Source: Diplonema papillatum
Taxonomy: Eukaryota; Euglenozoa; Diplonemea; Diplonemida; Diplonemidae
NCBI GenBank assembly: GCA_030068145.1
Contig: JAPJBO010000430.1
Span: forward strand, 121,933 to 185,932
Length of the DNA: 64,000 nt
Direction of reading: 5' to 3'
Shown: piece by piece, positions 1-64,000 of the stretch
Position numbering within the stretch: position 1 is the first letter of the stretch
Layout of the letters: each line of letters opens with the position of its first letter
Notes under the pieces: model-generated
The model's input: only the letters and a program-made list of their open reading frames with translations
The model's database searches: none
What the model was told of the DNA's origin: nothing
Translations under genes and position numbers: made by a program

Positions 1-1
1 G

Positions 2-3000
2 GTGGCCTCGAACTGCTACGAAAAGCCGTCGTCGGCCGACCCTCTGGCGGTCTTCTCCTTCACCCCGAAGCGGGATCCCGTCGGGTGGACGGCTCTGGAC
101 CTGAGCCCCCTCTCGTGGGGCACAGTCGTCTTCGACGACTCCGGCGAAAACTTCCTCAGCAGCGCCCCGCACACACGCCCGCGCACGGGGAGGACATCCT
201 CCCCCGGGGGAGACGGAAATCCCGCCCGGCCGTCGTACTACGACTACTGGGCGCCCAGCGGCGGCGACTACTTCCAGTGGCTCCCCGACGGGCTTTTTTC
301 GGAAAAATATTATGACACCACGGACCCTGGCGGCCGCGGGGTCCGTAGGGGGTCGTTTCCCTCGGTCGGCTGCTGGACCAGGGAGTACGACGACGTCCGG
401 GGGTCGGATTTGAAAAACTATTTTTTTAACTCCGAAATCAAAAATTCACGGGTTTCGGCGGATTCCGTGACCGAGCCGGTCCTCGGCGGGTTCGTCGAGG
501 AATCCGCGCCTTTTGCAGTCGGGTCGCGGGACTTGACGGGGGATCCGGCCTTGGAAGGGGCCCAGCACGATGCCGCGGGCGGGCAGGCCGCCGTGTTTTC
601 GACGGTTTTCGTGCCGGGTGCGGGGCAGGCAGGGTACATCTGCTACAGGAGGACGTGCGACGGGTACAGGCAGGGCGCTGACCAGCGAGTCCCGTTGTGC
701 AACAAACACGCGGGCATGCGAGTGCTGCCCTACCACGGCATGACACCCTACGGCACCGTGCGGGGAAGCCCGCCCAGCCATTGGCTGCACCTCCCCCCGG
801 ACGACATAACGGGATGGACGTACGCGTTGCACGTCTACCCGTCCGACGGGTACTCACTCGTACCGACGCTCCCGAACTTCAACGAGACCGGTGATTTCCA
901 CGACGAAAGCCTCGACCCGGTACCCGATGTGGAATGGTACATGAACGACACGACCGAAGGCACCTGGGGTCCCATCGTGTTCGAAAAGCGGCGCGTTTTT
1001 CCACCACCGAGCGCCGGCGTCCCTTGGGTGCCGGCTGGGAGTCCGTCGGATACACTGACCCTCGCGACCACCAGCTTGACGCCCGAACTGCCGTACGCCT
1101 GGGGGCCGTCGAGCAAAGCTGACAGCCGGCCGTGGAACTTCACGAAGCCCGCTGGCTTTTGGGAGCGGCCGTCCCCCCCGTCCACACGGAGCGTCACTGC
1201 GCAGACGACCGGGTCGGCCTTTCGCTTGGTTCCGTGGAACCTGCCGTGTGACTGGCCGGGGTTTGCTGCGTTTGACGACAGCAACAAAAAGCACGCCTTC
1301 TACCCATCCACCGCGTCTCCGTCAGGGCAGAAGACAGGAGAAGACAACCAGGGCCTCGACCTCCCTGTCTGCGCCGCCAGTTACGACGGCGGAGAAATTT
1401 CATGCCCGACGGAGCACGAGTTGGAGGAGAGCTACGGCACAAACGCCCCGCACCGATGCGTGGGGAAGAGCAGCGACGAAGCGGAAACAGAGTTGCTCGC
1501 TTTTTACTTCCTCGTCCCGGAGAGGGAGGCGGCGGGGTACCGCGTGTGCTACAGGCACCGCGGTTGGAATTGGAGGCAGATCTCTCCTGCCGGGACAGAC
1601 GGGCTGTACTCCACGCAGTCAGCGTGGGACCAACCGGACTGGAACCCGCTGAGCGAAGGGTTCCCTATATTTGTCCCGACCCCGTCTGTCCTTCCGTATC
1701 TCAAGCCGGTGTTCACCGAGCAACGGGCCGGGATGGAGGTGCTTTTCGTGGTCACCGACGCGCGCGAGACCCTGTCTGTCTCCGAGGATCAGGCAAGCGA
1801 CGTTTTCCGCCTGGTTCCCCTCCTGCCGTCCGAGCCGCAGCCGGGGCTGTATGGGCAATCTCTTCTGACCGGAACAGGAACCTCGCCGTTTTCGTGCGAC
1901 GCTGTCGTGGACGGCCGGGGCGATTGGCTTCCCTCTGACACCCGTCTTTCTGTTGTGTGCGAGCCGTCCGCCTTTCCCGTGTCCCCGTTCGCGGACGCAT
2001 CAGGATCCGCGTGCGCGCGGGCACCAGCTTTCCTCGCCATGTGCAAGGGGCCCTGCGCTGCCGACGATCCGCTTCTGCTCGCATTTCTCGGCAGCACGCC
2101 GCCGGCGTACCGGGGCGTGACCCCCGGTGCGCAACCCAAGGCATCTTCCCTCCTTTCTATGGCCGCCAGTGTGCGCCTGCCCGAGTGGCGCGACGACTCC
2201 GCCGAAAAGACATACCGCTTGTGCTACAAGAGAAACGCGTCACCAAACTGGACGGTCTTCAACGAAACCCTGCGTTTGCACCGTCCCCCATCGATTCAAG
2301 TTAGCTACCCAATTCCAGGGCATCGACCCTTAGTTGGCGGGAAGCTGCAGCGGTTCAAGGTGTCCATTCACTTTCCGGACTCCGTACAAAGGCATTACTT
2401 GGCACCGTCTGTCACCAGTGCTGCATCGCCACTCGTATTTGTGGCAAAGCTGGTGCGTGTGGGGGAGGCCTATGGGGCGCGGCGCTTCACGCCGTTCTCG
2501 TCCCCTTATGACTGCGCCTCGAACCCGCACCCTTCGGCCGTGTCGCTGCGGGCCCGAGTCTTCAACGTCACGAAAACGCCTGCCTCGGGGAACGCCACAG
2601 TCTCCAGCCAACACATTCACTTTTATCTTCTCGTCCCCAACGACCGCGGACTATACCGGCTGTGTCTCCACGTGCCCACCTTGCAATACGCGGGGTCGGA
2701 CACGGCGTGGTGGTCCCCCGAGTATGCGGCAGGTAGCGGATACAGCTACGAGGTGGCGGACAATGGGGTGCGCTGGTTTGTCCGCAAAGGGCAGCAACCC
2801 GTGAACAACGGAGGGCAGGCGGTCCTCAATTTTGCGCGATGCGGCGTGCGGCGGGGGACTGGCTGTGATTACGACCGCGCGGAGGATGCATTTGACGTAT
2901 CGCCAACCGGGGATCGGGCGAAGGTCATCCGGATGAGCTCGATGTGTTTTGATCTGGAGGAGGAAGAGGACGATTCACATTCGATGACCGTCTCTGAGAT

Positions 3001-6000
3001 CGAGGCACTGAAGACTTTGAAACGGAGTCTTTGGGGTCAGTCATTACACAGGGGAAGAGAGACGGCAACGGCCGCTGGGCTGACCGACTTGGAGCCTGGT
3101 GACGGTTTAGTCGACACCGCGTGGGGAAGAGTCACCATGCCGGCTCAACCAGACAATCGAGCATCCGAATACAAAGTCTGCGTGAAGACGCACATCGCTG
3201 TCCACCGCGGGGGGGGCGACGTCTCGAAAATCGGGTTCGAGCATACCTGGATTGAGGTAGACCAGGCTGAAACCGTGGTACCAGAACAGAAGCTGCTTCG
3301 TAATAGCCAAGGCGATCCCTCCTTTATCACGGCGCCCGGCGTCGTGAAAGGATGGAACCTGGACACGCTGCTGACACCGAGGATCTCGCTGTTCTCCTAC
3401 ACCTCGGGCGGGAGCGCAACAACCGCAGCTGGCGGGAGAAATTTCACGTTGCCTCTGCAGGTGACGGCGCTAGCCGGCGCCGCCACGCATTACGTCAGCA
3501 ACCCGAGTTGGGCTTCAACGATCGCTGCAGACCCTGTAGCCCCGACGGCGGCGACCGGATTCTACTTCACGTCGGTTGCGGATACCGTCCCTGCTTCGAT
3601 GACCTCGGGAACTTTCAAACTCGTCCTGCAACGCGCACCTTCGGTGAGCGATCCCCTGGGACCGGCGGGGATTGACGTCTCCACGTGGCGCAACCGCAAC
3701 GTAAATTGTGAGGATCCAGCGGTCGATGGCGCCTCCAACACCGTTGCCTGCGTGAGCGGTCATCTGTCGAACGGGTCCCTCGGCACCGTGTCGGCTCCTG
3801 CGTGTTGCGGGTTGTTTCGGTCTAACGCAAGTACAGGAGACGCGGCAAAGCTTTTCGCCACTTTTCACATCCCGGTAAGAGCGGGGTTGTACACGGTTTG
3901 TTTCAAACCGGCTGACGACAACGAAGAGCAACCTTGGAGTTGGGTCGCAGAAGGCGGCGGAGACGTGTTGGAAAGCGAGGACGCCGCGGTCCTAGAGGAG
4001 AAGGGTTATACGAAGTTCGTGCTGGCGGCGCAACCGGCGTTTCTGGAGGCGGAGGTTGCGCAGAACGGCGCCAACGTCTCGGTAGTGGACCTGCGGGTGG
4101 TCGGCGGTGAAACGAGGGTCGGTTTGGCCTCTTGGTGCGCACCCCCGGATTATGAAAAGAGGGACTGGGGCGTCCCTTGCCTGACGCAGAACAGCGGCGG
4201 ATTCGTCGCGGATTTGCTCACGATCGTCAACGACACCGACGTTTGCCCTGTGCCTGCCTCGGCACCTTGGGGATCCCAACCGGGCCTCGGCGGCCCGTCA
4301 CCACCCAGCGAGTGGTTTGTCCTCCGACGGATCGGCAATGCCACGGTGGCTATCGGTTCCGCGTCCTCCTGGTCTGGCATGGACTTCATACTGCCTCCTC
4401 CGCAGCAGTCGCCAACGCACCGGTACAAGATCTGCGTCTACAAAGCCGGGGAAGCCGACGCGCAGCATTACGAGATACCGGAGAGCGTAACCAGGAAGGG
4501 AGTCGTGTACCAAGTCCCGATGCGCTTCGGTTCTTTCGGCCACTGGGTTGACGCGGGCGCTGTGGAGACGAAGTTGACCGTTTCCGCCTGGCTGCCGGGG
4601 AGTGCCTACTACAACCGGTCGGTCCAATTTATGGAGGTCACCGATGCTGGTTTACGACAATACGACCCCGCCTTTGTGCCGGATCCCTTGGTCAATTTCA
4701 CGTCCCTCCCGTCCGTCGGCATGCTGTCGCGCACTCCTGTCGTGCGTTCGGGTGCAATCGTGCAGTTTGTAGTCACGCGGGAACCCGCCATCAACGACGA
4801 TTCGGCATATGTGGAGGTGCAGCGCTGCCTCGGCACCTCTCATTACAGCACGACCGCGTTGAAGTGCGACACACCTAGTGCGTGGATCGGGCCAACCATC
4901 GACAAACGTCTAAGTCAGCTGCGGGGCTCGTTTTGGCTCGAGCCCACTGAAGCTTCAAACTGTGCAGGCGAAACTGCGGAGAAGTACGACTGGGCGCCTT
5001 CGGGGCTCCGGCAGTACCTGAAGAGAGGCGTGGCGGTCTTCTCGCTTCGGTACGCGTCTTCTTGCCCTGCCGGCCCGTTCGGTTGCGGGGTTGTGTTCAC
5101 GGTCCATGACGGAAAAGGGGCCGTCGTTTCTTCCGCCGCGCAGTGGATCAACACGCGGACCACCTACCCAGATGCGCTATCCGTGAACGCAGGACCCCGA
5201 CTCGAGCCCAGAGCCGCTCCATTGGCCGAGACCTGCTCGCAAAGCAACCCCTCGTGCTCCGTCATCTCCTGTAGGCACGGCAGCCCCTGCACGCTTCAAT
5301 TTCAAGCCAGGCGGGCGGCCTCGCCGTTTTACTCTGCAACCGGGTCGTTTTCGTTGCAGTACTCAAGCTTCGACTACCCGGGCGAAAGCACGGAAGTGGT
5401 CCCGCCGTCGGTCCACCGCGCCCTCGGCGACAGCGTCTCCCCGGCGTTCGTCATCCGGGACTGGTCGGCGTGGGGGGTCGGCGGCGAGGTGACCGTGCGG
5501 TTCACCCCAACCATCGTCTCCGGCGACGCGGCCGCCGCGGTTTACCTCAACGCGAGCTTCGAGGCCGCCGGGGCGCCGGTCTGGACCCGCTTCGCGGTCG
5601 CCGTGGCGCGGGTGCTCCCGGAAGCGTTCCGGATCGCCGCGGTTGCGCCGCTCGACGCGGCGCTCGGGTTGCACCTCTACCGGAAACGGTCCCCGGCGCC
5701 CGCCGTCTACGGCAGGCGAGCGTCGGCCAGAGACTCGGAGTTCGGCTTGGAGTTCGAGTCGTTTGACGTGCTCGAAGGGGGGTTTCTCGAAGCGTTGACT
5801 CCGTACGAAGCCCGGCTCGAGGTGTACGGACCGAATGCAGAGTCCATGGACGAGCTGAGCGTGTGGCTGAGCGACTGGAGGATTACGGGGCGGGTAGTCG
5901 AGTCGGCGAAGTGTTCGGTTTTGCTGGTCCCGAGTGACGCGACGGAGTCGTACTTCACCGAACAGGATGACACAGCGGAGGCGAACAGGGACTTCGCCTT

Positions 6001-9000
6001 GCTCCGGGGCAGACGGGGGATGGAGTTCACTTTGCGGTTTCGCGTGTTCGTCCGCGACGCGGTGTGCTCCCGCTTCGCGACGCCGCAGGCGGACCAGGGG
6101 CGACCGTTCGCCTTCGGGTGCACCGTGCTGTTCACGTTTCTCCACGAGTCGCCGCCGTCGTACCTCCTGCACGCCGCCGTCCGCACCCCGGTCCGCGTTC
6201 CCGCCAGCACCGTGAGGGTCGTCCCCGCCCGGCCGGCTCCAGCCCTCATCGCGCACGGCATTCTCATCTCGGCCCTCCCGGGCACGTTCCTCATCGGCTC
6301 TGACGGCACCGAAACCTTCATCGCCGACGAGTTCCACCCCGGTGACGTCTTCGCCCTGCACCACCACCCGCCGGGTACGCCGACCAGCGTTGTCACCCTG
6401 GCGGCCTTCGTCCTCGACGCGAACGAGTCTTCCCTCGGCGCAGTTTCCCCGTGGGATGGACACATCCGATACGGCACCCGCGGGATATCAGTCCCGGGCG
6501 TGGGCCGGTCGTGGGGTGCGCAGTGGGTCATGCGCACGTCAGACCCGTGCATCCGGTGCAACGTGACGTTCCACACCGCCTGGGGCGCCGGCCCGCAGTC
6601 CGGCGACGAGGAGGAGCGGGGGCGGGCGGTGTCCGAGTTCTCGCTGTCGGGCGGCGCCCTCGAGCTGTCGTGCCCGTCGGTCACCGTGGAGTACCAATCC
6701 GGGCGCACTGCCAGCTTCTCCATCGCACCGGCCGCCGTGTTGCAGGGCACGCAGACGTCCGCGGGGTACGCCCGGTGGCAGGTGTCCTTCGACCTAACCA
6801 ACGACGTGTCCTACACAACCGGCGGGACCGCTGGCACGTACCGCCTGCGGCGGCACAACGACTCAACGCCGTCGCTGGTGACCATGCAGATGGCCCCGGA
6901 CACTTCCCGCGCGGTGTTCGATGGGTTGTTTTTCGAAGGTGAGACAGCACCCACCGCGGGCGTTCCGGAGGTGTTCGAAGTGGCGTTCCAAGCGTTCGGG
7001 TCGCTGTACGACGAAACCGTGGACGGCACCGTGATGCTCCCGGAGGTCCGACGGTATCAGTGTGTCGCGCAGGTGACAGTGTTGCTCGGCAGCGTCGACT
7101 CCACCCGTAGCATTGAATTGGTCGGCGCAACGAACGCAGACGCGCTGTGCGCATCGTCTTCGAACTGCAACCAGTGGCTGGCTTCCGCAGACCAGCTCAC
7201 CCAGGGCGTCTCGTTTGCCTTCCGGTTCACCACCGCGGCGGCGGACGACGCCGCGGGGCTGGACACCTCGGTGAAAAACCTGACCGTGGTCCCCAAAGGC
7301 GGCCCGGGCACGACGCCCTTCGGTCTGCCGCCTTCGACTTGGGTGTACTCCGGGGTTTCGGGGACGTTGGCAACCGGTTCGCCGGTTGTGTTGGACTCGG
7401 CGTATAACAAAGCGCCGCTCGACGTGCGGACGGACCCAGTCACGAAGGAGGAGGTGACGTACACGTTTGGGTCGGTGTCCGTGGTGGTGCGCAGGGCCGT
7501 CGCGAATGCGGCGGACCGGGCGACCGTGCTGGGTGGGGAAGGGTCGATAGTCGTCGTCGGCAGCCAGCCGGTGACTGCCGTGCGGGACGCGGTGTTCGCC
7601 GTATGCGATTCGGCGTGGGCGAGCGGTGCTGAGGCGGTTGGTGTCGCGTGCTTCGACGTGCACCTGTGGGTTTCTCCGTCGGCACGCTCCGCGACAGCCA
7701 TCGCGCTGTGGGACCAGCCGCCCGGCGGCGCGAAGGTGAAGGGATCCTCCACCGCGTGCGAGAACCCCACCGTTTTGATGCTGACCGTCGCGGCGTTCTA
7801 CACCCTGCCCGCCGCGGGCGGCGGTGTCCGGTACTACTCGTACGCCGAGGCGGTCGAATACACCATCACCGTCCCCGGTGCCGGCCAGCTCCTCGCGTTC
7901 TCCTCCCCGGCGGAGGCGACCGGCGGCGCGGCGGCCGCGCTGTCGAAGGCGAGCGGGCAGGCGGGGCTCCTCGAAACCTTGCCGCAAGCGGCGCACCCAG
8001 CCGTCACGAACGACCTGCCGGATGTGCACACGACCTTCAGTTTCGTCGGGGTGCGGGCGGTAGGCGGGGCGGAGGGCGGGTACGCAGTGCGGGTGTCGGG
8101 CGCGTTCATCAACGCGGGAGGCGTCGCCCTGGGTGCGGTGGAGACGACGAATTCGTACTATTGGGTCGCAGACCCCGCGCGGGTGGCGCGCTGGGACGTG
8201 GCTCCGCGGGTCACGGTCGACGCGGCCTGCGAGGGGACCCGGATGCTGCAGTCGGCGCGCGAGGGGTACCGGACGTACTCGACCCGCCCTCCGGGGCACG
8301 GCTGGGCGTTCGCAGCGGACAACGGGGTGTCCGTCGGGGTTCCGTTCCCGCTGCAGGTGACCCTCTCGGACGCCGCGGGCGCCCGGGCGGCGGCGGGGGT
8401 CGACACGCTGGTGCGCGTGTCGAAGCTGCGGCTCGAAGGCGGGTGCAACGACGGTGGCGAGCTCCGCCTGCACAGCTTACTGCCCGTGCCCGGAAGCGCC
8501 GGCGCGGCGCTGCTGAAGGGCAACCTGGGCAGCTTCGTGGAGCACGACGCCGCGGGCGTGGTGCTCCCGCACAGCGCGGCCGTCGTGTGGCCGGTGTTCG
8601 CCGCCCCTTGCAGACTCTGCGCGCTCGCAGTCGACCTCTGCTACGCGAACCGATCCCTCGACGACTGCCTGCGGCCCCCGGCGCACTCATCCGGCGGGGG
8701 CGAAACCGGCCCGCTGCTGGCAGACAGAAGGAAGGTCACGAAGTCGTTCGAGGTGAAGCACCGGCCGCCGACGGCGGTGCACGTCTACGCGCAGCGCCTC
8801 CCCCGCGGGCTCCTCCCGGGCGGGGGCGGCGTGGCGAGGACGGGTGAGTCGTTTGCCGTGGAACTGGCGCCGGTGATCGAGTTCAACGGGGGTCCCGGCG
8901 AAGCCTGGGCGATGGAGCCGCCGCGCGACCAGCAGGGGCGGTACGCTCTGCGCGTATACGCCCGCGTCTCGTGGGTCCCGGGGGAGGCCCCGGTCGTGAA

Positions 9001-12000
9001 GTACGGCAGCGGGGGTCTCCTGGGCGCTGCCGCCGCGGCCGAGTTGGCGGCCGCCGCCGGCGGCGGCGGCTGCGCACCGACCACCCACGCTGGGTTCTGG
9101 CGCGCTCCGGGGGCGGGGGACCACGAGCAGCAGCTGCTGCCGCTTTCCGCGGCCGGCGGTGGGGATCCGGCGCAGGCGGCCGCGTTTCACTTCACGCGGC
9201 CGTGCAGCCTGTGTCGAGTCAGACTACGCTGGGCGGTGGCGGACGGGGGGGTAGTGGTGGCCCAGGGGTCGTTTGTCCTCCGTGAGTACGCGTACACCAC
9301 CACCACCAAGAGCGGGGGTTTCCCCGTGGTGGGAGCGCCCCTGGCGTTCGGGGTTGTCACATGCGGAGTCGGCGGCTGGGCGGTGTTCGGCCCACCGCCG
9401 GTCGCTGTGCACAGGCGGCAGCCCTTCTCCGTCACGCTGCGGCGCGCGGACGGCGAGTACCACGCCGCCACCGGCGGCGCGGCCGCGCTGCAGGACGCCG
9501 CGCGCGAGCGATTCCCCAACGAAACGGTCGCGGCGGTAGCGGCGACGATCACAGTCGAGCCCCGGCTGCTGCCAGGCGGCGGCAACGGCGACGGCGGCAC
9601 GCTCGAGAGGACTGCACACTTCGTGTCAGAAATCGCCGGTGCGGCGCCCGGGCTCGCGCAGTCCGTCACCCTCCGGCTGCGGTACACCGCCGCCTGCTAC
9701 GCGTGCACCGTGCAGTTCCTCGTCCGCGAAGAGTACGTCTTCCGCACGCCGGACGGCCGCAACCTCTCGATCACAACCGCCAGCCGCGCCGAGTGGACGA
9801 CGGCCGTGCTCACCGACGCCACGCGCGTGCACGTCCTCCCGTCGAACCCCGCCGTCTCCGACGGCGGTGCCCCCCCGCGCCTCTCGGCGGTGCCGTCGAG
9901 CCTCGCCGCAGGCGCGTCGTTCGTCGTCTCCGCCTTCGCCGGTGACGACGACGGGCACCGCGCGTTTTCAGCGGCGGGGCCCACGGCCCCCGCGCTGCGC
10001 CCGGCGTACCGCGGCCGCCCTGCGGGGCACGCGTCGAGGGTGCCGGCGGTGGCGGCGGTCGAGATCGGCGCGCGCGGAAGCGTGTGGGAGCTTGACCCGG
10101 GCGTGTTCGGGGGCGCCGGGCTGCGGCGGGTTGCGGCCGGCGGCGCCGCGGCGCTCGACGTGTTCGTCGGGGGGGGCAGGCACTGGCTCAACGGCATCCC
10201 CATGCCGGAGTTGGACCCGCCGCAACCGGGTTCCGACGCACCGGTTTGCCCCACCTTACGGGTGGGCCTGCTGTGCGTGTCTGTCAAACCCAAGCCCGGG
10301 ACAACCGCCGCCGCGGCACTCCCCCTGCTCGGATACCCCGTGGCACTGACCCTGAGTGGGGTTCCCCGCGGGGATCCGTCGTACTTCGCGGCGCCGCGGG
10401 TGACCCTCGCCGTCGACGTCACCGGCCCCGCGGAGGGCTACGCGCCGCTGACCGACAGCTGGCCGCACGGCCACGCCGCTGGCCACGCCCGCGTGAGGCT
10501 CTTCGCGATGGCGTATTCCCCTCAAAACGGCTCGTTTCCCGACGACCCGGCGGCCCCCGGCGTCTGGCGGCAGAGCGTTGCTGACGCGAAGGCGGGCATC
10601 GCGTTCCGCGTCGAGCGGTGCGCCGTGCGCACGTTCTACCCGGGAACGGACGTGGTCGCGTCGACGGTCGCCCTGATCGGAGCGGAAGAAGTCGCCTCGG
10701 TGCTGACGCAAGCGCAGCCGACCCAGCCGACGACGGGCAGGTACCCCACTGCACGCGGGCAAGCGGCGTGGACGTTCCGGCTCCGGTCCCTGCCCTCTCC
10801 ACGGGCTACTTTTCACCCGGCGATCGCGGCGCAGAACGTCACGTGCACCGCGGCGGTGGCCGTGCCGCGGGGCGCGTATCTCCTGGCCGCTTGGGACGGC
10901 GGGGCTGCCAGGCGGAGCGAGGGGTCGCTGGACTTCTACGCGTTCCTGGACGGCGCCGCCGGCACCGGACCTCTCCCCGCCTGGGCGGCGGCCGCCGTCG
11001 ACCCTGCTCCGACGGGCCAACCCTTGGACCTACCCTCTCCCCGCGGGCTCGGTCTTTCCGAGCAGCAGCTGGCGGAAATTCCGCGAAACCACCCGCGTTC
11101 TCGGGATCTGAAACTGGGCTTCGCCACCGAAGCCACTGGTGCAACCGCGGGCCATCCTTTGGACGTATCCGAACGGACGCAACCCACGGGTCATACTTTG
11201 GACGCATCCGAACGGACGCAACCCATGGGTCATTCTTTGTACGTATCCGAACGGACGCATCCCAGGGGTCATACTTTGGACTCATCCGAACAGTCGCAAT
11301 TTGCCGTTCAACGCGAGACGGCGAGCCATAGAGCGGCGGAAGCTGCGAGTGTCGGCGCCTGGGGGTCGACTGACACGGTGGCGGTGGTGTCGCGAAACGC
11401 AACGGTCGTGGTCGGGTACTCGACGCGGGGCCGGCGGGTGGAGGTGAGGGTCGACGGAGTCGCAGCAGCGGCGGAGACGCTGCGACTCGACGGGGCTGCG
11501 ATGGCACCGGCGGGGTGCTTCGTGTGCGAGGAGCGCGCGGGAAAAGAGTCGGCGAACGGCACCGCCGTCCTCCGGCTGTGCGCTGCGACCCCCGCCCCGG
11601 GCGGCCTGTCTGTGTGGGGCCGCTTCGCGGCGTCCGCCGCGGCGGCCTGCGTGCTCGCGGACGGCGCCGCCGCCGCCGTCGCCGGACCGTCGTTCTCGGT
11701 TGTGCTGCAGCACCCGGAACGCCTCGCGGTCGTCGTTCCGTACACGCGGCTCGTCGGGCGGACGGAAGACGGCAGCCCCGCGGCTGTCGCCGGCGGCGCG
11801 GGGGAGAGTGTGCCAGCCGGCAACGGTTCGAGTGCATTCAGGGTGCACGGCACAGAGGTCGAACTGGCGATCGTCGACGGGAATGGGACGCCGGTGGTCT
11901 CCGACAGCGTGTCCATCGTGCGGTTGCGTGGCTCCCGCGGTGGTGGGTCCGACCACGGCTGGACGCCACCGGCGCAGCGTGTGACGCGGGGAGTCGCCCA

Positions 12001-14921
12001 GTTTGCGCTGGCGGCCGCCACCGACACCGGACGCCGCCCGTGGGTGTTCGCCGCCTCCGCCGCCGTGCCGTACGCGCTGCCGGCTTCGCCGCCGCTGGCG
12101 CTCGCCCTCGAGCCCCTCCACTTTGTCCGGCGGGCCGTCGCCCTGCAAGCCCGGCTGCAGCTCGTCGACGACGCCGCGGCCGACGCGTCGGAACCGTCCT
12201 CCGCCGCGTTCTCGCCACCGCTCACCGCTTCCACCGCCGCGCAAGCGGAAGGAGACGATGCCAGCCGGGAGCCCGTCCGTTGGATCGAGGGCGTGCCGCT
12301 TGGCGTCGTGGTGTTCGCGGTCGACGAGCAAGGGCGCCGCGTCCGTGGTGCCTCCGACGAAGCCGCCGCCTTCGAGGTCCGCGTCGACGTCGTCGGCGTC
12401 CCGTGCGCAGCGATGGACGCGGCCCCGGTGCGGAACCCGGCCGGTATAGGAGAAGACACACCCCACCCGGGCACCGGCGGCGATTCGAATCACAGGTCCG
12501 CAGCGACACTTCTGCGTGACACCAGCAGTTCGGGCGTGGCGTTCGTTGGCGAAACCAGCGCGACCAGTGGAACCGGCAGTTCAGGCCAGGCCCACGGATT
12601 TGCATTCATTGGCGAACCCCGTGCAACCCATGCAACCAGTGAAACCGGCAGTTCAGGGAGGGCTCACAGATCTGCATTCGTTGGCGAAACCAGCGCAACC
12701 AGCGAAACCGACAGTTCAGGCCAGGCCCACGGATTTGCGTTCAGTGGCGAAACCCGTGCAACCCATGCAACCAGTGAAACCGGCAGTTCAGGGCCGGCTC
12801 ACAGATCTGCATTCGTTGGCGAAACCCCTCAAACCAGTGGAACCGGCACTTTCGGCCAGGCCCACGGATTTGCATTCAGTGGCGAAACCCGTGCAACCCA
12901 CGAAACCAGTGAAACCGGCAGTTCAGGCCAGGCCCACGGATTTGCATTCAGTGGCGAAACCCGTGCAACCTACGAAACCAGTGAAACCGGCAGTTCAGGC
13001 CAGGCCCACAGATCAGCATTCGTTGGCGAACCCCCTGGAACCAGTGGCACCGGCAGGTTCGGCCAGGCCCACGGATTTGCTTTCAGTGGCGAAACCCGTG
13101 CAACCCATGCAACCAGTGAAACCGGCAGTTCAGGGCGGGCTCACAGATCTGCTTTCGTTGGCGAAACCCCTCAAACCAGTGGAACCGGCACTTTCGGCCA
13201 GGCCCACGGATTTGCATTCAGTGGCGAAACCCGTGCAACCCGCGAAACCAGTGAAACCGGCAGTTCAGGCCAGGCCCACAGATCAGCATTCGTTGGCGAA
13301 CCCCCTGGAACCAGTGGCACCGGCAGGTTCGGCCAGGCCCACGGATCTGCGTCCGTCGACTCAACCCGCGAACGGGCCCGACGGGCGCACGCATTCGAAA
13401 GCCGCGCCGCCCCCCGCTCGGCGACGATGGACACCTGCTTTGACAGCCCGCTGGCGGCCTGCGTCCACTCAGAGCTCAACACCGACCGGGCGGCCTACAG
13501 CGCCCTGGCCGAAGCGATCCGAGCGCGAGGAGAGGCGCCGCGCCACCTCCTCGGCAGCCTGCCGCCGGCTTCGCCGCTGCTCTCGTGCCAGCCGCCCGGA
13601 GGGGGGTCGCGCAGGCAAACGCCAGCATACTGCGTCGTCGCGGACGACAGCCCGGCACCGGCACCGCCAGCAAGCAGCCGCCGGGAGTGTCCGCAGCGGC
13701 CGGCCGCCGCGTTCGGGGTCCCAGACCCGGAGCCGGCGGCACCGACGCACTCTGGCGGGGGAAAACCGTACGTCCCGGTTGACAACACGGACGCCGGCGG
13801 AGGGTACCCAAGGGTGCTTCGAGGGTATCACGGGCGGGTCGACGCGCCAGGGATCGTGCTGCTACCAGACGCACCAGGTGGTTGGGGCGGCGCGGGTTGT
13901 GTGCCTGGCGACTTCGAGGGGTGGCGGGTTTCCGATTCGTCGGCGGGGCTTGGGATATCCGAGAGCCTCCGGTCGCAGCTGATGCTGGCGGACGGCGGAC
14001 GGGGAGCAGAGGGGGGTGGGGAACGGCTGCTGCGGGTGACTGTGACGCTGCTGGCAGCGTCGCGGTGGTGGGCGCCTGCTGAGGCGAGAGACGGCGAGTC
14101 GGATCAGGCAGGGGACACCTCGGTAGGCGGTGGCAACCCGGGTCCAAACACGCCTGCCGCGCCGCGCTGCCCGTGGGGCTATTGGTCCGCGTTCGAAGCG
14201 ACGGCAGACCACCCCCCCGGGGAGCCCCGGGGCACCCGTTTGCTGGCCGAGGTTGCGCTCCAGCGCATCGCGGGCGTCGCCCCGCTGGCCGTCGAGAACG
14301 GCGCGGCCGCCGCGGCCGGCGGCAACGGCACGGGTTCGCCGCGCAACGAGAGCGGCGCCCCGCCGTCGCCGGCTTGGCCTGCGGCGGGGGGTGGCGTATT
14401 CCGGTGCGACGCGGCGCGGCTGCGGTGCGAGCGTCTCGAACCGGCCGTGGCGCCGTGGGTGCAGCCCTTCACGGTGCACCTGGGGGTCCTGCAGGAAGAC
14501 TTTTCGGTCGCGACGGGGGACCACACGTCGACGGCGGTGGTGACTGGGGTGTGTGAGGTCCCGGCAACCATCCAAGGCACCCTCCCGAGCCTCCTGGCTT
14601 GGCCTCGGCGGGGCACGTTGGATCCACCGGTGGAAGACAGTCAAACAGACGACGACGACGATGACGACGACGACGACCTCTCCGCCCGACTCGACGTCTT
14701 CGGGTCGCCGCCCGCCGTCCGCAGCGTCGGCGGCCGGCTGCTGCTGGGCGGGCTGCGGGTGACCGGCGCGTGCGAGCGGTTCGTGCTCAACGTGACGGTG
14801 GCCACGGGGGTCCCGGGGAAGCAGCCGTTCCGGTTCCAAATCGCGGTCCGCGCCGCGCACCCGGAGGGCGCGGCGCCGGTCGTCGACCCGCCAGCTCCCG
14901 TCACCGCGGAGTTGTCCATGG
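2..14921 (+). CDS. Giant secreted/surface protein, main exon (5' partial)
   Basis: One frame stays open for about 4973 codons and is already open at the window edge, so the N-terminus is missing. The protein is rich in Cys, Trp, Tyr and N-glycosylation sequons and has no internal membrane segment that I can see, which suggests an extracellular stalk. The first third carries a repeated domain ending in an aromatic-x-(I/V/L)-Cys-(Y/V/F/L) strand, as in YRVCYR, YRLCYK, YKVCV, YTVCF and YKICVY, near nt 630, 1540, 2212, 2652, 3171, 3888 and 4421. The second third carries Cys-(x)-x-Cys-x-V-type strands near 5070, 6115, 6550, 8608, 9203 and 9697. Tandem repeats and an Asp run follow. The frame appears to run on to 15166, but the last 80 codons read a 16-bp DNA repeat; a donor (CATGG/GTGTGTGC) after 14921 ends the exon in phase 1. 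The family is not recognised. Ig/filamin-like beta sandwiches are a guess. Confidence 0.82.
11151..11303 (+). repeat. 39-bp in-frame tandem repeat (4 copies)
   Basis: Four units of 13 codons, consensus GHTLDxSERTQP, lie inside the giant exon. The period is a multiple of three, so the reading frame is kept; substitutions are scattered in all copies. Confidence 0.85.
12534..13351 (+). repeat. Alternating 72/63-bp in-frame repeat array
   Basis: Units of 24 codons (core FSGETRATHETSETGSSG) alternate with related units of 21 codons (core AFVGETPQTSGTGTFG) across about 800 bp of the giant exon. The encoded stretch is Gly/Ser/Thr/Glu-rich with no Cys, so it looks like a flexible, O-glycosylatable spacer. 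Near-identical copies point to recent expansion or homogenisation. Confidence 0.88.
14648..14677 (+). repeat. Run of ten Asp codons
   Basis: Ten consecutive GAC/GAT codons lie in the giant exon, probably a slippage-derived acidic linker. Confidence 0.8.
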
Positions 14922-14946
14922 GTGTGTGCGTTTTCTTTGTACTAAA

Positions 14947-15105
14947 GCGGCTTTGCGGGCTTGCGGCTTTGCGGGCTTGCGGCTTTGCGGGCTTGCGGCT
15001 TTGCGGGCTTGCGGCTTTGCGGGCTTGCGGCTTTGCGGGCTTGCGGCTTTGCGGGCTTGCGGCTTTGCGGGCTTGCGGCTTTGCGGGCTTGCGGCTTTGC
15101 GGGCT
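14947..15105 (+). repeat. 16-bp tandem repeat (about 10 copies)
   Basis: The unit GCGGCTTTGCGGGCTT repeats with almost no variation just inside the predicted intron. A looser copy cluster follows at about 15440-15480. It is read in frame as an artificial Cys/Gly/Leu/Ala tail of the giant frame. Confidence 0.9.
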
Positions 15106-16011
15106 GCTTGCGTATAAGTCGATCTTTGAGTGCGTGAGCCCCTCCGAAGAAGGTCCATCACACTAGTTCCAAGCTACTTAGCCCGGGTCTCTGGGTCGGT
15201 CGCGTCCCCCTCCTTCTCTTGGTCGCCTGGTCTTGCGTCTTGTTGATCCGTCCGGGCTGGGGGCTTCGCGCTTCCCCTTCGTCTTGCATCACCTCGTCTC
15301 CACTCCCTGCCGCACGGGCTTCTACGTTTTGTGCCACCTGCGACGCGGGTCGCTTTACTGCTTTTCTGCGCGACGGCTGCTCTGTACTCGTTGCCTTATC
15401 CGCGATTGCCGCTTCTACCGTACCCTTGTACCGAGCGTGCGGGCTGCTTGCGGCTTTGCGGTTTTGCGGACTTTGCGGCTTAACGCCCCCCTCCACTTAT
15501 TGCTGACAAGTGGAATATCAACAACTTGTAATACCACGTACTCGGTAACATTTTCCAATTTTCCACGTTTCTCTAAACACATTTAACAATCTGCGCCCTC
15601 GTAGCATTTCAACAGTGTTCTCGTGCATGTTAGGTGCTAGTGCGAGGGGTTTCTGCCTAAACATTAAGCTAACATGCTCCCACCTTGTAGTAGAGCCAAC
15701 GGTTGTTTGGACGTTCCTTCTACTTCCGCTGTTGATTGCCTCCGAATCAACTCACGTACACCCAGGCACTTTCGCGACATCAGCTGCCTATTTCGCTTTC
15801 GCAGCCGCCGTCGTTCCAACCGAGTTCAACTCCGCCATGGAGTTGCTCATGACCGCCACCATGCCGGTATGTTTGCCCACATTCTTCGTCAGAACCGTCA
15901 AATGTAAACTCGAAAGAGAACGCTGGCAGCGTGATTGGGAGGAGACTACCCCAACGATCATGTTCTCTCACTAACAGGCTAAATTCCCCCGGAACGTACA
16001 AGTAGCATCCT
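15106..16011. other. Intronic sequence without recognised gene
   Basis: No rRNA, tRNA or mobile-element signature was seen. A 119-codon frame at 15615-15974 (+) has weak coding texture and an antisense frame overlaps it; neither is convincing. The words GAAAGAGAACGCTGGCAGCG near 15910 recur near 19817, so part of this stretch is an interspersed repeat. Confidence 0.4.
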
Positions 16012-17500
16012 TGTTGTTCGCCAGCAATCTTGCGGGTAGTTGCCCTACAAAGTATTGCGCAGGCTAAAAAGACGTTGAAACACGGACCAAGGAGCCTAAC
16101 AAGTGTGCGAAGCTTAGGGTGTCAAACCCACAAGCCGCACTGAAAGGGAGACGTGCCATCCTTGAGGACGCAGCACAGCCCGATCCTGATTTACTGGAAA
16201 GGGATTTGAGGTTAAGTACACTTGTTGGGATCCGAAAGATGGTGAACTATGCCTGGATAGGACGAAGCCGGGGGAAACCCTGGCGTCTTGGTGGTTGGTC
16301 AGAGTTCCTATCCTGCAAAAAATGAAAACAGGGGAGATACGACAGTGCGCACAAACAAAACGAAGCGCCCGTCTTATTAGGTTGTGGAATGAGCACCTGC
16401 TTCGTCCGAAATACTTGTGGTGGCCGTTTTTCTGTCACCACCGGCTTCATGAAGCGAGACCATGCTTTCTCACCGAGAATCGGTACTGAAGATCGTGCAT
16501 CGAGCAACGTCGCTGTGCCTAACGATCCTGTTCACTCAATAACAGGCTAACTTCCCCCGGCACGTACCCGTAGCATCCTTATTGTTCGCCAGCAATCTTG
16601 CGGGTCGTTGCCCTACAAAGTATTGTGCAGGCTAAAAAGACGCAGACAGCGTGTCTTCGTGGCTGGTCAGAATTCCGATCCTGTGAATGAAAACAGGGGA
16701 GATACAACGGTGCGCACAAACAAAACGAAGCACCCAGCTTTTTAGGTTGTGGAATGAGCACCTGCTTCGTCCGAAATACTTGTGGTGGCCGTTTTTCTGT
16801 CACCACCGGCTTCATGAAGCGAGACCATGCTTTCTCACCGAGAATCGGTACTGAAGAAGCAACGTCGCTGTGCCTAACGATCCTGTTCACTCAATAACAG
16901 GCTAACTTCCCCCGGCACGTACCCGTAGCATCCTTATTGTTCGCCAGCAATCTTGCGGGTCGTTGCCCTACAAAGTATTGTGCAGGCTAAAAAGACGCAG
17001 GCAGCGTGTCTTCGTGGCTGGTCAGAATTCCGATCCTGTGAATGAAAACAGGGGAGATACAACGGTGCGCACAAACAAAACGAAGCACCCGGCTTTTTAG
17101 GTTGTGGAATGAGCACCTGCTTCGTCCGAAATACTTGTGGTGGCCGTTTTTCTGTCACCACCGGCTTCATGAAGCGAGACCATGCTTTCTCACCGAGAAT
17201 CGGTACTGAAGATCGTGCATCGAGCAACGTCGCTGTGCCTAACGATCCTGTTCACTCAATAACAGGCTAACTTCCCCCGGCACGTACCCGTAGCATCCTT
17301 ATTGTTCGCCAGCAATCTTGCGGGTCGTTGCCCTACAAAGTATTGTGCAGGCTAAAAAGACGCAGGCAGCGTGTCTTCGTGGCTGGTCAGAATTCCGATC
17401 CTGTGAATGAAAACAGGGGAGATACAACGGTGCGCACAAACAAAACGAAGCACCCGGCTTTTTAGGTTGTGGAATGAGCACCTGCTTCGTCCGAAATACT
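16012..17500 (+). repeat. 355-365-bp tandem repeat, four units
   Basis: Units begin near 16012, 16581, 16936 and 17301 with the words TTGTTCGCCAGCAATCTTGC. Units 2-4 are nearly identical and differ by a 10-bp insertion (GATCGTGCAT). Unit 1 is about 213 bp longer because it carries an rRNA fragment. A diverged relative lies at about 56190-56350. Confidence 0.9.
16074..16285 (+). rRNA. LSU (28S) rRNA fragment inserted in a repeat unit
   Basis: The stretch opens with the conserved LSU words GAAACACGGACCAAGGAG and continues colinearly through a diverged segment to ATCCGAAAGATGGTGAACTA and GAAGCCGGGGGAAACCCTGG, as in eukaryotic 28S RNA downstream of the D3 region. Compared with the copy at 54440 it carries changes at otherwise invariant positions (AGCCTAACA for AGTCTAACA), so it is probably a pseudogene piece. 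It lies in sense within the giant gene's intron. Confidence 0.85.
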
Positions 17501-17810
17501 CGTGGAGGCTGCCAGTTGTCGCAAAGCGGGAAGTGTCAGCTTCTCAGTTCGACGGTTGGCAGGCGCCGTTGCCACCAGCCCCGTTTTCTTGAACTGGACC
17601 CATCGAGTAGTCGGGTGGTCTCCGGGGGTTCGGAATACCTCAGGGAACCGATGCGACCTCACGGACAGGATCGGTGCAAGGAAGGTGCAGCCCTTCTGGT
17701 ACTTTGAACCAACGCACAGATCGTCACCAGCATCTCTCTAGAGCAGCTGTGTCCGTGGTCTTGGGATCAGGGTGCGAACCTTTCAGGTACCGCATTTTTT
17801 TTCTTTTAGC
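17501..17810. other. Intronic sequence, no feature recognised
   Basis: The 355-bp array ends here and single-copy-looking sequence follows. No gene, RNA or repeat signature was seen. Confidence 0.4.
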
Positions 17811-17936
17811 TGCATGCAATGTGTGAAGAAACTGAACCGCCCAAGTAGGACCTTCTGATCATGATCATTTGCAAATTGGCCACCTGGAACCACGTCCAGG
17901 ATTCGGGCTCAGGGTAGTGCGGTCAACGAAAACGTC
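17811..17936 (-). repeat. Interspersed family A, inverted partial copy
   Basis: This is the reverse complement of about 52618-52745, sharing CCTGGACGTGGTT-like and GATCATGATCA words and the GCGGTCAACGAAAAC edge. It corresponds to the 5' part of family A, whose fuller copies end in poly(A). Confidence 0.75.
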
Positions 17937-18433
17937 TGCCTTTCCTCTGGAGACGGGGCTTCGTGGGTGCTAGGTGTGTGTACTCTGTGTACACACACCG
18001 CAGGTAGCAACCTCAGAGGCCTACATGGACTGCTGTGTCACCATGAAGCAGTGTGTCGTAGCTGTACTCAGAGCCAGAGCTGCTGACGAATGCCGTGGTT
18101 GGCGTACGTTTCTAAATCTCATAGCACCACAGAGCTCTCCATGGATGGTAGCACCGCGTGCACACTAGTAACACACAGTCATGCTCATTCACACGTGATT
18201 CATGTGCTCAACAGATCTCATCCGTAACGTTATTGAACTTTGATCTGCAGCAACAATCTGTGGCGTTCGATTGCACTCACGACGTCAGCAGTTACGTGTA
18301 TGCGTAGAGCACCCATGTCATACCTCGGCGTACTTGGCTGGTGCATGCACCCTATAGTAGCAACCCATGCCAGTATGACAGTACACTATGTACTAGCATT
18401 GAGTTCTTTTGAGTACATGAACCACATGGATTA
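17937..18433. other. Intronic sequence, no gene recognised
   Basis: It contains a short repeat, ACATGAACCACATGGATTAG near 18415, that recurs near 24090 and, inverted, near 45220. Nothing else was recognised. Confidence 0.4.
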
Positions 18434-18545
18434 GCATGCGCTGTGTTAGTACTGCGGAGAAACCGACCTGAACGTTAAAACCGAGCAGGCATGCTCGGTT
18501 TTAACGTTCAGGTCGGTTTCTCCGCAGTACTAACACAGCGCATGC
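18434..18545. repeat. Perfect inverted repeat, 54-bp arms, 4-nt loop
   Basis: The arms at 18434-18487 and 18492-18545 are exact reverse complements without a single mismatch, separated by GGCA. The stem outer end is GCATGCGCTG. Read as RNA in the giant gene's intron it would be a 54-bp hairpin. Perfect identity implies very recent origin or active maintenance. No flanking target duplication was recognised. Confidence 0.97.
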
Positions 18546-18671
18546 CAATCTGTGAGGTTCGTGCACTCATGACGATATCATGGTGTGATCCTCGGTAGAA
18601 AACTTAACTTCCCAAGGAATTGGAGCTGGCGTCTTCTGGCCTCCCGCACTGGCTTGGCCACCTGGGGCTTG

Positions 18672-18868
18672 TGCTGACCCAAAAAAAGAATCGGGAAGGT
18701 GTGACTGGCATTCTTTGATCCTGTTGGTTCGGGCTTTGTTCAGGAGTGCTACCATTTTACCGGGATATCACTAGTCGTCGAAGCCAGCCCCACCCCGAAT
18801 TCTTCTGGTGTCGATGTCGAGGTGGTCGTGCTCGTCTAGCCATGCGTCTTGCTCCAATTCCGTCAGTA
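18672..18868 (-). repeat. Family D, inverted copy with ORF 3' end
   Basis: This is the reverse complement of 46664-46850. On the minus strand it encodes the end of a frame, TELEQDAWLDEHDHLDIDT and then RRIRGGAGFDD, followed by a stop. It looks like the 3' end of a protein-coding repeat, perhaps a mobile element; the family is not recognised. Confidence 0.7.
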
Positions 18869-18995
18869 AACTGCAATACTTCCCGAGTACGCCCGTTGTA
18901 CACCCACGTAAGGCCACCCGGATCACACCATCTCGCTGGGTAATGTTGGTAGTTATAGGGACGCGTTGGGCACCCGTCAAACCAACCGACAGCAG

Positions 18996-19477
18996 GCTGC
19001 ACCGACTACACGGAGTCGCAGCGCGCGGCAGCGCCGCAGCAGGACCTCGTAGGCGGCGTGTCGGCAGTGGCGTTCTTCGCGGTGCAAGCGGCCTTCCCCG
19101 TGTCGGAGGACACTCTGCGGGCCCAGGTCCAGCAGGTCGTGGCGGCCGACTTGGGCTCGGGCGCGTCGTCGCTGCTGCGCAGGCACCCGTCTTTCGCCCT
19201 GGCCGCTGCCTCCCGGCCGCTGGGGACCGATTCCCCGGCTCAAACCGAGGCGCCGCCGCCGGCTGCCAGCACCGCCGTCCCCTCTCAAACCGGGGCCCCC
19301 GTGCCCCTTCCGACGCAGTCTCCTCCTTCTGCTGGCCCTTCTTCCGCACCTCCGCAGTTCCAAGCACCGGACGCTGTGCTTGAAACCGCTCCGATCGAAG
19401 CAGCCAGCCGACGCTCCGGCAGCACCTGCATTCTCCTGCTGCCTGTTTTCGCTCTGTTCTGGGGTGGCTGCGGCTAG
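18996..19477 (+). CDS. Terminal exon of giant surface protein (GPI-type C-terminus)
   Basis: The frame starts after a CAG acceptor and continues phase 1 from 14921. It reads GCTDYTESQRAAAPQQ and a moderately hydrophobic helical-looking segment, then a Pro/Ala/Ser/Thr-rich stalk. It ends in a short basic patch (SRRSG) followed by a hydrophobic tail (CILLLPVFALFWGG) and a stop. A terminal hydrophobic tail with no charged residues after it is the usual form of a GPI-anchor signal; a tail-anchor is the alternative. GC-rich third positions match the main exon. With the main exon the partial protein would be 5133 residues. A separate small gene with an upstream exon elsewhere cannot be excluded. 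Confidence 0.65.
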
Positions 19478-19570
19478 CGAAAGCGCGGGGCGAAAGCGGA
19501 GTTTCCTCCCCATCGTGGCCGCATCCAGGACAGGAGGGGTCTTCCTCTAGTGCATGCAGCTACGGGTGCT

Positions 19571-19703
19571 GCTGTGTGGTGGTGTGTGATCTCAGTAATG
19601 GGTAACCCCTGAGCGGAGTCTAGCCCAGGCTGTGTGGTGGTGTGTGATCTCAGTAATGGGTAACCCCTGAGCGGAGTCTAGCCCAGGCTGTGTGGTGGTG
19701 TGT
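19571..19703 (+). repeat. 58-bp tandem repeat (2.3 copies)
   Basis: Units start at 19571, 19629 and 19687. Each contains ATGGGTAACCCCTGAGCGGA; a close relative of that word lies between TG arrays at 47835-47870 in the TIM50 intron. Confidence 0.9.
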
Positions 19704-19724
19704 GCATAACACAGTTAAGTACAA

Positions 19725-19786
19725 CTTTTTCTAGCGTTATTTGTGGATTCGAAGGTCGGTATTTTAAAGTCTCCGGTTGACTGTAG
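19725..19786 (-). repeat. Family B, inverted copy
   Basis: This is the diverged reverse complement of the family B core GTCAACCGGAGACCCTAAAA found at 46202-46313 and 58473-58583. Confidence 0.65.
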
Positions 19787-19884
19787 TGTTCGTAGCAACA
19801 ATGCATTGTAAGCACGAAAGAGAACGCTGGCAGCGCGTTTGGGAGAAGATTAGCCTAACGAGCATATTCACTGCTGCGTACACC

Positions 19885-20150
19885 GTGAAGATGCGTTCAA
19901 ATCGCAATCGTGCTTCAACACAAGATGCTCATGTTTGAGACGTCTGGACCAATTTACAGGTCAACGACGCCGAGGAATGGCAAGCGTTGAAGATGCGTTC
20001 AAATCGCAATCGTGCTTCAACACAAGATGCTCATGTTTGAGACGTCGAGACCAACTGACAGGTCAATGGAGCCGAGCGTTGTAGATGCGTTCGAATCAAA
20101 GTCGTGGCTCCATGACTTGAGGTTTATGTTCAAGACGTCTGGACCTAAGA
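19885..20150 (+). repeat. About 100-bp tandem repeat, three diverging units
   Basis: The words GAAGATGCGTTCAAATCGCA and ATGTTTGAGACGTC recur near 19887 and 19987, with a weaker third unit near 20080. Confidence 0.8.
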
Positions 20151-21065
20151 ACAGGTCCCTGAAGCCGATGAGGCAACACGTGGGCAGTGGGTTCAAGAAT
20201 CTCGAGCACTACTCGGGGCAGGGGGGTGAGAAATCACCCCACACCATCTCTTTCCAAAAGGCCAACCACCTATCTCTAGCCTTTCACACACACGGTGAGG
20301 TCCAGCTTCAGAAGCTGGAGGTAAACAGGGTGTGTCCGAGTCACACCCGAAAAGCGGGTGTGCCGCAACCATAACGCGTGTAAATCCACACCCGAAAAGC
20401 GGGTGTGGCACCCGCTTTTTAACTCCAGCTTTAAGTCCAGCTTCTGAGGCTGGCCTTCGCGCGCGCACCTCAGAATAACCCCAGAAACCCGAAGCCCCTG
20501 CAGGCAGAGCGAACTGGGCCCACCGCAGCTCCGTTTCCACGGAGCTGTGTACCCACGCCCTCTCTAACACGACGGTGCTGCTACTTGCCCGCCTTTTCCA
20601 AGCGCGAAACACATCGGTGCGAGCGGAAAATCAAGTTACGGCAGCGACACGACATTCGTGAGGCAGATGGACAGTAAGAAGCATGGTGCACGCAACCTCA
20701 TTATCCTGCAGCAAGAAGCATAGTGCAGACAAACATGTTACGAAGCATAGTGCAGACAATCATGGTACCTAGCAACACGGAGCATGATGCAAACAGTCTT
20801 GTCATCCAGCTATACGACTACTTCCAAAACGAATCATAACGCAAACAGCCTTGTTATCCAAAAATACGAAGCATCACGCACAACTTAGGAGCATGAAGGA
20901 AGCCATCTTGTTTTCCATTGACAAAAAATTACCAAGCCAACTTTCTTGGTATCCAGCAAAGCCAATCTTGCTATTTAGTGGCAAAAAAGCATCATGCAAA
21001 CAGTCCAGCAACCAACAATACAATGCACACAACCTAGGGAGGCTTAGCTGCGCAAGAAATTGAAC
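20151..21065. other. Upstream region of the 21066 gene
   Basis: It holds short inverted motifs around CACCCGAAAAGCGGGTGTG (20340-20415) and a degenerate array of AGCATAGTGCAGACAA-type words (about 20670-20900). No promoter element was recognised. AG dinucleotides near 21040-21056 could serve as spliced-leader acceptors if this organism trans-splices. Confidence 0.4.
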
Positions 21066-23516
21066 ATGCGAATCCTGGTCCTGCTCTCCGCGGCGCTCTG
21101 CGCCCGCGCGAAGGTGTCGTGCGACCACTCGTCGACGGCGGTGCAAGCCGACGGCACCGTCGAGCTCCCGTGCAAGGTGACCGGCGCGTTCGGAATCCGC
21201 TTGGGGTCGTTCACGGTGCACGCGCACCCGTGCAAACCCGACTTCCGGGTCACCGGCAGCTACGGGGTCGACGAGGTGATGTCCCCGGACCGGAACAGCT
21301 TCGACGCCGGGCCCTGCGAGATCACCTTCTCGTACGTGCACGCGACGGAAACGGGGCTCTCCATGTGCGCGGAGGCGGATTGCACTCTGTACTCCACGTC
21401 CGGTTGCTCGGAGGCGAGCGTGCCGGATGTGTGCGGGGGGATGCTGTCTTGTGGAGAATGCACGCGGGAAGCGGCGTGCGGATGGTGCTACGACACGGGA
21501 ACTTGCCTTCCCGCGTCGGGCGGGGAAGGGACCAGTGTGGGGGGGCAGAAGGTGCACACGGATAGGTGCGACGTGTGCGCCGATTTCGAGTACGCCGCTT
21601 GCTCGCAGTGTTCCGAGAACTGCGACGGGCATGGCACGTGCACGGACAGGCTGTGCACGTGCGCCCCCGGCTGGGCCGGGACCGGCAACCGCTGCGACAC
21701 GTTCAACGTGCGCGGGCTGCCGGATCCGGCCGACGCGTGCCGCAACCTCCGAGTCGAGGCGCGGCCGCTTTCGTTCGCGCCCGGCCGCCCGCACAGCGCG
21801 GCGGTCACGGTCGCCTTCGAGCCGGCCAGCTGGCGGCGGCAGCTCGCGTTCTTCGCGATCGTGAAGCACCCGAACACCACGGCCGACCCCCCCCGGGTGT
21901 ACGTAAGGTACGACGGGCAGGTTGACCTGACCAACGGGGTCTACGACCTGCACACGGGCGCTGCGGCGGCCGCGGGGTTCCCGACCGAGTCGTGTGCGGA
22001 ACCACCCGCCGCGGTGCTGCCAGTGCACACCGGTGAGCTGGTACCCGTGCTGGTGGCGACGAACCCGCCGCTGTCAGAGGAGCTCACCCTCTGGTTCGGG
22101 CACAACGGGTCCTCCGCGGCTGCCGGCGATGCGTACACGGTGATCCTCGGGTTTTGCGCCGAAGGATTCACCGGGTTCCCTTGCACTACGCAAGTGTCCC
22201 ACGTCGACGTGTACTCCGCGGCCGCCCCGGCGGCGCCGCCGGTCTCGCCGTACGAGCTGGCCAGCACGGTCCACTTCGACGTGCCCGTCGGCGGCGCGCG
22301 CTACGTGCAGTTCCCCGTGGGAAACGGCGTGACCGCCGCGAAGGTGACCACCGGAGTTTCGCCCGGGTGGGGTCCCGCGCCGGTGTGGGAGCACCGCCTG
22401 GTGTTCAAGGGGCGGGTGGTTGCGCGGGGGACCGATGCCATCGTGGAGGCGACGCCGTTCGCGTCAGTGAACTGGGGCGTCGTGGTGGCTTTGCCGGAGT
22501 TCGCGGGGGAGGCGTACGGCAACGTGACGCTGACCCTCGCCCTGACGGTCTGCGAGTGGGCGAAGGATTCGCCGTGCGCGCACGTCCACCCGGTGTCACA
22601 ACCACAACACACGGTCACGTGGCCGAGGGGTGACGAGTGGCTTCACTTCGTCTTCCCCGTTGGGTTCGGCGTCAACCGGATGACGGTGACCGCCGTCGTC
22701 ACACCGCCTCTCGACGCGCAAATCATCGCTGCCTACGAGAAGTTCCCCACCGAATCCCTCGGCCTCACCCCGGGGGACGAGTACGCAAAGCGCACGGGAT
22801 CCGAGCTCACCGTCGAAAACCCGAGAGCCGGTGACTGGCACTTGGCGTGCTACTTCCGGAAGTCGCGGTCAGGCGACGTGCAGGTGGCGCTGTCGGTCGA
22901 GACGTCGGCGTGCCCCACCTGCGGCCCGCCTGAGTGCGCCGCCGGCGCTGGCACGCTGACCGTCGTCGAGTGCCTCAAGCGGTGCGCAGCCACCGGGCCG
23001 CTGCACTCGCTGTCGCTGTGCGCGCCCGGCGAAACGCAGGCGCCGACCCCGACCGCCGCGCCCCAGACCGTGGCTCCGGCCACCACTCCCCCGACCACCC
23101 CTTCCCCGGCCATGGCTTCCCCCGCCGCAACCGGCGCCCCGGAACCTTTTCCGGACACGCGGGCTCCCGCCTCCGTCTCCCCGTCTGCGGCTCCCGCCGC
23201 CGGCAGCGGCCGTGGGACCCCGGACCCGGCCGGAGGGGCCGCGCCGCCGGACGGCACCAGCACGTTCGTCCTGCGGTCTCTGCTCGCGATGTCGCTGTTC
23301 TCCGCGTTCGCCGTGGCGGGCTACGTGGCGTACGCGCGGGTGCACAAAAAGCACGCGCAGCGCCGGAGGCAGGCCGGAGGGTACGACCCGCCGCCCATAC
23401 CCGGGGCGGAGGTCATCGACAGCGACGAAGACGAGGCGTTCGAAATGTCCGGCGAGCCCGACATGGACGACCCCTTCTCAAACTCCATGACTGCCCTGGC
23501 GACGACGCAGGAGTGA
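21066..23516 (+). CDS. Type I membrane protein with PSI-like and EGF-like modules
   Basis: The 816-residue frame starts at the ATG of a clear signal peptide (MRILVLLSAALCARA). After a Cys-bearing N-terminal domain comes a PSI-type motif, CGECTREAACGWCYDTGTC (about residue 128), then an EGF/tenascin-type module (CDGHGTC...CTCAPGWAG, about residue 190). Two or three beta-rich segments follow, the last with NPRAGDWHLACYF, which recalls pre-peptidase C-like beta sandwiches. A Pro/Thr/Ala mucin-like stalk (about 655-730) leads to one membrane helix (about 733-758), a basic stop-transfer patch (KKHAQRRR) and a 58-residue tail with an acidic DSDEDE cluster. It is intronless and GC3-rich. The likely role is a surface receptor or adhesin; ligand unknown. 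It follows the giant surface gene on the same strand, but no functional link is proven. Confidence 0.85.
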   Translation: MRILVLLSAALCARAKVSCDHSSTAVQADGTVELPCKVTGAFGIRLGSFTVHAHPCKPDFRVTGSYGVDEVMSPDRNSFDAGPCEITFSYVHATETGLSMCAEADCTLYSTSGCSEASVPDVCGGMLSCGECTREAACGWCYDTGTCLPASGGEGTSVGGQKVHTDRCDVCADFEYAACSQCSENCDGHGTCTDRLCTCAPGWAGTGNRCDTFNVRGLPDPADACRNLRVEARPLSFAPGRPHSAAVTVAFEPASWRRQLAFFAIVKHPNTTADPPRVYVRYDGQVDLTNGVYDLHTGAAAAAGFPTESCAEPPAAVLPVHTGELVPVLVATNPPLSEELTLWFGHNGSSAAAGDAYTVILGFCAEGFTGFPCTTQVSHVDVYSAAAPAAPPVSPYELASTVHFDVPVGGARYVQFPVGNGVTAAKVTTGVSPGWGPAPVWEHRLVFKGRVVARGTDAIVEATPFASVNWGVVVALPEFAGEAYGNVTLTLALTVCEWAKDSPCAHVHPVSQPQHTVTWPRGDEWLHFVFPVGFGVNRMTVTAVVTPPLDAQIIAAYEKFPTESLGLTPGDEYAKRTGSELTVENPRAGDWHLACYFRKSRSGDVQVALSVETSACPTCGPPECAAGAGTLTVVECLKRCAATGPLHSLSLCAPGETQAPTPTAAPQTVAPATTPPTTPSPAMASPAATGAPEPFPDTRAPASVSPSAAPAAGSGRGTPDPAGGAAPPDGTSTFVLRSLLAMSLFSAFAVAGYVAYARVHKKHAQRRRQAGGYDPPPIPGAEVIDSDEDEAFEMSGEPDMDDPFSNSMTALATTQE

Positions 23517-23526
23517 GCGGGTGGGA

Positions 23527-23730
23527 AGGTAGCCAAATGCCTCGTCTTCTAATTAAAGACGCGCATGAATGGACCAATGAGATTCCTTCTGTCCCTACCT
23601 ACTATCTGGCGAAACAGCAGTCAAGGGAACGGGCTTGAAACTGTCAGCGGGGAAAGAAGACCCTGTTGAGTTTGACTCTAGTCTGACTTTGTGCAGTGAC
23701 ACGAGAGGTGTAGAATAGGTGGGAGTGGAT
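23527..23730 (+). rRNA. LSU (28S) rRNA fragment, domain V region
   Basis: It begins GGTAGCCAAATGCCTCGTC and runs colinearly with eukaryotic 28S through GACGCGCATGAATGGA, AAGGGAACGGGCTT, GAAAGAAGACCCTGTTGAG and AGAGGTGTAGAATAGGTGGG. Several normally conserved positions differ (TTAAAGACGCGC where TTAGTGACGCGC is usual), so it may be a decayed copy. It starts 10 nt after the stop codon of the preceding gene, in the same orientation, and so would lie in that gene's 3' UTR. Confidence 0.9.
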
Positions 23731-25237
23731 CTGCATGCACGTTCTCATGGGCACGGTTACCGGTACTGCACGACGTCGTCTTGTGGAGGTCGTGGTATAG
23801 TCCTTTGACAGAGTGAGCCTATGCCTCTCATCTCACCTTTAAAACACGGCTGAGTCACGCATGCTCTTGCCAGCGTCTTGTGGAGGTCGTGGGACTACTA
23901 CGTCTTCTTGCGAATCGGACGCACTCAATGACAGGCCTGGGGAGGGATGGGTTTGCATACACCTTCTCACGAGCAAGGTCACCTTATGACGTCGTACTTA
24001 TAGAGGGAACGGAGCGGTCTTCTGGCGCAGGGGAAACGGCGTTGCTAGGAGTCCCCACCCGAACCAGCAAAGCACTGGGATCTTTTGATTACATGAACCA
24101 CGCGGATCTGCATGCACTTCCCCACGGGCTAGAACACTTCATGACGTCGCCGTTGCCTGCTATTGCGTTGTGTGGTACTCGATAAGGTACACACGTACGC
24201 CGATTCGACGGTGTCCCGAAACGTTGGTACTCGTTTTCTTTCGTTAGCGCCGTGTTCCGAGCATTCCGCACCTGTAACAGCACGCCAGATTGAGAGGCGC
24301 AGATCCCGGCGTTCGAAAGGCCTTTTGCCCGAAAGCTCTCGCGGGGGAAGAATGCGCGGGGATCGAGTGAAGCCCCCTGAGGACTGGCTACCGGGATCCC
24401 GAGGCGTGTTCGTTCCCGAAAATTGGGAATTGACGGTCGAACTCCTATTTCCCTGGGAGCAAAGAGTTGCTCATGCGACTGCGATATATTGCAACGCCTT
24501 ATACTGACCCCAAGCTTTGCCCGGGCCGCCGGCTCCGTGCATTTACGAGTTGCACGCAGCTTTTTCATGCGGGCATGTCATGATCGCGATCCCGGTGGTT
24601 GTCGCAGCAGTCCGCCATCGTCTTCTATTTTGACGAATCACAATGCGTGTTTTCGCCTTGCACCGCCCTCCAACTGTGATGTGCCGTGGTAGTTTGAGGT
24701 TGGGACTGAACGAAGTCCGTGGCTACAGTCCGCACATTATCCACTCGGACACCTTGCACCGTTCCGCCGCTTGAACTCTGCTGTCGCAATTGTCTTCGCA
24801 CAGCTGCTTTTTGCGCCTTGCCCCGGTGGGTGGTTTTTTTTGTACACACACACACAAAACGAAGCGCCTGCATTCTTGTTTTTTCCTGTCGAGTTTTTGT
24901 GACCGTATCGCACAGCGACAGGCAATTCAGAGCAGCTCCTTACGCGGGAGGGACTGATACGCAACCCCTCCTTAAAGCCCCCTCTCTCTGACCAGTATTC
25001 TTGCCTGCTTTCATTGCGCAACCCTTCTAGCCTTCGTGATCCTGGGTACGCTGCCTTCTTGGGACGCCGCACTCTGGTCACGTACCTCACAACCCTACGA
25101 ACCGCAATTCTGCGTGTTCTTGTTGCGGTAGTGAAAATTGTCCTGTGCCAGATGGAACCGACGCCTCTCTTCACACCTTTTAGACACGTTTGTGAAATGC
25201 TGGGCGCCCGATCCGCGGATGTCGCCGACAACATGAG
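23731..25237. other. Intergenic repeat-rich stretch
   Basis: The phrase GTCTTGTGGAGGTCGTGG occurs near 23778 and 23874. A copy of the ACATGAACCAC repeat lies near 24090. A (CA)5 tract sits near 24845. No convincing gene was found; frames up to about 160 codons lack the GC3 bias of host exons. Confidence 0.4.
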
Positions 25238-25383
25238 GCACTCTGTCGACGGGGCATCTTTCATGGCACGTCCACGACACAGCGAATCCCACACGTTGTT
25301 TGCGAAGTTGATGACTACTCGCATTTTGTCGCGCGGTAGGGATTGCGACCAGTCACACAGCCGGGTGTTCGTCAGGCCCCGCC
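25238..25383 (-). repeat. Family F, inverted copy
   Basis: On the minus strand it reads LTNTRLCDWSQSLPRDKM and then INFANNVWDSLCRGRA, the same peptide as copies at 29838-30106. A conserved peptide across copies suggests a protein-coding mobile element; the family is not recognised. Confidence 0.7.
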
Positions 25384-25925
25384 GGATCAAGCTCATGTTC
25401 GAGGAGGCACGCTTTCAGAAAGTCAATGTTTTTATACCAGTAAATCTTTCTTCTGAAGGCGCCCCATTGTTGATTTTGTCCCCTGACACGACACTGCTGC
25501 AGCAACAGGACTTTCGACCACTCCTTCGTGCAGTCGAATCGGAGCGAATCCATGCGAGCAGGCCTTGTCGTTTCCTCTTTCTGCCAGCCACCAGGTCAGC
25601 TTCCTCCTGCTGGGACTTGTTCCACAACAGTCTTTCTCAACCTAGACGCACTGACAATCAGATTCGGCAACGGTGGAACCGAAGGCAACTCTCCTTCTTT
25701 GCAGCAGACCTTTGTCGAATGAGCTCGTCCCGCACGTTTGGACGAATAGCGATTTGGAGGACCTTCTTCATCTTCCCGCATACCTTCCAAAACAGACGGT
25801 CCAAGTGCCAGATTTCTCGTCACACTTGCTACCTCCTCATCGGGCGGGCAGTACTGCACAGGCTCGTAGTAACTTCCGGCGGCAACCCGATGAACGACGC
25901 TCCGGAGACAGTCAACATCTGACGC
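25384..25925 (-). pseudogene. Possible decayed ORF, minus strand
   Basis: Two adjacent minus-strand frames have protein-like composition: 25596-25859 (with PPDEEVASVTRNLALGPSV) and 25353-25553 (with EWSKVLLLQQCRVRG and YWYKNIDFLKACLLEHELD). A stop and frame change separate them near 25600. A plus-strand frame of 302 codons overlaps but is less protein-like. It could be part of the family F element. Tentative. Confidence 0.25.
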
Positions 25926-26567
25926 CGTGGAGATGTCGGGTATTAGAACGGTTCACTCCCTTCCCCCCGTAGTAACGCGTGCAGGGCAGTGTGGCTCCTG
26001 CGCCAGCCGCACCAGGCCGCGCCAGAAAACCCTGTATGGCGCGTTTGGCGCGATTGGCGCGCCCGTAGTGTTTTCACCAGGAAATGACAACTTCTTCACT
26101 GTGGGATCATCATTCGTCCATTTTCTCGGCGATCCCGGCGTGCGTTCCGACAAGTTTTTGGTCCGGTGAGAAGATCGATGACGAAATCTTCCAGAGAACC
26201 TGTTCTCAGAGGGTGTCAACCTATTCTGGTGCCTTCCCACACCCCCTGTCCTTCCAGAGCCAGTGAAAACCAACGCTTTTTCCAGGGGATCGATCCCTGC
26301 AAGCAGCCTTTTTGGACCGGTTTTGACGGGTGCAATGCGGGTGTAATGTACCCTGCGGCAATGAAATGCCGACGAACCACAATGTGGTGGTGTTTGAGTG
26401 TGGGCAAAATTTTCGGGTTCTGGGCCAAAAGTTGCTAAGTACACAAAATGTTTTTTTTTTCAGAAATCCCACTGTACCATGGCAGTCTATCCGACGGTTA
26501 CTGGCTGTTACTGGCAGTTACTGGCAGCGCATACCTGTCAAACGCACCATTAAATTATCATAATAAT
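25926..26567. other. Unassigned sequence left of foldback element
   Basis: Near 26490-26525 the words GGTTACTGGCTGTTACTGGC form a short repeat. No gene or RNA was recognised. Confidence 0.4.
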
Positions 26568-26704
26568 AATAAGCATTTATTCGGCAAGATAATTTCCGTT
26601 TATTTTGTCGAGGTGTCGGTTTTAGTCCCGAGGGCCTCCCGATGAACTAAAACCGACACCGAGGCAAAATTGGCGGAAATTATTGCCGAATAAATGATTT
26701 TATT
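26568..26704. mobile_element. Foldback element, copy 1 (137 bp)
   Basis: Imperfect inverted arms of about 58 bp run from AATAAGCATTTATTCGGCAA to its complement ending GAATAAATGATTTTATT and meet at a short GC-rich centre. Homology with copy 2 extends about 30 bp beyond the right arm (GGGAAAA-TAAATTCCCGAGG). It resembles a foldback or MITE-like element. Confidence 0.8.
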
Positions 26705-27057
26705 GGGAAAACTAAATTCCCGAGGGTGGAAACAAAAACATCGTTGCTGCTGGACGGTGTGAAATTTTGATAAGTCGCGGAGAGTTGGTGTGGTGTTAGT
26801 TTGCAACGCGAGTGCTCGACCGCTTGCACATGCACAGCAGGTGATCAGCAGATGAACTCAGACAGCTGGAATCCAGTGTGTTCAGGCAGACCCACAGTTG
26901 TTGTTGCAACGAGACTCAAGCACACTGAAATTGGTACAAGTTTTCTACGCACTTGGACCTAGGGGTGAGTTCCCTGGCGGTGAACTTCACCTGACACTCG
27001 CGTTCACGGGAGGGGTTTTCTTCACAGGCCTTTGAGCACCGAGGATGAGACACCAAT
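26705..27057. other. Spacer between foldback copy 1 and the recombinase unit
   Basis: No gene was recognised. The first ~30 bp match the flank of foldback copy 2. Confidence 0.4.
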
Positions 27058-27145
27058 GAATTCGGCTCAAACCGAGCTCAAAACACGCGATTTCACCCAC
27101 AACAGGGAGAAAAAAAAATTTGCGAGGGGTCTCCCCTACAGATTT
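27058..27145 (+). repeat. Left flanking direct repeat
   Basis: It shares GAGCTCAAAACACGCGATTT and GCGAGGGGTCTCCCCTACAG with 28781-28865, in the same order and orientation. Confidence 0.9.
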
Positions 27146-27199
27146 CTCTGTATAACCCCCACGCAAAAATAAACGTTTATTTTTTTCGCGATACAAAAT

Positions 27200-27370
27200 A
27201 ATAAGCATTTATTCGGCAAGATAATTTCCGTTTATTTTGTCGAGGTGTCGGTTTTAGTCCCGAGGGAGGCCCGAGGGGGGGTTGCAAACCCCCCCGAGGG
27301 CCTCCCGAGGGACTAAAACCGACACCGAGGCAAAATTGGCGGAAATTATTGCCGAATAAATGATTTTATT
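27200..27370. mobile_element. Foldback element, copy 2 (171 bp)
   Basis: It has the same arms as 26568-26704 but a longer centre, with GGGGGGGTTGCAAACCCCCC forming a near-perfect hairpin tip. It lies between the left direct repeat and the recombinase gene. Confidence 0.85.
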
Positions 27371-27404
27371 GGGAAAAATAAATTCCCGAGGATGGAAAGA
27401 AAAC

Positions 27405-27600
27405 CATACTGCTTTGCAGTTATGTTGGTGTCTAGCAGAACGTTGCGTAGCAAATGTGCACGGCAGAACGTTGTGTAAGACGTTGAGCATATTGCATTGC
27501 AGTTACGTTGGTGTTTAGCAGAACGTTGCGTAGCAAATGTGCGCGGCAGAACGTTGTGTGTCTGAGACATTGCGTAGCAGAACGTTGTGTAGGAGTGGAG
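27405..27600 (+). repeat. Array of GCAGAACGTTG-type motifs
   Basis: GCAGAACGTTG(C/T)GTA occurs about six times with spacing of roughly 25-45 bp, some copies preceded by GTTGGTGT(C/T)TA. It abuts the 3' end of the recombinase gene. The position suggests possible recombinase-binding sites, which is inference. Confidence 0.75.
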
Positions 27601-27624
27601 TTGTTGTAAGTGACAGGTCACAGA

Positions 27625-28713
27625 TCAATGTGCCTGGTTGTTCTGCTGCAACTGGGGGAGTCCCGGCAGGTTGACGTTGTAGTTCACAACATACGATGCT
27701 GCTTGCATGGGCGCTTGCATGAAGGACTGCACAGGTGCTGTCGTGCTGGGTAGGACTGTTGGATGAGCGCTGCTGACAAGTGTTGCGGTCGAGTTCTTGA
27801 TAGCCACTGACGATGAAACGTACTGGTTTGCAGCAGATGACGTGGCGTGGTTGAGCATAGCCTGGATCTGAGCCTGTGAGGCTCCCTGGTCTGCCGCAGA
27901 CTGTGCTGCACCCCGCCGTACGCCATGTGATGTGACATCAATGCCCGCCGGACCGATCGGTTTTTTCAGGACTTTAGCCATGTACCTTGTGACCGTGTAC
28001 ACTTGGTTGATACCAAGAGGCTCGTTCGTGAGGCCCTTCTTGGATCCTGTTACAAGGAACCTGCCGTTGGAACGGATGTGGAACTCGGCCCTTGCATTGG
28101 TATACGCGGAGACGGTCGAGTAAAACGGCCCGTCACGAATGAGGAAGAAGTCGCGGACCACTTCACCCCTCTGCTTGCTGGGTGTAAACACCACCTTCAA
28201 GTATTTCTCTCTTGCTGGGGTTACACGTGGGATCACGTCTTCGGGAGAGATTGTCAGCACTTCATTTGCACGGAGGCTTCCACACCACTGGAGCGCCAGT
28301 GTCGCTTGTCTCACCAGATGATACCACTTGTTGTCGTCTTCCTCCGGCTCACTCTCCATGAATGCAATGGCGTCTTCCTTGGACAGCCCAGGAGATTGCT
28401 TCGGCTTCTCGCCGCTGCGGAAGCTGCGCGCAAGATCGTACAACTCAGGGTACTCAACTGCAAGCTTCTGGCTATACTTTTGGTAGTATGTCGATGCCAA
28501 GCGAGAAAGTATACTCGCGACCGACGAGCCCTTCTGTGACTCGTGCAATTTGTCCAGGTACAGGACAAAGTCAGTTTTTGACGGCTTCCTCGTTTTGATT
28601 TTGGCAAACGTTGCGAACGCTTCCCACTCCGCCTCGTACACAGGTGCACTTTTTGCAGGCACCTTGGCGTTCTTCAGAATGTCATCTGCCTCGCGCTGGC
28701 GCTTCGACGGCAT
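27625..28713 (-). CDS. Tyrosine recombinase, Crypton-like
   Basis: This intact 362-residue frame opens with a real ATG. All tyrosine recombinase active-site residues are visible: Arg148 in GSLRANEV, Lys180 in FTPSKQRG, His263-x-x-Arg266 in TSHGVRRGA, His289 in LNHA, and the nucleophile Tyr298 in NQYV. Residues 1-110 form the helical N-terminal core-binding domain. A Gln/Pro/Val-rich tail of about 60 residues follows the catalytic domain. Enzymes of this family cut and rejoin DNA through a 3'-phosphotyrosine and move the element by site-specific recombination. No RT lies nearby, which argues for Crypton rather than DIRS or Ngaro. The frame is unbroken, so the protein could be active. Codon use is less GC3-biased than host exons, as expected for a mobile gene. 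Confidence 0.88.
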   Translation of the reverse strand: MPSKRQREADDILKNAKVPAKSAPVYEAEWEAFATFAKIKTRKPSKTDFVLYLDKLHESQKGSSVASILSRLASTYYQKYSQKLAVEYPELYDLARSFRSGEKPKQSPGLSKEDAIAFMESEPEEDDNKWYHLVRQATLALQWCGSLRANEVLTISPEDVIPRVTPAREKYLKVVFTPSKQRGEVVRDFFLIRDGPFYSTVSAYTNARAEFHIRSNGRFLVTGSKKGLTNEPLGINQVYTVTRYMAKVLKKPIGPAGIDVTSHGVRRGAAQSAADQGASQAQIQAMLNHATSSAANQYVSSSVAIKNSTATLVSSAHPTVLPSTTAPVQSFMQAPMQAASYVVNYNVNLPGLPQLQQNNQAH

Positions 28714-28780
28714 CGGGATTTTGATTTCTTCCTCTGTCCTTGGGCTGTTTTCACAGTTGGCAGGATCAGAAAGGATGAAT

Positions 28781-28865
28781 TAGACTCAAAACGAGCTCAA
28801 AACACGCGATTTCACTCACCACAGGGAGAAAAAAAATTTTGCGAGGGGTCTCCCCTACAGATTTC
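28781..28865 (+). repeat. Right flanking direct repeat
   Basis: This is the partner of 27058-27145; it begins about 70 bp upstream of the recombinase start codon and so may include its promoter. Confidence 0.9.
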
Positions 28866-28879
28866 TGCCTACGACCTTA

Positions 28880-29375
28880 TTTTGCGCCGCCAGCTATTTT
28901 CAGTCGGAAAAATAAACGAATTTATTTCGCCGCCAGCTATTTTCAGTCGGAAAAATAAACGAATTTATTTCCCTAGGGACAATAAATTTCATTTATTTGT
29001 TTCGACTGAAAATAGCTGGCGGCGCAAAATAAATTCCGAGATCGGAAAAAAATAAATTCGTTTATTTGTCCGGCCTGTGTAAACACAACGGAATCCTGTC
29101 AAAAAATAAACGAAATTTATCGTCACGCTCCTCCAGCCATTTCCACCAGAGGGAATTTATTTTTCCCAATAAATTTCGTTTATTTTTTTCACCTGAAAAT
29201 GGCTGGCGGCACAAAATAAATGCTGCCACACGAAATAAATTCCTAAAATAAACTCGTTTATTTTTCCGGCCTGTGTAAACACAACGGAATCCTGCCAAAA
29301 ATAAACGAAATTTATCGTCACGCTCCTCAAGCCATTTCCACCAGAGGGAATTTATTTTTCCCAATAAATAAGTAT
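28880..29375. repeat. AT-rich inverted and direct repeats
   Basis: GCCAGCTATTTTCAGTCGGA occurs twice directly (28888, 28932) and once inverted (about 29008-29025). A roughly 198-bp unit with GGCCTGTGTAAACACAACGG is repeated at 29050-29180 and 29248-29370. The recurring ATAAACGAATTTAT words link this block to the foldback elements. Confidence 0.8.
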
Positions 29376-29404
29376 TATTTACTTCCAGCGTCTTTTGAAA
29401 GAAA

Positions 29405-29735
29405 CAGTCAAGCTTTGCAGCATTAAAAGTGTCTCCCGCCGTCTCAGAGTGTCTCCCGCCCCTAAAACGTGTCTGTCAGATTTTTGTCGCATTTTCAGAC
29501 GGGCAGGTTTGTTGAAATTTGGTCACGTGTTCGGACTGAAGGAACAGGTTCTTCGATGGTTCTTGAAGAAGGTTCTTCGATGGACTGTTCACTATCAGAC
29601 GGCTTCGTGCCGCTGCTTCTTTAGTGCAGGTTCCGTGCTTTCGGGCACTCGATGTGCTGTGTCTCCGACGATCCCGCATGGGCGTACAGGTCGGTGTCTT
29701 CGGACGGTTTGCTTGAGAGGTTCAGCCGTTACCGA
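29405..29735 (-). repeat. Inverted fragments of the J-domain tandem unit
   Basis: It matches, in reverse, the 87-bp repeat (TTTCAGACGGGCAGGTTTGT at 29495) and the tail segment of the truncated J-domain copies (GGGCGTACAGGTCGGTGTCT at 29682). Confidence 0.75.
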
Positions 29736-29837
29736 GTACGACCAACAAGATGGATGATGGCTAGTCTGGTTCTGACTACAAAACCTTGGTGGTGGCTCTT
29801 GTCCTCTCGGGCTTGCACTTCCCGAAAAGGGCGGGGC

Positions 29838-30106
29838 CTGACGAACACCCGGCTGTGTGACTGGTCGCAATCCCTACCGCGCGACAAAATGCGAGGAGTC
29901 ATCAACTTCGCAAACAACGTGTGGGATTCGCTGTGTCGTGGACGTGCCGTGAAAGATGCCCCGTCGACAGAGTGCCTTGTCTCGGGCTTGCACTTTCCGA
30001 AGAGGGCCGGCGGGACCTGACGAACACCCGGCTGTGTGACTGGTCGCAATTCCTACCGCGCGACAAAATACGAGTCGTAGCCATCAACTTCGAAAACAAC
30101 GTGTGA
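29838..30106 (+). repeat. Family F, two direct copies
   Basis: Copies at 29838-29990 and 30016-30106 both start CTGACGAACACCCGGCTGTG. Copy 1 reads the same peptide as the inverted copy at 25238. Copy 2 is truncated. Confidence 0.75.
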
Positions 30107-30319
30107 GGGGGCGGTGCATCGTGCAGTCGAAAAACGGAAGTTTCCGGCGGCTTTTCTCGCTTTCGTGCCGCCTCCGGTACACTTCTTTGTGGCGCACCCC
30201 TGGTGTAAAAAAGAGGTGGCCTTTTTGCCTCCACCAGCGCCTACGGAAGTACAAGAACGGACAGCGAAAGGTATTGAAGAGCAGCCCTGCTGTGCGGTGG
30301 GAAGAAGAAGAAGAAAAAG

Positions 30320-30570
30320 AAAATGGCCGCTCCTGGTCCAGGAACGTGACGGTCAACCACAGCTTGCAAAGCTTGAGTCGGAGGCAGCACAGTGCCACAA
30401 CCCCGTCCGCTCTGCCCTGTGGCTGACCGTCTCGACGAGCTTGTGTTCAGCGCAAGCGCCAAGCCCCAAGGTGCGCCACGCCTTGATGTTTTAGTTTGGG
30501 AAATCGGTAGCCACTTGACCCGTAGGCCCGAGGCTCTGCAGTACCGCCGAACACGTTTCCCTGGTACCGA
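30320..30570 (+). repeat. Family A, partial copy
   Basis: It is collinear with 56787-57064, including CAGCTTGCAAAGCTTGAGTC and TCGGTAGCCACTTGACCCGT, and ends at TTTCCCTGGTACC. It lacks the poly(A) end. Confidence 0.8.
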
Positions 30571-31029
30571 AGATCGTGCATCCGTTCGAGAATGCTGGTT
30601 TCCACAACCAGTGCTCAAGCAGCTGTGGAAGAAAGGCGCAATGAGCGTAGAGGCATTCAAATGTCTCGTCGAAAAGCACAAGCAGGTCAGGACAAAAAGC
30701 CACGTGTGCGCATTCTTGCCGGTTGAAAGAGCAGCCGAAAAGAGCATATGCGCAGCATCGTTTGCTTGTGTGTGCATCGGTTCCGCGTTTTCCGTTGCTT
30801 TGGCCCCGTGCCGCTGTCGTGTACCTCTCCGCTGCACGGTTCCCGTACTGTTTATGAACGCGCTCCTTGCGTCTAGAGTATGGCTCTGCGGAGAAATAAC
30901 CGCGGCCTTGCAGCCATGGCTGCTGCAAGCATGCACGGAGACGACGGACAGAGAAGCGAAAGCGCTGGAACACGCAAGCGAAACCTTGTGTGATTGGCTG
31001 GATGCGCTCGCTTCTGTGTGCTCGTGTTA
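30571..31029. other. Unassigned; weak open frame
   Basis: A plus-strand frame of 212 codons (30392-31030) starts inside the family A copy and continues with plausible but unrecognised peptide (LKQLWKKGAMSVEAFKCLV). It may be part of a longer mobile element. No catalytic motif was seen. Confidence 0.25.
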
Positions 31030-31429
31030 GAAACCTGCAGTCCGAAAACGTGACCAAATTGCAACAAACCTGCCCACTGAAAATGCGACAATCTGGCGTG
31101 TGAACAGTCCTCGGGAAACCGTTAATCCATTAACGTGACCAAGTTTCAACGAACCTGCCTGTCTGAAAATGCGACAATCTTACAGTGTGAACAGTCCTCG
31201 AGAAACCCTCAATCCGAAAACGTGACCAAATTGCAACAAACCTGCCCGTCTGAAAATGCGACAATCTGTTAGTGTGAACAGTCCTCGGGAAACCTTCAAT
31301 CCGAAAACGTGACCAAATTGCAACAAACCTGCCCGTCTGAAAACGCGACAATCTGATAGTGTGAACAGTTCTCGGGAAACCTTCAATCCGAAAACGTGAC
31401 CAAGTTTCAACAAGGAGGGGCGAGAGGGA

Positions 31430-31699
31430 ATGGCCGCCGCGTCGCACTATGAAATCCTGGGCGTGCCCGCAGACTGCACTGCGGGCGACGTCGAGCGGGC
31501 GTACCGTCGAGACGCACCCCGACAGAAACCGGGGCGGGTGCGCGGAGGAGGAGTTCGTCGCCGTGAAGGCGGCGTGCGACGCACTGCTCGAAGCGAAGGC
31601 GAAGCTGCTGCCGGCGGCCCCGAAGCAGCCGGCGGACCAGCCGCCCCCCGCAGCCTTCAAACGAGACACCGACCTGTACGCCCATGCGAGCACATCTAG
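31430..31699 (+). pseudogene. J-domain exon, copy 1 (frameshifted)
   Basis: It begins like the intact exon (MAAASHYEILGVPADC) but lacks 11 bp right after the GTACCG that encodes AYR. The frame shifts before the HPD motif, which is lost; the rest is Arg/Gly-rich junk ending at 31699. The downstream DNA still matches copy 2, so this is a damaged duplicate. Confidence 0.9.
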
Positions 31700-32043
31700 T
31701 GCCCGGATGCACAGCCTGCAGTAAAGAGGCAGGGACACGAAGCCGTTAGAAAAACCTTCAGTCCGAAAACGCGGCCAAATTTCAACACCAACCCGCCGTC
31801 TGAAAATGCGACAATCTGATAGTGTGAACAGTCCTCGAGAAACGTTCAATCCGAAAACGTGACCAAATTTCAACAAACCTGCCCTGTGCACAGTCCTCGA
31901 GAAACCTTCAATCCGAAAACGTGACCAAATTTCAACACCAACCCGCCGTCTGAAAATGCGACCATCTGATAGTGTGAACAGTCCTCGAGAAACGTTCAAT
32001 CCGAAAACGTGACCAAAATTTCAACAAGGTGGGGCGAGAGGGA

Positions 32044-32349
32044 ATGGCCGCCGCATCGCACTATGAAATCCTGGGTGTGCCCGCAGACTGCACCGCGGGC
32101 GACGTCGAGCGGGCGTACCGCCGGCGCGCGCTCGAGACGCACCCCGACAGAAACCGGGGCGGGTGCGCGGAGGAGGAGTTCGTCGCCGTGAAGGCGGCGT
32201 GCGACGCACTGCTCGAAGCGAAGGCGAAGCTGCTGCCGGCGGCCCCGAAGCAGCCGGCGGACCAGCCGCCCCCCGCAGCCTTCAAGCGAGACACCGACCT
32301 GTACGCCCATGCGAGCACATCTAGTGCCCGGATGCACAGCCTGCAGTAA
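32044..32349 (+). CDS. Truncated J-domain protein, copy 2
   Basis: This 101-residue frame has a complete J domain: Tyr-x-Ile-Leu-Gly start, helix II YRRRALE, HPD at residues 33-35 and a helix III core. It is identical to the intact exon through about residue 73, then leaves it for a different tail ending MHSLQ and a stop, encoded by DNA also found in copy 1 and, inverted, near 29680. A lone J domain could in principle stimulate Hsp70 ATPase. Without evidence of transcription, a non-functional partial duplicate is as likely. Confidence 0.5.
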   Translation: MAAASHYEILGVPADCTAGDVERAYRRRALETHPDRNRGGCAEEEFVAVKAACDALLEAKAKLLPAAPKQPADQPPPAAFKRDTDLYAHASTSSARMHSLQ

Positions 32350-32668
32350 AGAGGCAGCGACACGAAGCCGTTAGAAAAACCTTCAGTCCGAAAACGCGGT
32401 CAAATTTCAACACCAACCCGCCGTCTGAAAATGCGACAATCTGATAGTGTGAACAGTCCTCGAGAAACGTTCAATCCGAAAACGTGACCAAATTGCAACA
32501 AACCTGCCCTGTGCACAGTCCTCGAGAAACCTTCAATCCGAAAACGTGACCAAATTTCAACACCAACCCGCCGTCTGAAAATGCGACCATCTGATAGTGT
32601 GAACAGTCCTCGAGAAACGTTCAATCCGAAAACGTGACCAAAATTTCAACAAGGTGGGGCGAGAGGGA

Positions 32669-33379
32669 ATGGCCGCCGCATCGCACTATGAAATCCTGGG
32701 TGTGCCCGCAGACTGCACCGCGGGCGACGTCGAGCGGGCGTACCGCCGGCGCGCGCTCGAGACGCACCCCGACAGAAACCGGGGCGGGTGCGCGGAGGAG
32801 GAGTTCGTCGCCGTGAAGGCGGCGTGCGACGCACTGCTCGAAGCGAAGGCGAAGCTGCTGCCGGCGGCCCCGAAGCCGGCGGCGGACCAGCCGCCCCCGC
32901 AGCCGGGGCACAGGCAAGCCGAACCCGTGCAGGACGACTGGTCCCGCGGGATCGCGGACCTGTGCAGGGCCGAGTGCGAGCGGTTGAAGGAGGCGCGAGA
33001 GCGCTGGAACGAGATCTTCGAGGTCACTGCGTCCGGCAAGGTCACCAGGAAGCAGAGGGCCGCCGCCGCGGCCACCGAAGCGTCGAACTGGGAAGACCGC
33101 CGCCGGGAGATCCGGCGGGTGGCCGACGATCCGCCGCGCGGCCAGCGGCGGCAGGCTCCCGGCGGGCCGTCGCCGTCTCCGCTGCTGCCGCCGGCGCGGA
33201 CGTTCGAAACCGAGTTCTCGTCCGCCCCGCCGCAGCAACGGGCCGCCGCGCACCACCAGCTGTCCCTCCACCACGGCGCCAAAACCGTGAGGCCGCTGCC
33301 GCGCGCGGCTAGACGGCCCGTCAGCGCGTCGCCGTTCGCGCCGAAGACGGTTCTGGGCCGCGACGCGGGCGAGCAACAG
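32669..33379 (+). CDS. DnaJ-type (J-domain) protein, first exon
   Basis: It is the third and only full copy, 237 codons. The J domain occupies residues 5-65 with HPD at 33-35, the residues that contact Hsp70. Beyond it lie a charged helical stretch (ERLKEARERWNEIFEV, about 108-123) and a basic, Pro-rich disordered part. There is no Gly/Phe region or zinc domain, so it is a class C-type (specialised) J protein. The exon ends in phase 0 at a strong donor, CAACAG/GTACGT. The ATG is chosen because all three copies share it and the same GGTGGGGCGAGAGGGA-like leader. The best downstream partner is the phase-0 exon at 38684. The partner role of the protein is unknown. Confidence 0.8.
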
Positions 33380-33394
33380 GTACGTTTTGCGTGT

Positions 33395-33860
33395 GTGTCA
33401 CGAAGTGTTTCTGTACAAGCACCTGCTAAACGTGTTTTTGCGTAAGCACCTGCTGGACGTGTTTTTGTACAAGCACCTGCTAGACGTGCTTTTTGTGTAA
33501 GCGCCTGCTAGATGTGTTTTTGTACAAGCACCCGCCAGGCGTAAGCACCTGCTGGACGTGTTTTTGTGTAAGCACCTGCTGGCGTGTTTTTGTATAAGCA
33601 CCTTTGTATAACATGCAGGGTCAACACCTTGTGTCTTTTTTTCCGGAAAAAAAATGGGGGTTTGAAGTTTTAAAATTTTGGAACAAACGCTGCAGTAATT
33701 TTTGATGAAGTTGAGCAATTCTTTTTTTCCCAATTTTTTTTTGGGGGCCATCGGCCCCGCGGCAGCGTTTAAAAAAGACACAAGGTTTTGACCCTGCATG
33801 ATAAGCACCTGCTAGACGTGTTTTTGTGCAAGCACCTGCTAAACGTGTTTTTGTATAGGC
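33395..33860 (+). repeat. About 30-bp tandem repeat, interrupted
   Basis: The unit GTTTTTGTACAAGCACCTGC-TAGACGT repeats about eight times with small length changes. It is split at 33612 by a TIR element and resumes at 33801. Confidence 0.85.
33612..33800. mobile_element. 189-bp TIR element (MITE-like)
   Basis: The ends are CATGCAGGGTCAACACCTTG and its complement; about 30 bp match with one mismatch. ATAA flanks both sides (33608-33611 and 33801-33804), consistent with a target duplication. It lies inside the 30-bp array. It encodes nothing, so it would need a transposase in trans. Confidence 0.85.
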
Positions 33861-34317
33861 CCCCTCACTACCGTTCCCCCGACGGAGGTCAGGATCGTCG
33901 TGCGCGAATGGGCGACAGGACCACGGTCACGTCGTTTCGCAGCTTCGTGCGGAGCGAACACGCACACCGTGCCACGCCAGGCGGGAAGCGTTCACTGCAC
34001 CTTCTGGGGCCGTGTTCGGAGGTGCACCTGGTGCGCCTGGCTCCATTCTTTAAGTTCCTCCCCGCCGCGCCAGCCTTTTCTCTCCAGTCCGGCTTTCCCT
34101 GCGTCCATCCTGCCCGGTAGGCCTGGTAGGCCTCTTCTGGCTAAATGGTTGCCGCCTTCATTCCAGGGTGCGGTGGGAACAGCTGCTTTCTTGTGAGCCT
34201 GGCGAGCCCGGTTGCGTGTGATCGCGTATTTTCATGATCACATCTTGGGACCATCCGCTTCGTGGTGGTGCCGCTGTAAGGTGGCAACACCACGAAGAAC
34301 GGTTGCTGCCGGCTGGC
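33861..34317. other. Intronic sequence, nothing recognised
   Basis: GC-rich single-copy-looking sequence without gene, RNA or repeat signature. Confidence 0.4.
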
Positions 34318-34565
34318 GCTGTGGTGCACACACGTTATTTCGCTGTGGTGCACACACACGCTATCTCGCTGTGGTACACACACGTTATTTCGCTGTGGTG
34401 CACACACACGTCATTTCGCTGTGGTGCACCACACGTTGTTTCGCTGTGGTGCACACACACGTTGTTTCGCTGTGGTGCACACACACGTCATTTCGCTGTG
34501 GTGCACACACACGTTGTTTCGCTGTGGTGCACACACACGTTATTTCGCTGTGGTGCACAAACACC
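34318..34565 (+). repeat. About 28-bp tandem repeat (9 copies)
   Basis: The unit GTGCACACACACGTTATTTC-GCTGTG repeats head to tail; some copies have GTTGTTTCGC or GTCATTTCGC. Confidence 0.9.
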
Positions 34566-36446
34566 ACGCCCGGGCGGGAGGCGTTCCCCGCGTTCTTCTG
34601 GCGCCCGCGATTGGCGGTGCGCCTACACGGCGCCATGCGTGATCCAGCTCGAGTTCCACCCGCTAGCTCTTTTGAAGCTGATCCCCAGCTCATCGTGTCC
34701 TGGGGATGCCCCATTCACTTGCCGCTGCCAGTCGGTGGTCTTCCGAACTGCGGGTGGCTGTATTCGCCATTTGGACACGTCCTCCCATCGTGGAGGACTA
34801 AGTCGACGGCCAGCTCTAAGAACGTCACTGCGTGTTCGGACCCGACATGTGCCCGAGGGGTCTGTTCCGGACCCTCTGTATCGCCCCCCTGGCTGTTGGA
34901 GACCATCGACTGAGATAGTCCATTACCGCCTTCTGCCGTCAGTTTCTTTTTGTTCTTTCAAGAAAATCAAAAATACCGTCACTAAAAGCATGCGAAGACG
35001 CAGAAAGTAAATAATGTTGTCGACAACGAAAAGCAAAAGAATAAACCAAAACTACGCATTTCTTTGCTCCCCGGGTACCTACCCGAACTACCCCGTCCGG
35101 GAACTCCTGCACGGTACCTCCCTGCTTTTCCATTCGTTTTCTCCACCCCTAGCGGATGTCGAGCCGCAGAAGCGGGTACCGAATGCAGAGCCTCTGTGCC
35201 GCCCCGCCCGCACGAGAGGACGCGGGCGCAGTCGTCTCAGCCACACCCTCAAGCTTGAGCCAGGTTGCTCAAGCTTGAGGGCCGCTGCAAACATGGTGCT
35301 TCCACCAATTGCCTTGTTTGCACGCTTTGCACCGCCAGAAGGGCCCGTCGCCCTTCCCTCGGCCTCCATAGTTTTTCTGCCACGATTCTGGAAACTCTAA
35401 TTTCCCCGCAACAAGGGCAGTCAACATGGGTTGGCAGAACTCCATAACACTGGCAGCGGTGCTGCAGGCCTGCCAGAGGCCCCCCGGCAGCGGCCCGAGT
35501 GGCGCTGGATGTATCCGTCATCGCACGGGTTGTCTCCGCCCCTTCCCAGGGAGACGTGCGCGTGCGGGGGCGCTGGAGCGTGGGCAGCGTGGACGCTGTC
35601 CGGGAAATGGACAGGCGTCAGTTGCGCGAAAGAACATCGCAAGTTCCAACCAAGGGAGTCCTCCATTGAGGCGCGCGAAGTAGTTCATCTTTTTTTTTAA
35701 CATAAGCGCCAGCTTGAAAGGAAATGCTCGACGATGCTGCCCGACAAAGAACAAAAGGGATCCCAAGTCGCTGTAACTACCGAGCCACGTGTCGAACGGA
35801 CGTGAGGTCATGCGCGTCTAACCCTACACGACAAATTACACAAACACAACAGGTAACTGTCCTGAGTGAGAAAACAACACACGGTAGTGTGAGCGAAGAA
35901 CAAATCAGATTGTGTTTGTATTGTATTCGCCCCTTACCTCTATATTTCCTCCCTTCCATTCGGAGTCGAAGCAGCTACGTCGAGCATTCCTGCAAAAATA
36001 ACGCTAAAAAAAGACAGGCGCTTCATTTTGAAGAGCCGAGTTAAACGCGGTGGGTGGGATTCTGGCCGATAGGTTGCCGTAGCCAGTGTAGTGTGAGTGT
36101 GTGACAGCGGGGACACAGCCCGCAATATGCAAACATCCGATCGCCAAGCAGAACGTCCCCGTTCAAGAGAGTAATTGATTGTAAGCCTAGCCCTGCCACG
36201 CCACCCTCGTTGCCCTGCAGGAGGAACTTCTTTCACTGCAAGTGGCTGTTGGTCGCCATCGCGTGGTGATATTTCGACGGCATGCGAGCACCTCTCGCCA
36301 CTGTGGGGCGGGTTCTGACTGTCATCGTGGTGGCCACCGTCAGCGTCACCGTCTCCAACCCGGCGGTGTGGGGGGTGCTTCACAGAGAAGTGACACTTCA
36401 CAAATGAAGGAATAGACATTCGACAAGATGCCGCTCAGAGCACCAC
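34566..36446. other. Intronic sequence without recognised gene
   Basis: A short inverted motif, CTCAAGCTTGAG, sits near 35250-35280. A Trp-rich plus frame (35431-35700, with PEWRWMYPSSHGLSPPL) and antisense frames overlap near 35.5 kb. One of these may be an old gene fragment, but I recognise no family. Confidence 0.35.
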
Positions 36447-36582
36447 CGCAGGGCTCCCCTCTTCGCTCCCCCCGTCGCCGGCTCCGCAGCGCTGCACGGG
36501 CGGGGGACGCCCGCCCGCAGGGGGCCGGCACCGACGGCAGCGCTCGACGGGGACCTCTTCGCCGGTTCGTCGTTGCTGCTCT
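36447..36582 (-). pseudogene. Inverted partial copy of the 38684 exon
   Basis: The reverse complement matches about 38752-38890 with few changes, including GAAGAGGTCCCCGTCGAGCG and GCGGGCGGGCGTCCCCCGCC. It covers coding DNA from the 5' part of the exon and has no splice site of its own. Confidence 0.85.
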
Positions 36583-36929
36583 GGTTGAGCCAGCCACCCC
36601 ATGCCAGGGCTTCAAGCGTTGGCAGCACGCCTTGTAGGGTGTGCAGTGCACGGGCCCGCTGCCCGAGATAAAATAGGCTGTACCTCATGGGAGGGGGGAA
36701 CCGTCAGCCGATCCGCCAATGATGATCGCACCAAAGCTGAAGTAAGGTAATACGGAAGCTCATGTGCCGAACATGAAAAAGCTCGCGGCGCGAAAGCGCA
36801 CCGTTTCAACAAATGGAACCTGTTATCATCTTCGTCCACATTGAGATCGTCTTCGGACGACGTTATCAAGCAACCCTAGCCATTGGCAAGGCAAGCCCCC
36901 TTGTGGTACTTGCATTTCAAGTTCACGCG
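36583..36929. other. Intronic sequence, nothing recognised
   Basis: No gene or RNA was seen. The right part (TCTTCGGACGACGTTATCAA) resembles the following tandem repeat. Confidence 0.4.
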
Positions 36930-37266
36930 GGAATAGAACTTGACTCGGAACCAGTTTGACCTCATCCTCATCATCGTTGACTCTCCCTACGGACGACATC
37001 ATGAAGTAATAGCCCGTGAACAGTGCTCGCCTGCCTTCATGGCACTTGCACTTTAAAGAACTCAATGCTGAACATACGGCCCGGTGAGTCCACTCCGCGA
37101 AAGCGAGCGGGAATAGAACTTGACTCGGAAATGACCAGTTTGACCTCATCCTCATCATCGTTGACTCTCCCTACGGACGACATCATGAAGTACCACTAGC
37201 CCGTGAACAGTGCTCGCCTGCCTTCATGGCACTTGCACTTCACAGAACTCAATACTGAACATGGCA
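36930..37266 (+). repeat. About 188-bp tandem repeat (nearly 2 copies)
   Basis: GGAATAGAACTTGACTCGGA recurs at about 36929 and 37110, and CAGTGCTCGCCTGCCTTCAT at about 37020 and 37208. Confidence 0.85.
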
Positions 37267-37429
37267 GAGTGCAAAGAGCAGGACTACCCCACCGACAACC
37301 AGACGAGGCTGAACGCCGAGCGGTGCACGGAAGTCATCTCGTTGAACAGGCGCACTTCAGCAGAAACTGCAGCAGTGTCTGGAATCGATCGCGGCCCGCC
37401 CCTCCCTCCTCCACACCACATCACCGTCT

Positions 37430-37690
37430 CGCTCAACAGCGAGTCGAAAACCACCGGGCCCAGGGGTGCCTGTTCCCCGTGTGGGTGGAGTTCTCGTAGA
37501 CGTGTGCGTACACGTCTTCCCACCTCCACATCCCCCTCTTCCATTCCATCACCGTCTCGCTCAACAGCGAGTCGAAAACCACCGGGCCCAGGGGTGCTTG
37601 TTCCCCGTGTGGGTGGAGTTCTCGTAGACGTGTGCGTTCACGTCTTCCCACCTTCACATCCCCCGCTTCCATTCCATCACCGTTGGCCAA
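37430..37690 (+). repeat. About 126-bp tandem repeat (2 copies)
   Basis: CTCAACAGCGAGTCGAAAAC recurs at 37432 and 37558; the copies are over 95% identical by eye. Confidence 0.9.
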
Positions 37691-38286
37691 GCGCTACTTG
37701 TTATGCCCCGCATCCTTTCAAGGCCTCCCCAAAGTCTGCATGCCGGAACAGAGCGCGCGTTCGGCGCTGTCCCAATTATTCTGTACGTCCCTAGCTGCTT
37801 CAGGCAGGTAACCCCGACCACGGTCGTGTTGTCGACATCGATGTCGACCGCGCTCCCTGCCACTACGTGTGAACTTTCTGATGATAGCAAATCTCTCCGT
37901 ATGGAGGCCGGCAGAAGCACAGTCTCTGATTGCGTGCGGGTTCCCTTGTTGAGGCTGTTCGTTATCCGTCGCAGGCAACGCGGCGGGTCACCACGCGCTC
38001 GGCTTCTTCGTACCTGTGACACTGCAAGAACTGGTGGCACATTTGTACCGGCTAGCAGCCTGAGGACAACAAACGGACTGTGGTGTCAAGTTCTGTCTCG
38101 GCTCTGGCATGGTGCGTCGTGCAGACATTCTTTTGGAGGAATTTTGTAGTCTCTTTTGTTCCGAGTGTGGAAACGATGAGCAAGAGAGGCCAGCTCTCCC
38201 TCGGAAAAATTGGACTCCGACGCACGTGCATTTGACGACACGTGCACCCTCTTTGACAAGACATCACCCTATAGACGCGTGCTGTT
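37691..38286. other. Intronic sequence, nothing recognised
   Basis: A plus frame of 148 codons (37703-38149) shows no family signature and no clear coding bias. Confidence 0.4.
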
Positions 38287-38425
38287 CACACTCGCACAGG
38301 ACGATCCGGCCTGCAGCATGTCCAACGGCTTGCCACGGGCTCGCCCGGGAAGTGCGCGGTGTTCGGCGCGCTCAGCAACGACGAACCAGCGAAGAGGTCC
38401 CCGTCGAGCGCTGCACCGCCGGGTC
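38287..38425 (+). pseudogene. Direct partial copy of the 38684 exon with its acceptor
   Basis: TTCACACTCGCACAG/GACGATCC, including the splice acceptor, repeats the exon start, then follows the exon to about GTCGAGCGCTGC with substitutions and small frame-changing indels (GTGCGCGGTGTTCGGC for GCGCGGTTTTCGGC). It would be a decoy acceptor. Confidence 0.85.
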
Positions 38426-38683
38426 GGCGTGGGAGGTTGCGCAGTCTTATCGTCACAGATTGTTGCTCCATATCAAGTTCAAACTGCACCCTACTACTAC
38501 TTCCCCTGTCCTGCCAGCATCAGGAACAGCACAAATTCAAACGGTCAAGTCGATATTATTTGCGAGCGTCATCAAAAAAGATGACCCGTGTTCGGGGCGA
38601 GCAAACTGCTGGTTGTTTCAACAACAAAACTACGTGGGCTTTACTTCTCGCTTCAAAAAATAAATGTGTCCACACTCGCACAG

Positions 38684-41600
38684 GACGATCCGGCCTGCAG
38701 CATGTCCAACGGCTTGCCGCGGGCTCGTCCGGGAAGCGCGGTTTTCGGCGCGCGCAGCAACGATGAACCGGCGAAGAGGTCCCCGTCGAGCGCTGCCGTC
38801 GGTGCCGGCCCCCTGCGGGCGGGCGTCCCCCGCCCGTGCAGCGCCGCGGGGCCGGCGACGGGGGGAGCGAAGAGGGGGGCCCTGCGGGCCCCCGCCTCCA
38901 GACGACCGCTGCAACGCGACCGCCCCGGATCCGCAGCTTCGCTTCTGTACCGAGACGCCGTCCTTCCCCCGCCGAGCAACCCCAAGCCGCTGCAGGGGCT
39001 CAGTGGGTCGGGGCAGACTCTGTCGAAACGACCGTCTCTCGGGGCATGTCCGGGATTCGATCAGCAACAACCCGATTCCACCCTCCCCACTCGGCAGAGG
39101 TTCCGCCCTGGCTCCGCCGCAACAGCCGCCGACCAGCTTCGTCTGAACGCTGCCGAAGCTGCTTATACACGTACTGAACCCGAACCCGGTTGCCAGCTGG
39201 GCACAGACGGTTCCAAACTCCCCGAACACCCGCACGGCGCATGTATTGGCGGCGCTCGACACGGCACCCCTGATCCCGGCCTCGTTCAGTGCAACGACCC
39301 CTCTCAAAACCCTCGGCGGGACGCTGCCCACGGGGATGAAACCGCCCACGGGGATGGGCCTGGCGCGGCGCGTCGCAGCGCTCAGGACACAGCGGCCACT
39401 GCTCGTCAGAGTCGCAATCATGATGACACCGCCCCTGGCGATCCAACCCAAGGCACCCCTCACGATATCCCTCATGCCAGGCCTTCCGACGCCGACGTTG
39501 GCGCGGCTCGTCGCAGCGCTCAGGACACAGCGGCCACTGCTCGTCAGAGTCGCAATCATGATGACACCGCTGGCGATCCAACCCAAGGCACCCCTCACGG
39601 TATCCCTCATGCCAGGCCTTCCGACGCCGACGTCACTCACGGCGCCAGTCGAGACGTCATTGGCAACAGCACCAGTCATGCCACCACTCGCGAAGCCGCG
39701 TGCACCGCCACTCATGGCGTGACGTATGATGCCACCAAGGACGGCATCCCCACCGGCATGCCCCACGCCACCTCCTGCGGCTTCGACGACTCCCGTCATG
39801 ACGCTCCGCCGTCACCGGAATGCAAGCCCGGCAGCGGGGCCACTTGCAGCCAGGCTGCTGGGGCCGCATCCTCGAACCCGCCTGGGAGCCGCGGGCTTCC
39901 TGGCGAAGCAGCCACAGCACCGTTGCACACGCTGCGGAAGGTCTCCTTTGACACAGCCGGCGCAGTGCCCGGCAGCCGCAGCCGAGCCGATCCCGCGCTG
40001 CCGCATCCCGAAGGCCTCCTAGACCGCCGTCTGGCTTCGTCGCATCTCGGCAGCGAACCTGACGACGGCAGCTCTCAATTGCAGCATGCCGGCGGCGCAC
40101 GCCAGTTTGCCGCCGCCGCTGGCAGCTTACCGCCCTCGGCAGCAGGCGCCGAAACCGGGTGTGGCGTCAGCCCAGTCGCAGAAGGAAGGCTTGACTTCTT
40201 CCCGGGAGGTAGAGGCACCTCACGGCACTCCGACGACCGGTTGTCGTCGTCTCCGGGAAATGGGGTCAAAAGTCAATGCGTTGCTGCGTCTGTCACGGAA
40301 GGGAGGCTTGGCTTCGTACCTTGCAAAGGCACGTCCCGGCACTCTGATGACCGGTCGTCGTCTCCTTCGAGAAACGGGGCCAGAAGCGAACGCGTTGCTG
40401 CGTCCGAAATGGAAGGGAGGCTTGGCTTCGTACCTTGTAAAGGCACGTCCCGGCACTCTGATGACCGGTCGTCGTCTCCTTCGAGAAACGGGGCCAAAAG
40501 CGAACGCGTTGCTGCGTCCGAAACGGAAGGGAGGCTTGGCTTTGCGCCTCGCCAAGGCACTTCGCCGCACACGTCGTCGGCGTCGTCTTCCACGGCGAGG
40601 ATGGCTGATCACGACCGACGGGGCACCGGCAATCGACCCCCGTCACCGCTCCCGCGTCTGGAGTTGCCGCATCGAGCGAACGAGGGCCGGATGGGTGGTG
40701 AACACGAGAACGGTGATGCTGTACCCTCGTTGAACCAAAGTCCGCAGCAGCAGGCCCCTGTGCGGGGTGGAGCGCAAGACCGGGACTGCGACGATTATGA
40801 CGCGGATTTGCCGTGCGAGAGCCCCGGGCATTCGCCTCGGCAACGTCTGCACCTGAACCACAAGGGATTCGAAACTGAGGCGGGTGCTGCACCTTCGCCC
40901 AGCCAAAGTCCGCAGCGGCAGACCCCTGTGCGGGGTGGAGCGAAGGATCGAGACGGCGACGGCCACGACGGTGTGGATCCACCGTGCGAAAGCTCCCAGC
41001 TATCGCCTCGGCAACGTCTGCACCTGAACCGCAAGGGGTTCGAAACCGAGGCGAGTGTTGCACCTTCGCTTAACCAAAGTCCCCAGCGGCAGACCCCTGT
41101 GCGGGGTGGAGCGAAGGATCGAGACGGCGACGGCCACGACGGTGTGGATCCACCGTGCGAGGGCCCCCAGCTCTCGCCTCGGCAGCGCCTCAAGCTGCGG
41201 GCGTGCGCCGCCAAGGGCACCGAAGGGCAAGGTTCTGGTGGGGAAGGCGGGGGTGGTCGGAGCGCCACGGGCCGGCGGCTGTACAGGGCCCCCTCCGTGC
41301 CCGCCACGAACTCGCGCCGGCAGGACCCGCCGCAGCTTGCGGCGGGGCGCGGGCAGAATGTGCACCCGCGCGCTGGCGGAGGCGGCGTGCTGGCGTGTGC
41401 AGACCCGCCCCAGCCAGCCCCAGGGCTCCCTGCGTGCGACAACGGGCCGGCGGCACTGCCCCGCCGCGCTGGCGGAGGCGGCGTGCCGGCGTGTGCAGAC
41501 CCGCCCCAGCCAGCCCCAGGGCTCCCTGCGGGATCGGCGGCACTGCCCCGCCGCGCTGGCGGCGGAGGCGGCGTGCCGGCGGGTGCAGACCCGCCCCAGC

Positions 41601-44269
41601 CAGCCCCAGGGCTCCCTGCGTGCGGCAACGGGTCGGCGGCACTGCCCCGCCGCGCTGGCGGCGCGTCGTCGCAAGACTGGGCTCGGCAGCCGGCCGCATC
41701 ACTGCCTTCGAACCCCTCGTCGCGCGAAGACACGCAGTCAGACTCGTCGACCTCACCCACTTCCAACAAGGCACCGCCCGCGTCTACCCGCGACAACCCC
41801 CCTATCCGGGCATCATCTCAGTCCACATTGAACGCCACTTTGTCTGACTGGTCGACGCCCGTTGCCAACAAGGCACCACCTGAGTTTGCACGCGACGTCC
41901 CGATTCGGGCATCATCTCAGTTCGCGTTGGTAGCCGCCAAGTCTGACTGGTCGAACCCACGGGGGACAGCCATTGCTAAGGCGCCGCATGAGTCTGCATG
42001 TGTCAACTCCATTCGGGCATCATCTCAGTGGACGTTAGAGGCCACCCCGTCTGACTCACAAGGGACGGCCACTGCCAACAAGGTGCCACATGAGTCTGCA
42101 TGCGTCAACTCCATTCGGGCGTCATCTCAGGGTACGTTAGAAGCCCCTCCGTCTGACTCACTAAGGATGGCATCTCAGTGTACGTTAGAAGCCACCCCGT
42201 CTGACTCACGAGGGACGGCGGCTGCCAACAAGGCGCCACGTGAGTCTGCATGCGGCAACCCTATTCGGACATTGTCTCAGTTTACGTTGGAAGCCGCGCG
42301 TTTTGACTGGTCGAGCTCACCCCGCGCCGGTGGGACGGCTGCCAATGCGGCGAAAGTGTTGCCACCCGGTGTGCTGGAAGGGATTCCGGAGCCGGCTGCT
42401 CACCGCCTGGATTCGTTCGGCACTGCGATGTGGACCCCCCGCCGCACCTGTGTCAGCCCTCAGGGGTACCGAGCAAGGTTGCGGAGCTCGGAGGTGCAGT
42501 CGAGAGGGTCTACCGGAGTGCTCGAAACCGTGTCGGATCGGGGAAGGAACCGACGGCGGTCCGACTCGTTCGGCAGCGCGCCCTGGCTCGCCTGCCCCAG
42601 CCCGTGGACGCCCCTATTGATCCCTGGGGCCTCCGGCCCCATCACGCGCCTCGCTCTCGACCTCTTCACCCCCGCGGCAGACCGTGCCGAGCATGTCTTG
42701 CACACCTACCGATCCACTTCCACCGCCACCTCGCCCAGGCGCCCTTCCTTCGGCCAGCACCCGTCGCCGTCAGCGTCTTCGCCTGCGTCCAATACCTCCA
42801 AAAACTCCCGTGCACACCGCATCTCTTGTTTGTCCACCACGCAAGCCATGTTGCCGACACGCAGTTTCCCACCTGATCCTTCCGCGCAGCAGCTCCCGAT
42901 CGACGCCGACCGGTCGGGGGGCATGCAAAGTCAATTCCGCTGCAACAGCATACCTCAGTCCTCAATGGACGTCACACAGTGCATGCAAAATCAACCCTGC
43001 AGCAACAGTCAACCCCAGTCCTCAGTAGACGTTCTACAGCGCATGCAAAGTCAACCATGCAGCAACAGTCTACCTCCGTCCTCAGTAGACGTTCTACAGT
43101 GCACGCAAAGTCAATCCCTCTGCAGCAACAGTGTACCTCAGTCCTCAGCGGACGCTACACAGGGCATGCGAGGTCAAGCCGGCAGCAACAGGCCGCAGTC
43201 CTCAGCAGGCGTTGCACAGCGCATGCAAAGCCAACCCGGCGGCAACAGTGCGCCTCGGTCCTCAGTAGACGTTGCACAGTGCAGCAACAGTGTACGTCAG
43301 TCCCCAGCGGACGCTGCACAGGGCATGCGAGGTCAAGCCGGCAGCAACAGACCGCAGTCCTCAGCAGGCGTCGCACAGCGCGTGCAAAGCCAACCCGGCG
43401 GCAACAGTGCGCCTCGGTCCTCAGTAGACGTTGCACAGTGCACGCAGAGCCCTCAGCCCGCGGAAGTCGTGCACGGGAGTGCGCAGGACCCCGCCGCGGC
43501 CGGTTCGGAATCAGCATCGGCATCAGCAACACCCAGCGGCAAGGCGCCCCAGTCCGCGCGTCCGAAGGACGCCACCCAGTGTACGCTGGACGCCCTAGCG
43601 GAAATCACCCGAAGCGTCCGCAACCGCGGGCTGGCCGACGAGAAGCTCCGTGCCGGGCCGGCATCGCCGCCGTCTAGTGATGCCACCATTTGGGCGGCGC
43701 GACTGCCGGAGGCCAGCGGGAATGCTCGGCCGGGCGAAGGGGGAACCCGCGGGCAGTCAGCATCGGGTGCCGCCGGATGCTTGCGGGGGTCGCTGGCAGA
43801 CCTCAGTGGGGGTGCGCAGTCGAGTAGCCAGTCGGTCGATGCCTGGAAGACCCGTGGGCAGTCGGCGTTGTCGGTAGGCGGCGCTGCCCAGCACGATCCG
43901 ACGACACCGGCATGTCGATCCTTGGGGCCTAAGCGGAAACGACGGGGGGTTGCCACGCAGCGGGGAGCGAAGCACCCCGCCGCTGACCGAACCCCCCACC
44001 CGTCGCCGGGAGACCGGGCCATGGACATGGCGTCCGCCCTGTGCGGCGCCGCCGCAGCCGCCGCCGCGAGCGTGCTGGGCCCGCCGGAGGCGGCGTCGCC
44101 GCACCGGCTGCTGGTCGTGAGCAAGAACATCGGCGGCTTGCGGCGGCCGCCGCTCCGCTCCGGCAGCAGCACGGCTTCGGCGCACCGCCGGCACCCGGCG
44201 CTGCGCAGGCGGCCGTCTCGCCTCGCCCGGACCGGAAAGAAAATAGCCGGCCGGATCCGCCACCACTGA
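38684..44269 (+). CDS. Large low-complexity exon (probable C-terminal part of the J-domain protein)
   Basis: There are 1861 codons from the acceptor at 38683 to TGA at 44269, in phase 0, the same phase as the donor at 33379. Composition is Ser, Pro, Gln, Ala and Arg-rich with few hydrophobic stretches, so the product is largely disordered. It is built of repeat blocks: an acidic/His block near 39360, a GRLGFVPCKGTSRHSDDR block, a DRDGDGHDGVDPPCE block, a DPPQPAPGLPA block, an IRASSQxTLEATPSD block and a QSQPCSNSxPQSSVDV block. The end is strongly basic (RRRPSRLARTGKK). With the J exon it would be a 2098-residue J protein with a scaffold-like tail. Alternatively it is its own gene starting at ATG 38702. 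No catalytic domain was seen. Confidence 0.65.
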   Translation, partial: DDPACSMSNGLPRARPGSAVFGARSNDEPAKRSPSSAAVGAGPLRAGVPRPCSAAGPATGGAKRGALRAPASRRPLQRDRPGSAASLLYRDAVLPPPSNPKPLQGLSGSGQTLSKRPSLGACPGFDQQQPDSTLPTRQRFRPGSAATAADQLRLNAAEAAYTRTEPEPGCQLGTDGSKLPEHPHGACIGGARHGTPDPGLVQCNDPSQNPRRDAAHGDETAHGDGPGAARRSAQDTAATARQSRNHDDTAPGDPTQGTPHDIPHARPSDADVGAARRSAQDTAATARQSRNHDDTAGDPTQGTPHGIPHARPSDADVTHGASRDVIGNSTSHATTREAACTATHGVTYDATKDGIPTGMPHATSCGFDDSRHDAPPSPECKPGSGATCSQAAGAASSNPPGSRGLPGEAATAPLHTLRKVSFDTAGAVPGSRSRADPALPHPEGLLDRRLASSHLGSEPDDGSSQLQHAGGARQFAAAAGSLPPSAAGAETGCGVSPVAEGRLDFFPGGRGTSRHSDDRLSSSPGNGVKSQCVAASVTEGRLGFVPCKGTSRHSDDRSSSPSRNGARSERVAASEMEGRLGFVPCKGTSRHSDDRSSSPSRNGAKSERVAASETEGRLGFAPRQGTSPHTSSASSSTARMADHDRRGTGNRPPSPLPRLELPHRANEGRMGGEHENGDAVPSLNQSPQQQAPVRGGAQDRDCDDYDADLPCESPGHSPRQRLHLNHKGFETEAGAAPSPSQSPQRQTPVRGGAKDRDGDGHDGVDPPCESSQLSPRQRLHLNRKGFETEASVAPSLNQSPQRQTPVRGGAKDRDGDGHDGVDPPCEGPQLSPRQRLKLRACAAKGTEGQGSGGEGGGGRSATGRRLYRAPSVPATNSRRQDPPQLAAGRGQNVHPRAGGGGVLACADPPQPAPGLPACDNGPAALPRRAGGGGVPACADPPQPAPGLPAGSAALPRRAGGGGGVPAGADPPQPAPGLPACGNGSAALPRRAGGASSQDWARQPAASLPSNPSSREDTQSDSSTSPTSNKAPPASTRDNPPIRASSQSTLNATLSDWSTPVANKAPPEFARDVPIRASSQFALVAAKSDWSNPRGTAIAKAPHESACVNSIRASSQWTLEATPSDSQGTATANKVPHESACVNSIRASSQGTLEAPPSDSLRMASQCTLEATPSDSRGTAAANKAPRESACGNPIRTLSQFTLEAARFDWSSSPRAGGTAANAAKVLPPGVLEGIPEPAAHRLDSFGTAMWTPRRTCVSPQGYRARLRSSEVQSRGSTGVLETVSDRGRNRRRSDSFGSAPWLACPSPWTPLLIPGASGPITRLALDLFTPAADRAEHVLHTYRSTSTATSPRRPSFGQHPSPSASSPASNTSKNSRAHRISCLSTTQAMLPTRSFPPDPSAQQLPIDADRSGGMQSQFRCNSIPQSSMDVTQCMQNQPCSNSQPQSSVDVLQRMQSQPCSNSLPPSSVDVLQCTQSQSLCSNSVPQSSADATQGMRGQAGSNRPQSSAGVAQRMQSQPGGNSAPRSSVDVAQCSNSVRQSPADAAQGMRGQAGSNRPQSSAGVAQRVQSQPGGNSAPRSSVDVAQCTQSPQPAEVVHGSAQDPAAAGSESASASATPSGKAPQSARPKDATQCTLDALAEITRSVRNRGLADEKLRAGPASPPSSDATIWAARLPEASGNARPGEGGTRGQSASGAAGCLRGSLADLSGGAQSSSQSVDAWKTRGQSALSVGGAAQHDPTTPACRSLGPKRKRRGVATQRGAKHPAADRTPHPSPGDRAMDMASALCGAAAAAAASVLGPPEAASPHRLLVVSKNIGGLRRPPLRSGSSTASAHRRHPALRRRPSRLARTGKKIAGRIRHH
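40190..40590 (+). repeat. 114-bp in-frame repeat block
   Basis: Four units encode EGRLGFVPCKGTSRHSDDR followed by a Ser/Arg segment and VAAS. The period is a multiple of three. Confidence 0.85.
40700..41190 (+). repeat. 174-bp in-frame repeat block
   Basis: Three units carry QSPQRQTPVRGGAKDRDGDG, then PPCE and SPRQRLHLN. The DNA copies around CGAGACGGCGACGGCCACGA are nearly identical. Confidence 0.85.
41360..41665 (+). repeat. About 90-bp in-frame repeat block
   Basis: Three units encode GGGGVPACADPPQPAPGLPA with variable ends, followed by ALPRRA. Confidence 0.85.
41760..43450 (+). repeat. Two in-frame Ser/Gln repeat blocks
   Basis: 41760-42290 has about seven units with (I)RASSQxTLEATPSDS. 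42920-43450 has about ten units of 57-63 bp with MQSQPCSNSxPQSSVDV. The second block resembles a Q/N/S-rich low-complexity region. Confidence 0.8.
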
Positions 44270-44444
44270 CGTGCACGTTTTCCGCGAAAGGCCACTCGCC
44301 AGATTCTCGGAAGGATTTGCCCGTCACACGCCAATTTTCAGCCAGCTGAAGAAGTGTCGTTGCATCACCGAAAAGAATTCTTCAAAACAACCGACCGCTT
44401 ATCACAAGAAACAGTCTAGAATCTTTTTGCCAACCCAAAACAAG

Positions 44445-44700
44445 CCAGTCAGTCGATGCCCGGAAGGCGCAGTCTGCGTTGTCGGTAGCAGGTGGCCCCA
44501 CCCAGCACGATCGGACACCGGTAGGTCGATCCTCGGGGTCTAAGCGGAAAAGACGGGGGGGTTGCCACACTGAGCCGCCCGCCCGTTGCCGGGAGACCGG
44601 GCCATGGACATGGCGTCCGCCCTGTGCGGCGCCGCCGCAGCCGCCGCCGCGAGCGTGCTGGATCCGCCACCTTTGACATGCACGTTTCCCGAGATCGCCG
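44445..44700 (+). pseudogene. Partial direct copy of the exon's 3' end, internally deleted
   Basis: It matches 43833-44100 and then jumps to about 44250-44290, so about 150 bp including most of the C-terminal coding end is missing. The segment CGGGAGACCGGGCCATGGAC is shared exactly. The deletion joint lies at a short GG overlap. It lacks a continuous frame. Confidence 0.85.
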
Positions 44701-45970
44701 GATCCTCACAGATTTATCCATACTTGCAACTCTTGCGGGTTGCCCTGCCCCTGATTATCGTCGAAGGAAGGCAAACTGCAATTCAGGCAATGGCAGCCCC
44801 ATCCTGAAGTGCAAAAAGCTGCCTACGCGTCACAGCTGCTGCGTGCGGTCGGACCGGCGCCGCTCAGGCGGCTGTTTTGAGTCACTCGTTTGTTTGTAAA
44901 GATTCCTCCGCTCTTCGTCCACTATCCGACTACTACTACCGCGCACCGAAGGCAAAGAAGCGACCGAAACATGACACGGCGCGTGCAAAGAGGTTGTCGG
45001 TAGCGGCTTCTGCAGTCTATCGCCACAGATTGTTGCCTGTCAAGTTCAGAATCACTGCGACCACCTGTCGTCGTCGTGACGCTTACACCCACAGTTGACA
45101 TTTACACTTTCTTTCCTTCGTCCCCCCTCTCTCTTTCTCAAAAGCAATCGAAAAGAAAACAAAAGAGCGTTTTACCACCTTGCGCGGTGCCACGGGATGT
45201 TTGGCAGCCGCACAGTGCATGCTAATCCATGTGGTTCATGTACTTAAAAGAACTCAATGCCAAACAAACATAACGTGGGCGGCGCCGAAGCTTTACCAGC
45301 TTCGGCTGACACCATTTGCACTTAACCACGGTTAAGAAGACGACTGGAAGCATAGACACAAAGATAGCTCAAAGCATCTCGCACACGAAAAACCTCTAGG
45401 CAAACACCCGTTTTCACATTTCTCCTTCTGCCGCCCCGTCTAACCTTACTCCTGCGTACGTGGTGCCACGTCACGCACTGGAAACCGACATAACGATGCG
45501 CAGAGGAGAGGAGAAGAAAAACGCAGAAAAAGTGCATTCGTCTTCTCGCCCCGTTTTTTTTTTTTGTGTAAGCCCCTAGCGAGCTCTCGGATCAAGCTGC
45601 GTCTGATGCAGCTGTTGTATGGATCGCCTGCATACACTCAGCCGCGCGTGCCTTCATTGCGAAGGTTACTGCTGCGGCCTTCTGGGTGGCAGCTGTGTCA
45701 GGTCAAGTAGCGAGATCTGAGGCCCTGTGATGGCTGAGTGCACACCGCAAGCAGGGCTGCATCCTCGTGTTGTAGCCGTGTTGTGTATAAGGCTTCGTGG
45801 GGGCCTGGTCAACCACCTCATCACTATAGGGCACAAACCTTTCTCGACAGTGATTGGACAGTCGGGATGCCGGGGGCGGGTCTCCATGAAGAAGAGAATT
45901 GTAAAGCAAGACCTGCCCCCTGCGCCTGCTGTCTCCGGCTGCTTCGGCAGACGACACATACTACTACTAC
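44701..45970. other. Intergenic sequence without recognised gene
   Basis: An inverted copy of the ACATGAACCAC repeat lies at about 45210-45265. A T9 tract sits near 45547. Antisense frames at 45.7-46.1 kb overlap family E and lack coding texture. Confidence 0.4.
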
Positions 45971-46098
45971 TATATAAGCACCTGCTTTTTTTGTAGGAAA
46001 TGCTTGAGGAGACTGCCAGTTGCGATAGATCAAAGGAGGTAAATGTGCTGTAGCCCACACGAAACACAGGTAAATCTGAGTTTAGTGGCGGGCGTAAG
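45971..46098 (+). repeat. Family E copy
   Basis: TGCTTGAGGAGACTGCCAGT and AGGTAAATGTGCTGTAGCCC are shared with 59395-59612 and, inverted, with 55395-55605. Confidence 0.85.
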
Positions 46099-46201
46099 CG
46101 GCGGGCGCAAGCGTTCAACAAAATGCCGAAGCAGCTCGATAGGTCGGATGCGGTGAGCTGGGTGAAGAGGGTGATCGGGACAATGCACTAGCAGAAAAGT
46201 A

Positions 46202-46313
46202 GTTAAAGTGTATAAGCATACCTACTACCCTCATACCACCCGCCTCACAGCCTCAATGGTCAACCGGAGACCCTAAAACACCGAACCTCTAAACCACAAT
46301 AAACGCTAGAAAA
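46202..46313 (+). repeat. Family B copy
   Basis: It is over 90% identical by eye to 58473-58583, with the core CAACCGGAGACCCTAAAACA. Confidence 0.85.
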
Positions 46314-46465
46314 CGGCGAGCGCGCAGGGCACATGCGTGTAAAAGTGGCAGAAAGCAGGGCGGCAGAACAAATACCACAGGGACACCTGGCCTACCGCAG
46401 ACGATAACTGGCCTGAGATCATGACACGGTTCGAAAAAAAAAAAAAAAAAAAACCCCATCAAGTA
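46314..46465. other. Spacer with A18 tract
   Basis: A run of A near 46435-46453 precedes family C and may be a retroposition scar or tail of family B. Confidence 0.4.
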
Positions 46466-46660
46466 CATGGGTGTAGGTCACGAACAGTCCCGGACATGGC
46501 TAGCCATAACCCACAACGAAAGCGTGCACCAAATACACAACCGGTAGCGATATAGCCGTTTCTTGCTCCAAGAGAACGCATTCATGAACGGTCACACGGA
46601 GACCCTAAAACCCCGGAATTTCAAGCGAACTTTACTACACAAAAAGCCACCACTCGTCAT
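46466..46660 (+). repeat. Family C copy
   Basis: It is collinear with 55813-55985: CATGGCTAGCC, AACGAAAGCGTGCACCAA, CATTCATGAACGGTCACACG and CCCCGGAATTTCAAGCGAA. Confidence 0.85.
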
Positions 46661-46663
46661 CTG

Positions 46664-46850
46664 GGGAATTGGAGCAAGACGCATGGCTAGACGAGCACGA
46701 CCACCTCGAATCGACACCAGAAGAATTCGGGGTGGGGCTGGCTTCGACGACTAGTGATATCCCGGTAAAATGGTAGCACTCCTGAACAAAGCCCGAACCA
46801 ACAGGATCAAAGAATGTCAGTCACACCTTCCCGATTCTTTTGCCAGAAGA
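46664..46850 (+). repeat. Family D copy
   Basis: It is the direct counterpart of 18672-18868; it keeps the ELEQDAWLDEHDHL... frame end and the downstream TAGTGATATCCCGGTAAAAT. Confidence 0.85.
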
Positions 46851-47510
46851 CGCCAGCTCCAATTCCCCAGATGAATCTGCAGAAATGATAGTACGTGCTG
46901 ATAACGTACTGATTCAGCATGTGTACAAAGAGAAAGTAAGAAAAGTAACGTGCTGAAATCAGTACGTTCAGCATGCTGAACGTAAGGCTTGGTTGCGTCC
47001 CTTATTGGCTCTAAGAGAACCCATTAACAAAGGTCACTGGAGACCCTAACATCCCGGAATCTCGACCAAGTTAAGTCACCTATTGGGTTGCTATGGGTTT
47101 GCTATGGATATGCCCTAACTTGGGTTCATGCATTACAGGACCAAGGGCTCTAGCAACCCTGCACAGTGGGAATACATACCCAGCGGAACCAGATTCTCCA
47201 TATCTCTCCAGACCCAAAACGGGTTTGAACTTTAACTCAAAAAAAGCCACCACTCGTACAGCGTCATCATAAAAAGAAGAATCCCCCCCCCGATACACCA
47301 AGACAAGAAGGGATCTTGAGCAAAACGAAAAGGGTAGCAACCCCCCCCGGCACGAAGAAGGGTACCCCTCCCGCGAGGAACGCTGGAAGAGGGAAGGGGG
47401 GCGCTGCAGGAAAAAGCCTTGCGCGGGTGGTAGGACCAAGAGGTTGCTTCCGGGCCCCCTCAAACCCACGTCCTCGGCTTCGCGTGCGAATCGGCAGGTG
47501 GACGACCAAC
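46851..47510. other. Region upstream of TIM50
   Basis: It contains a further relative of family C (GGTCACTGGAGACCCTAAC near 47034), C-rich runs and no gene. No TATA-like element was noted. Confidence 0.4.
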
Positions 47511-47526
47511 GCACCTTTCTTTGCAG
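47511..47526 (+). other. Candidate splice acceptor ahead of TIM50
   Basis: The pyrimidine tract and AG (CACCTTTCTTTGCAG) end at 47526, 27 nt before the TIM50 ATG. The short distance fits a spliced-leader acceptor, as expected in Euglenozoa; a cis acceptor of a non-coding first exon is the alternative. Confidence 0.55.
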
Positions 47527-47553
47527 ACGCGAGCTTCCATTCCTTGCGCCGCG

Positions 47554-47828
<275 letters not shown>

Positions 47829-47867
47829 GAATTCATGTATGGGTAACCCCTGTTGCGGAGTATGGCC

Positions 47868-47870
<3 letters not shown>

Positions 47871-47933
<63 letters not shown>
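47871..47933 (+). repeat. TG microsatellite 2
   Basis: About 31 units, separated from array 1 by 43 bp containing ATGGGTAACCCCTG. Confidence 0.97.
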
Positions 47934-47935
<2 letters not shown>

Positions 47936-48349
47936 GAGACCTGTTTTTACGTGGTGCCCTCCTGTGCGAGGGGCGTCCACGCCTCCTTCTGTTTCAAATA
48001 ACCGCTGATGCTCCCGCAGGTTGCGAGTAGGGTCCGTTTTCAACTGGGGATGGTGCCTCGAACAGCACCTCGCGATTCCTTCGTTGTCAGCTTCACACCC
48101 GCCGCAGCGCTCCAGTCTGTGGGCTGTGCAGAATTGCACCCGCGGCCTTAGGCCATCTCCTTCATGATGGTGCTGTGTATACCAGCAACAGGTCTCCGCT
48201 GGCAGGCGCTTCTTCGCACATCCCTTGCATCGGGGCTTCCTATGTAGTGCGCATATTTCGCCTGGGCGAGCCGTGTTCACCGCGTCCTTCGGGGCCTTCT
48301 TCGGTCGCGCCCCTCTGCACGCTCCTGCACCCGGAACCTTGTCTCCCAT
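47933..48349 (-). CDS. Antisense ORF with duplicated Cys/His motif, copy 1
   Basis: The 138-residue frame with ATG runs antisense in the TIM50 intron. Two stretches share exact metal-ligand spacing: Cys33-x2-His36-x4-Cys41-x2-Cys44-x9-Cys54-Cys55 with His60-62, and Cys74-x2-His77-x4-Cys82-x2-Cys85-x9-Cys95-Cys96 with His99-100. Offsets 0, 3, 8, 11, 21 and 22 are identical, while other residues differ, so this looks like selected zinc-binding repeats rather than chance. The N-terminus is basic. On this strand the unit is preceded by a CA array ending in CAG and the frame ends near AACAG/GTCTCT, so it could also be an internal exon of a mobile element. The family is not recognised. Confidence 0.45.
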
Positions 48350-48382
48350 CTCGACTCTTGCCTTCCAGTCGGTCTTCCCTTG

Positions 48383-48383
<1 letters not shown>

Positions 48384-48430
<47 letters not shown>
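48384..48430 (+). repeat. TG microsatellite 3
   Basis: About 23 units between the two 450-bp copies. Confidence 0.97.
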
Positions 48431-48432
<2 letters not shown>

Positions 48433-48846
48433 GAGACCTGTTTTTACGTGGTGCCCTCCTGTGCGAGGGGCGTCCACGCCTCCTTCTGTTTCAAATAACC
48501 GCTGATGCTCCCGCAGGTTGCGAGTAGGGTCCGTTTTCAACTGGGGATGGTGCCTCGAACAGCACCTCGCGATTCCTTCGTTGTCAGCTTCACACCCGCC
48601 GCAGCGCTCCAGTCTGTGGGCTGTGCAGAATTGCACCCGCGGCCTTAGGCCATCTCCTTCATGATGGTGCTGTGTATACCGGCAACAGGTCTCCGCTGGC
48701 AGGCGCTTCTTCGCACATCCCTTGCATCGGGGCTTCCTATGTAGTGCGCATATTTCGCCTGGGCGAGCCGTGTTCACCGCGTCCTTCGGGGCCTTCTTCG
48801 GTCGCGCCCCTCTGCACGCTCCTGCACCCGGAACCTTGTCTACCAT
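48430..48846 (-). CDS. Antisense ORF with duplicated Cys/His motif, copy 2
   Basis: This is a 497-bp-offset copy of the 47933 frame. The 450-bp units (47934-48383 and 48431-48880) differ by two bases that I can find, changing Gly2 to Val and Trp56 to Arg; all Cys and His ligands are kept. The duplication is therefore very recent. Confidence 0.45.
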
Positions 48847-48879
48847 CTCGACTCTTGCCTTCCAGTCGGTCTTCCCTTG

Positions 48880-49080
<201 letters not shown>

Positions 49081-49113
49081 GGTTCCATTTAATACGACCC
49101 TCACCGGATACAG

Positions 49114-49971
49114 GTCAACAAGCACCGAGACCGATTCTGGCCGGCGCTGTATCTCGTCGGGGCGCTTTTCGGCGTCGCGACGCTTCGGAACCTGTACACG
49201 CAGTTCACCACGCCGGACGCGCAGGGGAAGGTGATGTTCAAGAAGATGCTGTACTACAAGCGCGACAAGATCCTCGGCGAGAAGCCGGAGCACCACAACA
49301 CGAACCCGACCATGCTCATCGACATCAACGACGCGATGGTTCACACCTCGTACAGGGAGGGCACGAAGGGCATCCAGACCATCAAGCGGCCAGGGCTCGA
49401 CGCGTTCATCGAACACACGCGGGACAACTACGAGACGGTCATTTTCTCGTTCTCCGAGTACCCTGCGCTGATGGAGCTGATCACTCGGCTGGACCCGCAG
49501 CAGTCGTTCGTCTCGAACGCTATCCCGAGGGAGTTGATCAAGCGGATTGACACGGGGGAGTGGCCGTACGGGGTAATCCCGTCGTTCATCGCGCCGAGGT
49601 ACAAGAAGAACCTCTTCGACGTCGGCCGGACGCCGGAGCGGATGATCCACATCGAGACCGACCCGGACGCGTGCGTCGACGACCCTGCGCAGAACGACAA
49701 CCGGATCTTCATCCCCCGGTACGAGGGCGACGACACCGACATGCACCTCGTCCACCTGATCCCGTTCCTGGACTTCCTCGCGAACAAGTCGGCCGCGCCG
49801 TTCGACGTGCGGAAGTCGATCCGGTTCTACACGCACAAGATGAACGAGTACGGCGTCGACAACATCGGCGTCGCCTTCGTGCTCTACCAGGAGGAGAAGA
49901 AGAAGAGGAAGCTCTCGCAGGGCGACCAACCGAAGCAGTCCCTGCTCGGCGGCTTGTTCTCGGTCTTCTAA
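49114..49971 (+). CDS. TIM50: TIM50, exon 2 (membrane segment and NIF/FCP-like domain)
   Basis: It follows CAG at 49113 in phase 0, giving a 335-residue protein. Residues 58-74 (FWPALYLVGALFGVATL) form the single inner-membrane helix. The NIF/HAD-type domain runs from about 95 to 270, with MLIDINDAMVHTSY at the strand that carries DxDx(T/V) in active phosphatases; the second Asp is Asn here. Other family marks are KRPGLDAFIEH, YETVIFSFSEYP and the C-terminal LSQGDQPKQSLLGGLFSVF, which parallels animal TIM50 ends. TIM50 is the intermembrane-space receptor of the TIM23 complex, handing presequence proteins from TOM to TIM23. Length and order match the family. Codon use is host-like. Confidence 0.9.
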   Translation, partial: VNKHRDRFWPALYLVGALFGVATLRNLYTQFTTPDAQGKVMFKKMLYYKRDKILGEKPEHHNTNPTMLIDINDAMVHTSYREGTKGIQTIKRPGLDAFIEHTRDNYETVIFSFSEYPALMELITRLDPQQSFVSNAIPRELIKRIDTGEWPYGVIPSFIAPRYKKNLFDVGRTPERMIHIETDPDACVDDPAQNDNRIFIPRYEGDDTDMHLVHLIPFLDFLANKSAAPFDVRKSIRFYTHKMNEYGVDNIGVAFVLYQEEKKKRKLSQGDQPKQSLLGGLFSVF

Positions 49972-50199
49972 TCCCCCGGGGGAAGGGAAGGGGGGCGGGC
50001 AACCTAATCTTTCGAGGGGAGTGGGGAAGACTTCATCAGTCTGCGAAGTGGGATAACAGTGGTTCCGATCGTGTCAACTGCGGTTGATCGAGTGACTTGT
50101 TATCTAGCGGCACTTCGTCGGGACGTCATTCCCGGAGAAGAAGCGGCGGCGTGACAGCTGCCGGCACGCAGAAAGGAAGCAAAGACGACGAACTAAAGT
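49972..50199. other. TIM50 3' flank and rDNA-like spacer
   Basis: TCAACTGCGGTTGATCGAG near 50077 recurs at 50422 and, inverted, near 50865, 50955 and 51120, with a GGCACTTCGTCGGGA-type partner. These look like rDNA spacer subrepeats. Confidence 0.5.
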
Positions 50200-50289
50200 T
50201 CAGCGCCCGAATCCAAGCAATGTTTCTCAGCTAGAGGAAACAAAAGTCGTAACAAGGTTGCTGTAGGTGAACCTGCAGCAGGATCATCA
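50200..50289 (+). rRNA. SSU (18S) rRNA, 3'-terminal fragment
   Basis: AAAAGTCGTAACAAGGTTGC, TGTAGGTGAACCTGCAG and AGGATCAT are the universal 3' end of 18S. The CTGCAG variant before AGGATCAT is shared with kinetoplastids. The upstream decoding-region words of 18S are absent, so only the last ~60-90 nt are present. Confidence 0.9.
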
Positions 50290-50448
50290 CCAAAGATTTC
50301 AATTCTGAATGGAATGAGGAAACGACTTTCAAACAGATTGGAAACCGAGGATTCAAACATGGTCATGAAGGAAATCGAAAATCCCGAGCAATCGGAAAGG
50401 CAAAACAACTGTTCCCCTCGGCTCAACTGCGGTTGATCGAGGGTGACA
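50290..50448 (+). other. ITS1-like spacer
   Basis: It lies between the 18S end and 5.8S, about 160 bp, with a GCTCAACTGCGGTTGATCGA subrepeat next to 5.8S. Confidence 0.7.
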
Positions 50449-50590
50449 TCAATTGCACTTCTCGGTGGATGTCTTGGCTCTGGGAACGATGAAGACCGCG
50501 GCCAGACGCGATAGCCAATGGGAATTGCAGAAGCATGAGACTCATCAGGTCGTCGAACGCATTAGCGGGCTAGTGCCGGGTGAACACGAG
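50449..50590 (+). rRNA. 5.8S rRNA
   Basis: CTCGGTGGATGTCTTGGCTC, ACGATGAAGACCGCGGCCAG, GCGATAGCCAATGGGAATTG and GTCGAACGCATTAGCG follow the order of 5.8S RNA. Some conserved positions differ (GAAGACCGC for GAAGAACGC), so function is uncertain. No 28S start follows. Confidence 0.82.
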
Positions 50591-51984
50591 GTGGGTGGAA
50601 ACCCCCGAGAACAAGCAGTTGCGCAGGGAAGCCTGCTGCGGCTGGTGGGCCCTGCTGCGGCTGGTGGGCCCTGCTGCGGCTGGTGGGCGACACTGGTGCT
50701 GCCGATGGTGAGAAAGTTCACGGTTCAGGTGGCCCAAAAGCGGGATCAAATGGACAGAGTCCGGGGTCGTCGGACTGCTGCCTTTCTGCGGGCGGTCAGC
50801 TTGTATGCTGCTGCTTCTCCAGGAATGAAGTCCCGACGAAGTGCCGCTAAATGACAGTTTCTTGATCAACCGCAAGGTTTCTCTGTTCATCGAGATTTCA
50901 CGCTGCTGCTTCTCCGGGAATGACCCCGACGAAGTGCCGATAGATGACAGTCAATCAACCGCAGCTGGAAACGATCGGGAACAGCTTCCCCCTTCACCGA
51001 GAACGGTTGTCTCACGTCACAGTACGATGAATTGTGCGTCGCCTCTGTTGTCCATCTGCGTGCAGGCAGCTTTCACGATGCTGCTTCTCAGGGAATGGAG
51101 GTGCCGCAAGATGACAGTCACTCGATCAACCGCAGTTGAAACGAACGAAACCACTGTTCACAGGTTGACGAAGTCCTCCCGCGTGTTCCCTGTTCCAGTA
51201 GATTCATTTCCAGCCCCCCTCGCTGCTCTGGAATACGTTCTTCTGAGCCAGTCTACCCCTACTTCCTCGAACTGCGTCGAATAGCCTGCTCGTGTGTATC
51301 AGCAGATTCGGCTGAGTGCAAACGCCAGAAGCACGACACGGTGCGATCGAGAAGAGGTAGTCACCTGGTGGGCTAATGCAGGCCATCGCTCAAGGTATTC
51401 TGCATTCTACCCTCAACTGCTACTGTCTATCACAGTCGATCAGCAGTCTATCGCAGGCTGTCGATTCGACTCCTCAAACGCATCACGCACATCGACGGGA
51501 ACTGCGAAATTCTGGAATCCAGTCTGTGACTGCTTCGAAAACGCGGGCATTGTTGGAATTGTTTTTACGTTTTACGCACCACGACCAACCGACCCACCTC
51601 CTGTTGGAGGGGTCCGGTTGGATACGAGCACTGATGACAATTCGATGTGCCAATTCCCTCAGAAATTCTGCTTACTGGTTTGTCTGCGCCTTTTGTGTTC
51701 GCTGACGTAAAGTCTGCGGGATACTTCTTGGTGACATGACTGCAAGAAAGAACGAAGAGGAATCAAACCATCCAGGGTAAACCTATCACTTACATTGCGT
51801 AGGGGCAAGATGAAAATACCCGTCCAGGGGACTTACGGAAATAAGCTTGTCTGGACAAGGTCACAGGGGGAAGGGAGGGTGGGTTTTCTTCCCGTCCAAC
51901 GACACCCCCCCCAACCACCTGGTTCTTGGGTGGCTTGACGACTGCGCAGCAGCATTTCCGCAGTGAGACTGTAATAAACGACAA
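50591..51984. other. rDNA spacer-like region, no gene
   Basis: A 22-bp repeat, GCTGCGGCTGGTGGGCCCT, occurs three times at 50635-50690. Segments at 50810-50890, 50895-50965 and 51075-51150 share GCTGCTTCTC(C/A)GGGAATG and ATGACAGT-C-ATCAACCGCAG. No 28S 5' region was found. Confidence 0.5.
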
Positions 51985-52069
51985 CTGTCGTAGGCTGTCG
52001 TAGGCTGTCGTAGGCTGTCGTAGGCTGTCGTAGGCTGTCGTAGGCTATCATAGGCTATCATAGGCTATA
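51985..52069 (+). repeat. 10-bp tandem repeat (8 copies)
   Basis: CTGTCGTAGG six times, then CTATCATAGG twice. Confidence 0.95.
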
Positions 52070-52617
52070 ACGAGCTCTTTGTCTAGTGTAGTCAAGACGA
52101 GCGGAAGGAGGCGAAAGCGTGATATATCACGTGCGAAGAGATAACCGCGACGCCGGCGACGCAGATTATCGCCCGCAGATTCTTCGCATTCTAACCCGAA
52201 CCCCAAACTATCATAGTCTATCAGCCGGGGGGCGGACCGGCTCATATTCGCGATTTCCTGAGCGATCCTCTTGGGGAGGAAGCCACCCTCGGCCGGCCCC
52301 ATCGAGCACCCTGCGGGACCCTGCGCACACAAACGCAGAAGCCGCAACAACGCTGAGTGGTCACACACAGACCAAGCTCTCAATGCATCCCCCCTCATCT
52401 AGCCGTTCATTTTTATTGCTTCTTTTTTCCCCCGTTTTTCTTTCTTTTTTTTTTTTGCCTTCTTTCTTTTATTCGTTTGTTCTTTTGAACAAATCTAGCT
52501 AGTCGCGGCGTTTATCAAGAAAGCAGGTACGGAACAACTACAAAAAGGCCGTCCTTTTCCTCCGAAAGAAAGAAACCGTACACCGCGAGAGTAGGAGAAA
52601 GTAGAAAAGGGAACTAG
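52070..52617. other. Intergenic, pyrimidine-rich right half
   Basis: It contains long C/T tracts near 52420-52480 and no gene. Confidence 0.4.
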
Positions 52618-53127
52618 AGTTTTCGTTGACCGCACTACCCTGAGCCCAAATCCTGGACGTGGTTTCAGGGTGGTAAATTTGCAAATGATCATGATCAGAA
52701 TGTCCTACTTGGCGGTTCAGTTTCCTCACACATTGCATGTGGCTAAAAAGAAAATAGTGGGAACGTTGCGTGGCTGCCAGGCGAGAGCAAGTTCGCTCCG
52801 GGGCCAAAGCATCACTGTCAACTGCAGCATGCAAAAGCTGGATTGGAGTTGGAGTTGACACAGTGTTACACATAGCCCGGTCTTTTTCCTCAGCACAGTG
52901 CCACAACCCCGTCCGCTCTGCCCTGCGGCTGACCGTCTCGACGAGCTTGTGTTCAGTGCGAGCGCCAAGCCCCAAGGTGCGCCACGCCTTGATGCTTTAG
53001 TTTGGGAACTCGGTAGCCACTTGACCCGTAGGCCCGTGGCTCTGCAGTACCGCCGAACACGTGAAGCTTGGCTCCCGTGTAGCAGGCTTTCCCTGGTACC
53101 TGAGGAGGTGACAGAAAAAAAAAAGAA
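52618..53127 (+). repeat. Family A, long copy with poly(A) end
   Basis: It starts GTTTTCGTTGACCGCACTAC, passes GGCGGTTCAGTTTCC and CACAACCCCGTCCGCTCTGC, and ends CCCTGGTACCTGAGGAGGTG, ACAG and A10. It encodes a short conserved peptide (DRLDELVFSASAKPQGAPRL) in one frame. A 3' poly(A) suggests a retroposon. Confidence 0.8.
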
Positions 53128-53128
53128 T

Positions 53129-53290
53129 TAGCCACAGGGATCACTGGCTTGTGGCAGCCAAGCGTTCGTAGCGACGTTGCTTTTTGATCTTTCGATGTCG
53201 GCTCTCCCTAACCTAGACAAGCAGAATTGTCTACGTCTACGGGTTGGATTGTTCCCCCACCAACAGGAAACGTGAGCTGGGTTTAGATAG
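53129..53290 (+). rRNA. LSU (28S) rRNA fragment, peptidyl-transferase region
   Basis: CACAGGGATCACTGGCTTGT, GCAGCCAAGCGTTCGTAGCG, GATGTCGGCTCT and GAAACGTGAGCTGGGTTTAG follow 28S domain V order. GGGATCACTGG replaces the near-universal GGGATAACTGG seen in many eukaryotes. It ends abruptly at GTTTAGA, where a tandem array begins. Confidence 0.92.
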
Positions 53291-53945
53291 TCAGAGGTAC
53301 AAGCTTGGTCGGCAGCGTATCGTGGTGTTACGATCGAACGAGGACTACACACGCGTTCGCAAGCAAAACTGCGGGCTTGGGCTCAGCGCAAGTCGCAAGT
53401 GCCAAGCCCCCCCAAGTAGAGCTAAAGGATCAAGCTTGGTTGGCAGCGTATCGTGGTGTAACGATCAAACGGGGCGCTACACACGTGCGCGCAAACAAAC
53501 CCGCGGGCTTTGGGTTCAGCGCAAGCCGCAGAGCGCCAAACCCCCCCTCAAGTAGAGCTTATTGATCAAGCTTGGTTGGCAGTGTATCGGTGTTACGATC
53601 GACGAGGACTACACACGTGCTCGCAAGCAAAACTGCGGGCTTGGGCTCAGCGCACGTCGCATGCGCCAAACCCCCCCCAAGTAGAGCTTAAGGATCAAGC
53701 TTGGTTGACAGCGTATCGTGGTGTAACGATCGACGAGGACTACACACGTGCTCGCAAGCAAAACTGCGGGCTTGGGCTCAGCGCAAGTCGCAAGTGCCAA
53801 GCCCCCCCCCAAGTAGAGCTAAAGGATCAAGCTTGGTTGGCAGCGTATCGTGGTGTAACGATCAAACGGGGCGCTACACACGTGCGCGCAAACAAACCCG
53901 CGGGCTTTGGGTTCAGCGCAAGCCGCAGAGCGCCAAAGACCAATA
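53291..53945 (+). repeat. About 135-140-bp tandem repeat (5 copies)
   Basis: Units begin AAGGATCAAGCTTGGTTGGC and contain GCGTATCGTGGTGTAACGAT. Two subtypes alternate (GACGAGGACTACACACG and AAACGGGGCGCTACACACG). Units 1, 2 and 5 read DQAWLAAYRGVTI in one frame, but length changes break the frame between some units. Confidence 0.9.
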
Positions 53946-54439
53946 CGGCGCGCCTTGAGATGCAGGGGACTTTGGAAACCCGGTTTCCCGGTTTCAGGAA
54001 CCGGGTTTTTCCGGTTTCGAGTTTTTCAAAAAAATAAAAGTAATTTATAAATTATGGTTTCTACTGTACTGTACTGTACAGTGACTGCAGATACATGGCG
54101 CGTCACGGTGTGTCACTGCAATTCGAAGCTTTTCACTTACCACTCCGTAGTTTGATAGACGTGCACACCACCACCACCGCAAGCTTATATCTCACCACCC
54201 CCCTCCGTCCCCTTGTTTACGTGCGCGGGGCGACGGTTCCAGGCAGTCAGACACCCACAGGCACCGCAGAGCCCCAAAACCGGGGTTTTGGCTGAAACCG
54301 GCTTTTTTGCTCGGTCAGACAAAGAGCTAAAGTCCCCTGTTGAGATGCTTTGGTTTTGGGAAATCGGTAGCCACTCGCCCGGTAGGCGCCAGTAGCTGGT
54401 TAAACGCTCGCAGGCTCATGTCAGACACAGCGATCTTCT
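53946..54439. other. Unassigned intergenic sequence
   Basis: Short motifs only: AACCCGGTTTCCCGGTTTC (53980), TACTGTACTGTACTGTACAG (54063), and a family A fragment with GGGAAATCGGTAGCCACT near 54358. Confidence 0.45.
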
Positions 54440-54550
54440 ACACCCGTCTTGAAACACGGACCAAGGAGTCTAACACGTGTGCGAGGCTTAGGGTGTCAAA
54501 CCCACAAGCCGCACTGAAAGGGAGATGTGCCAATCCTTGATTGCGCAGTG
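54440..54550 (+). rRNA. LSU (28S) rRNA fragment, D3 region
   Basis: CCCGTCTTGAAACACGGACC, AAGGAGTCTAACACGTGTGC and TTAGGGTGTCAAACCCACAA match 28S exactly at the universal positions. The homologous but changed and longer piece is at 16074-16285. After about 54550 the similarity to that copy stops. Confidence 0.92.
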
Positions 54551-55394
54551 CCACACGTGGGGCTGGCCCCGAGCCCCCAGGCTTCTGTTCTTAAAAGGCT
54601 AGCTGACCAATTCTTTGATCCTCAAGCAGTTTTCTAGACAGAGACCCAGCTTCTCATGGCCGGCCGTCCAATTCTAGGTCCTTAAGGACCAGTTTTTTTT
54701 AGGCTTCTTGAGGCCAGCGTCGTCTGCTTGTAGCCCCCTGAAGGCAGAATACTTTTTCGAGAACGGCACGCCGCTGTGCTTAAAGAAAGACAAAAACAAA
54801 AGGATAGGAACGAGAGGGAACGTGTCAGTTAGACTTTGGCGGACAAATGCCCGGCGTGGGGAAGGGGGGGGGGGCGGTCTCGGGCCTTATATTTTATGGG
54901 TTGCCATGCCGTCATATGTCCGTCACCGGGATAAAAAGGGGGGGGAGGGGGCGAGGGGCGTCGGCCACAGTAGCCTCTAGGACAAAGCCATGGTTTGCCA
55001 TGCCGTCATCTGCCCGTCAAATAAGTATAGAGGTGGGGGATGGGGAGGTGGGGGGTTCTCCGCTGTTTGCCGGCAAGTGTCCGCCAAAGTCTAACTGACA
55101 CGTTCCCAGAACACAAAAAGACACACGCACGAGTACACGTACTGCCACTACAGCAGATACGATACGCACACCAACATACGATACCTTAAAGGAACCTTTA
55201 CGACAACGGTCACCCGGTGACTATAAACCCCCGGATCCCTAAGTGAACTTGCACCCTAAAGATAAACCTCTCTGCTGGTCTGGTACGAAAGGTTACCTCG
55301 CAATGTTGCGCAGAGACGCTTCCGCAAGCTTGGATACCCCAAGCCCGGCCCCACTGTCATTGCCATCAGGGCGCTGTAGAGACGGGGGCATGCG
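54551..55394. other. Unassigned intergenic sequence
   Basis: GGTTGCCATGCCGTCATATG (54900) and GGTTTGCCATGCCGTCATCT (54992) form a loose ~95-bp duplication; AACGTGTCAGTTAGACTTTG (54819) recurs inverted at 55083, bracketing it as about 20-bp inverted repeats. No gene. Confidence 0.5.
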
Positions 55395-55605
55395 GAAGTA
55401 CTCGAGGGACTGCCTTGTGCTCATTTCGAGGGAGGCTAGAGGGGGAGGAAACAATGCAACTACAAAGTGGGTCTTTTTTGGTGAACGCTTACGCTACTAA
55501 ACCCAGATTCACCTGTGTTTCGTGTGGGCTACAGCACATTTACCTCCTTTGATCTTTCGCGGCTGGCAGTCTCCTCAAGCATTTCCTATACAAAGCAGGT
55601 GCTTA
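55395..55605 (-). repeat. Family E, inverted copy
   Basis: GGGCTACAGCACATTTACCT and GGCAGTCTCCTCAAGCATTT are the reverse of 59395-59612; the left part (CTCGAGGGACTGCCTTGTGC) also matches 56456-56550 in reverse. Confidence 0.85.
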
Positions 55606-55812
55606 TACCGGGGCGGGAAACTCGGCAGGATCATGTGATCCTCGGCTTTCTTTTTTTTGTGTTAACAATGCATTGTTGGTACTAAATATTAGTAGTTGGC
55701 AGCGTACTACATGGAACTTACCAAAGCAGGTGAGTTCCGCTAGTGCGCACAAACAAAAAACTCAACTGGTAGAACGTGGGGGGCCCAAGACTACACTCCA
55801 CGAAGGAATGTA

Positions 55813-55985
55813 CTTGGTGTCGGTCACAAACAGTCCCGGGCATGGCTAGCCGTCCCCATAACGAAAGCGTGCACCAAGTATACAACCCATAACCATGTAG
55901 CCCTGTCTTGCTCGAAGAGAACCCATTCATGAACGGTCACACGGAGACCCTGAAACCCCGGAATTTCAAGCGAATTTTAACTCTA
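55813..55985 (+). repeat. Family C copy
   Basis: It is the counterpart of 46466-46660, with about 85% identity by eye. Confidence 0.85.
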
Positions 55986-56751
55986 AAATTTTTGTAGGTT
56001 CGCGCCCGTTTGGTGTATTGACACCAGACACATCCAGCCGTTCTCTGCCAACCCCTCGACGACTCGCACAGCCACCTCTTTAGGTAAGCTGACTTTCAAG
56101 CAGTTTACTGGGGCGGCAAAAAACTGCATACAACTGCACTTTTGACCCATACTCGTGGCTTCCGATGCTTTTGGGCAAATTTTAGTACTAACAATCTTGT
56201 GGGTTGCCCTTCAATGTATTGTGCAGGCTAAAAAGACGCAGGCAGCGTGTTTTGGTGGTTGATCAGAATTCCTTACCTGAATACACACAGGGTAAATACA
56301 AGTGGGAAAACGATCAACCGGCACGCACAAACAAAACGAAGCGGCTGTCTTTTTTAATTCACATGCGGAACGTGCGGAAAAGGTCCAATGAGGGGGCACC
56401 GGAGCCCAGTCGAACGTCTTCAGGTCCACTGACATTTTAGCAACCCCTAAGCGCGTAAAAAAAAAAAAAAAAAAACCCACCTTTGTAGTTGTATTGTTTT
56501 CTCCCCCTCTAGCCTCCTTCGAAATGAGCACAAGGCAGTCCCTCGAGTATTTTTTGTGCGATTTGACCTGTACGCGTTCAGGTTAAACCGCTGCCAACGT
56601 TCCTTTTTTAGCTGTAACGAGTATGCTCACTAAGGAGGTGGTTACTGGTTGTCGGAAGAATAACTGGAAGAGGTCGGCAAGGCATTCGAGAATGCTCGCG
56701 CAGCGTCTTTAACATCCCTTTCAGTTGCTGTTCCCCCCGCTCTCGATACTT
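55986..56751. other. Repeat fragments
   Basis: 56190-56350 is a diverged relative of the 355-bp array unit (GTATTGTGCAGGCTAAAAAG). 56456-56550 is a family E fragment preceded by A16. TTTACTGGGGCGGCA at 56105 resembles an LSU word but is too short to call. Confidence 0.6.
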
Positions 56752-57245
56752 GGGCGGTTCAGTTTCCACAAATTGCTTGTGGCTAAAAAGAAAAAGGCCG
56801 CTCCTGTTCGCCAGGAACGTGACGGTGAACCACAGCTTGCAAAGCTTGAGTCGGAGGCAGTACAGTGCTACAACCCCGTCCGCTCTGCCCTGCGGCTGAC
56901 CGCCCCGACGAGCTTGTGGTCAGCGCGAGCGCCAAGCCCCAAGGTGCGCCAAGCCTTGATGCTTTCGTTTGGGAAATCGGTAGCCACTTGACCCGTAGGC
57001 CCGTGGCTCTGCAGTCCCGCCGAACACGTGAAGCTTGGCTCCCGTGTAGCAGGGTTTCCCTGGTAACGGGGGGGGGGTCGAATAATAACACCTGGCGTTC
57101 TTATTCGATTTGTCGAATAATAAAAAAAGTTCCGGGTAGCCGAACAGTAGCAGGATCAAGTAGTGGTAGTGTTTTTAGACATCCACGTGTGTCAAATAAC
57201 TGTTATTATTCGACCCCCTTTACCTAAGGGGGAACAGGAAAAAAA
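56752..57245 (+). repeat. Family A copy, interrupted by a TIR element
   Basis: It is collinear with 52720-53127, including GGGCGGTTCAGTTTCC and CAGGGTTTCCCTGGTA; after the insertion it resumes TACCTAAGGGGGAACAGG and a poly(A) run. Confidence 0.85.
57066..57220. mobile_element. 155-bp TIR element with TA target duplication
   Basis: The ends GGGGGTCGAATAATAACA and TGTTATTATTCGACCCCC are inverted. TA occurs at both borders (57064-57065, 57221-57222). The uninterrupted family A copy near 53096 reads CCCTGGTACCTGAGG, the empty site with a single TA. TA duplication is typical of Tc1/mariner-type MITEs. Confidence 0.88.
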
Positions 57246-57585
57246 AAGGGGGGGAAAAAAAAAGAAAACATAAAAATCATGCAGTTTAAAGTTCAACAAA
57301 AAAAAGGTCATCACTTCTTCAGCGAAATTGTGTCCTTCTTGATGGTCGGGCAAGGCATCGTGCAATGTGTGTTAAGGAGAATCCACGGCTCACCGGCCAC
57401 CAACGCGTTTGGCCGGTCAGTTTGAGTGACTGATTGCGTTCATGGCGACACTGTGTTACATCGACACTGTCGGTGCTAAGAATTAGCGGTTGGCATCCTA
57501 AAGGGATGGGGGAATCTCTGGTATCAGAGAATCTCTGATTCGTCAGATTTTCCTCGGTCCAGTCTGGTTTGAGTGACAAGAAACC
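57246..57585. other. 5' flank of the SSU fragment
   Basis: No gene was found. AATCTCTGGTATCAGAGAAT near 57510 is a short inverted motif just upstream of the 18S start. Confidence 0.45.
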
Positions 57586-57725
57586 TGGTTGATCCTGCCA
57601 GTAGTCATATGCTTGTTTCAAGGATTAAGCCATGCAAGTCTCAGAGTAAATGGATTAACAGTGGGTCTGCAGACGGCTCAATAAATCGGTGGCAATCTAC
57701 GCGGGGAGTGTTTGTGCGGTCGTTT
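57586..57725 (+). rRNA. SSU (18S) rRNA, 5'-terminal fragment
   Basis: AACCTGGTTGATCCTGCCAG, TAGTCATATGCTTGTTTCAA and GGATTAAGCCATGCAAGTCT are the 18S 5' end, followed by TCTGCAGACGGCTCAATAAA. Similarity fades after about 57725, so only the first ~140 nt are present. Confidence 0.92.
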
Positions 57726-58472
57726 GTGCGATCGGGGTCACTCCCGCATTGAGGGAGTCCCACTCCCGCATTGATCTCATTTTCCTTGTACTTAAGAGTG
57801 AAAGTTCGCTTGCAACTCCGGGGTTTTAAAGTCTCCGGGTGACCTTCGTCGTTATGGGAAGATATCCTTTGTGCTCTGAGTGTCGTAAGAGTGGTGGTTG
57901 CACGAGGTAAGAGGATCGGTGGGGGGGGGGGCAGCGCTCTTGTTAAGGATCAGCCACTTTGGCCGGATGGCGGATAAACCAGACCCCCCCCCCCTCCCCC
58001 CCCTCTACAGTGCAGTTGCCTTGGAGGCTGGGTGGTCAAATTCTCTAAGGTGAAATGGTCAAAATTCCCTGCCAAAAGTGGGCCCACAAAATTTTCCAAA
58101 GTGTGGTATTTGGGGTATTTGGGGCAAAAAAAAATTTTTTTTTCTGACCGCCCACCGTGGTGACCACCTTAGAGTGTGACAGGTAGCGTCTCCCCCCTCC
58201 ACAGTGAAAATAGCCTGAGGGGGGGGGGGGGGGGGGGGGGAGGGGGGGGGGGTGGGATGGATGGATGGTTCTTAACAAGATGCCTGGGGGGGGGGGGGAT
58301 ATTTTTTGCTTCAGAAATGCAGGAGTGACACTCCCGCACTTTTTTCACTCCCGCACACACTCCCCCAACCGGCGGGGAGAGTCCGCCGTGTACGCGCAAC
58401 TTGCCAAAACAGCTGAGTTCCGCAAAGACGCAGCACCTAACGAAAGAAAACTGGCTAAAAAAAGCTAGCCGT
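57726..58472. other. G/C-homopolymer region
   Basis: G runs of 12 (57921), a C-rich complement (57985-58003) and a G22-A-G10 run (about 58219-58252), then G12 near 58287. TCACTCCCGCA words recur near 57739, 57764 and 58328. It may form quadruplexes. No gene. Confidence 0.7.
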
Positions 58473-58583
58473 TGTTAAAGTGTATAACCATCCCTACTAC
58501 CCTCATACTACCCGCCTCACAGCCTCAATCGTCAACCGGAGACCCTAAAACACCGAACCTCTAAACCACAATAAACGCTAAAA
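58473..58583 (+). repeat. Family B copy
   Basis: It is the counterpart of 46202-46313. Confidence 0.85.
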
Positions 58584-59394
58584 AAGCGCCATACACGGCA
58601 TTCTCGGCCAAGGGGGCGCGGATAGGATACCGACAGCACCCAGCACACTCTGTCACTCCGATAAAGTGATTGGTCGGTGACCCCCCCTGTGGCCAGTTTC
58701 TTCCTGCTTTTGCAGAGAAAAACGCACGCACACACACTCATGCAGATCCACAAGGTTGCGGTCCATTGACCGGAGACGCTTCTTGAACTGTGCGGCCGGA
58801 GAAACCGTGATCAGTAAACAGTTGCGGCTCACTGACCGGCCAGTCAGAGACTGGCTGGGTTGCTTTTTCCTGCTAGCCTCCGTCGACGGCACCGGGTCCG
58901 CCCATTCGAGTATTTCTGACTGAAAACGGGGAACGGATGCGGGGTTTTTTTTACATAAGGTTCTGCCTAAACATTAAACTAAGTTCCCCCCCCACGATGC
59001 GCCGTTGAGTCCAAAACGACTCCAAGCGCGTTCTTGCAACCGCTCCCAAACAGTATGCAAAAGTGCAATTTGAAACCTGTCGAACTCCAACCAGTTCTGC
59101 GGTAGTGAAAACACGATTAGGGGGCGGTGTCCGTGCGTTCTCCACTCGAAACGCAAGGCAGTCACATTCTCACGTAAATTTAGCAGGCCGTTACAAGCTG
59201 ACAGCCGCCTGGCAAACCAGACTCACATCGCAAGTTCCGCGCTATGAAGGTGCGCCTAATATGTCCATGGCCAACAGGAACACGCCACACACGGATAGGA
59301 CACAGTGTTTGCGGACGTACATTTCCAAAGCACGGGCATCCCCACCCCCTCCTCCGGCTGCCATCCTTCGAAAAATGTGTGTTTTCTGCCTTTT
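58584..59394. other. Unassigned intergenic sequence
   Basis: No gene or RNA was recognised. TCTGCCTAAACATTAAACTA near 58965 matches a short stretch near 15652. Confidence 0.4.
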
Positions 59395-59612
59395 TCTTTT
59401 GTATAAGCACCTGCTTTGTAGGAAATGCTTGAGGAGACTGCCAGTTGCGAATGATCAAAGGAGGTAAATGTGCTGTAGCCCACACGAAACACAGGTGAAT
59501 CTAGGTTTAGTGGCGGGCGTAAGCGTTCAACAAAAAAGACCCATTTTGGAGTTGTATTGTTTCTTCCCCTCTAGCCTCCTTCGAAGTAAGCACGGCAGCC
59601 CCTCGAGTATTT
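59395..59612 (+). repeat. Family E, long copy
   Basis: TTGTATAAGCACCTGCTTTG through TAGTGGCGGGCGTAAGCG to CAGCCCCTCGAGTATTTTT. Confidence 0.85.
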
Positions 59613-59866
59613 TTATCCTACCTTTTCCTTCTTTATCCTGCATTCACGCCTTTCTTTCCTCCCCCATTCTTTTTTTTCCCCCCATTTTCTTTTTCCTCAC
59701 CCTTTTCTTTTTTCTCTTTCTCAGCACGTCATCATGGCTAGCGAGCCCTTTTTCGCCTGCAGCAGCGAAGTTGCTTTGGTCTTCTGAGTATCGTCCACGC
59801 GACCCTTCCGAGTCTTTTTCTCGTGATCAAGCGCGCAAGCGGCGACAACCGTGTTTAGTGGCCACC

Positions 59867-60857
<991 letters not shown>

Positions 60858-60858
<1 letters not shown>

Positions 60859-60989
60859 AATTCTCCGTCGTTCACGCACTCCTGAGACGCAAGCAATGAA
60901 CGGAGAAAACACGAGAGGTCACATACGATGGGGTTACCCCCCGAGCTAGCCGCAGAAAGTGAGCGAACGGGCTAGCCCCGGAGGTCACG
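60858..60989 (-). repeat. Split repeat B2 (element 3' border)
   Basis: 132 bp, apparently identical to 61236-61367, starting GAATTCTCCGTCGTTCACGC and ending CCCCGGAGGTCACG. Confidence 0.93.
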
Positions 60990-61235
60990 GGGGACGGAGG
61001 GTGGGAACCCATGCCCCACGGATCTCGCCGCCGAAGCAACGGAAGCTGGTATCCAGCAAGAAAGTGCACCCTCGCACGAGGGTATCCATGGCCGCACGGC
61101 CGTCGAAGGCAGAAAATGATAAACAGAGTTGCAGGGAGGGCGGGTGGGAAAATTTTCCCCCGCGATCCAAGTGCGCACCGAGGTGTCCTAAGGGTCGTTT
61201 GTTTTACCTAGTAGAATTCCCCTGATAAATCAATA
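60990..61235 (-). repeat. Predicted split repeat A2
   Basis: 246 bp between the two B copies. By the known layout it should match a sequence upstream of the element's first gene. Confidence 0.6.
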
Positions 61236-61367
61236 GAATTCTCCGTCGTTCACGCACTCCTGAGACGCAAGCAATGAACGGAGAAAACACGAGAGGTCAC
61301 ATACGATGGGGTTACCCCCCGAGCTAGCCGCAGAAAGTGAGCGAACGGGCTAGCCCCGGAGGTCACG
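61236..61367 (-). repeat. Split repeat B1
   Basis: 132 bp; the RT frame's stop codon (61363-61365) lies inside it. Confidence 0.93.
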
Positions 61368-63900
61368 CCACCAAACCCATCTCGCCAGTTAAAAAATCCC
61401 GGACCGCAAGTGAAATGTCCGCGATATTCTTATCGGTGAGAGACGTTACCGGGACCCGCGATGGCAGATCAGCAGGATTACCCGCGCTCTTCACCCAACG
61501 AACTGAAAATGCAATATTCAGTCGCTGCAAACACAACAATGCACGCACGACAGAGTCGTTGAGAACCTGCGAACGCAGGCATGATCCTTTGCGGGCTACC
61601 CCCTGCACAGAAGTATTGTCCACAACAATGGACACCGTGGAGCCCGCGTGCGCTGGTGTGATGGCCGCTACGGACCTCTCCAAAGCCATGGCTTCCAACT
61701 CGTTGATGTGGAAACGCCTTTCGGCTCTCTTCCACCGCGCACCCACTACAACCATGTCGTTGGTGTCGACATCCACGAGTACACCGCCCCAACCATCCAG
61801 GCTGGCGTCAACAAAAACCGCCAACTCCGGCGTCTGCGCGGCAACAGGCACGGCACGTCGCCGCGCAACCCGTCGCAGCCATACGGGGAGCGACCGCCGT
61901 ATGCCGCCGGAGAGGACGACCTTCTCATCTACGGCCTTCTCGCCCCGGTTCAACGCGTTCGTCACCCTGCGAAAGAACTTCAAGACGAAGTAAAACTCGC
62001 CCACAAATACGCCGGTGATGGCCGAGGCGTGAAGGAGACGGCCAGCAAGGGACTCCACATCCGAGGCCGTCATTGAACCCCCTTCGATGGCGTCCTCTGC
62101 ACGTTGCAACCGCGACCGCATTTTGCGCGATACGCCCACTGTTCCGTCGGCGTGATTCCACTCAACGCCGATGAACTCGTAGCGTTGCGCAGCCGTCTGC
62201 GTGTCGGCGGCCTTCCACGTCATGCCAGCTTCCGAAGCGAGCTCGTCCAACCGCGACGTCACCGCCAGCACTAGATCGTGCGGCCCTGCGTACCGGATGT
62301 TGTCCACCCACACGTGAACTACCACGTCCGAGGACACCGCGTACTGGCCGTCGACGTATTCCGGGTGCCCCGCCGCCGTCGACGCCACCGTGTGCATCAG
62401 CTCCGGCGCACAGGAATGTCCCATCGGCAGCCTCGTCAACTCCCACCACTCTCCTGCATCATCTTGGAATGCGAAGAGTCCGCGAGAGGCGATCGGAATC
62501 TCGATGCCGTAGAACCCACACCGGAAGTCTCGCGTCGAGCCACACTCCTCGCTGACCGCCTCGAGGTACTGAGAGACATGCTGAAGCGGGACATGTGCCT
62601 GGTAACCGTCCGTCTCGACCACAGCGTTGGCGTCGTACGTCCAGAGAATAAAGCGCTGACGAAGCGCCCCTTCTTTCTCCTCCACAACGGTGAACGGGAC
62701 ATTGAGGAGGCCGTTAGGCCCACGACCGCGCTGAGCAATCCCGTGCGCCTGCAATTCCCTTGCATGTGCTGAAGCAAATCTAGAGGGACGTGGGGGAGAA
62801 GACTTCGTTCTGCCATGCGCATGAGGAAAAAACGTCCGCGACCAGGTTTCGTCAAATCGTTTCCGCGTTTGCGGGTTCATCCGCTTCCGCAGCACGTCGA
62901 CATTGATCGGGGGCACCGAGTCGACATGCAATGGCGCCGACTTCTCCGCGTCATTCTTCGGCAACCGGGTCCTTTTCCCCCTCCGAAGTATCGAGTACCG
63001 CTGGTGTTGCTGCACGAAGCGCTCAGGACTGGCTTGGTCGTCTGCGAGGCGAAGTCGCACCGCGCGAACCCCCTTCGTCAGAGGAACATCGTCACCTCGC
63101 CGGTCTGCAGCACGCGCGCCAGAGCTACCGAATCCGTCGTGTACCGGATGGTCATGTCTGACACCGTCGGGTCCACTTCGTTGGCGTGCTTCGCCAGACG
63201 GGAGATCAAGTGCGCGGGGAACGGGGCCCCCCCGGCCTTTGCCGCCATCAGGTGGTCGACCGCGCCCCGCTTCACGCTGTGCGCCGAATACCGGCGCATC
63301 TTCTCGTCGGCTTTCAAAAGCTCGTCCAGCTGGTCCGTCGTCACCGTGCACAACTGGCGAAAATTGCCCATGCCCCGCAGCAAAACCGAAATTTCCCGTG
63401 TCAATGGCCCCCGAATCTCTACCACCTTGCTCCGACAAAAGGGATTCCTTCGACGGCCCTTCGGCAGGGTATTCCAATCCACCACTATGCCCGCGTCCGT
63501 CAACAGGGGAAACGACGCCCGGGACAGGGTATGGACCTCCCCCCATCGCGCCGCCGTTTTCCACGCAATCAATACAGCCGCACGCACCCCTGGCGCCTGC
63601 CGGAACGCCCACTCCATCAGTACGTCCCTCGGGACCGGGATCGCCTGTTCCAACGGGATACTGCCCCCCGAACCCCGTAGAACCGTCATAAGCGAATGCA
63701 ATGGGCGCGCATTCTCCCCAAAATGGCCGAAAACCGCCGACAAATTCCGGGCATACCCCAGCATACCCTGGGGCTCCACCTGCGTAGCCATAACAAAAAG
63801 CGTGGCTGTGTTCGGGTCCGTAGGCAGGCCATTGTCCGCCGCCCACCTGTGAAAGCGCCGCCACAAATTCTGGCGTTCCTGCAGAGTCGAATCCGCCCAC
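61363..63900 (-). CDS. Reverse transcriptase-RNase H of the VIPER-like element
   Basis: The frame has 845 codons, but the first ~274 overlap the YR gene in another phase. The likely RT start is near the in-frame Met at 62880 (MNPQTRKRFDE), or expression by frameshift. RT features: the palm region with ELTRLPMGHSCAPELMHT and a catalytic-loop equivalent VWVDNIRYAG (about 62295), where Asn replaces the second Asp of the usual xxDD. RNase H features: FVDASLDGWGGV, HINELEAMALE and VVDNTSVQGVA, giving D, E and D, in the style of DIRS-type elements. It copies the element RNA into DNA and removes the RNA strand. The frame is unbroken to its stop, so the copy is young. Confidence 0.85.
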   Translation of the reverse strand: MGGFDSAGTPEFVAALSQVGGGQWPAYGPEHSHAFCYGYAGGAPGYAGVCPEFVGGFRPFWGECAPIAFAYDGSTGFGGQYPVGTGDPGPEGRTDGVGVPAGARGACGCIDCVENGGAMGGGPYPVPGVVSPVDGRGHSGGLEYPAEGPSKESLLSEQGGRDSGAIDTGNFGFAAGHGQFSPVVHGDDGPAGRAFESRREDAPVFGAQREAGRGRPPDGGKGRGGPVPRALDLPSGEARQRSGPDGVRHDHPVHDGFGSSGARAADRRGDDVPLTKGVRAVRLRLADDQASPERFVQQHQRYSILRRGKRTRLPKNDAEKSAPLHVDSVPPINVDVLRKRMNPQTRKRFDETWSRTFFPHAHGRTKSSPPRPSRFASAHARELQAHGIAQRGRGPNGLLNVPFTVVEEKEGALRQRFILWTYDANAVVETDGYQAHVPLQHVSQYLEAVSEECGSTRDFRCGFYGIEIPIASRGLFAFQDDAGEWWELTRLPMGHSCAPELMHTVASTAAGHPEYVDGQYAVSSDVVVHVWVDNIRYAGPHDLVLAVTSRLDELASEAGMTWKAADTQTAAQRYEFIGVEWNHADGTVGVSRKMRSRLQRAEDAIEGGSMTASDVESLAGRLLHASAITGVFVGEFYFVLKFFRRVTNALNRGEKAVDEKVVLSGGIRRSLPVWLRRVARRRAVPVAAQTPELAVFVDASLDGWGGVLVDVDTNDMVVVGARWKRAERRFHINELEAMALERSVAAITPAHAGSTVSIVVDNTSVQGVARKGSCLRSQVLNDSVVRALLCLQRLNIAFSVRWVKSAGNPADLPSRVPVTSLTDKNIADISLAVRDFLTGEMGLVA

Positions 63901-63953
63901 GCCTTCACAACAAACTGGTGCAAGCGCTGGATTGCCTCTGTCGGTGTAACCAC
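63078..63953 (-). CDS. Tyrosine recombinase of the VIPER-like element (5' partial)
   Basis: The 291 visible codons begin at a GTG, and the frame stays open to the window edge, so the true start is upstream. Catalytic residues by this numbering: Arg136 in AARWGE, Lys165 in LPKGRR, His225 in HSVKRG, His256 in AKHAN and Tyr271 in IRYTT. At His+3, where Arg is usual, there is Lys228, with Arg229 next. The protein would integrate a circular DNA copy by site-specific recombination instead of using a DDE integrase. It ends MFL* at 63078 while the RT frame is already open, an 820-nt two-frame overlap. Confidence 0.85.
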   Translation of the reverse strand: MVTPTEAIQRLHQFVVKAWADSTLQERQNLWRRFHRWAADNGLPTDPNTATLFVMATQVEPQGMLGYARNLSAVFGHFGENARPLHSLMTVLRGSGGSIPLEQAIPVPRDVLMEWAFRQAPGVRAAVLIAWKTAARWGEVHTLSRASFPLLTDAGIVVDWNTLPKGRRRNPFCRSKVVEIRGPLTREISVLLRGMGNFRQLCTVTTDQLDELLKADEKMRRYSAHSVKRGAVDHLMAAKAGGAPFPAHLISRLAKHANEVDPTVSDMTIRYTTDSVALARVLQTGEVTMFL

Positions 63954-64000
63954 GCGCTCCCTGTGCCTCTTCCGTACACCGCGTGAGATCGGGGCCCCGG

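Follow-up and report, generated by a model that had tools for sequence, protein, structure and literature searches.

Scattered rRNA gene pieces in a 64-kb stretch of repeat-rich DNA, one of them within a repeat that also occurs without it

Scattered, split and chimeric rRNA in described systems

The genome of Diplonema papillatum has been reported to contain ~3600 scattered 28S rRNA pieces, none exceeding 10% of the gene length, alongside ordinary 18S-5.8S-28S units (PMC10161547). The published count refers to 28S pieces, and SSU and ITS pieces go without mention in the consulted passages of that paper. The pieces described here, from a window of 64 kb (the whole stretch of DNA that was analysed), resemble the published ones in being short (at most ~10% of the 28S gene) and dispersed in a repeat-rich genome, with ordinary rDNA expected elsewhere; they differ in that the window adds SSU and ITS1-5.8S sequences and displays an insertion anatomy that the main-text parts of PMC10161547 considered here do not describe. 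Scattered 28S pieces are already known in D. papillatum, and what the window adds is the anatomy of one case, a D3 piece lodged in a repeat of which empty copies exist.

Several LSU pieces also characterize the split LSU rRNA of other Euglenozoa, the euglenids and metakinetoplastids, but there they belong to one operon with extra spacers, whereas in the window they lie scattered, in an order other than that of the rRNA and in part twice (PMC9082867). In the sections of the same study considered here, almost all euglenid expansions fall in divergent regions, and 28S rRNA is apparently contiguous in all nine diplonemids. A further parallel is offered by LINE-1/28S chimeras (in human, median 269 nt and 83% sense), in which, as in the window, 28S pieces (50-482 nt in mammals) are joined to repeats, mostly in sense orientation; in the window, however, neither a LINE partner nor a target duplication nor an A-tail was identified (PMC13174262). 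SINEs and TRIMs containing portions of 5S or 28S rRNA are named in PMC10161547. Such elements carry an rRNA segment in or beside a dispersed repeat, as seen in the window, yet no family with a fixed rRNA head is demonstrated here, and the two D3 copies differ in their flanks. SINE28 is an example of such elements. The consulted parts of published accounts of R2 targets (PMC5035012) and diplonemid introns (PMC12621601) contain nothing that decides the origin of the pieces.

Inventory of the rRNA-derived pieces

Six rRNA-derived pieces, interspersed with repeats and all on the plus strand, were found in the window (Table 1), in agreement with the initial annotation, which had also noted correctly that they do not follow the order of transcription. 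Above the gathering scores, a whole-window Rfam search recovered the LSU peptidyl-transferase (PTC) region (53099-53294, 144.4 bits), 5.8S rRNA (50454-50600, 80.7 bits) and LSU D3 (16096-16228, 51.9 bits, aligned to RF02543 model positions 675-812). Searches of shorter stretches, which covered 15000-24000 and 49900-58400, the rest being seen through whole-window filters that may miss short pieces, added LSU domain V (159.4 bits, E 4.9e-41, on 23400-24000) and, below the gathering score of 50, the SSU 5' end, which starts at 57582 (48.0 bits, E 1e-10), and the SSU 3' end, which stops at 50289 (35.6 bits, E 6.4e-7). The Rfam search, which had been proposed as a check on the initial annotation, thus matched five of the six pieces. 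The second D3 piece rests on self-comparison (54449-54548 versus 16075-16173, 92% identity over 100 columns, E 7.6e-34), with no Rfam match even when 54100-55700 was searched alone; the 8 nt preceding 54449 read CACCCGTC, which we take to match LSU rRNA. Together, Rfam and self-comparison place the homology of the pieces to nuclear rRNA well above chance. Two starts were revised, that of D3 from 16074 to 16075 by junction comparison and that of the SSU 5' end from 57586 to 57582. Matches to miRNAs and other non-rRNA families were below the gathering scores and were set aside, and three exact scans of viral contigs with rRNA words derived from the window (one holding an N) gave no match.

Table 1. 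Positions of rRNA-derived pieces and associated repeats in the window
Feature	Position	Strand	Basis and remarks
D3-bearing repeat	15950..17509	+	Tandem-repeat listing, self-comparison; partial leading unit 15950-16074, then 365-bp tandem array 16285-17509
First LSU D3 piece (entire D3 domain and flanking core)	16075..16284	+	Rfam RF02543 and repeat-homology edges
LSU domain V piece	23528..23725	+	Rfam, 159.4 bits
SSU 3' end, including helix 45	50200..50289	+	Rfam, finishing at model position 1831
ITS1 (164 nt), linking SSU 3' end to 5.8S	50290..50453	+	Gap between two Rfam matches
5.8S rRNA	50454..50600	+	Rfam; 3' variable region matched weakly
Dispersed repeat left of PTC piece	52700..53098	+	Self-comparison; further copies near 56785-57065 and 30314-30556
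LSU peptidyl-transferase-side (PTC) piece; an A-to-C change alters GGGAUAAC	~53127..53288	+	Rfam, 144.4 bits
131-bp tandem repeat right of PTC piece	53300..53937	+	Tandem-repeat listing
Second LSU D3 piece, shorter	~54441..54548	+	Similarity to first D3 piece
SSU 5' end (~120 nt)	57582..~57700	+	Rfam, 48.0 bits

The four LSU pieces measure ~100-210 nt. Their density compares with 0.82 expected per 64 kb (arithmetic from 3600 in 280 Mb; Poisson ~0.01), an excess that carries no weight because the window was chosen for its pieces. The SSU 3' end, whose 5' limit is uncertain (~50200 to 50222), ITS1 and 5.8S keep their natural order and, since ITS1 lies within one piece, its source must have been rDNA or an unprocessed precursor, not mature rRNA. 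The 3' part of ITS1 resembles repeats at 50055-50193 (plus strand) and 50776-51158 (minus strand), so that repeats similar to the end of ITS1 are present in both orientations around 50.0-51.2 kb. Helix 45 is one base off a form that, of two forms searched, appears in 8 papers, all concerned, as judged by title, with trypanosomatids or their vectors and hosts, and in sequence it appears to resemble the trypanosomatid helix. The sequence GTACTTTATTG is the ending of the spliced leader; it was not found in the window within one mismatch.

The first D3 piece and its host repeat

At the first D3 piece, repeat homology stops at 16074 and resumes at 16285, and both flanks represent one repeat unit, continued in register. 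The piece is absent from all copies aligned for comparison, which comprise three further units of the tandem array and a dispersed copy at 56180-56345. In these copies 10 nt occupy the site, reading cag(g/a)cagcgt in the three tandem units. No target duplication or A-tail is visible at the piece; 10 nt are missing instead. Because the copies without the piece hold these 10 nt, its insertion into DNA of non-ribosomal origin is most likely, and we infer gain here as opposed to loss from the other copies. Such an empty-site comparison was available for one of the six pieces, the first D3. The second D3 copy has different flanks, and its start, itself uncertain, lies on the LSU rRNA within ~10 nt of that of the first.

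The anatomy of this junction bears on whether the six pieces might be decayed remains of at least one rDNA unit invaded by repeats, lying near their original site with the rest lost or overwritten. The shared strand of all six pieces (chance ~1 in 32, by arithmetic), the intact order of SSU 3' end, ITS1 and 5.8S, and the clustering of four of the six at 50-58 kb would fit such a history, and the five pieces besides the first D3 could be remnants of an array. Nevertheless, we consider it unlikely, given that the first D3 piece lies inside a repeat found without it in four other copies, that the order of the six pieces is close to random expectation (three descents in five steps), and that two pieces lie near ORFs, ~230 nt past a stop codon in one case and, for domain V, 11 nt past the stop codon (23514-23516) of an 822-codon ORF in the other. 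Erroneous joining of a high-copy rDNA unit during assembly, which had been named as a possible objection to the initial annotation, is highly improbable as a general source of the pieces. The window does hold long simple and tandem repeats, but a misjoin would hardly yield flanks of the same repeat in register, and the D3 copies differ by 8% across their shared 100 columns. At the first D3 piece itself, the in-register flanks led us to reject an artefact, and from sequence an assembly join there appears very unlikely.

Function and origin of the pieces

Base pairing in the pieces retains much of the rRNA structure. Standard pairs account for 36 of 42 in D3, 17 of the 20 lettered pairs in 5.8S (25 pairs in the model), all 10 in helix 45 and 32 of 37 in the PTC piece, with 10, 3 and 2 double changes in the first three (random expectation 2.97, 0.40 and 0.14, respectively) and 4 in the PTC piece, a count without random control. 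As the alignments had been fitted to Rfam models, all these counts are biased toward structure, and the domain V hairpin by itself (5 of 6 pairs) gave no significance (P 0.12). The compensated changes indicate that the pieces stem from divergent, once-functional rRNA. The initial annotation had taken changes at near-invariant positions as favouring decay. Such a change occurs in the PTC piece, which reads GGGAUCAC in place of GGGAUAAC at an upper-case consensus position, one of the 11 altered among 128 such positions; the GGGAUAAC residue is near-invariant across life. Many of the pair changes, however, are compensated and therefore point less to decay than to a source rRNA that had diverged.

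Helices preserved through compensated changes, as well as the trypanosomatid-like helix 45, might also be expected of a working rRNA fragmented and dispersed in the genome and assembled in trans from separate transcripts, an arrangement exceeding the LSU splitting known from euglenids and kinetoplastids. Against it stand the edges of the pieces, the 3' end of the domain V piece cutting a local hairpin in the Rfam model structure line and the 5' edge of the first D3 piece presumably falling, by eye, within a local hairpin of the LSU core. The altered PTC residue, the duplication of D3 with a shortened second copy, and the placement of the one testable piece inside an unrelated repeat argue in the same direction, as does the apparent contiguity of 28S rRNA in the nine diplonemids covered by PMC9082867. 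The cut hairpins, the duplication and the PTC change led us to reject functional dispersed rRNA, which we regard as scarcely credible. The initial annotation had left decay and fragmented organisation open, favouring the former. This interpretation holds in part: the fragmented organisation finds no support, and plain decay of an array is inexact for the insertion-like D3 piece.

We consider it quite probable that the pieces are non-functional, dispersed copies of nuclear rDNA captured into a repeat-rich, most likely diplonemid, genome, whose working rRNA would come from a contiguous rDNA unit elsewhere. By analogy, the window would show the same phenomenon as the scattered 28S pieces of D. 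papillatum. Short rDNA segments would have been captured and then inserted into repeat-rich DNA, the first D3 piece presumably after its host repeat already existed, and the pieces would have decayed after insertion. The route of capture may have been the patching of DNA breaks or template switching by a reverse transcriptase.

The latter route leads to a tentative version of the capture model, overlapping with it in probability, in which the pieces would belong to composite, rRNA-headed retroposons formed when a reverse transcriptase, in copying the RNA of a short repeat, changes template to rRNA or pre-rRNA. The rRNA pieces would then stand at the heads of short repeats, a mechanism that has been proposed for the LINE-1/28S chimeras of mammals. 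Two of the four LSU pieces lie within ~25 nt of repeats with a whole or partial GGCAGCGT module, one lacking the left half, although the module was chosen by eye, its 3' half at 53.3 kb is no more than similar, and the D3 copy lacks GGCAGCGT. A conserved fold of the module was kept as a lead, its z-scores in five stretches being mixed (-1.53, -0.21, 0.39, -5.12 and -2.65). The neighbouring starts of the two D3 pieces also suit retroposition, as does the 5' edge of the domain V piece, which precedes by 2 nt the 3' junction of the R2 retrotransposon, TAGCCAAATGCC, as printed in PMC12222951; human LINE-1/28S chimeras, mostly sense, provide a precedent (PMC13174262). An R2 insertion at domain V was rejected, the sequence left of the junction being the end of the long ORF with no recognisable R2 3' end, and the coincidence of the edge alone is retained. 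Retroposition is weakened in that the first D3 piece shows neither an A-tail nor a target duplication nor an identifiable partner element, that inspection by eye revealed none of these beside the other pieces, and that no reverse-transcriptase domain was detected at E 0.01 in the 28 ORFs scanned of the 58 listed. More specifically, and improbably, a euglenozoan retroelement system might recurrently capture rRNA or pre-rRNA segments with favoured edges, these being the R2 cut site and the hairpin immediately ahead of D3, and place them in sense orientation at the head of short repeats with a GGCAGCGT-headed module; if true, composite repeats headed by rRNA would form a class of their own, hitherto undescribed.

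The window provides a single clean example of an rRNA segment lodged in a repeat of which copies free of the segment exist, and cautions against taking dispersed rRNA pieces of large protist genomes for fragmented rRNA genes. If thousands of pieces shared edges and partners, they would reveal the way in which such genomes take up abundant RNAs or broken rDNA.

Ribosomal RNA pieces and other features of the window

A search of the whole window with Rfam models returned three matches above the gathering scores, and searches of shorter stretches with laxer filters added three more; the latter were run in parts over 15000-24000 and 49900-58400, so that short pieces elsewhere in the window may be missed. 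The initial annotation had named rRNA at these places on the plus strand, which the Rfam models bore out: SSU, LSU and 5.8S models matched five of the six pieces, and the sixth, a second, shorter D3 copy (about 54441-54548) without an Rfam match, was recognised through self-comparison, at 92% identity to the first D3 piece (16075-16284) over 100 columns. The pieces also proved, as claimed, to lie out of transcription order, running D3, V, SSU 3'-5.8S, peptidyl-transferase (PTC) region, D3 and SSU 5'.

Features of the window, with scores where obtained
Feature	Position	Strand	Remarks
Leading partial repeat unit	15950-16074		91% identical to 365-bp array
LSU D3	16096-16228	+	Rfam 51.9 bits, above gathering score (whole window)
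365-bp tandem array	starts 16285		right flank of first D3 piece
LSU domain V	23528-23725	+	Rfam 159.4 bits (shorter stretch, laxer filters)
Tyrosine-recombinase-like ORF	27628-28779	-	Phage_integrase E 7.9e-6, 26.2 bits, just under curated cut-off 27.1
Inverted repeat	28871-29045		75-89% by self-comparison
Two tRNA-Ser (cga) genes	32073-32168, 32698-32793	-	
DnaJ-domain ORF	32603-33442	+	E 5.3e-13
Long GT/TG runs	47704-49053, 59868-60175, 60540-60857		
TIM50-like NIF phosphatase ORF	49093-49968	+	E 1.3e-19
60-140-bp repeat, four copies	50055-50193 (+); 50776-50874, 50901-50978, 51034-51158 (-)		
SSU 3' end	to 50289	+	Rfam 35.6 bits (shorter stretch, laxer filters), below gathering score 50
5.8S	50454-50600	+	Rfam 80.7 bits, above gathering score (whole window)
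LSU, PTC region	53099-53294	+	Rfam 144.4 bits, above gathering score (whole window)
SSU 5' end	from 57582	+	Rfam 48.0 bits (shorter stretch, laxer filters), below gathering score 50
Shared module	16285-17509, 53300-53937, 55690-55765, 56233-56342		

Of the 58 ORFs with 200 codons or more, 28 were scanned for Pfam domains. The tyrosine-recombinase-like ORF is possibly part of a mobile element, for which TATE would be a candidate, and the inverted repeat, with several Rfam miRNA precursor matches below gathering, is perhaps a foldback element. The tRNA genes lie in a duplicated stretch (31116-32280 versus 31752-32904, 93%), which the DnaJ-domain ORF overlaps, and the GT/TG runs contain a 497-bp unit repeated at 99%. 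The TIM50-like ORF stops about 230 nt upstream of the SSU 3' piece.

Junctions with repeats

Homology to the 365-bp repeat ends at 16074 and picks up again at 16285, with the first D3 piece between. Four other copies, three of them tandem units and one dispersed (56180-56345), align without any LSU sequence and have at this site the 10 nt CAGGCAGCGT (CAGACAGCGT in one unit); neither target duplication nor A-tail is visible at the piece. From this comparison, which covers one of the six pieces, the simplest reading is that the repeat, itself non-ribosomal, was already in place when a 210-nt LSU segment entered it and 10 nt were lost. Loss of the segment from the four other copies is possible but less simple, and an assembly misjoin at this piece is very unlikely, since the same repeat runs on both sides of the piece. 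Decay of a normal rDNA array, proposed in the initial annotation, does not explain this piece, which interrupts a non-ribosomal repeat existing without LSU in four copies. For the insertion, patching of a break would fit a small deletion with no duplication; reverse-transcriptase template switching is also a possible route.

To the left of the PTC piece is a dispersed repeat, of which further copies occur near 56785 and 30314; to its right is a 131-bp tandem array. Repeats adjoining the D3 and PTC pieces carry a similar module, in one case without its left half. In full, the module has GGCAGCGT, then a stretch of variable sequence with hairpin-forming potential, and then GCACAAACAAAA or similar; it is common to otherwise unlike repeats. 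The window holds 15 occurrences of GGCAGCGT versus 4.16 expected and six of GCACAAACAAAA versus 0.47, counts inflated by tandem copies, and GCACAAACAAAA is loosely matched in the array adjoining the PTC piece. When five module copies were folded against shuffles, one was much more stable than its own shuffles (z -5.1) and another moderately so (z -2.65), the remaining three being no better. The start of the domain V piece coincides with the R2 retrotransposon junction, and an 822-codon ORF has its stop codon 11 nt upstream of the piece; in the R2Tg 3' junction given in PMC12222951, the sequence continues with TAGCCAAATGCCTCG.

Source and state of the pieces

In the Rfam alignment of the D3 piece, 36 of 42 pairs are standard and 10 carry double changes (both sides), compared with means of 21.2 and 2.97 in random controls with equal numbers of substitutions. 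Corresponding values are 17 of 20 pairs with letters and 3 double changes for 5.8S (random means 13.1 and 0.40), and 10 of 10 and 2 for SSU helix 45 (7.1 and 0.14); the PTC piece, counted without random control, has 32 of 37 and 4, and the domain V hairpin alone (5 of 6 pairs, P 0.12) is not significant. All these counts lean towards structure because the alignments were fitted to the structure of the models. Such pairing shows that the source was a real rRNA, divergent but functional. For the SSU 3'-5.8S piece, the included 164-nt ITS1 spacer shows an origin from rDNA or an unprocessed precursor. The ITS1 3' end resembles the flanking 60-140-bp repeats, three of whose four copies score above all shuffles; these three perhaps also resemble the 5.8S start.

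The pieces themselves are probably not working rRNA. A fragmented but functional organisation, the other explanation initially considered, is made unlikely by the 3' limit of the domain V piece, which falls within a local hairpin of the Rfam model, and by the PTC piece, which has GGGAUCAC where GGGAUAAC is expected. The 5' edge of the first D3 piece, judged by eye against the LSU core, also lies within a conserved hairpin. In euglenid rDNA, passages of PMC9082867 place expansions, the sites of extra spacers, almost all in divergent regions. Changes at near-invariant positions, initially taken to favour decay, were indeed seen, as in the PTC piece; upper-case consensus positions are altered at 11 of 128 (PTC), 9 of 152 (domain V), 9 of 72 (SSU 5'), 1 of 41 (SSU 3') and 14 of 67 (5.8S). 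Each may reflect either decay or lineage divergence.

Probable lineage, and scattered rRNA reported in Diplonema papillatum

Helix 45 reads GTTGCTGTAGGTGAACCTGCAGCAGG, one base from a kinetoplastid form. The likeness points to Euglenozoa, short of proof. Neither strand of GTTGCTGTAGGTGAACCTGCAGCAGG was found printed in the literature searched; the kinetoplastid form, likewise sought on both strands, matched in eight papers, which by title all concern trypanosomatids or their vectors or hosts, though the printed strings may be something else. No spliced-leader end was found in the window. The many repeats, long ORFs, and TIM50-like and tyrosine-recombinase-like ORFs fit a diplonemid genome, none being specific.

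Passages of the D. papillatum genome paper (PMC10161547) describe ordinary 18S-5.8S-28S units alongside about 3600 dispersed fragments of 28S, each at most 10% as long as the gene, likened to TRIMs or SINEs with rRNA portions; the nine diplonemids studied in PMC9082867 all seem to have a contiguous 28S. In mammalian LINE-1/28S chimeras, as described in PMC13174262, the 28S part measures 50-482 nt and is sense-oriented in 83%. Given the published scattered pieces and ordinary units, the pieces in the window are best read as a further case of this known kind, to which they would add SSU and ITS1-5.8S pieces and one insertion in detail.
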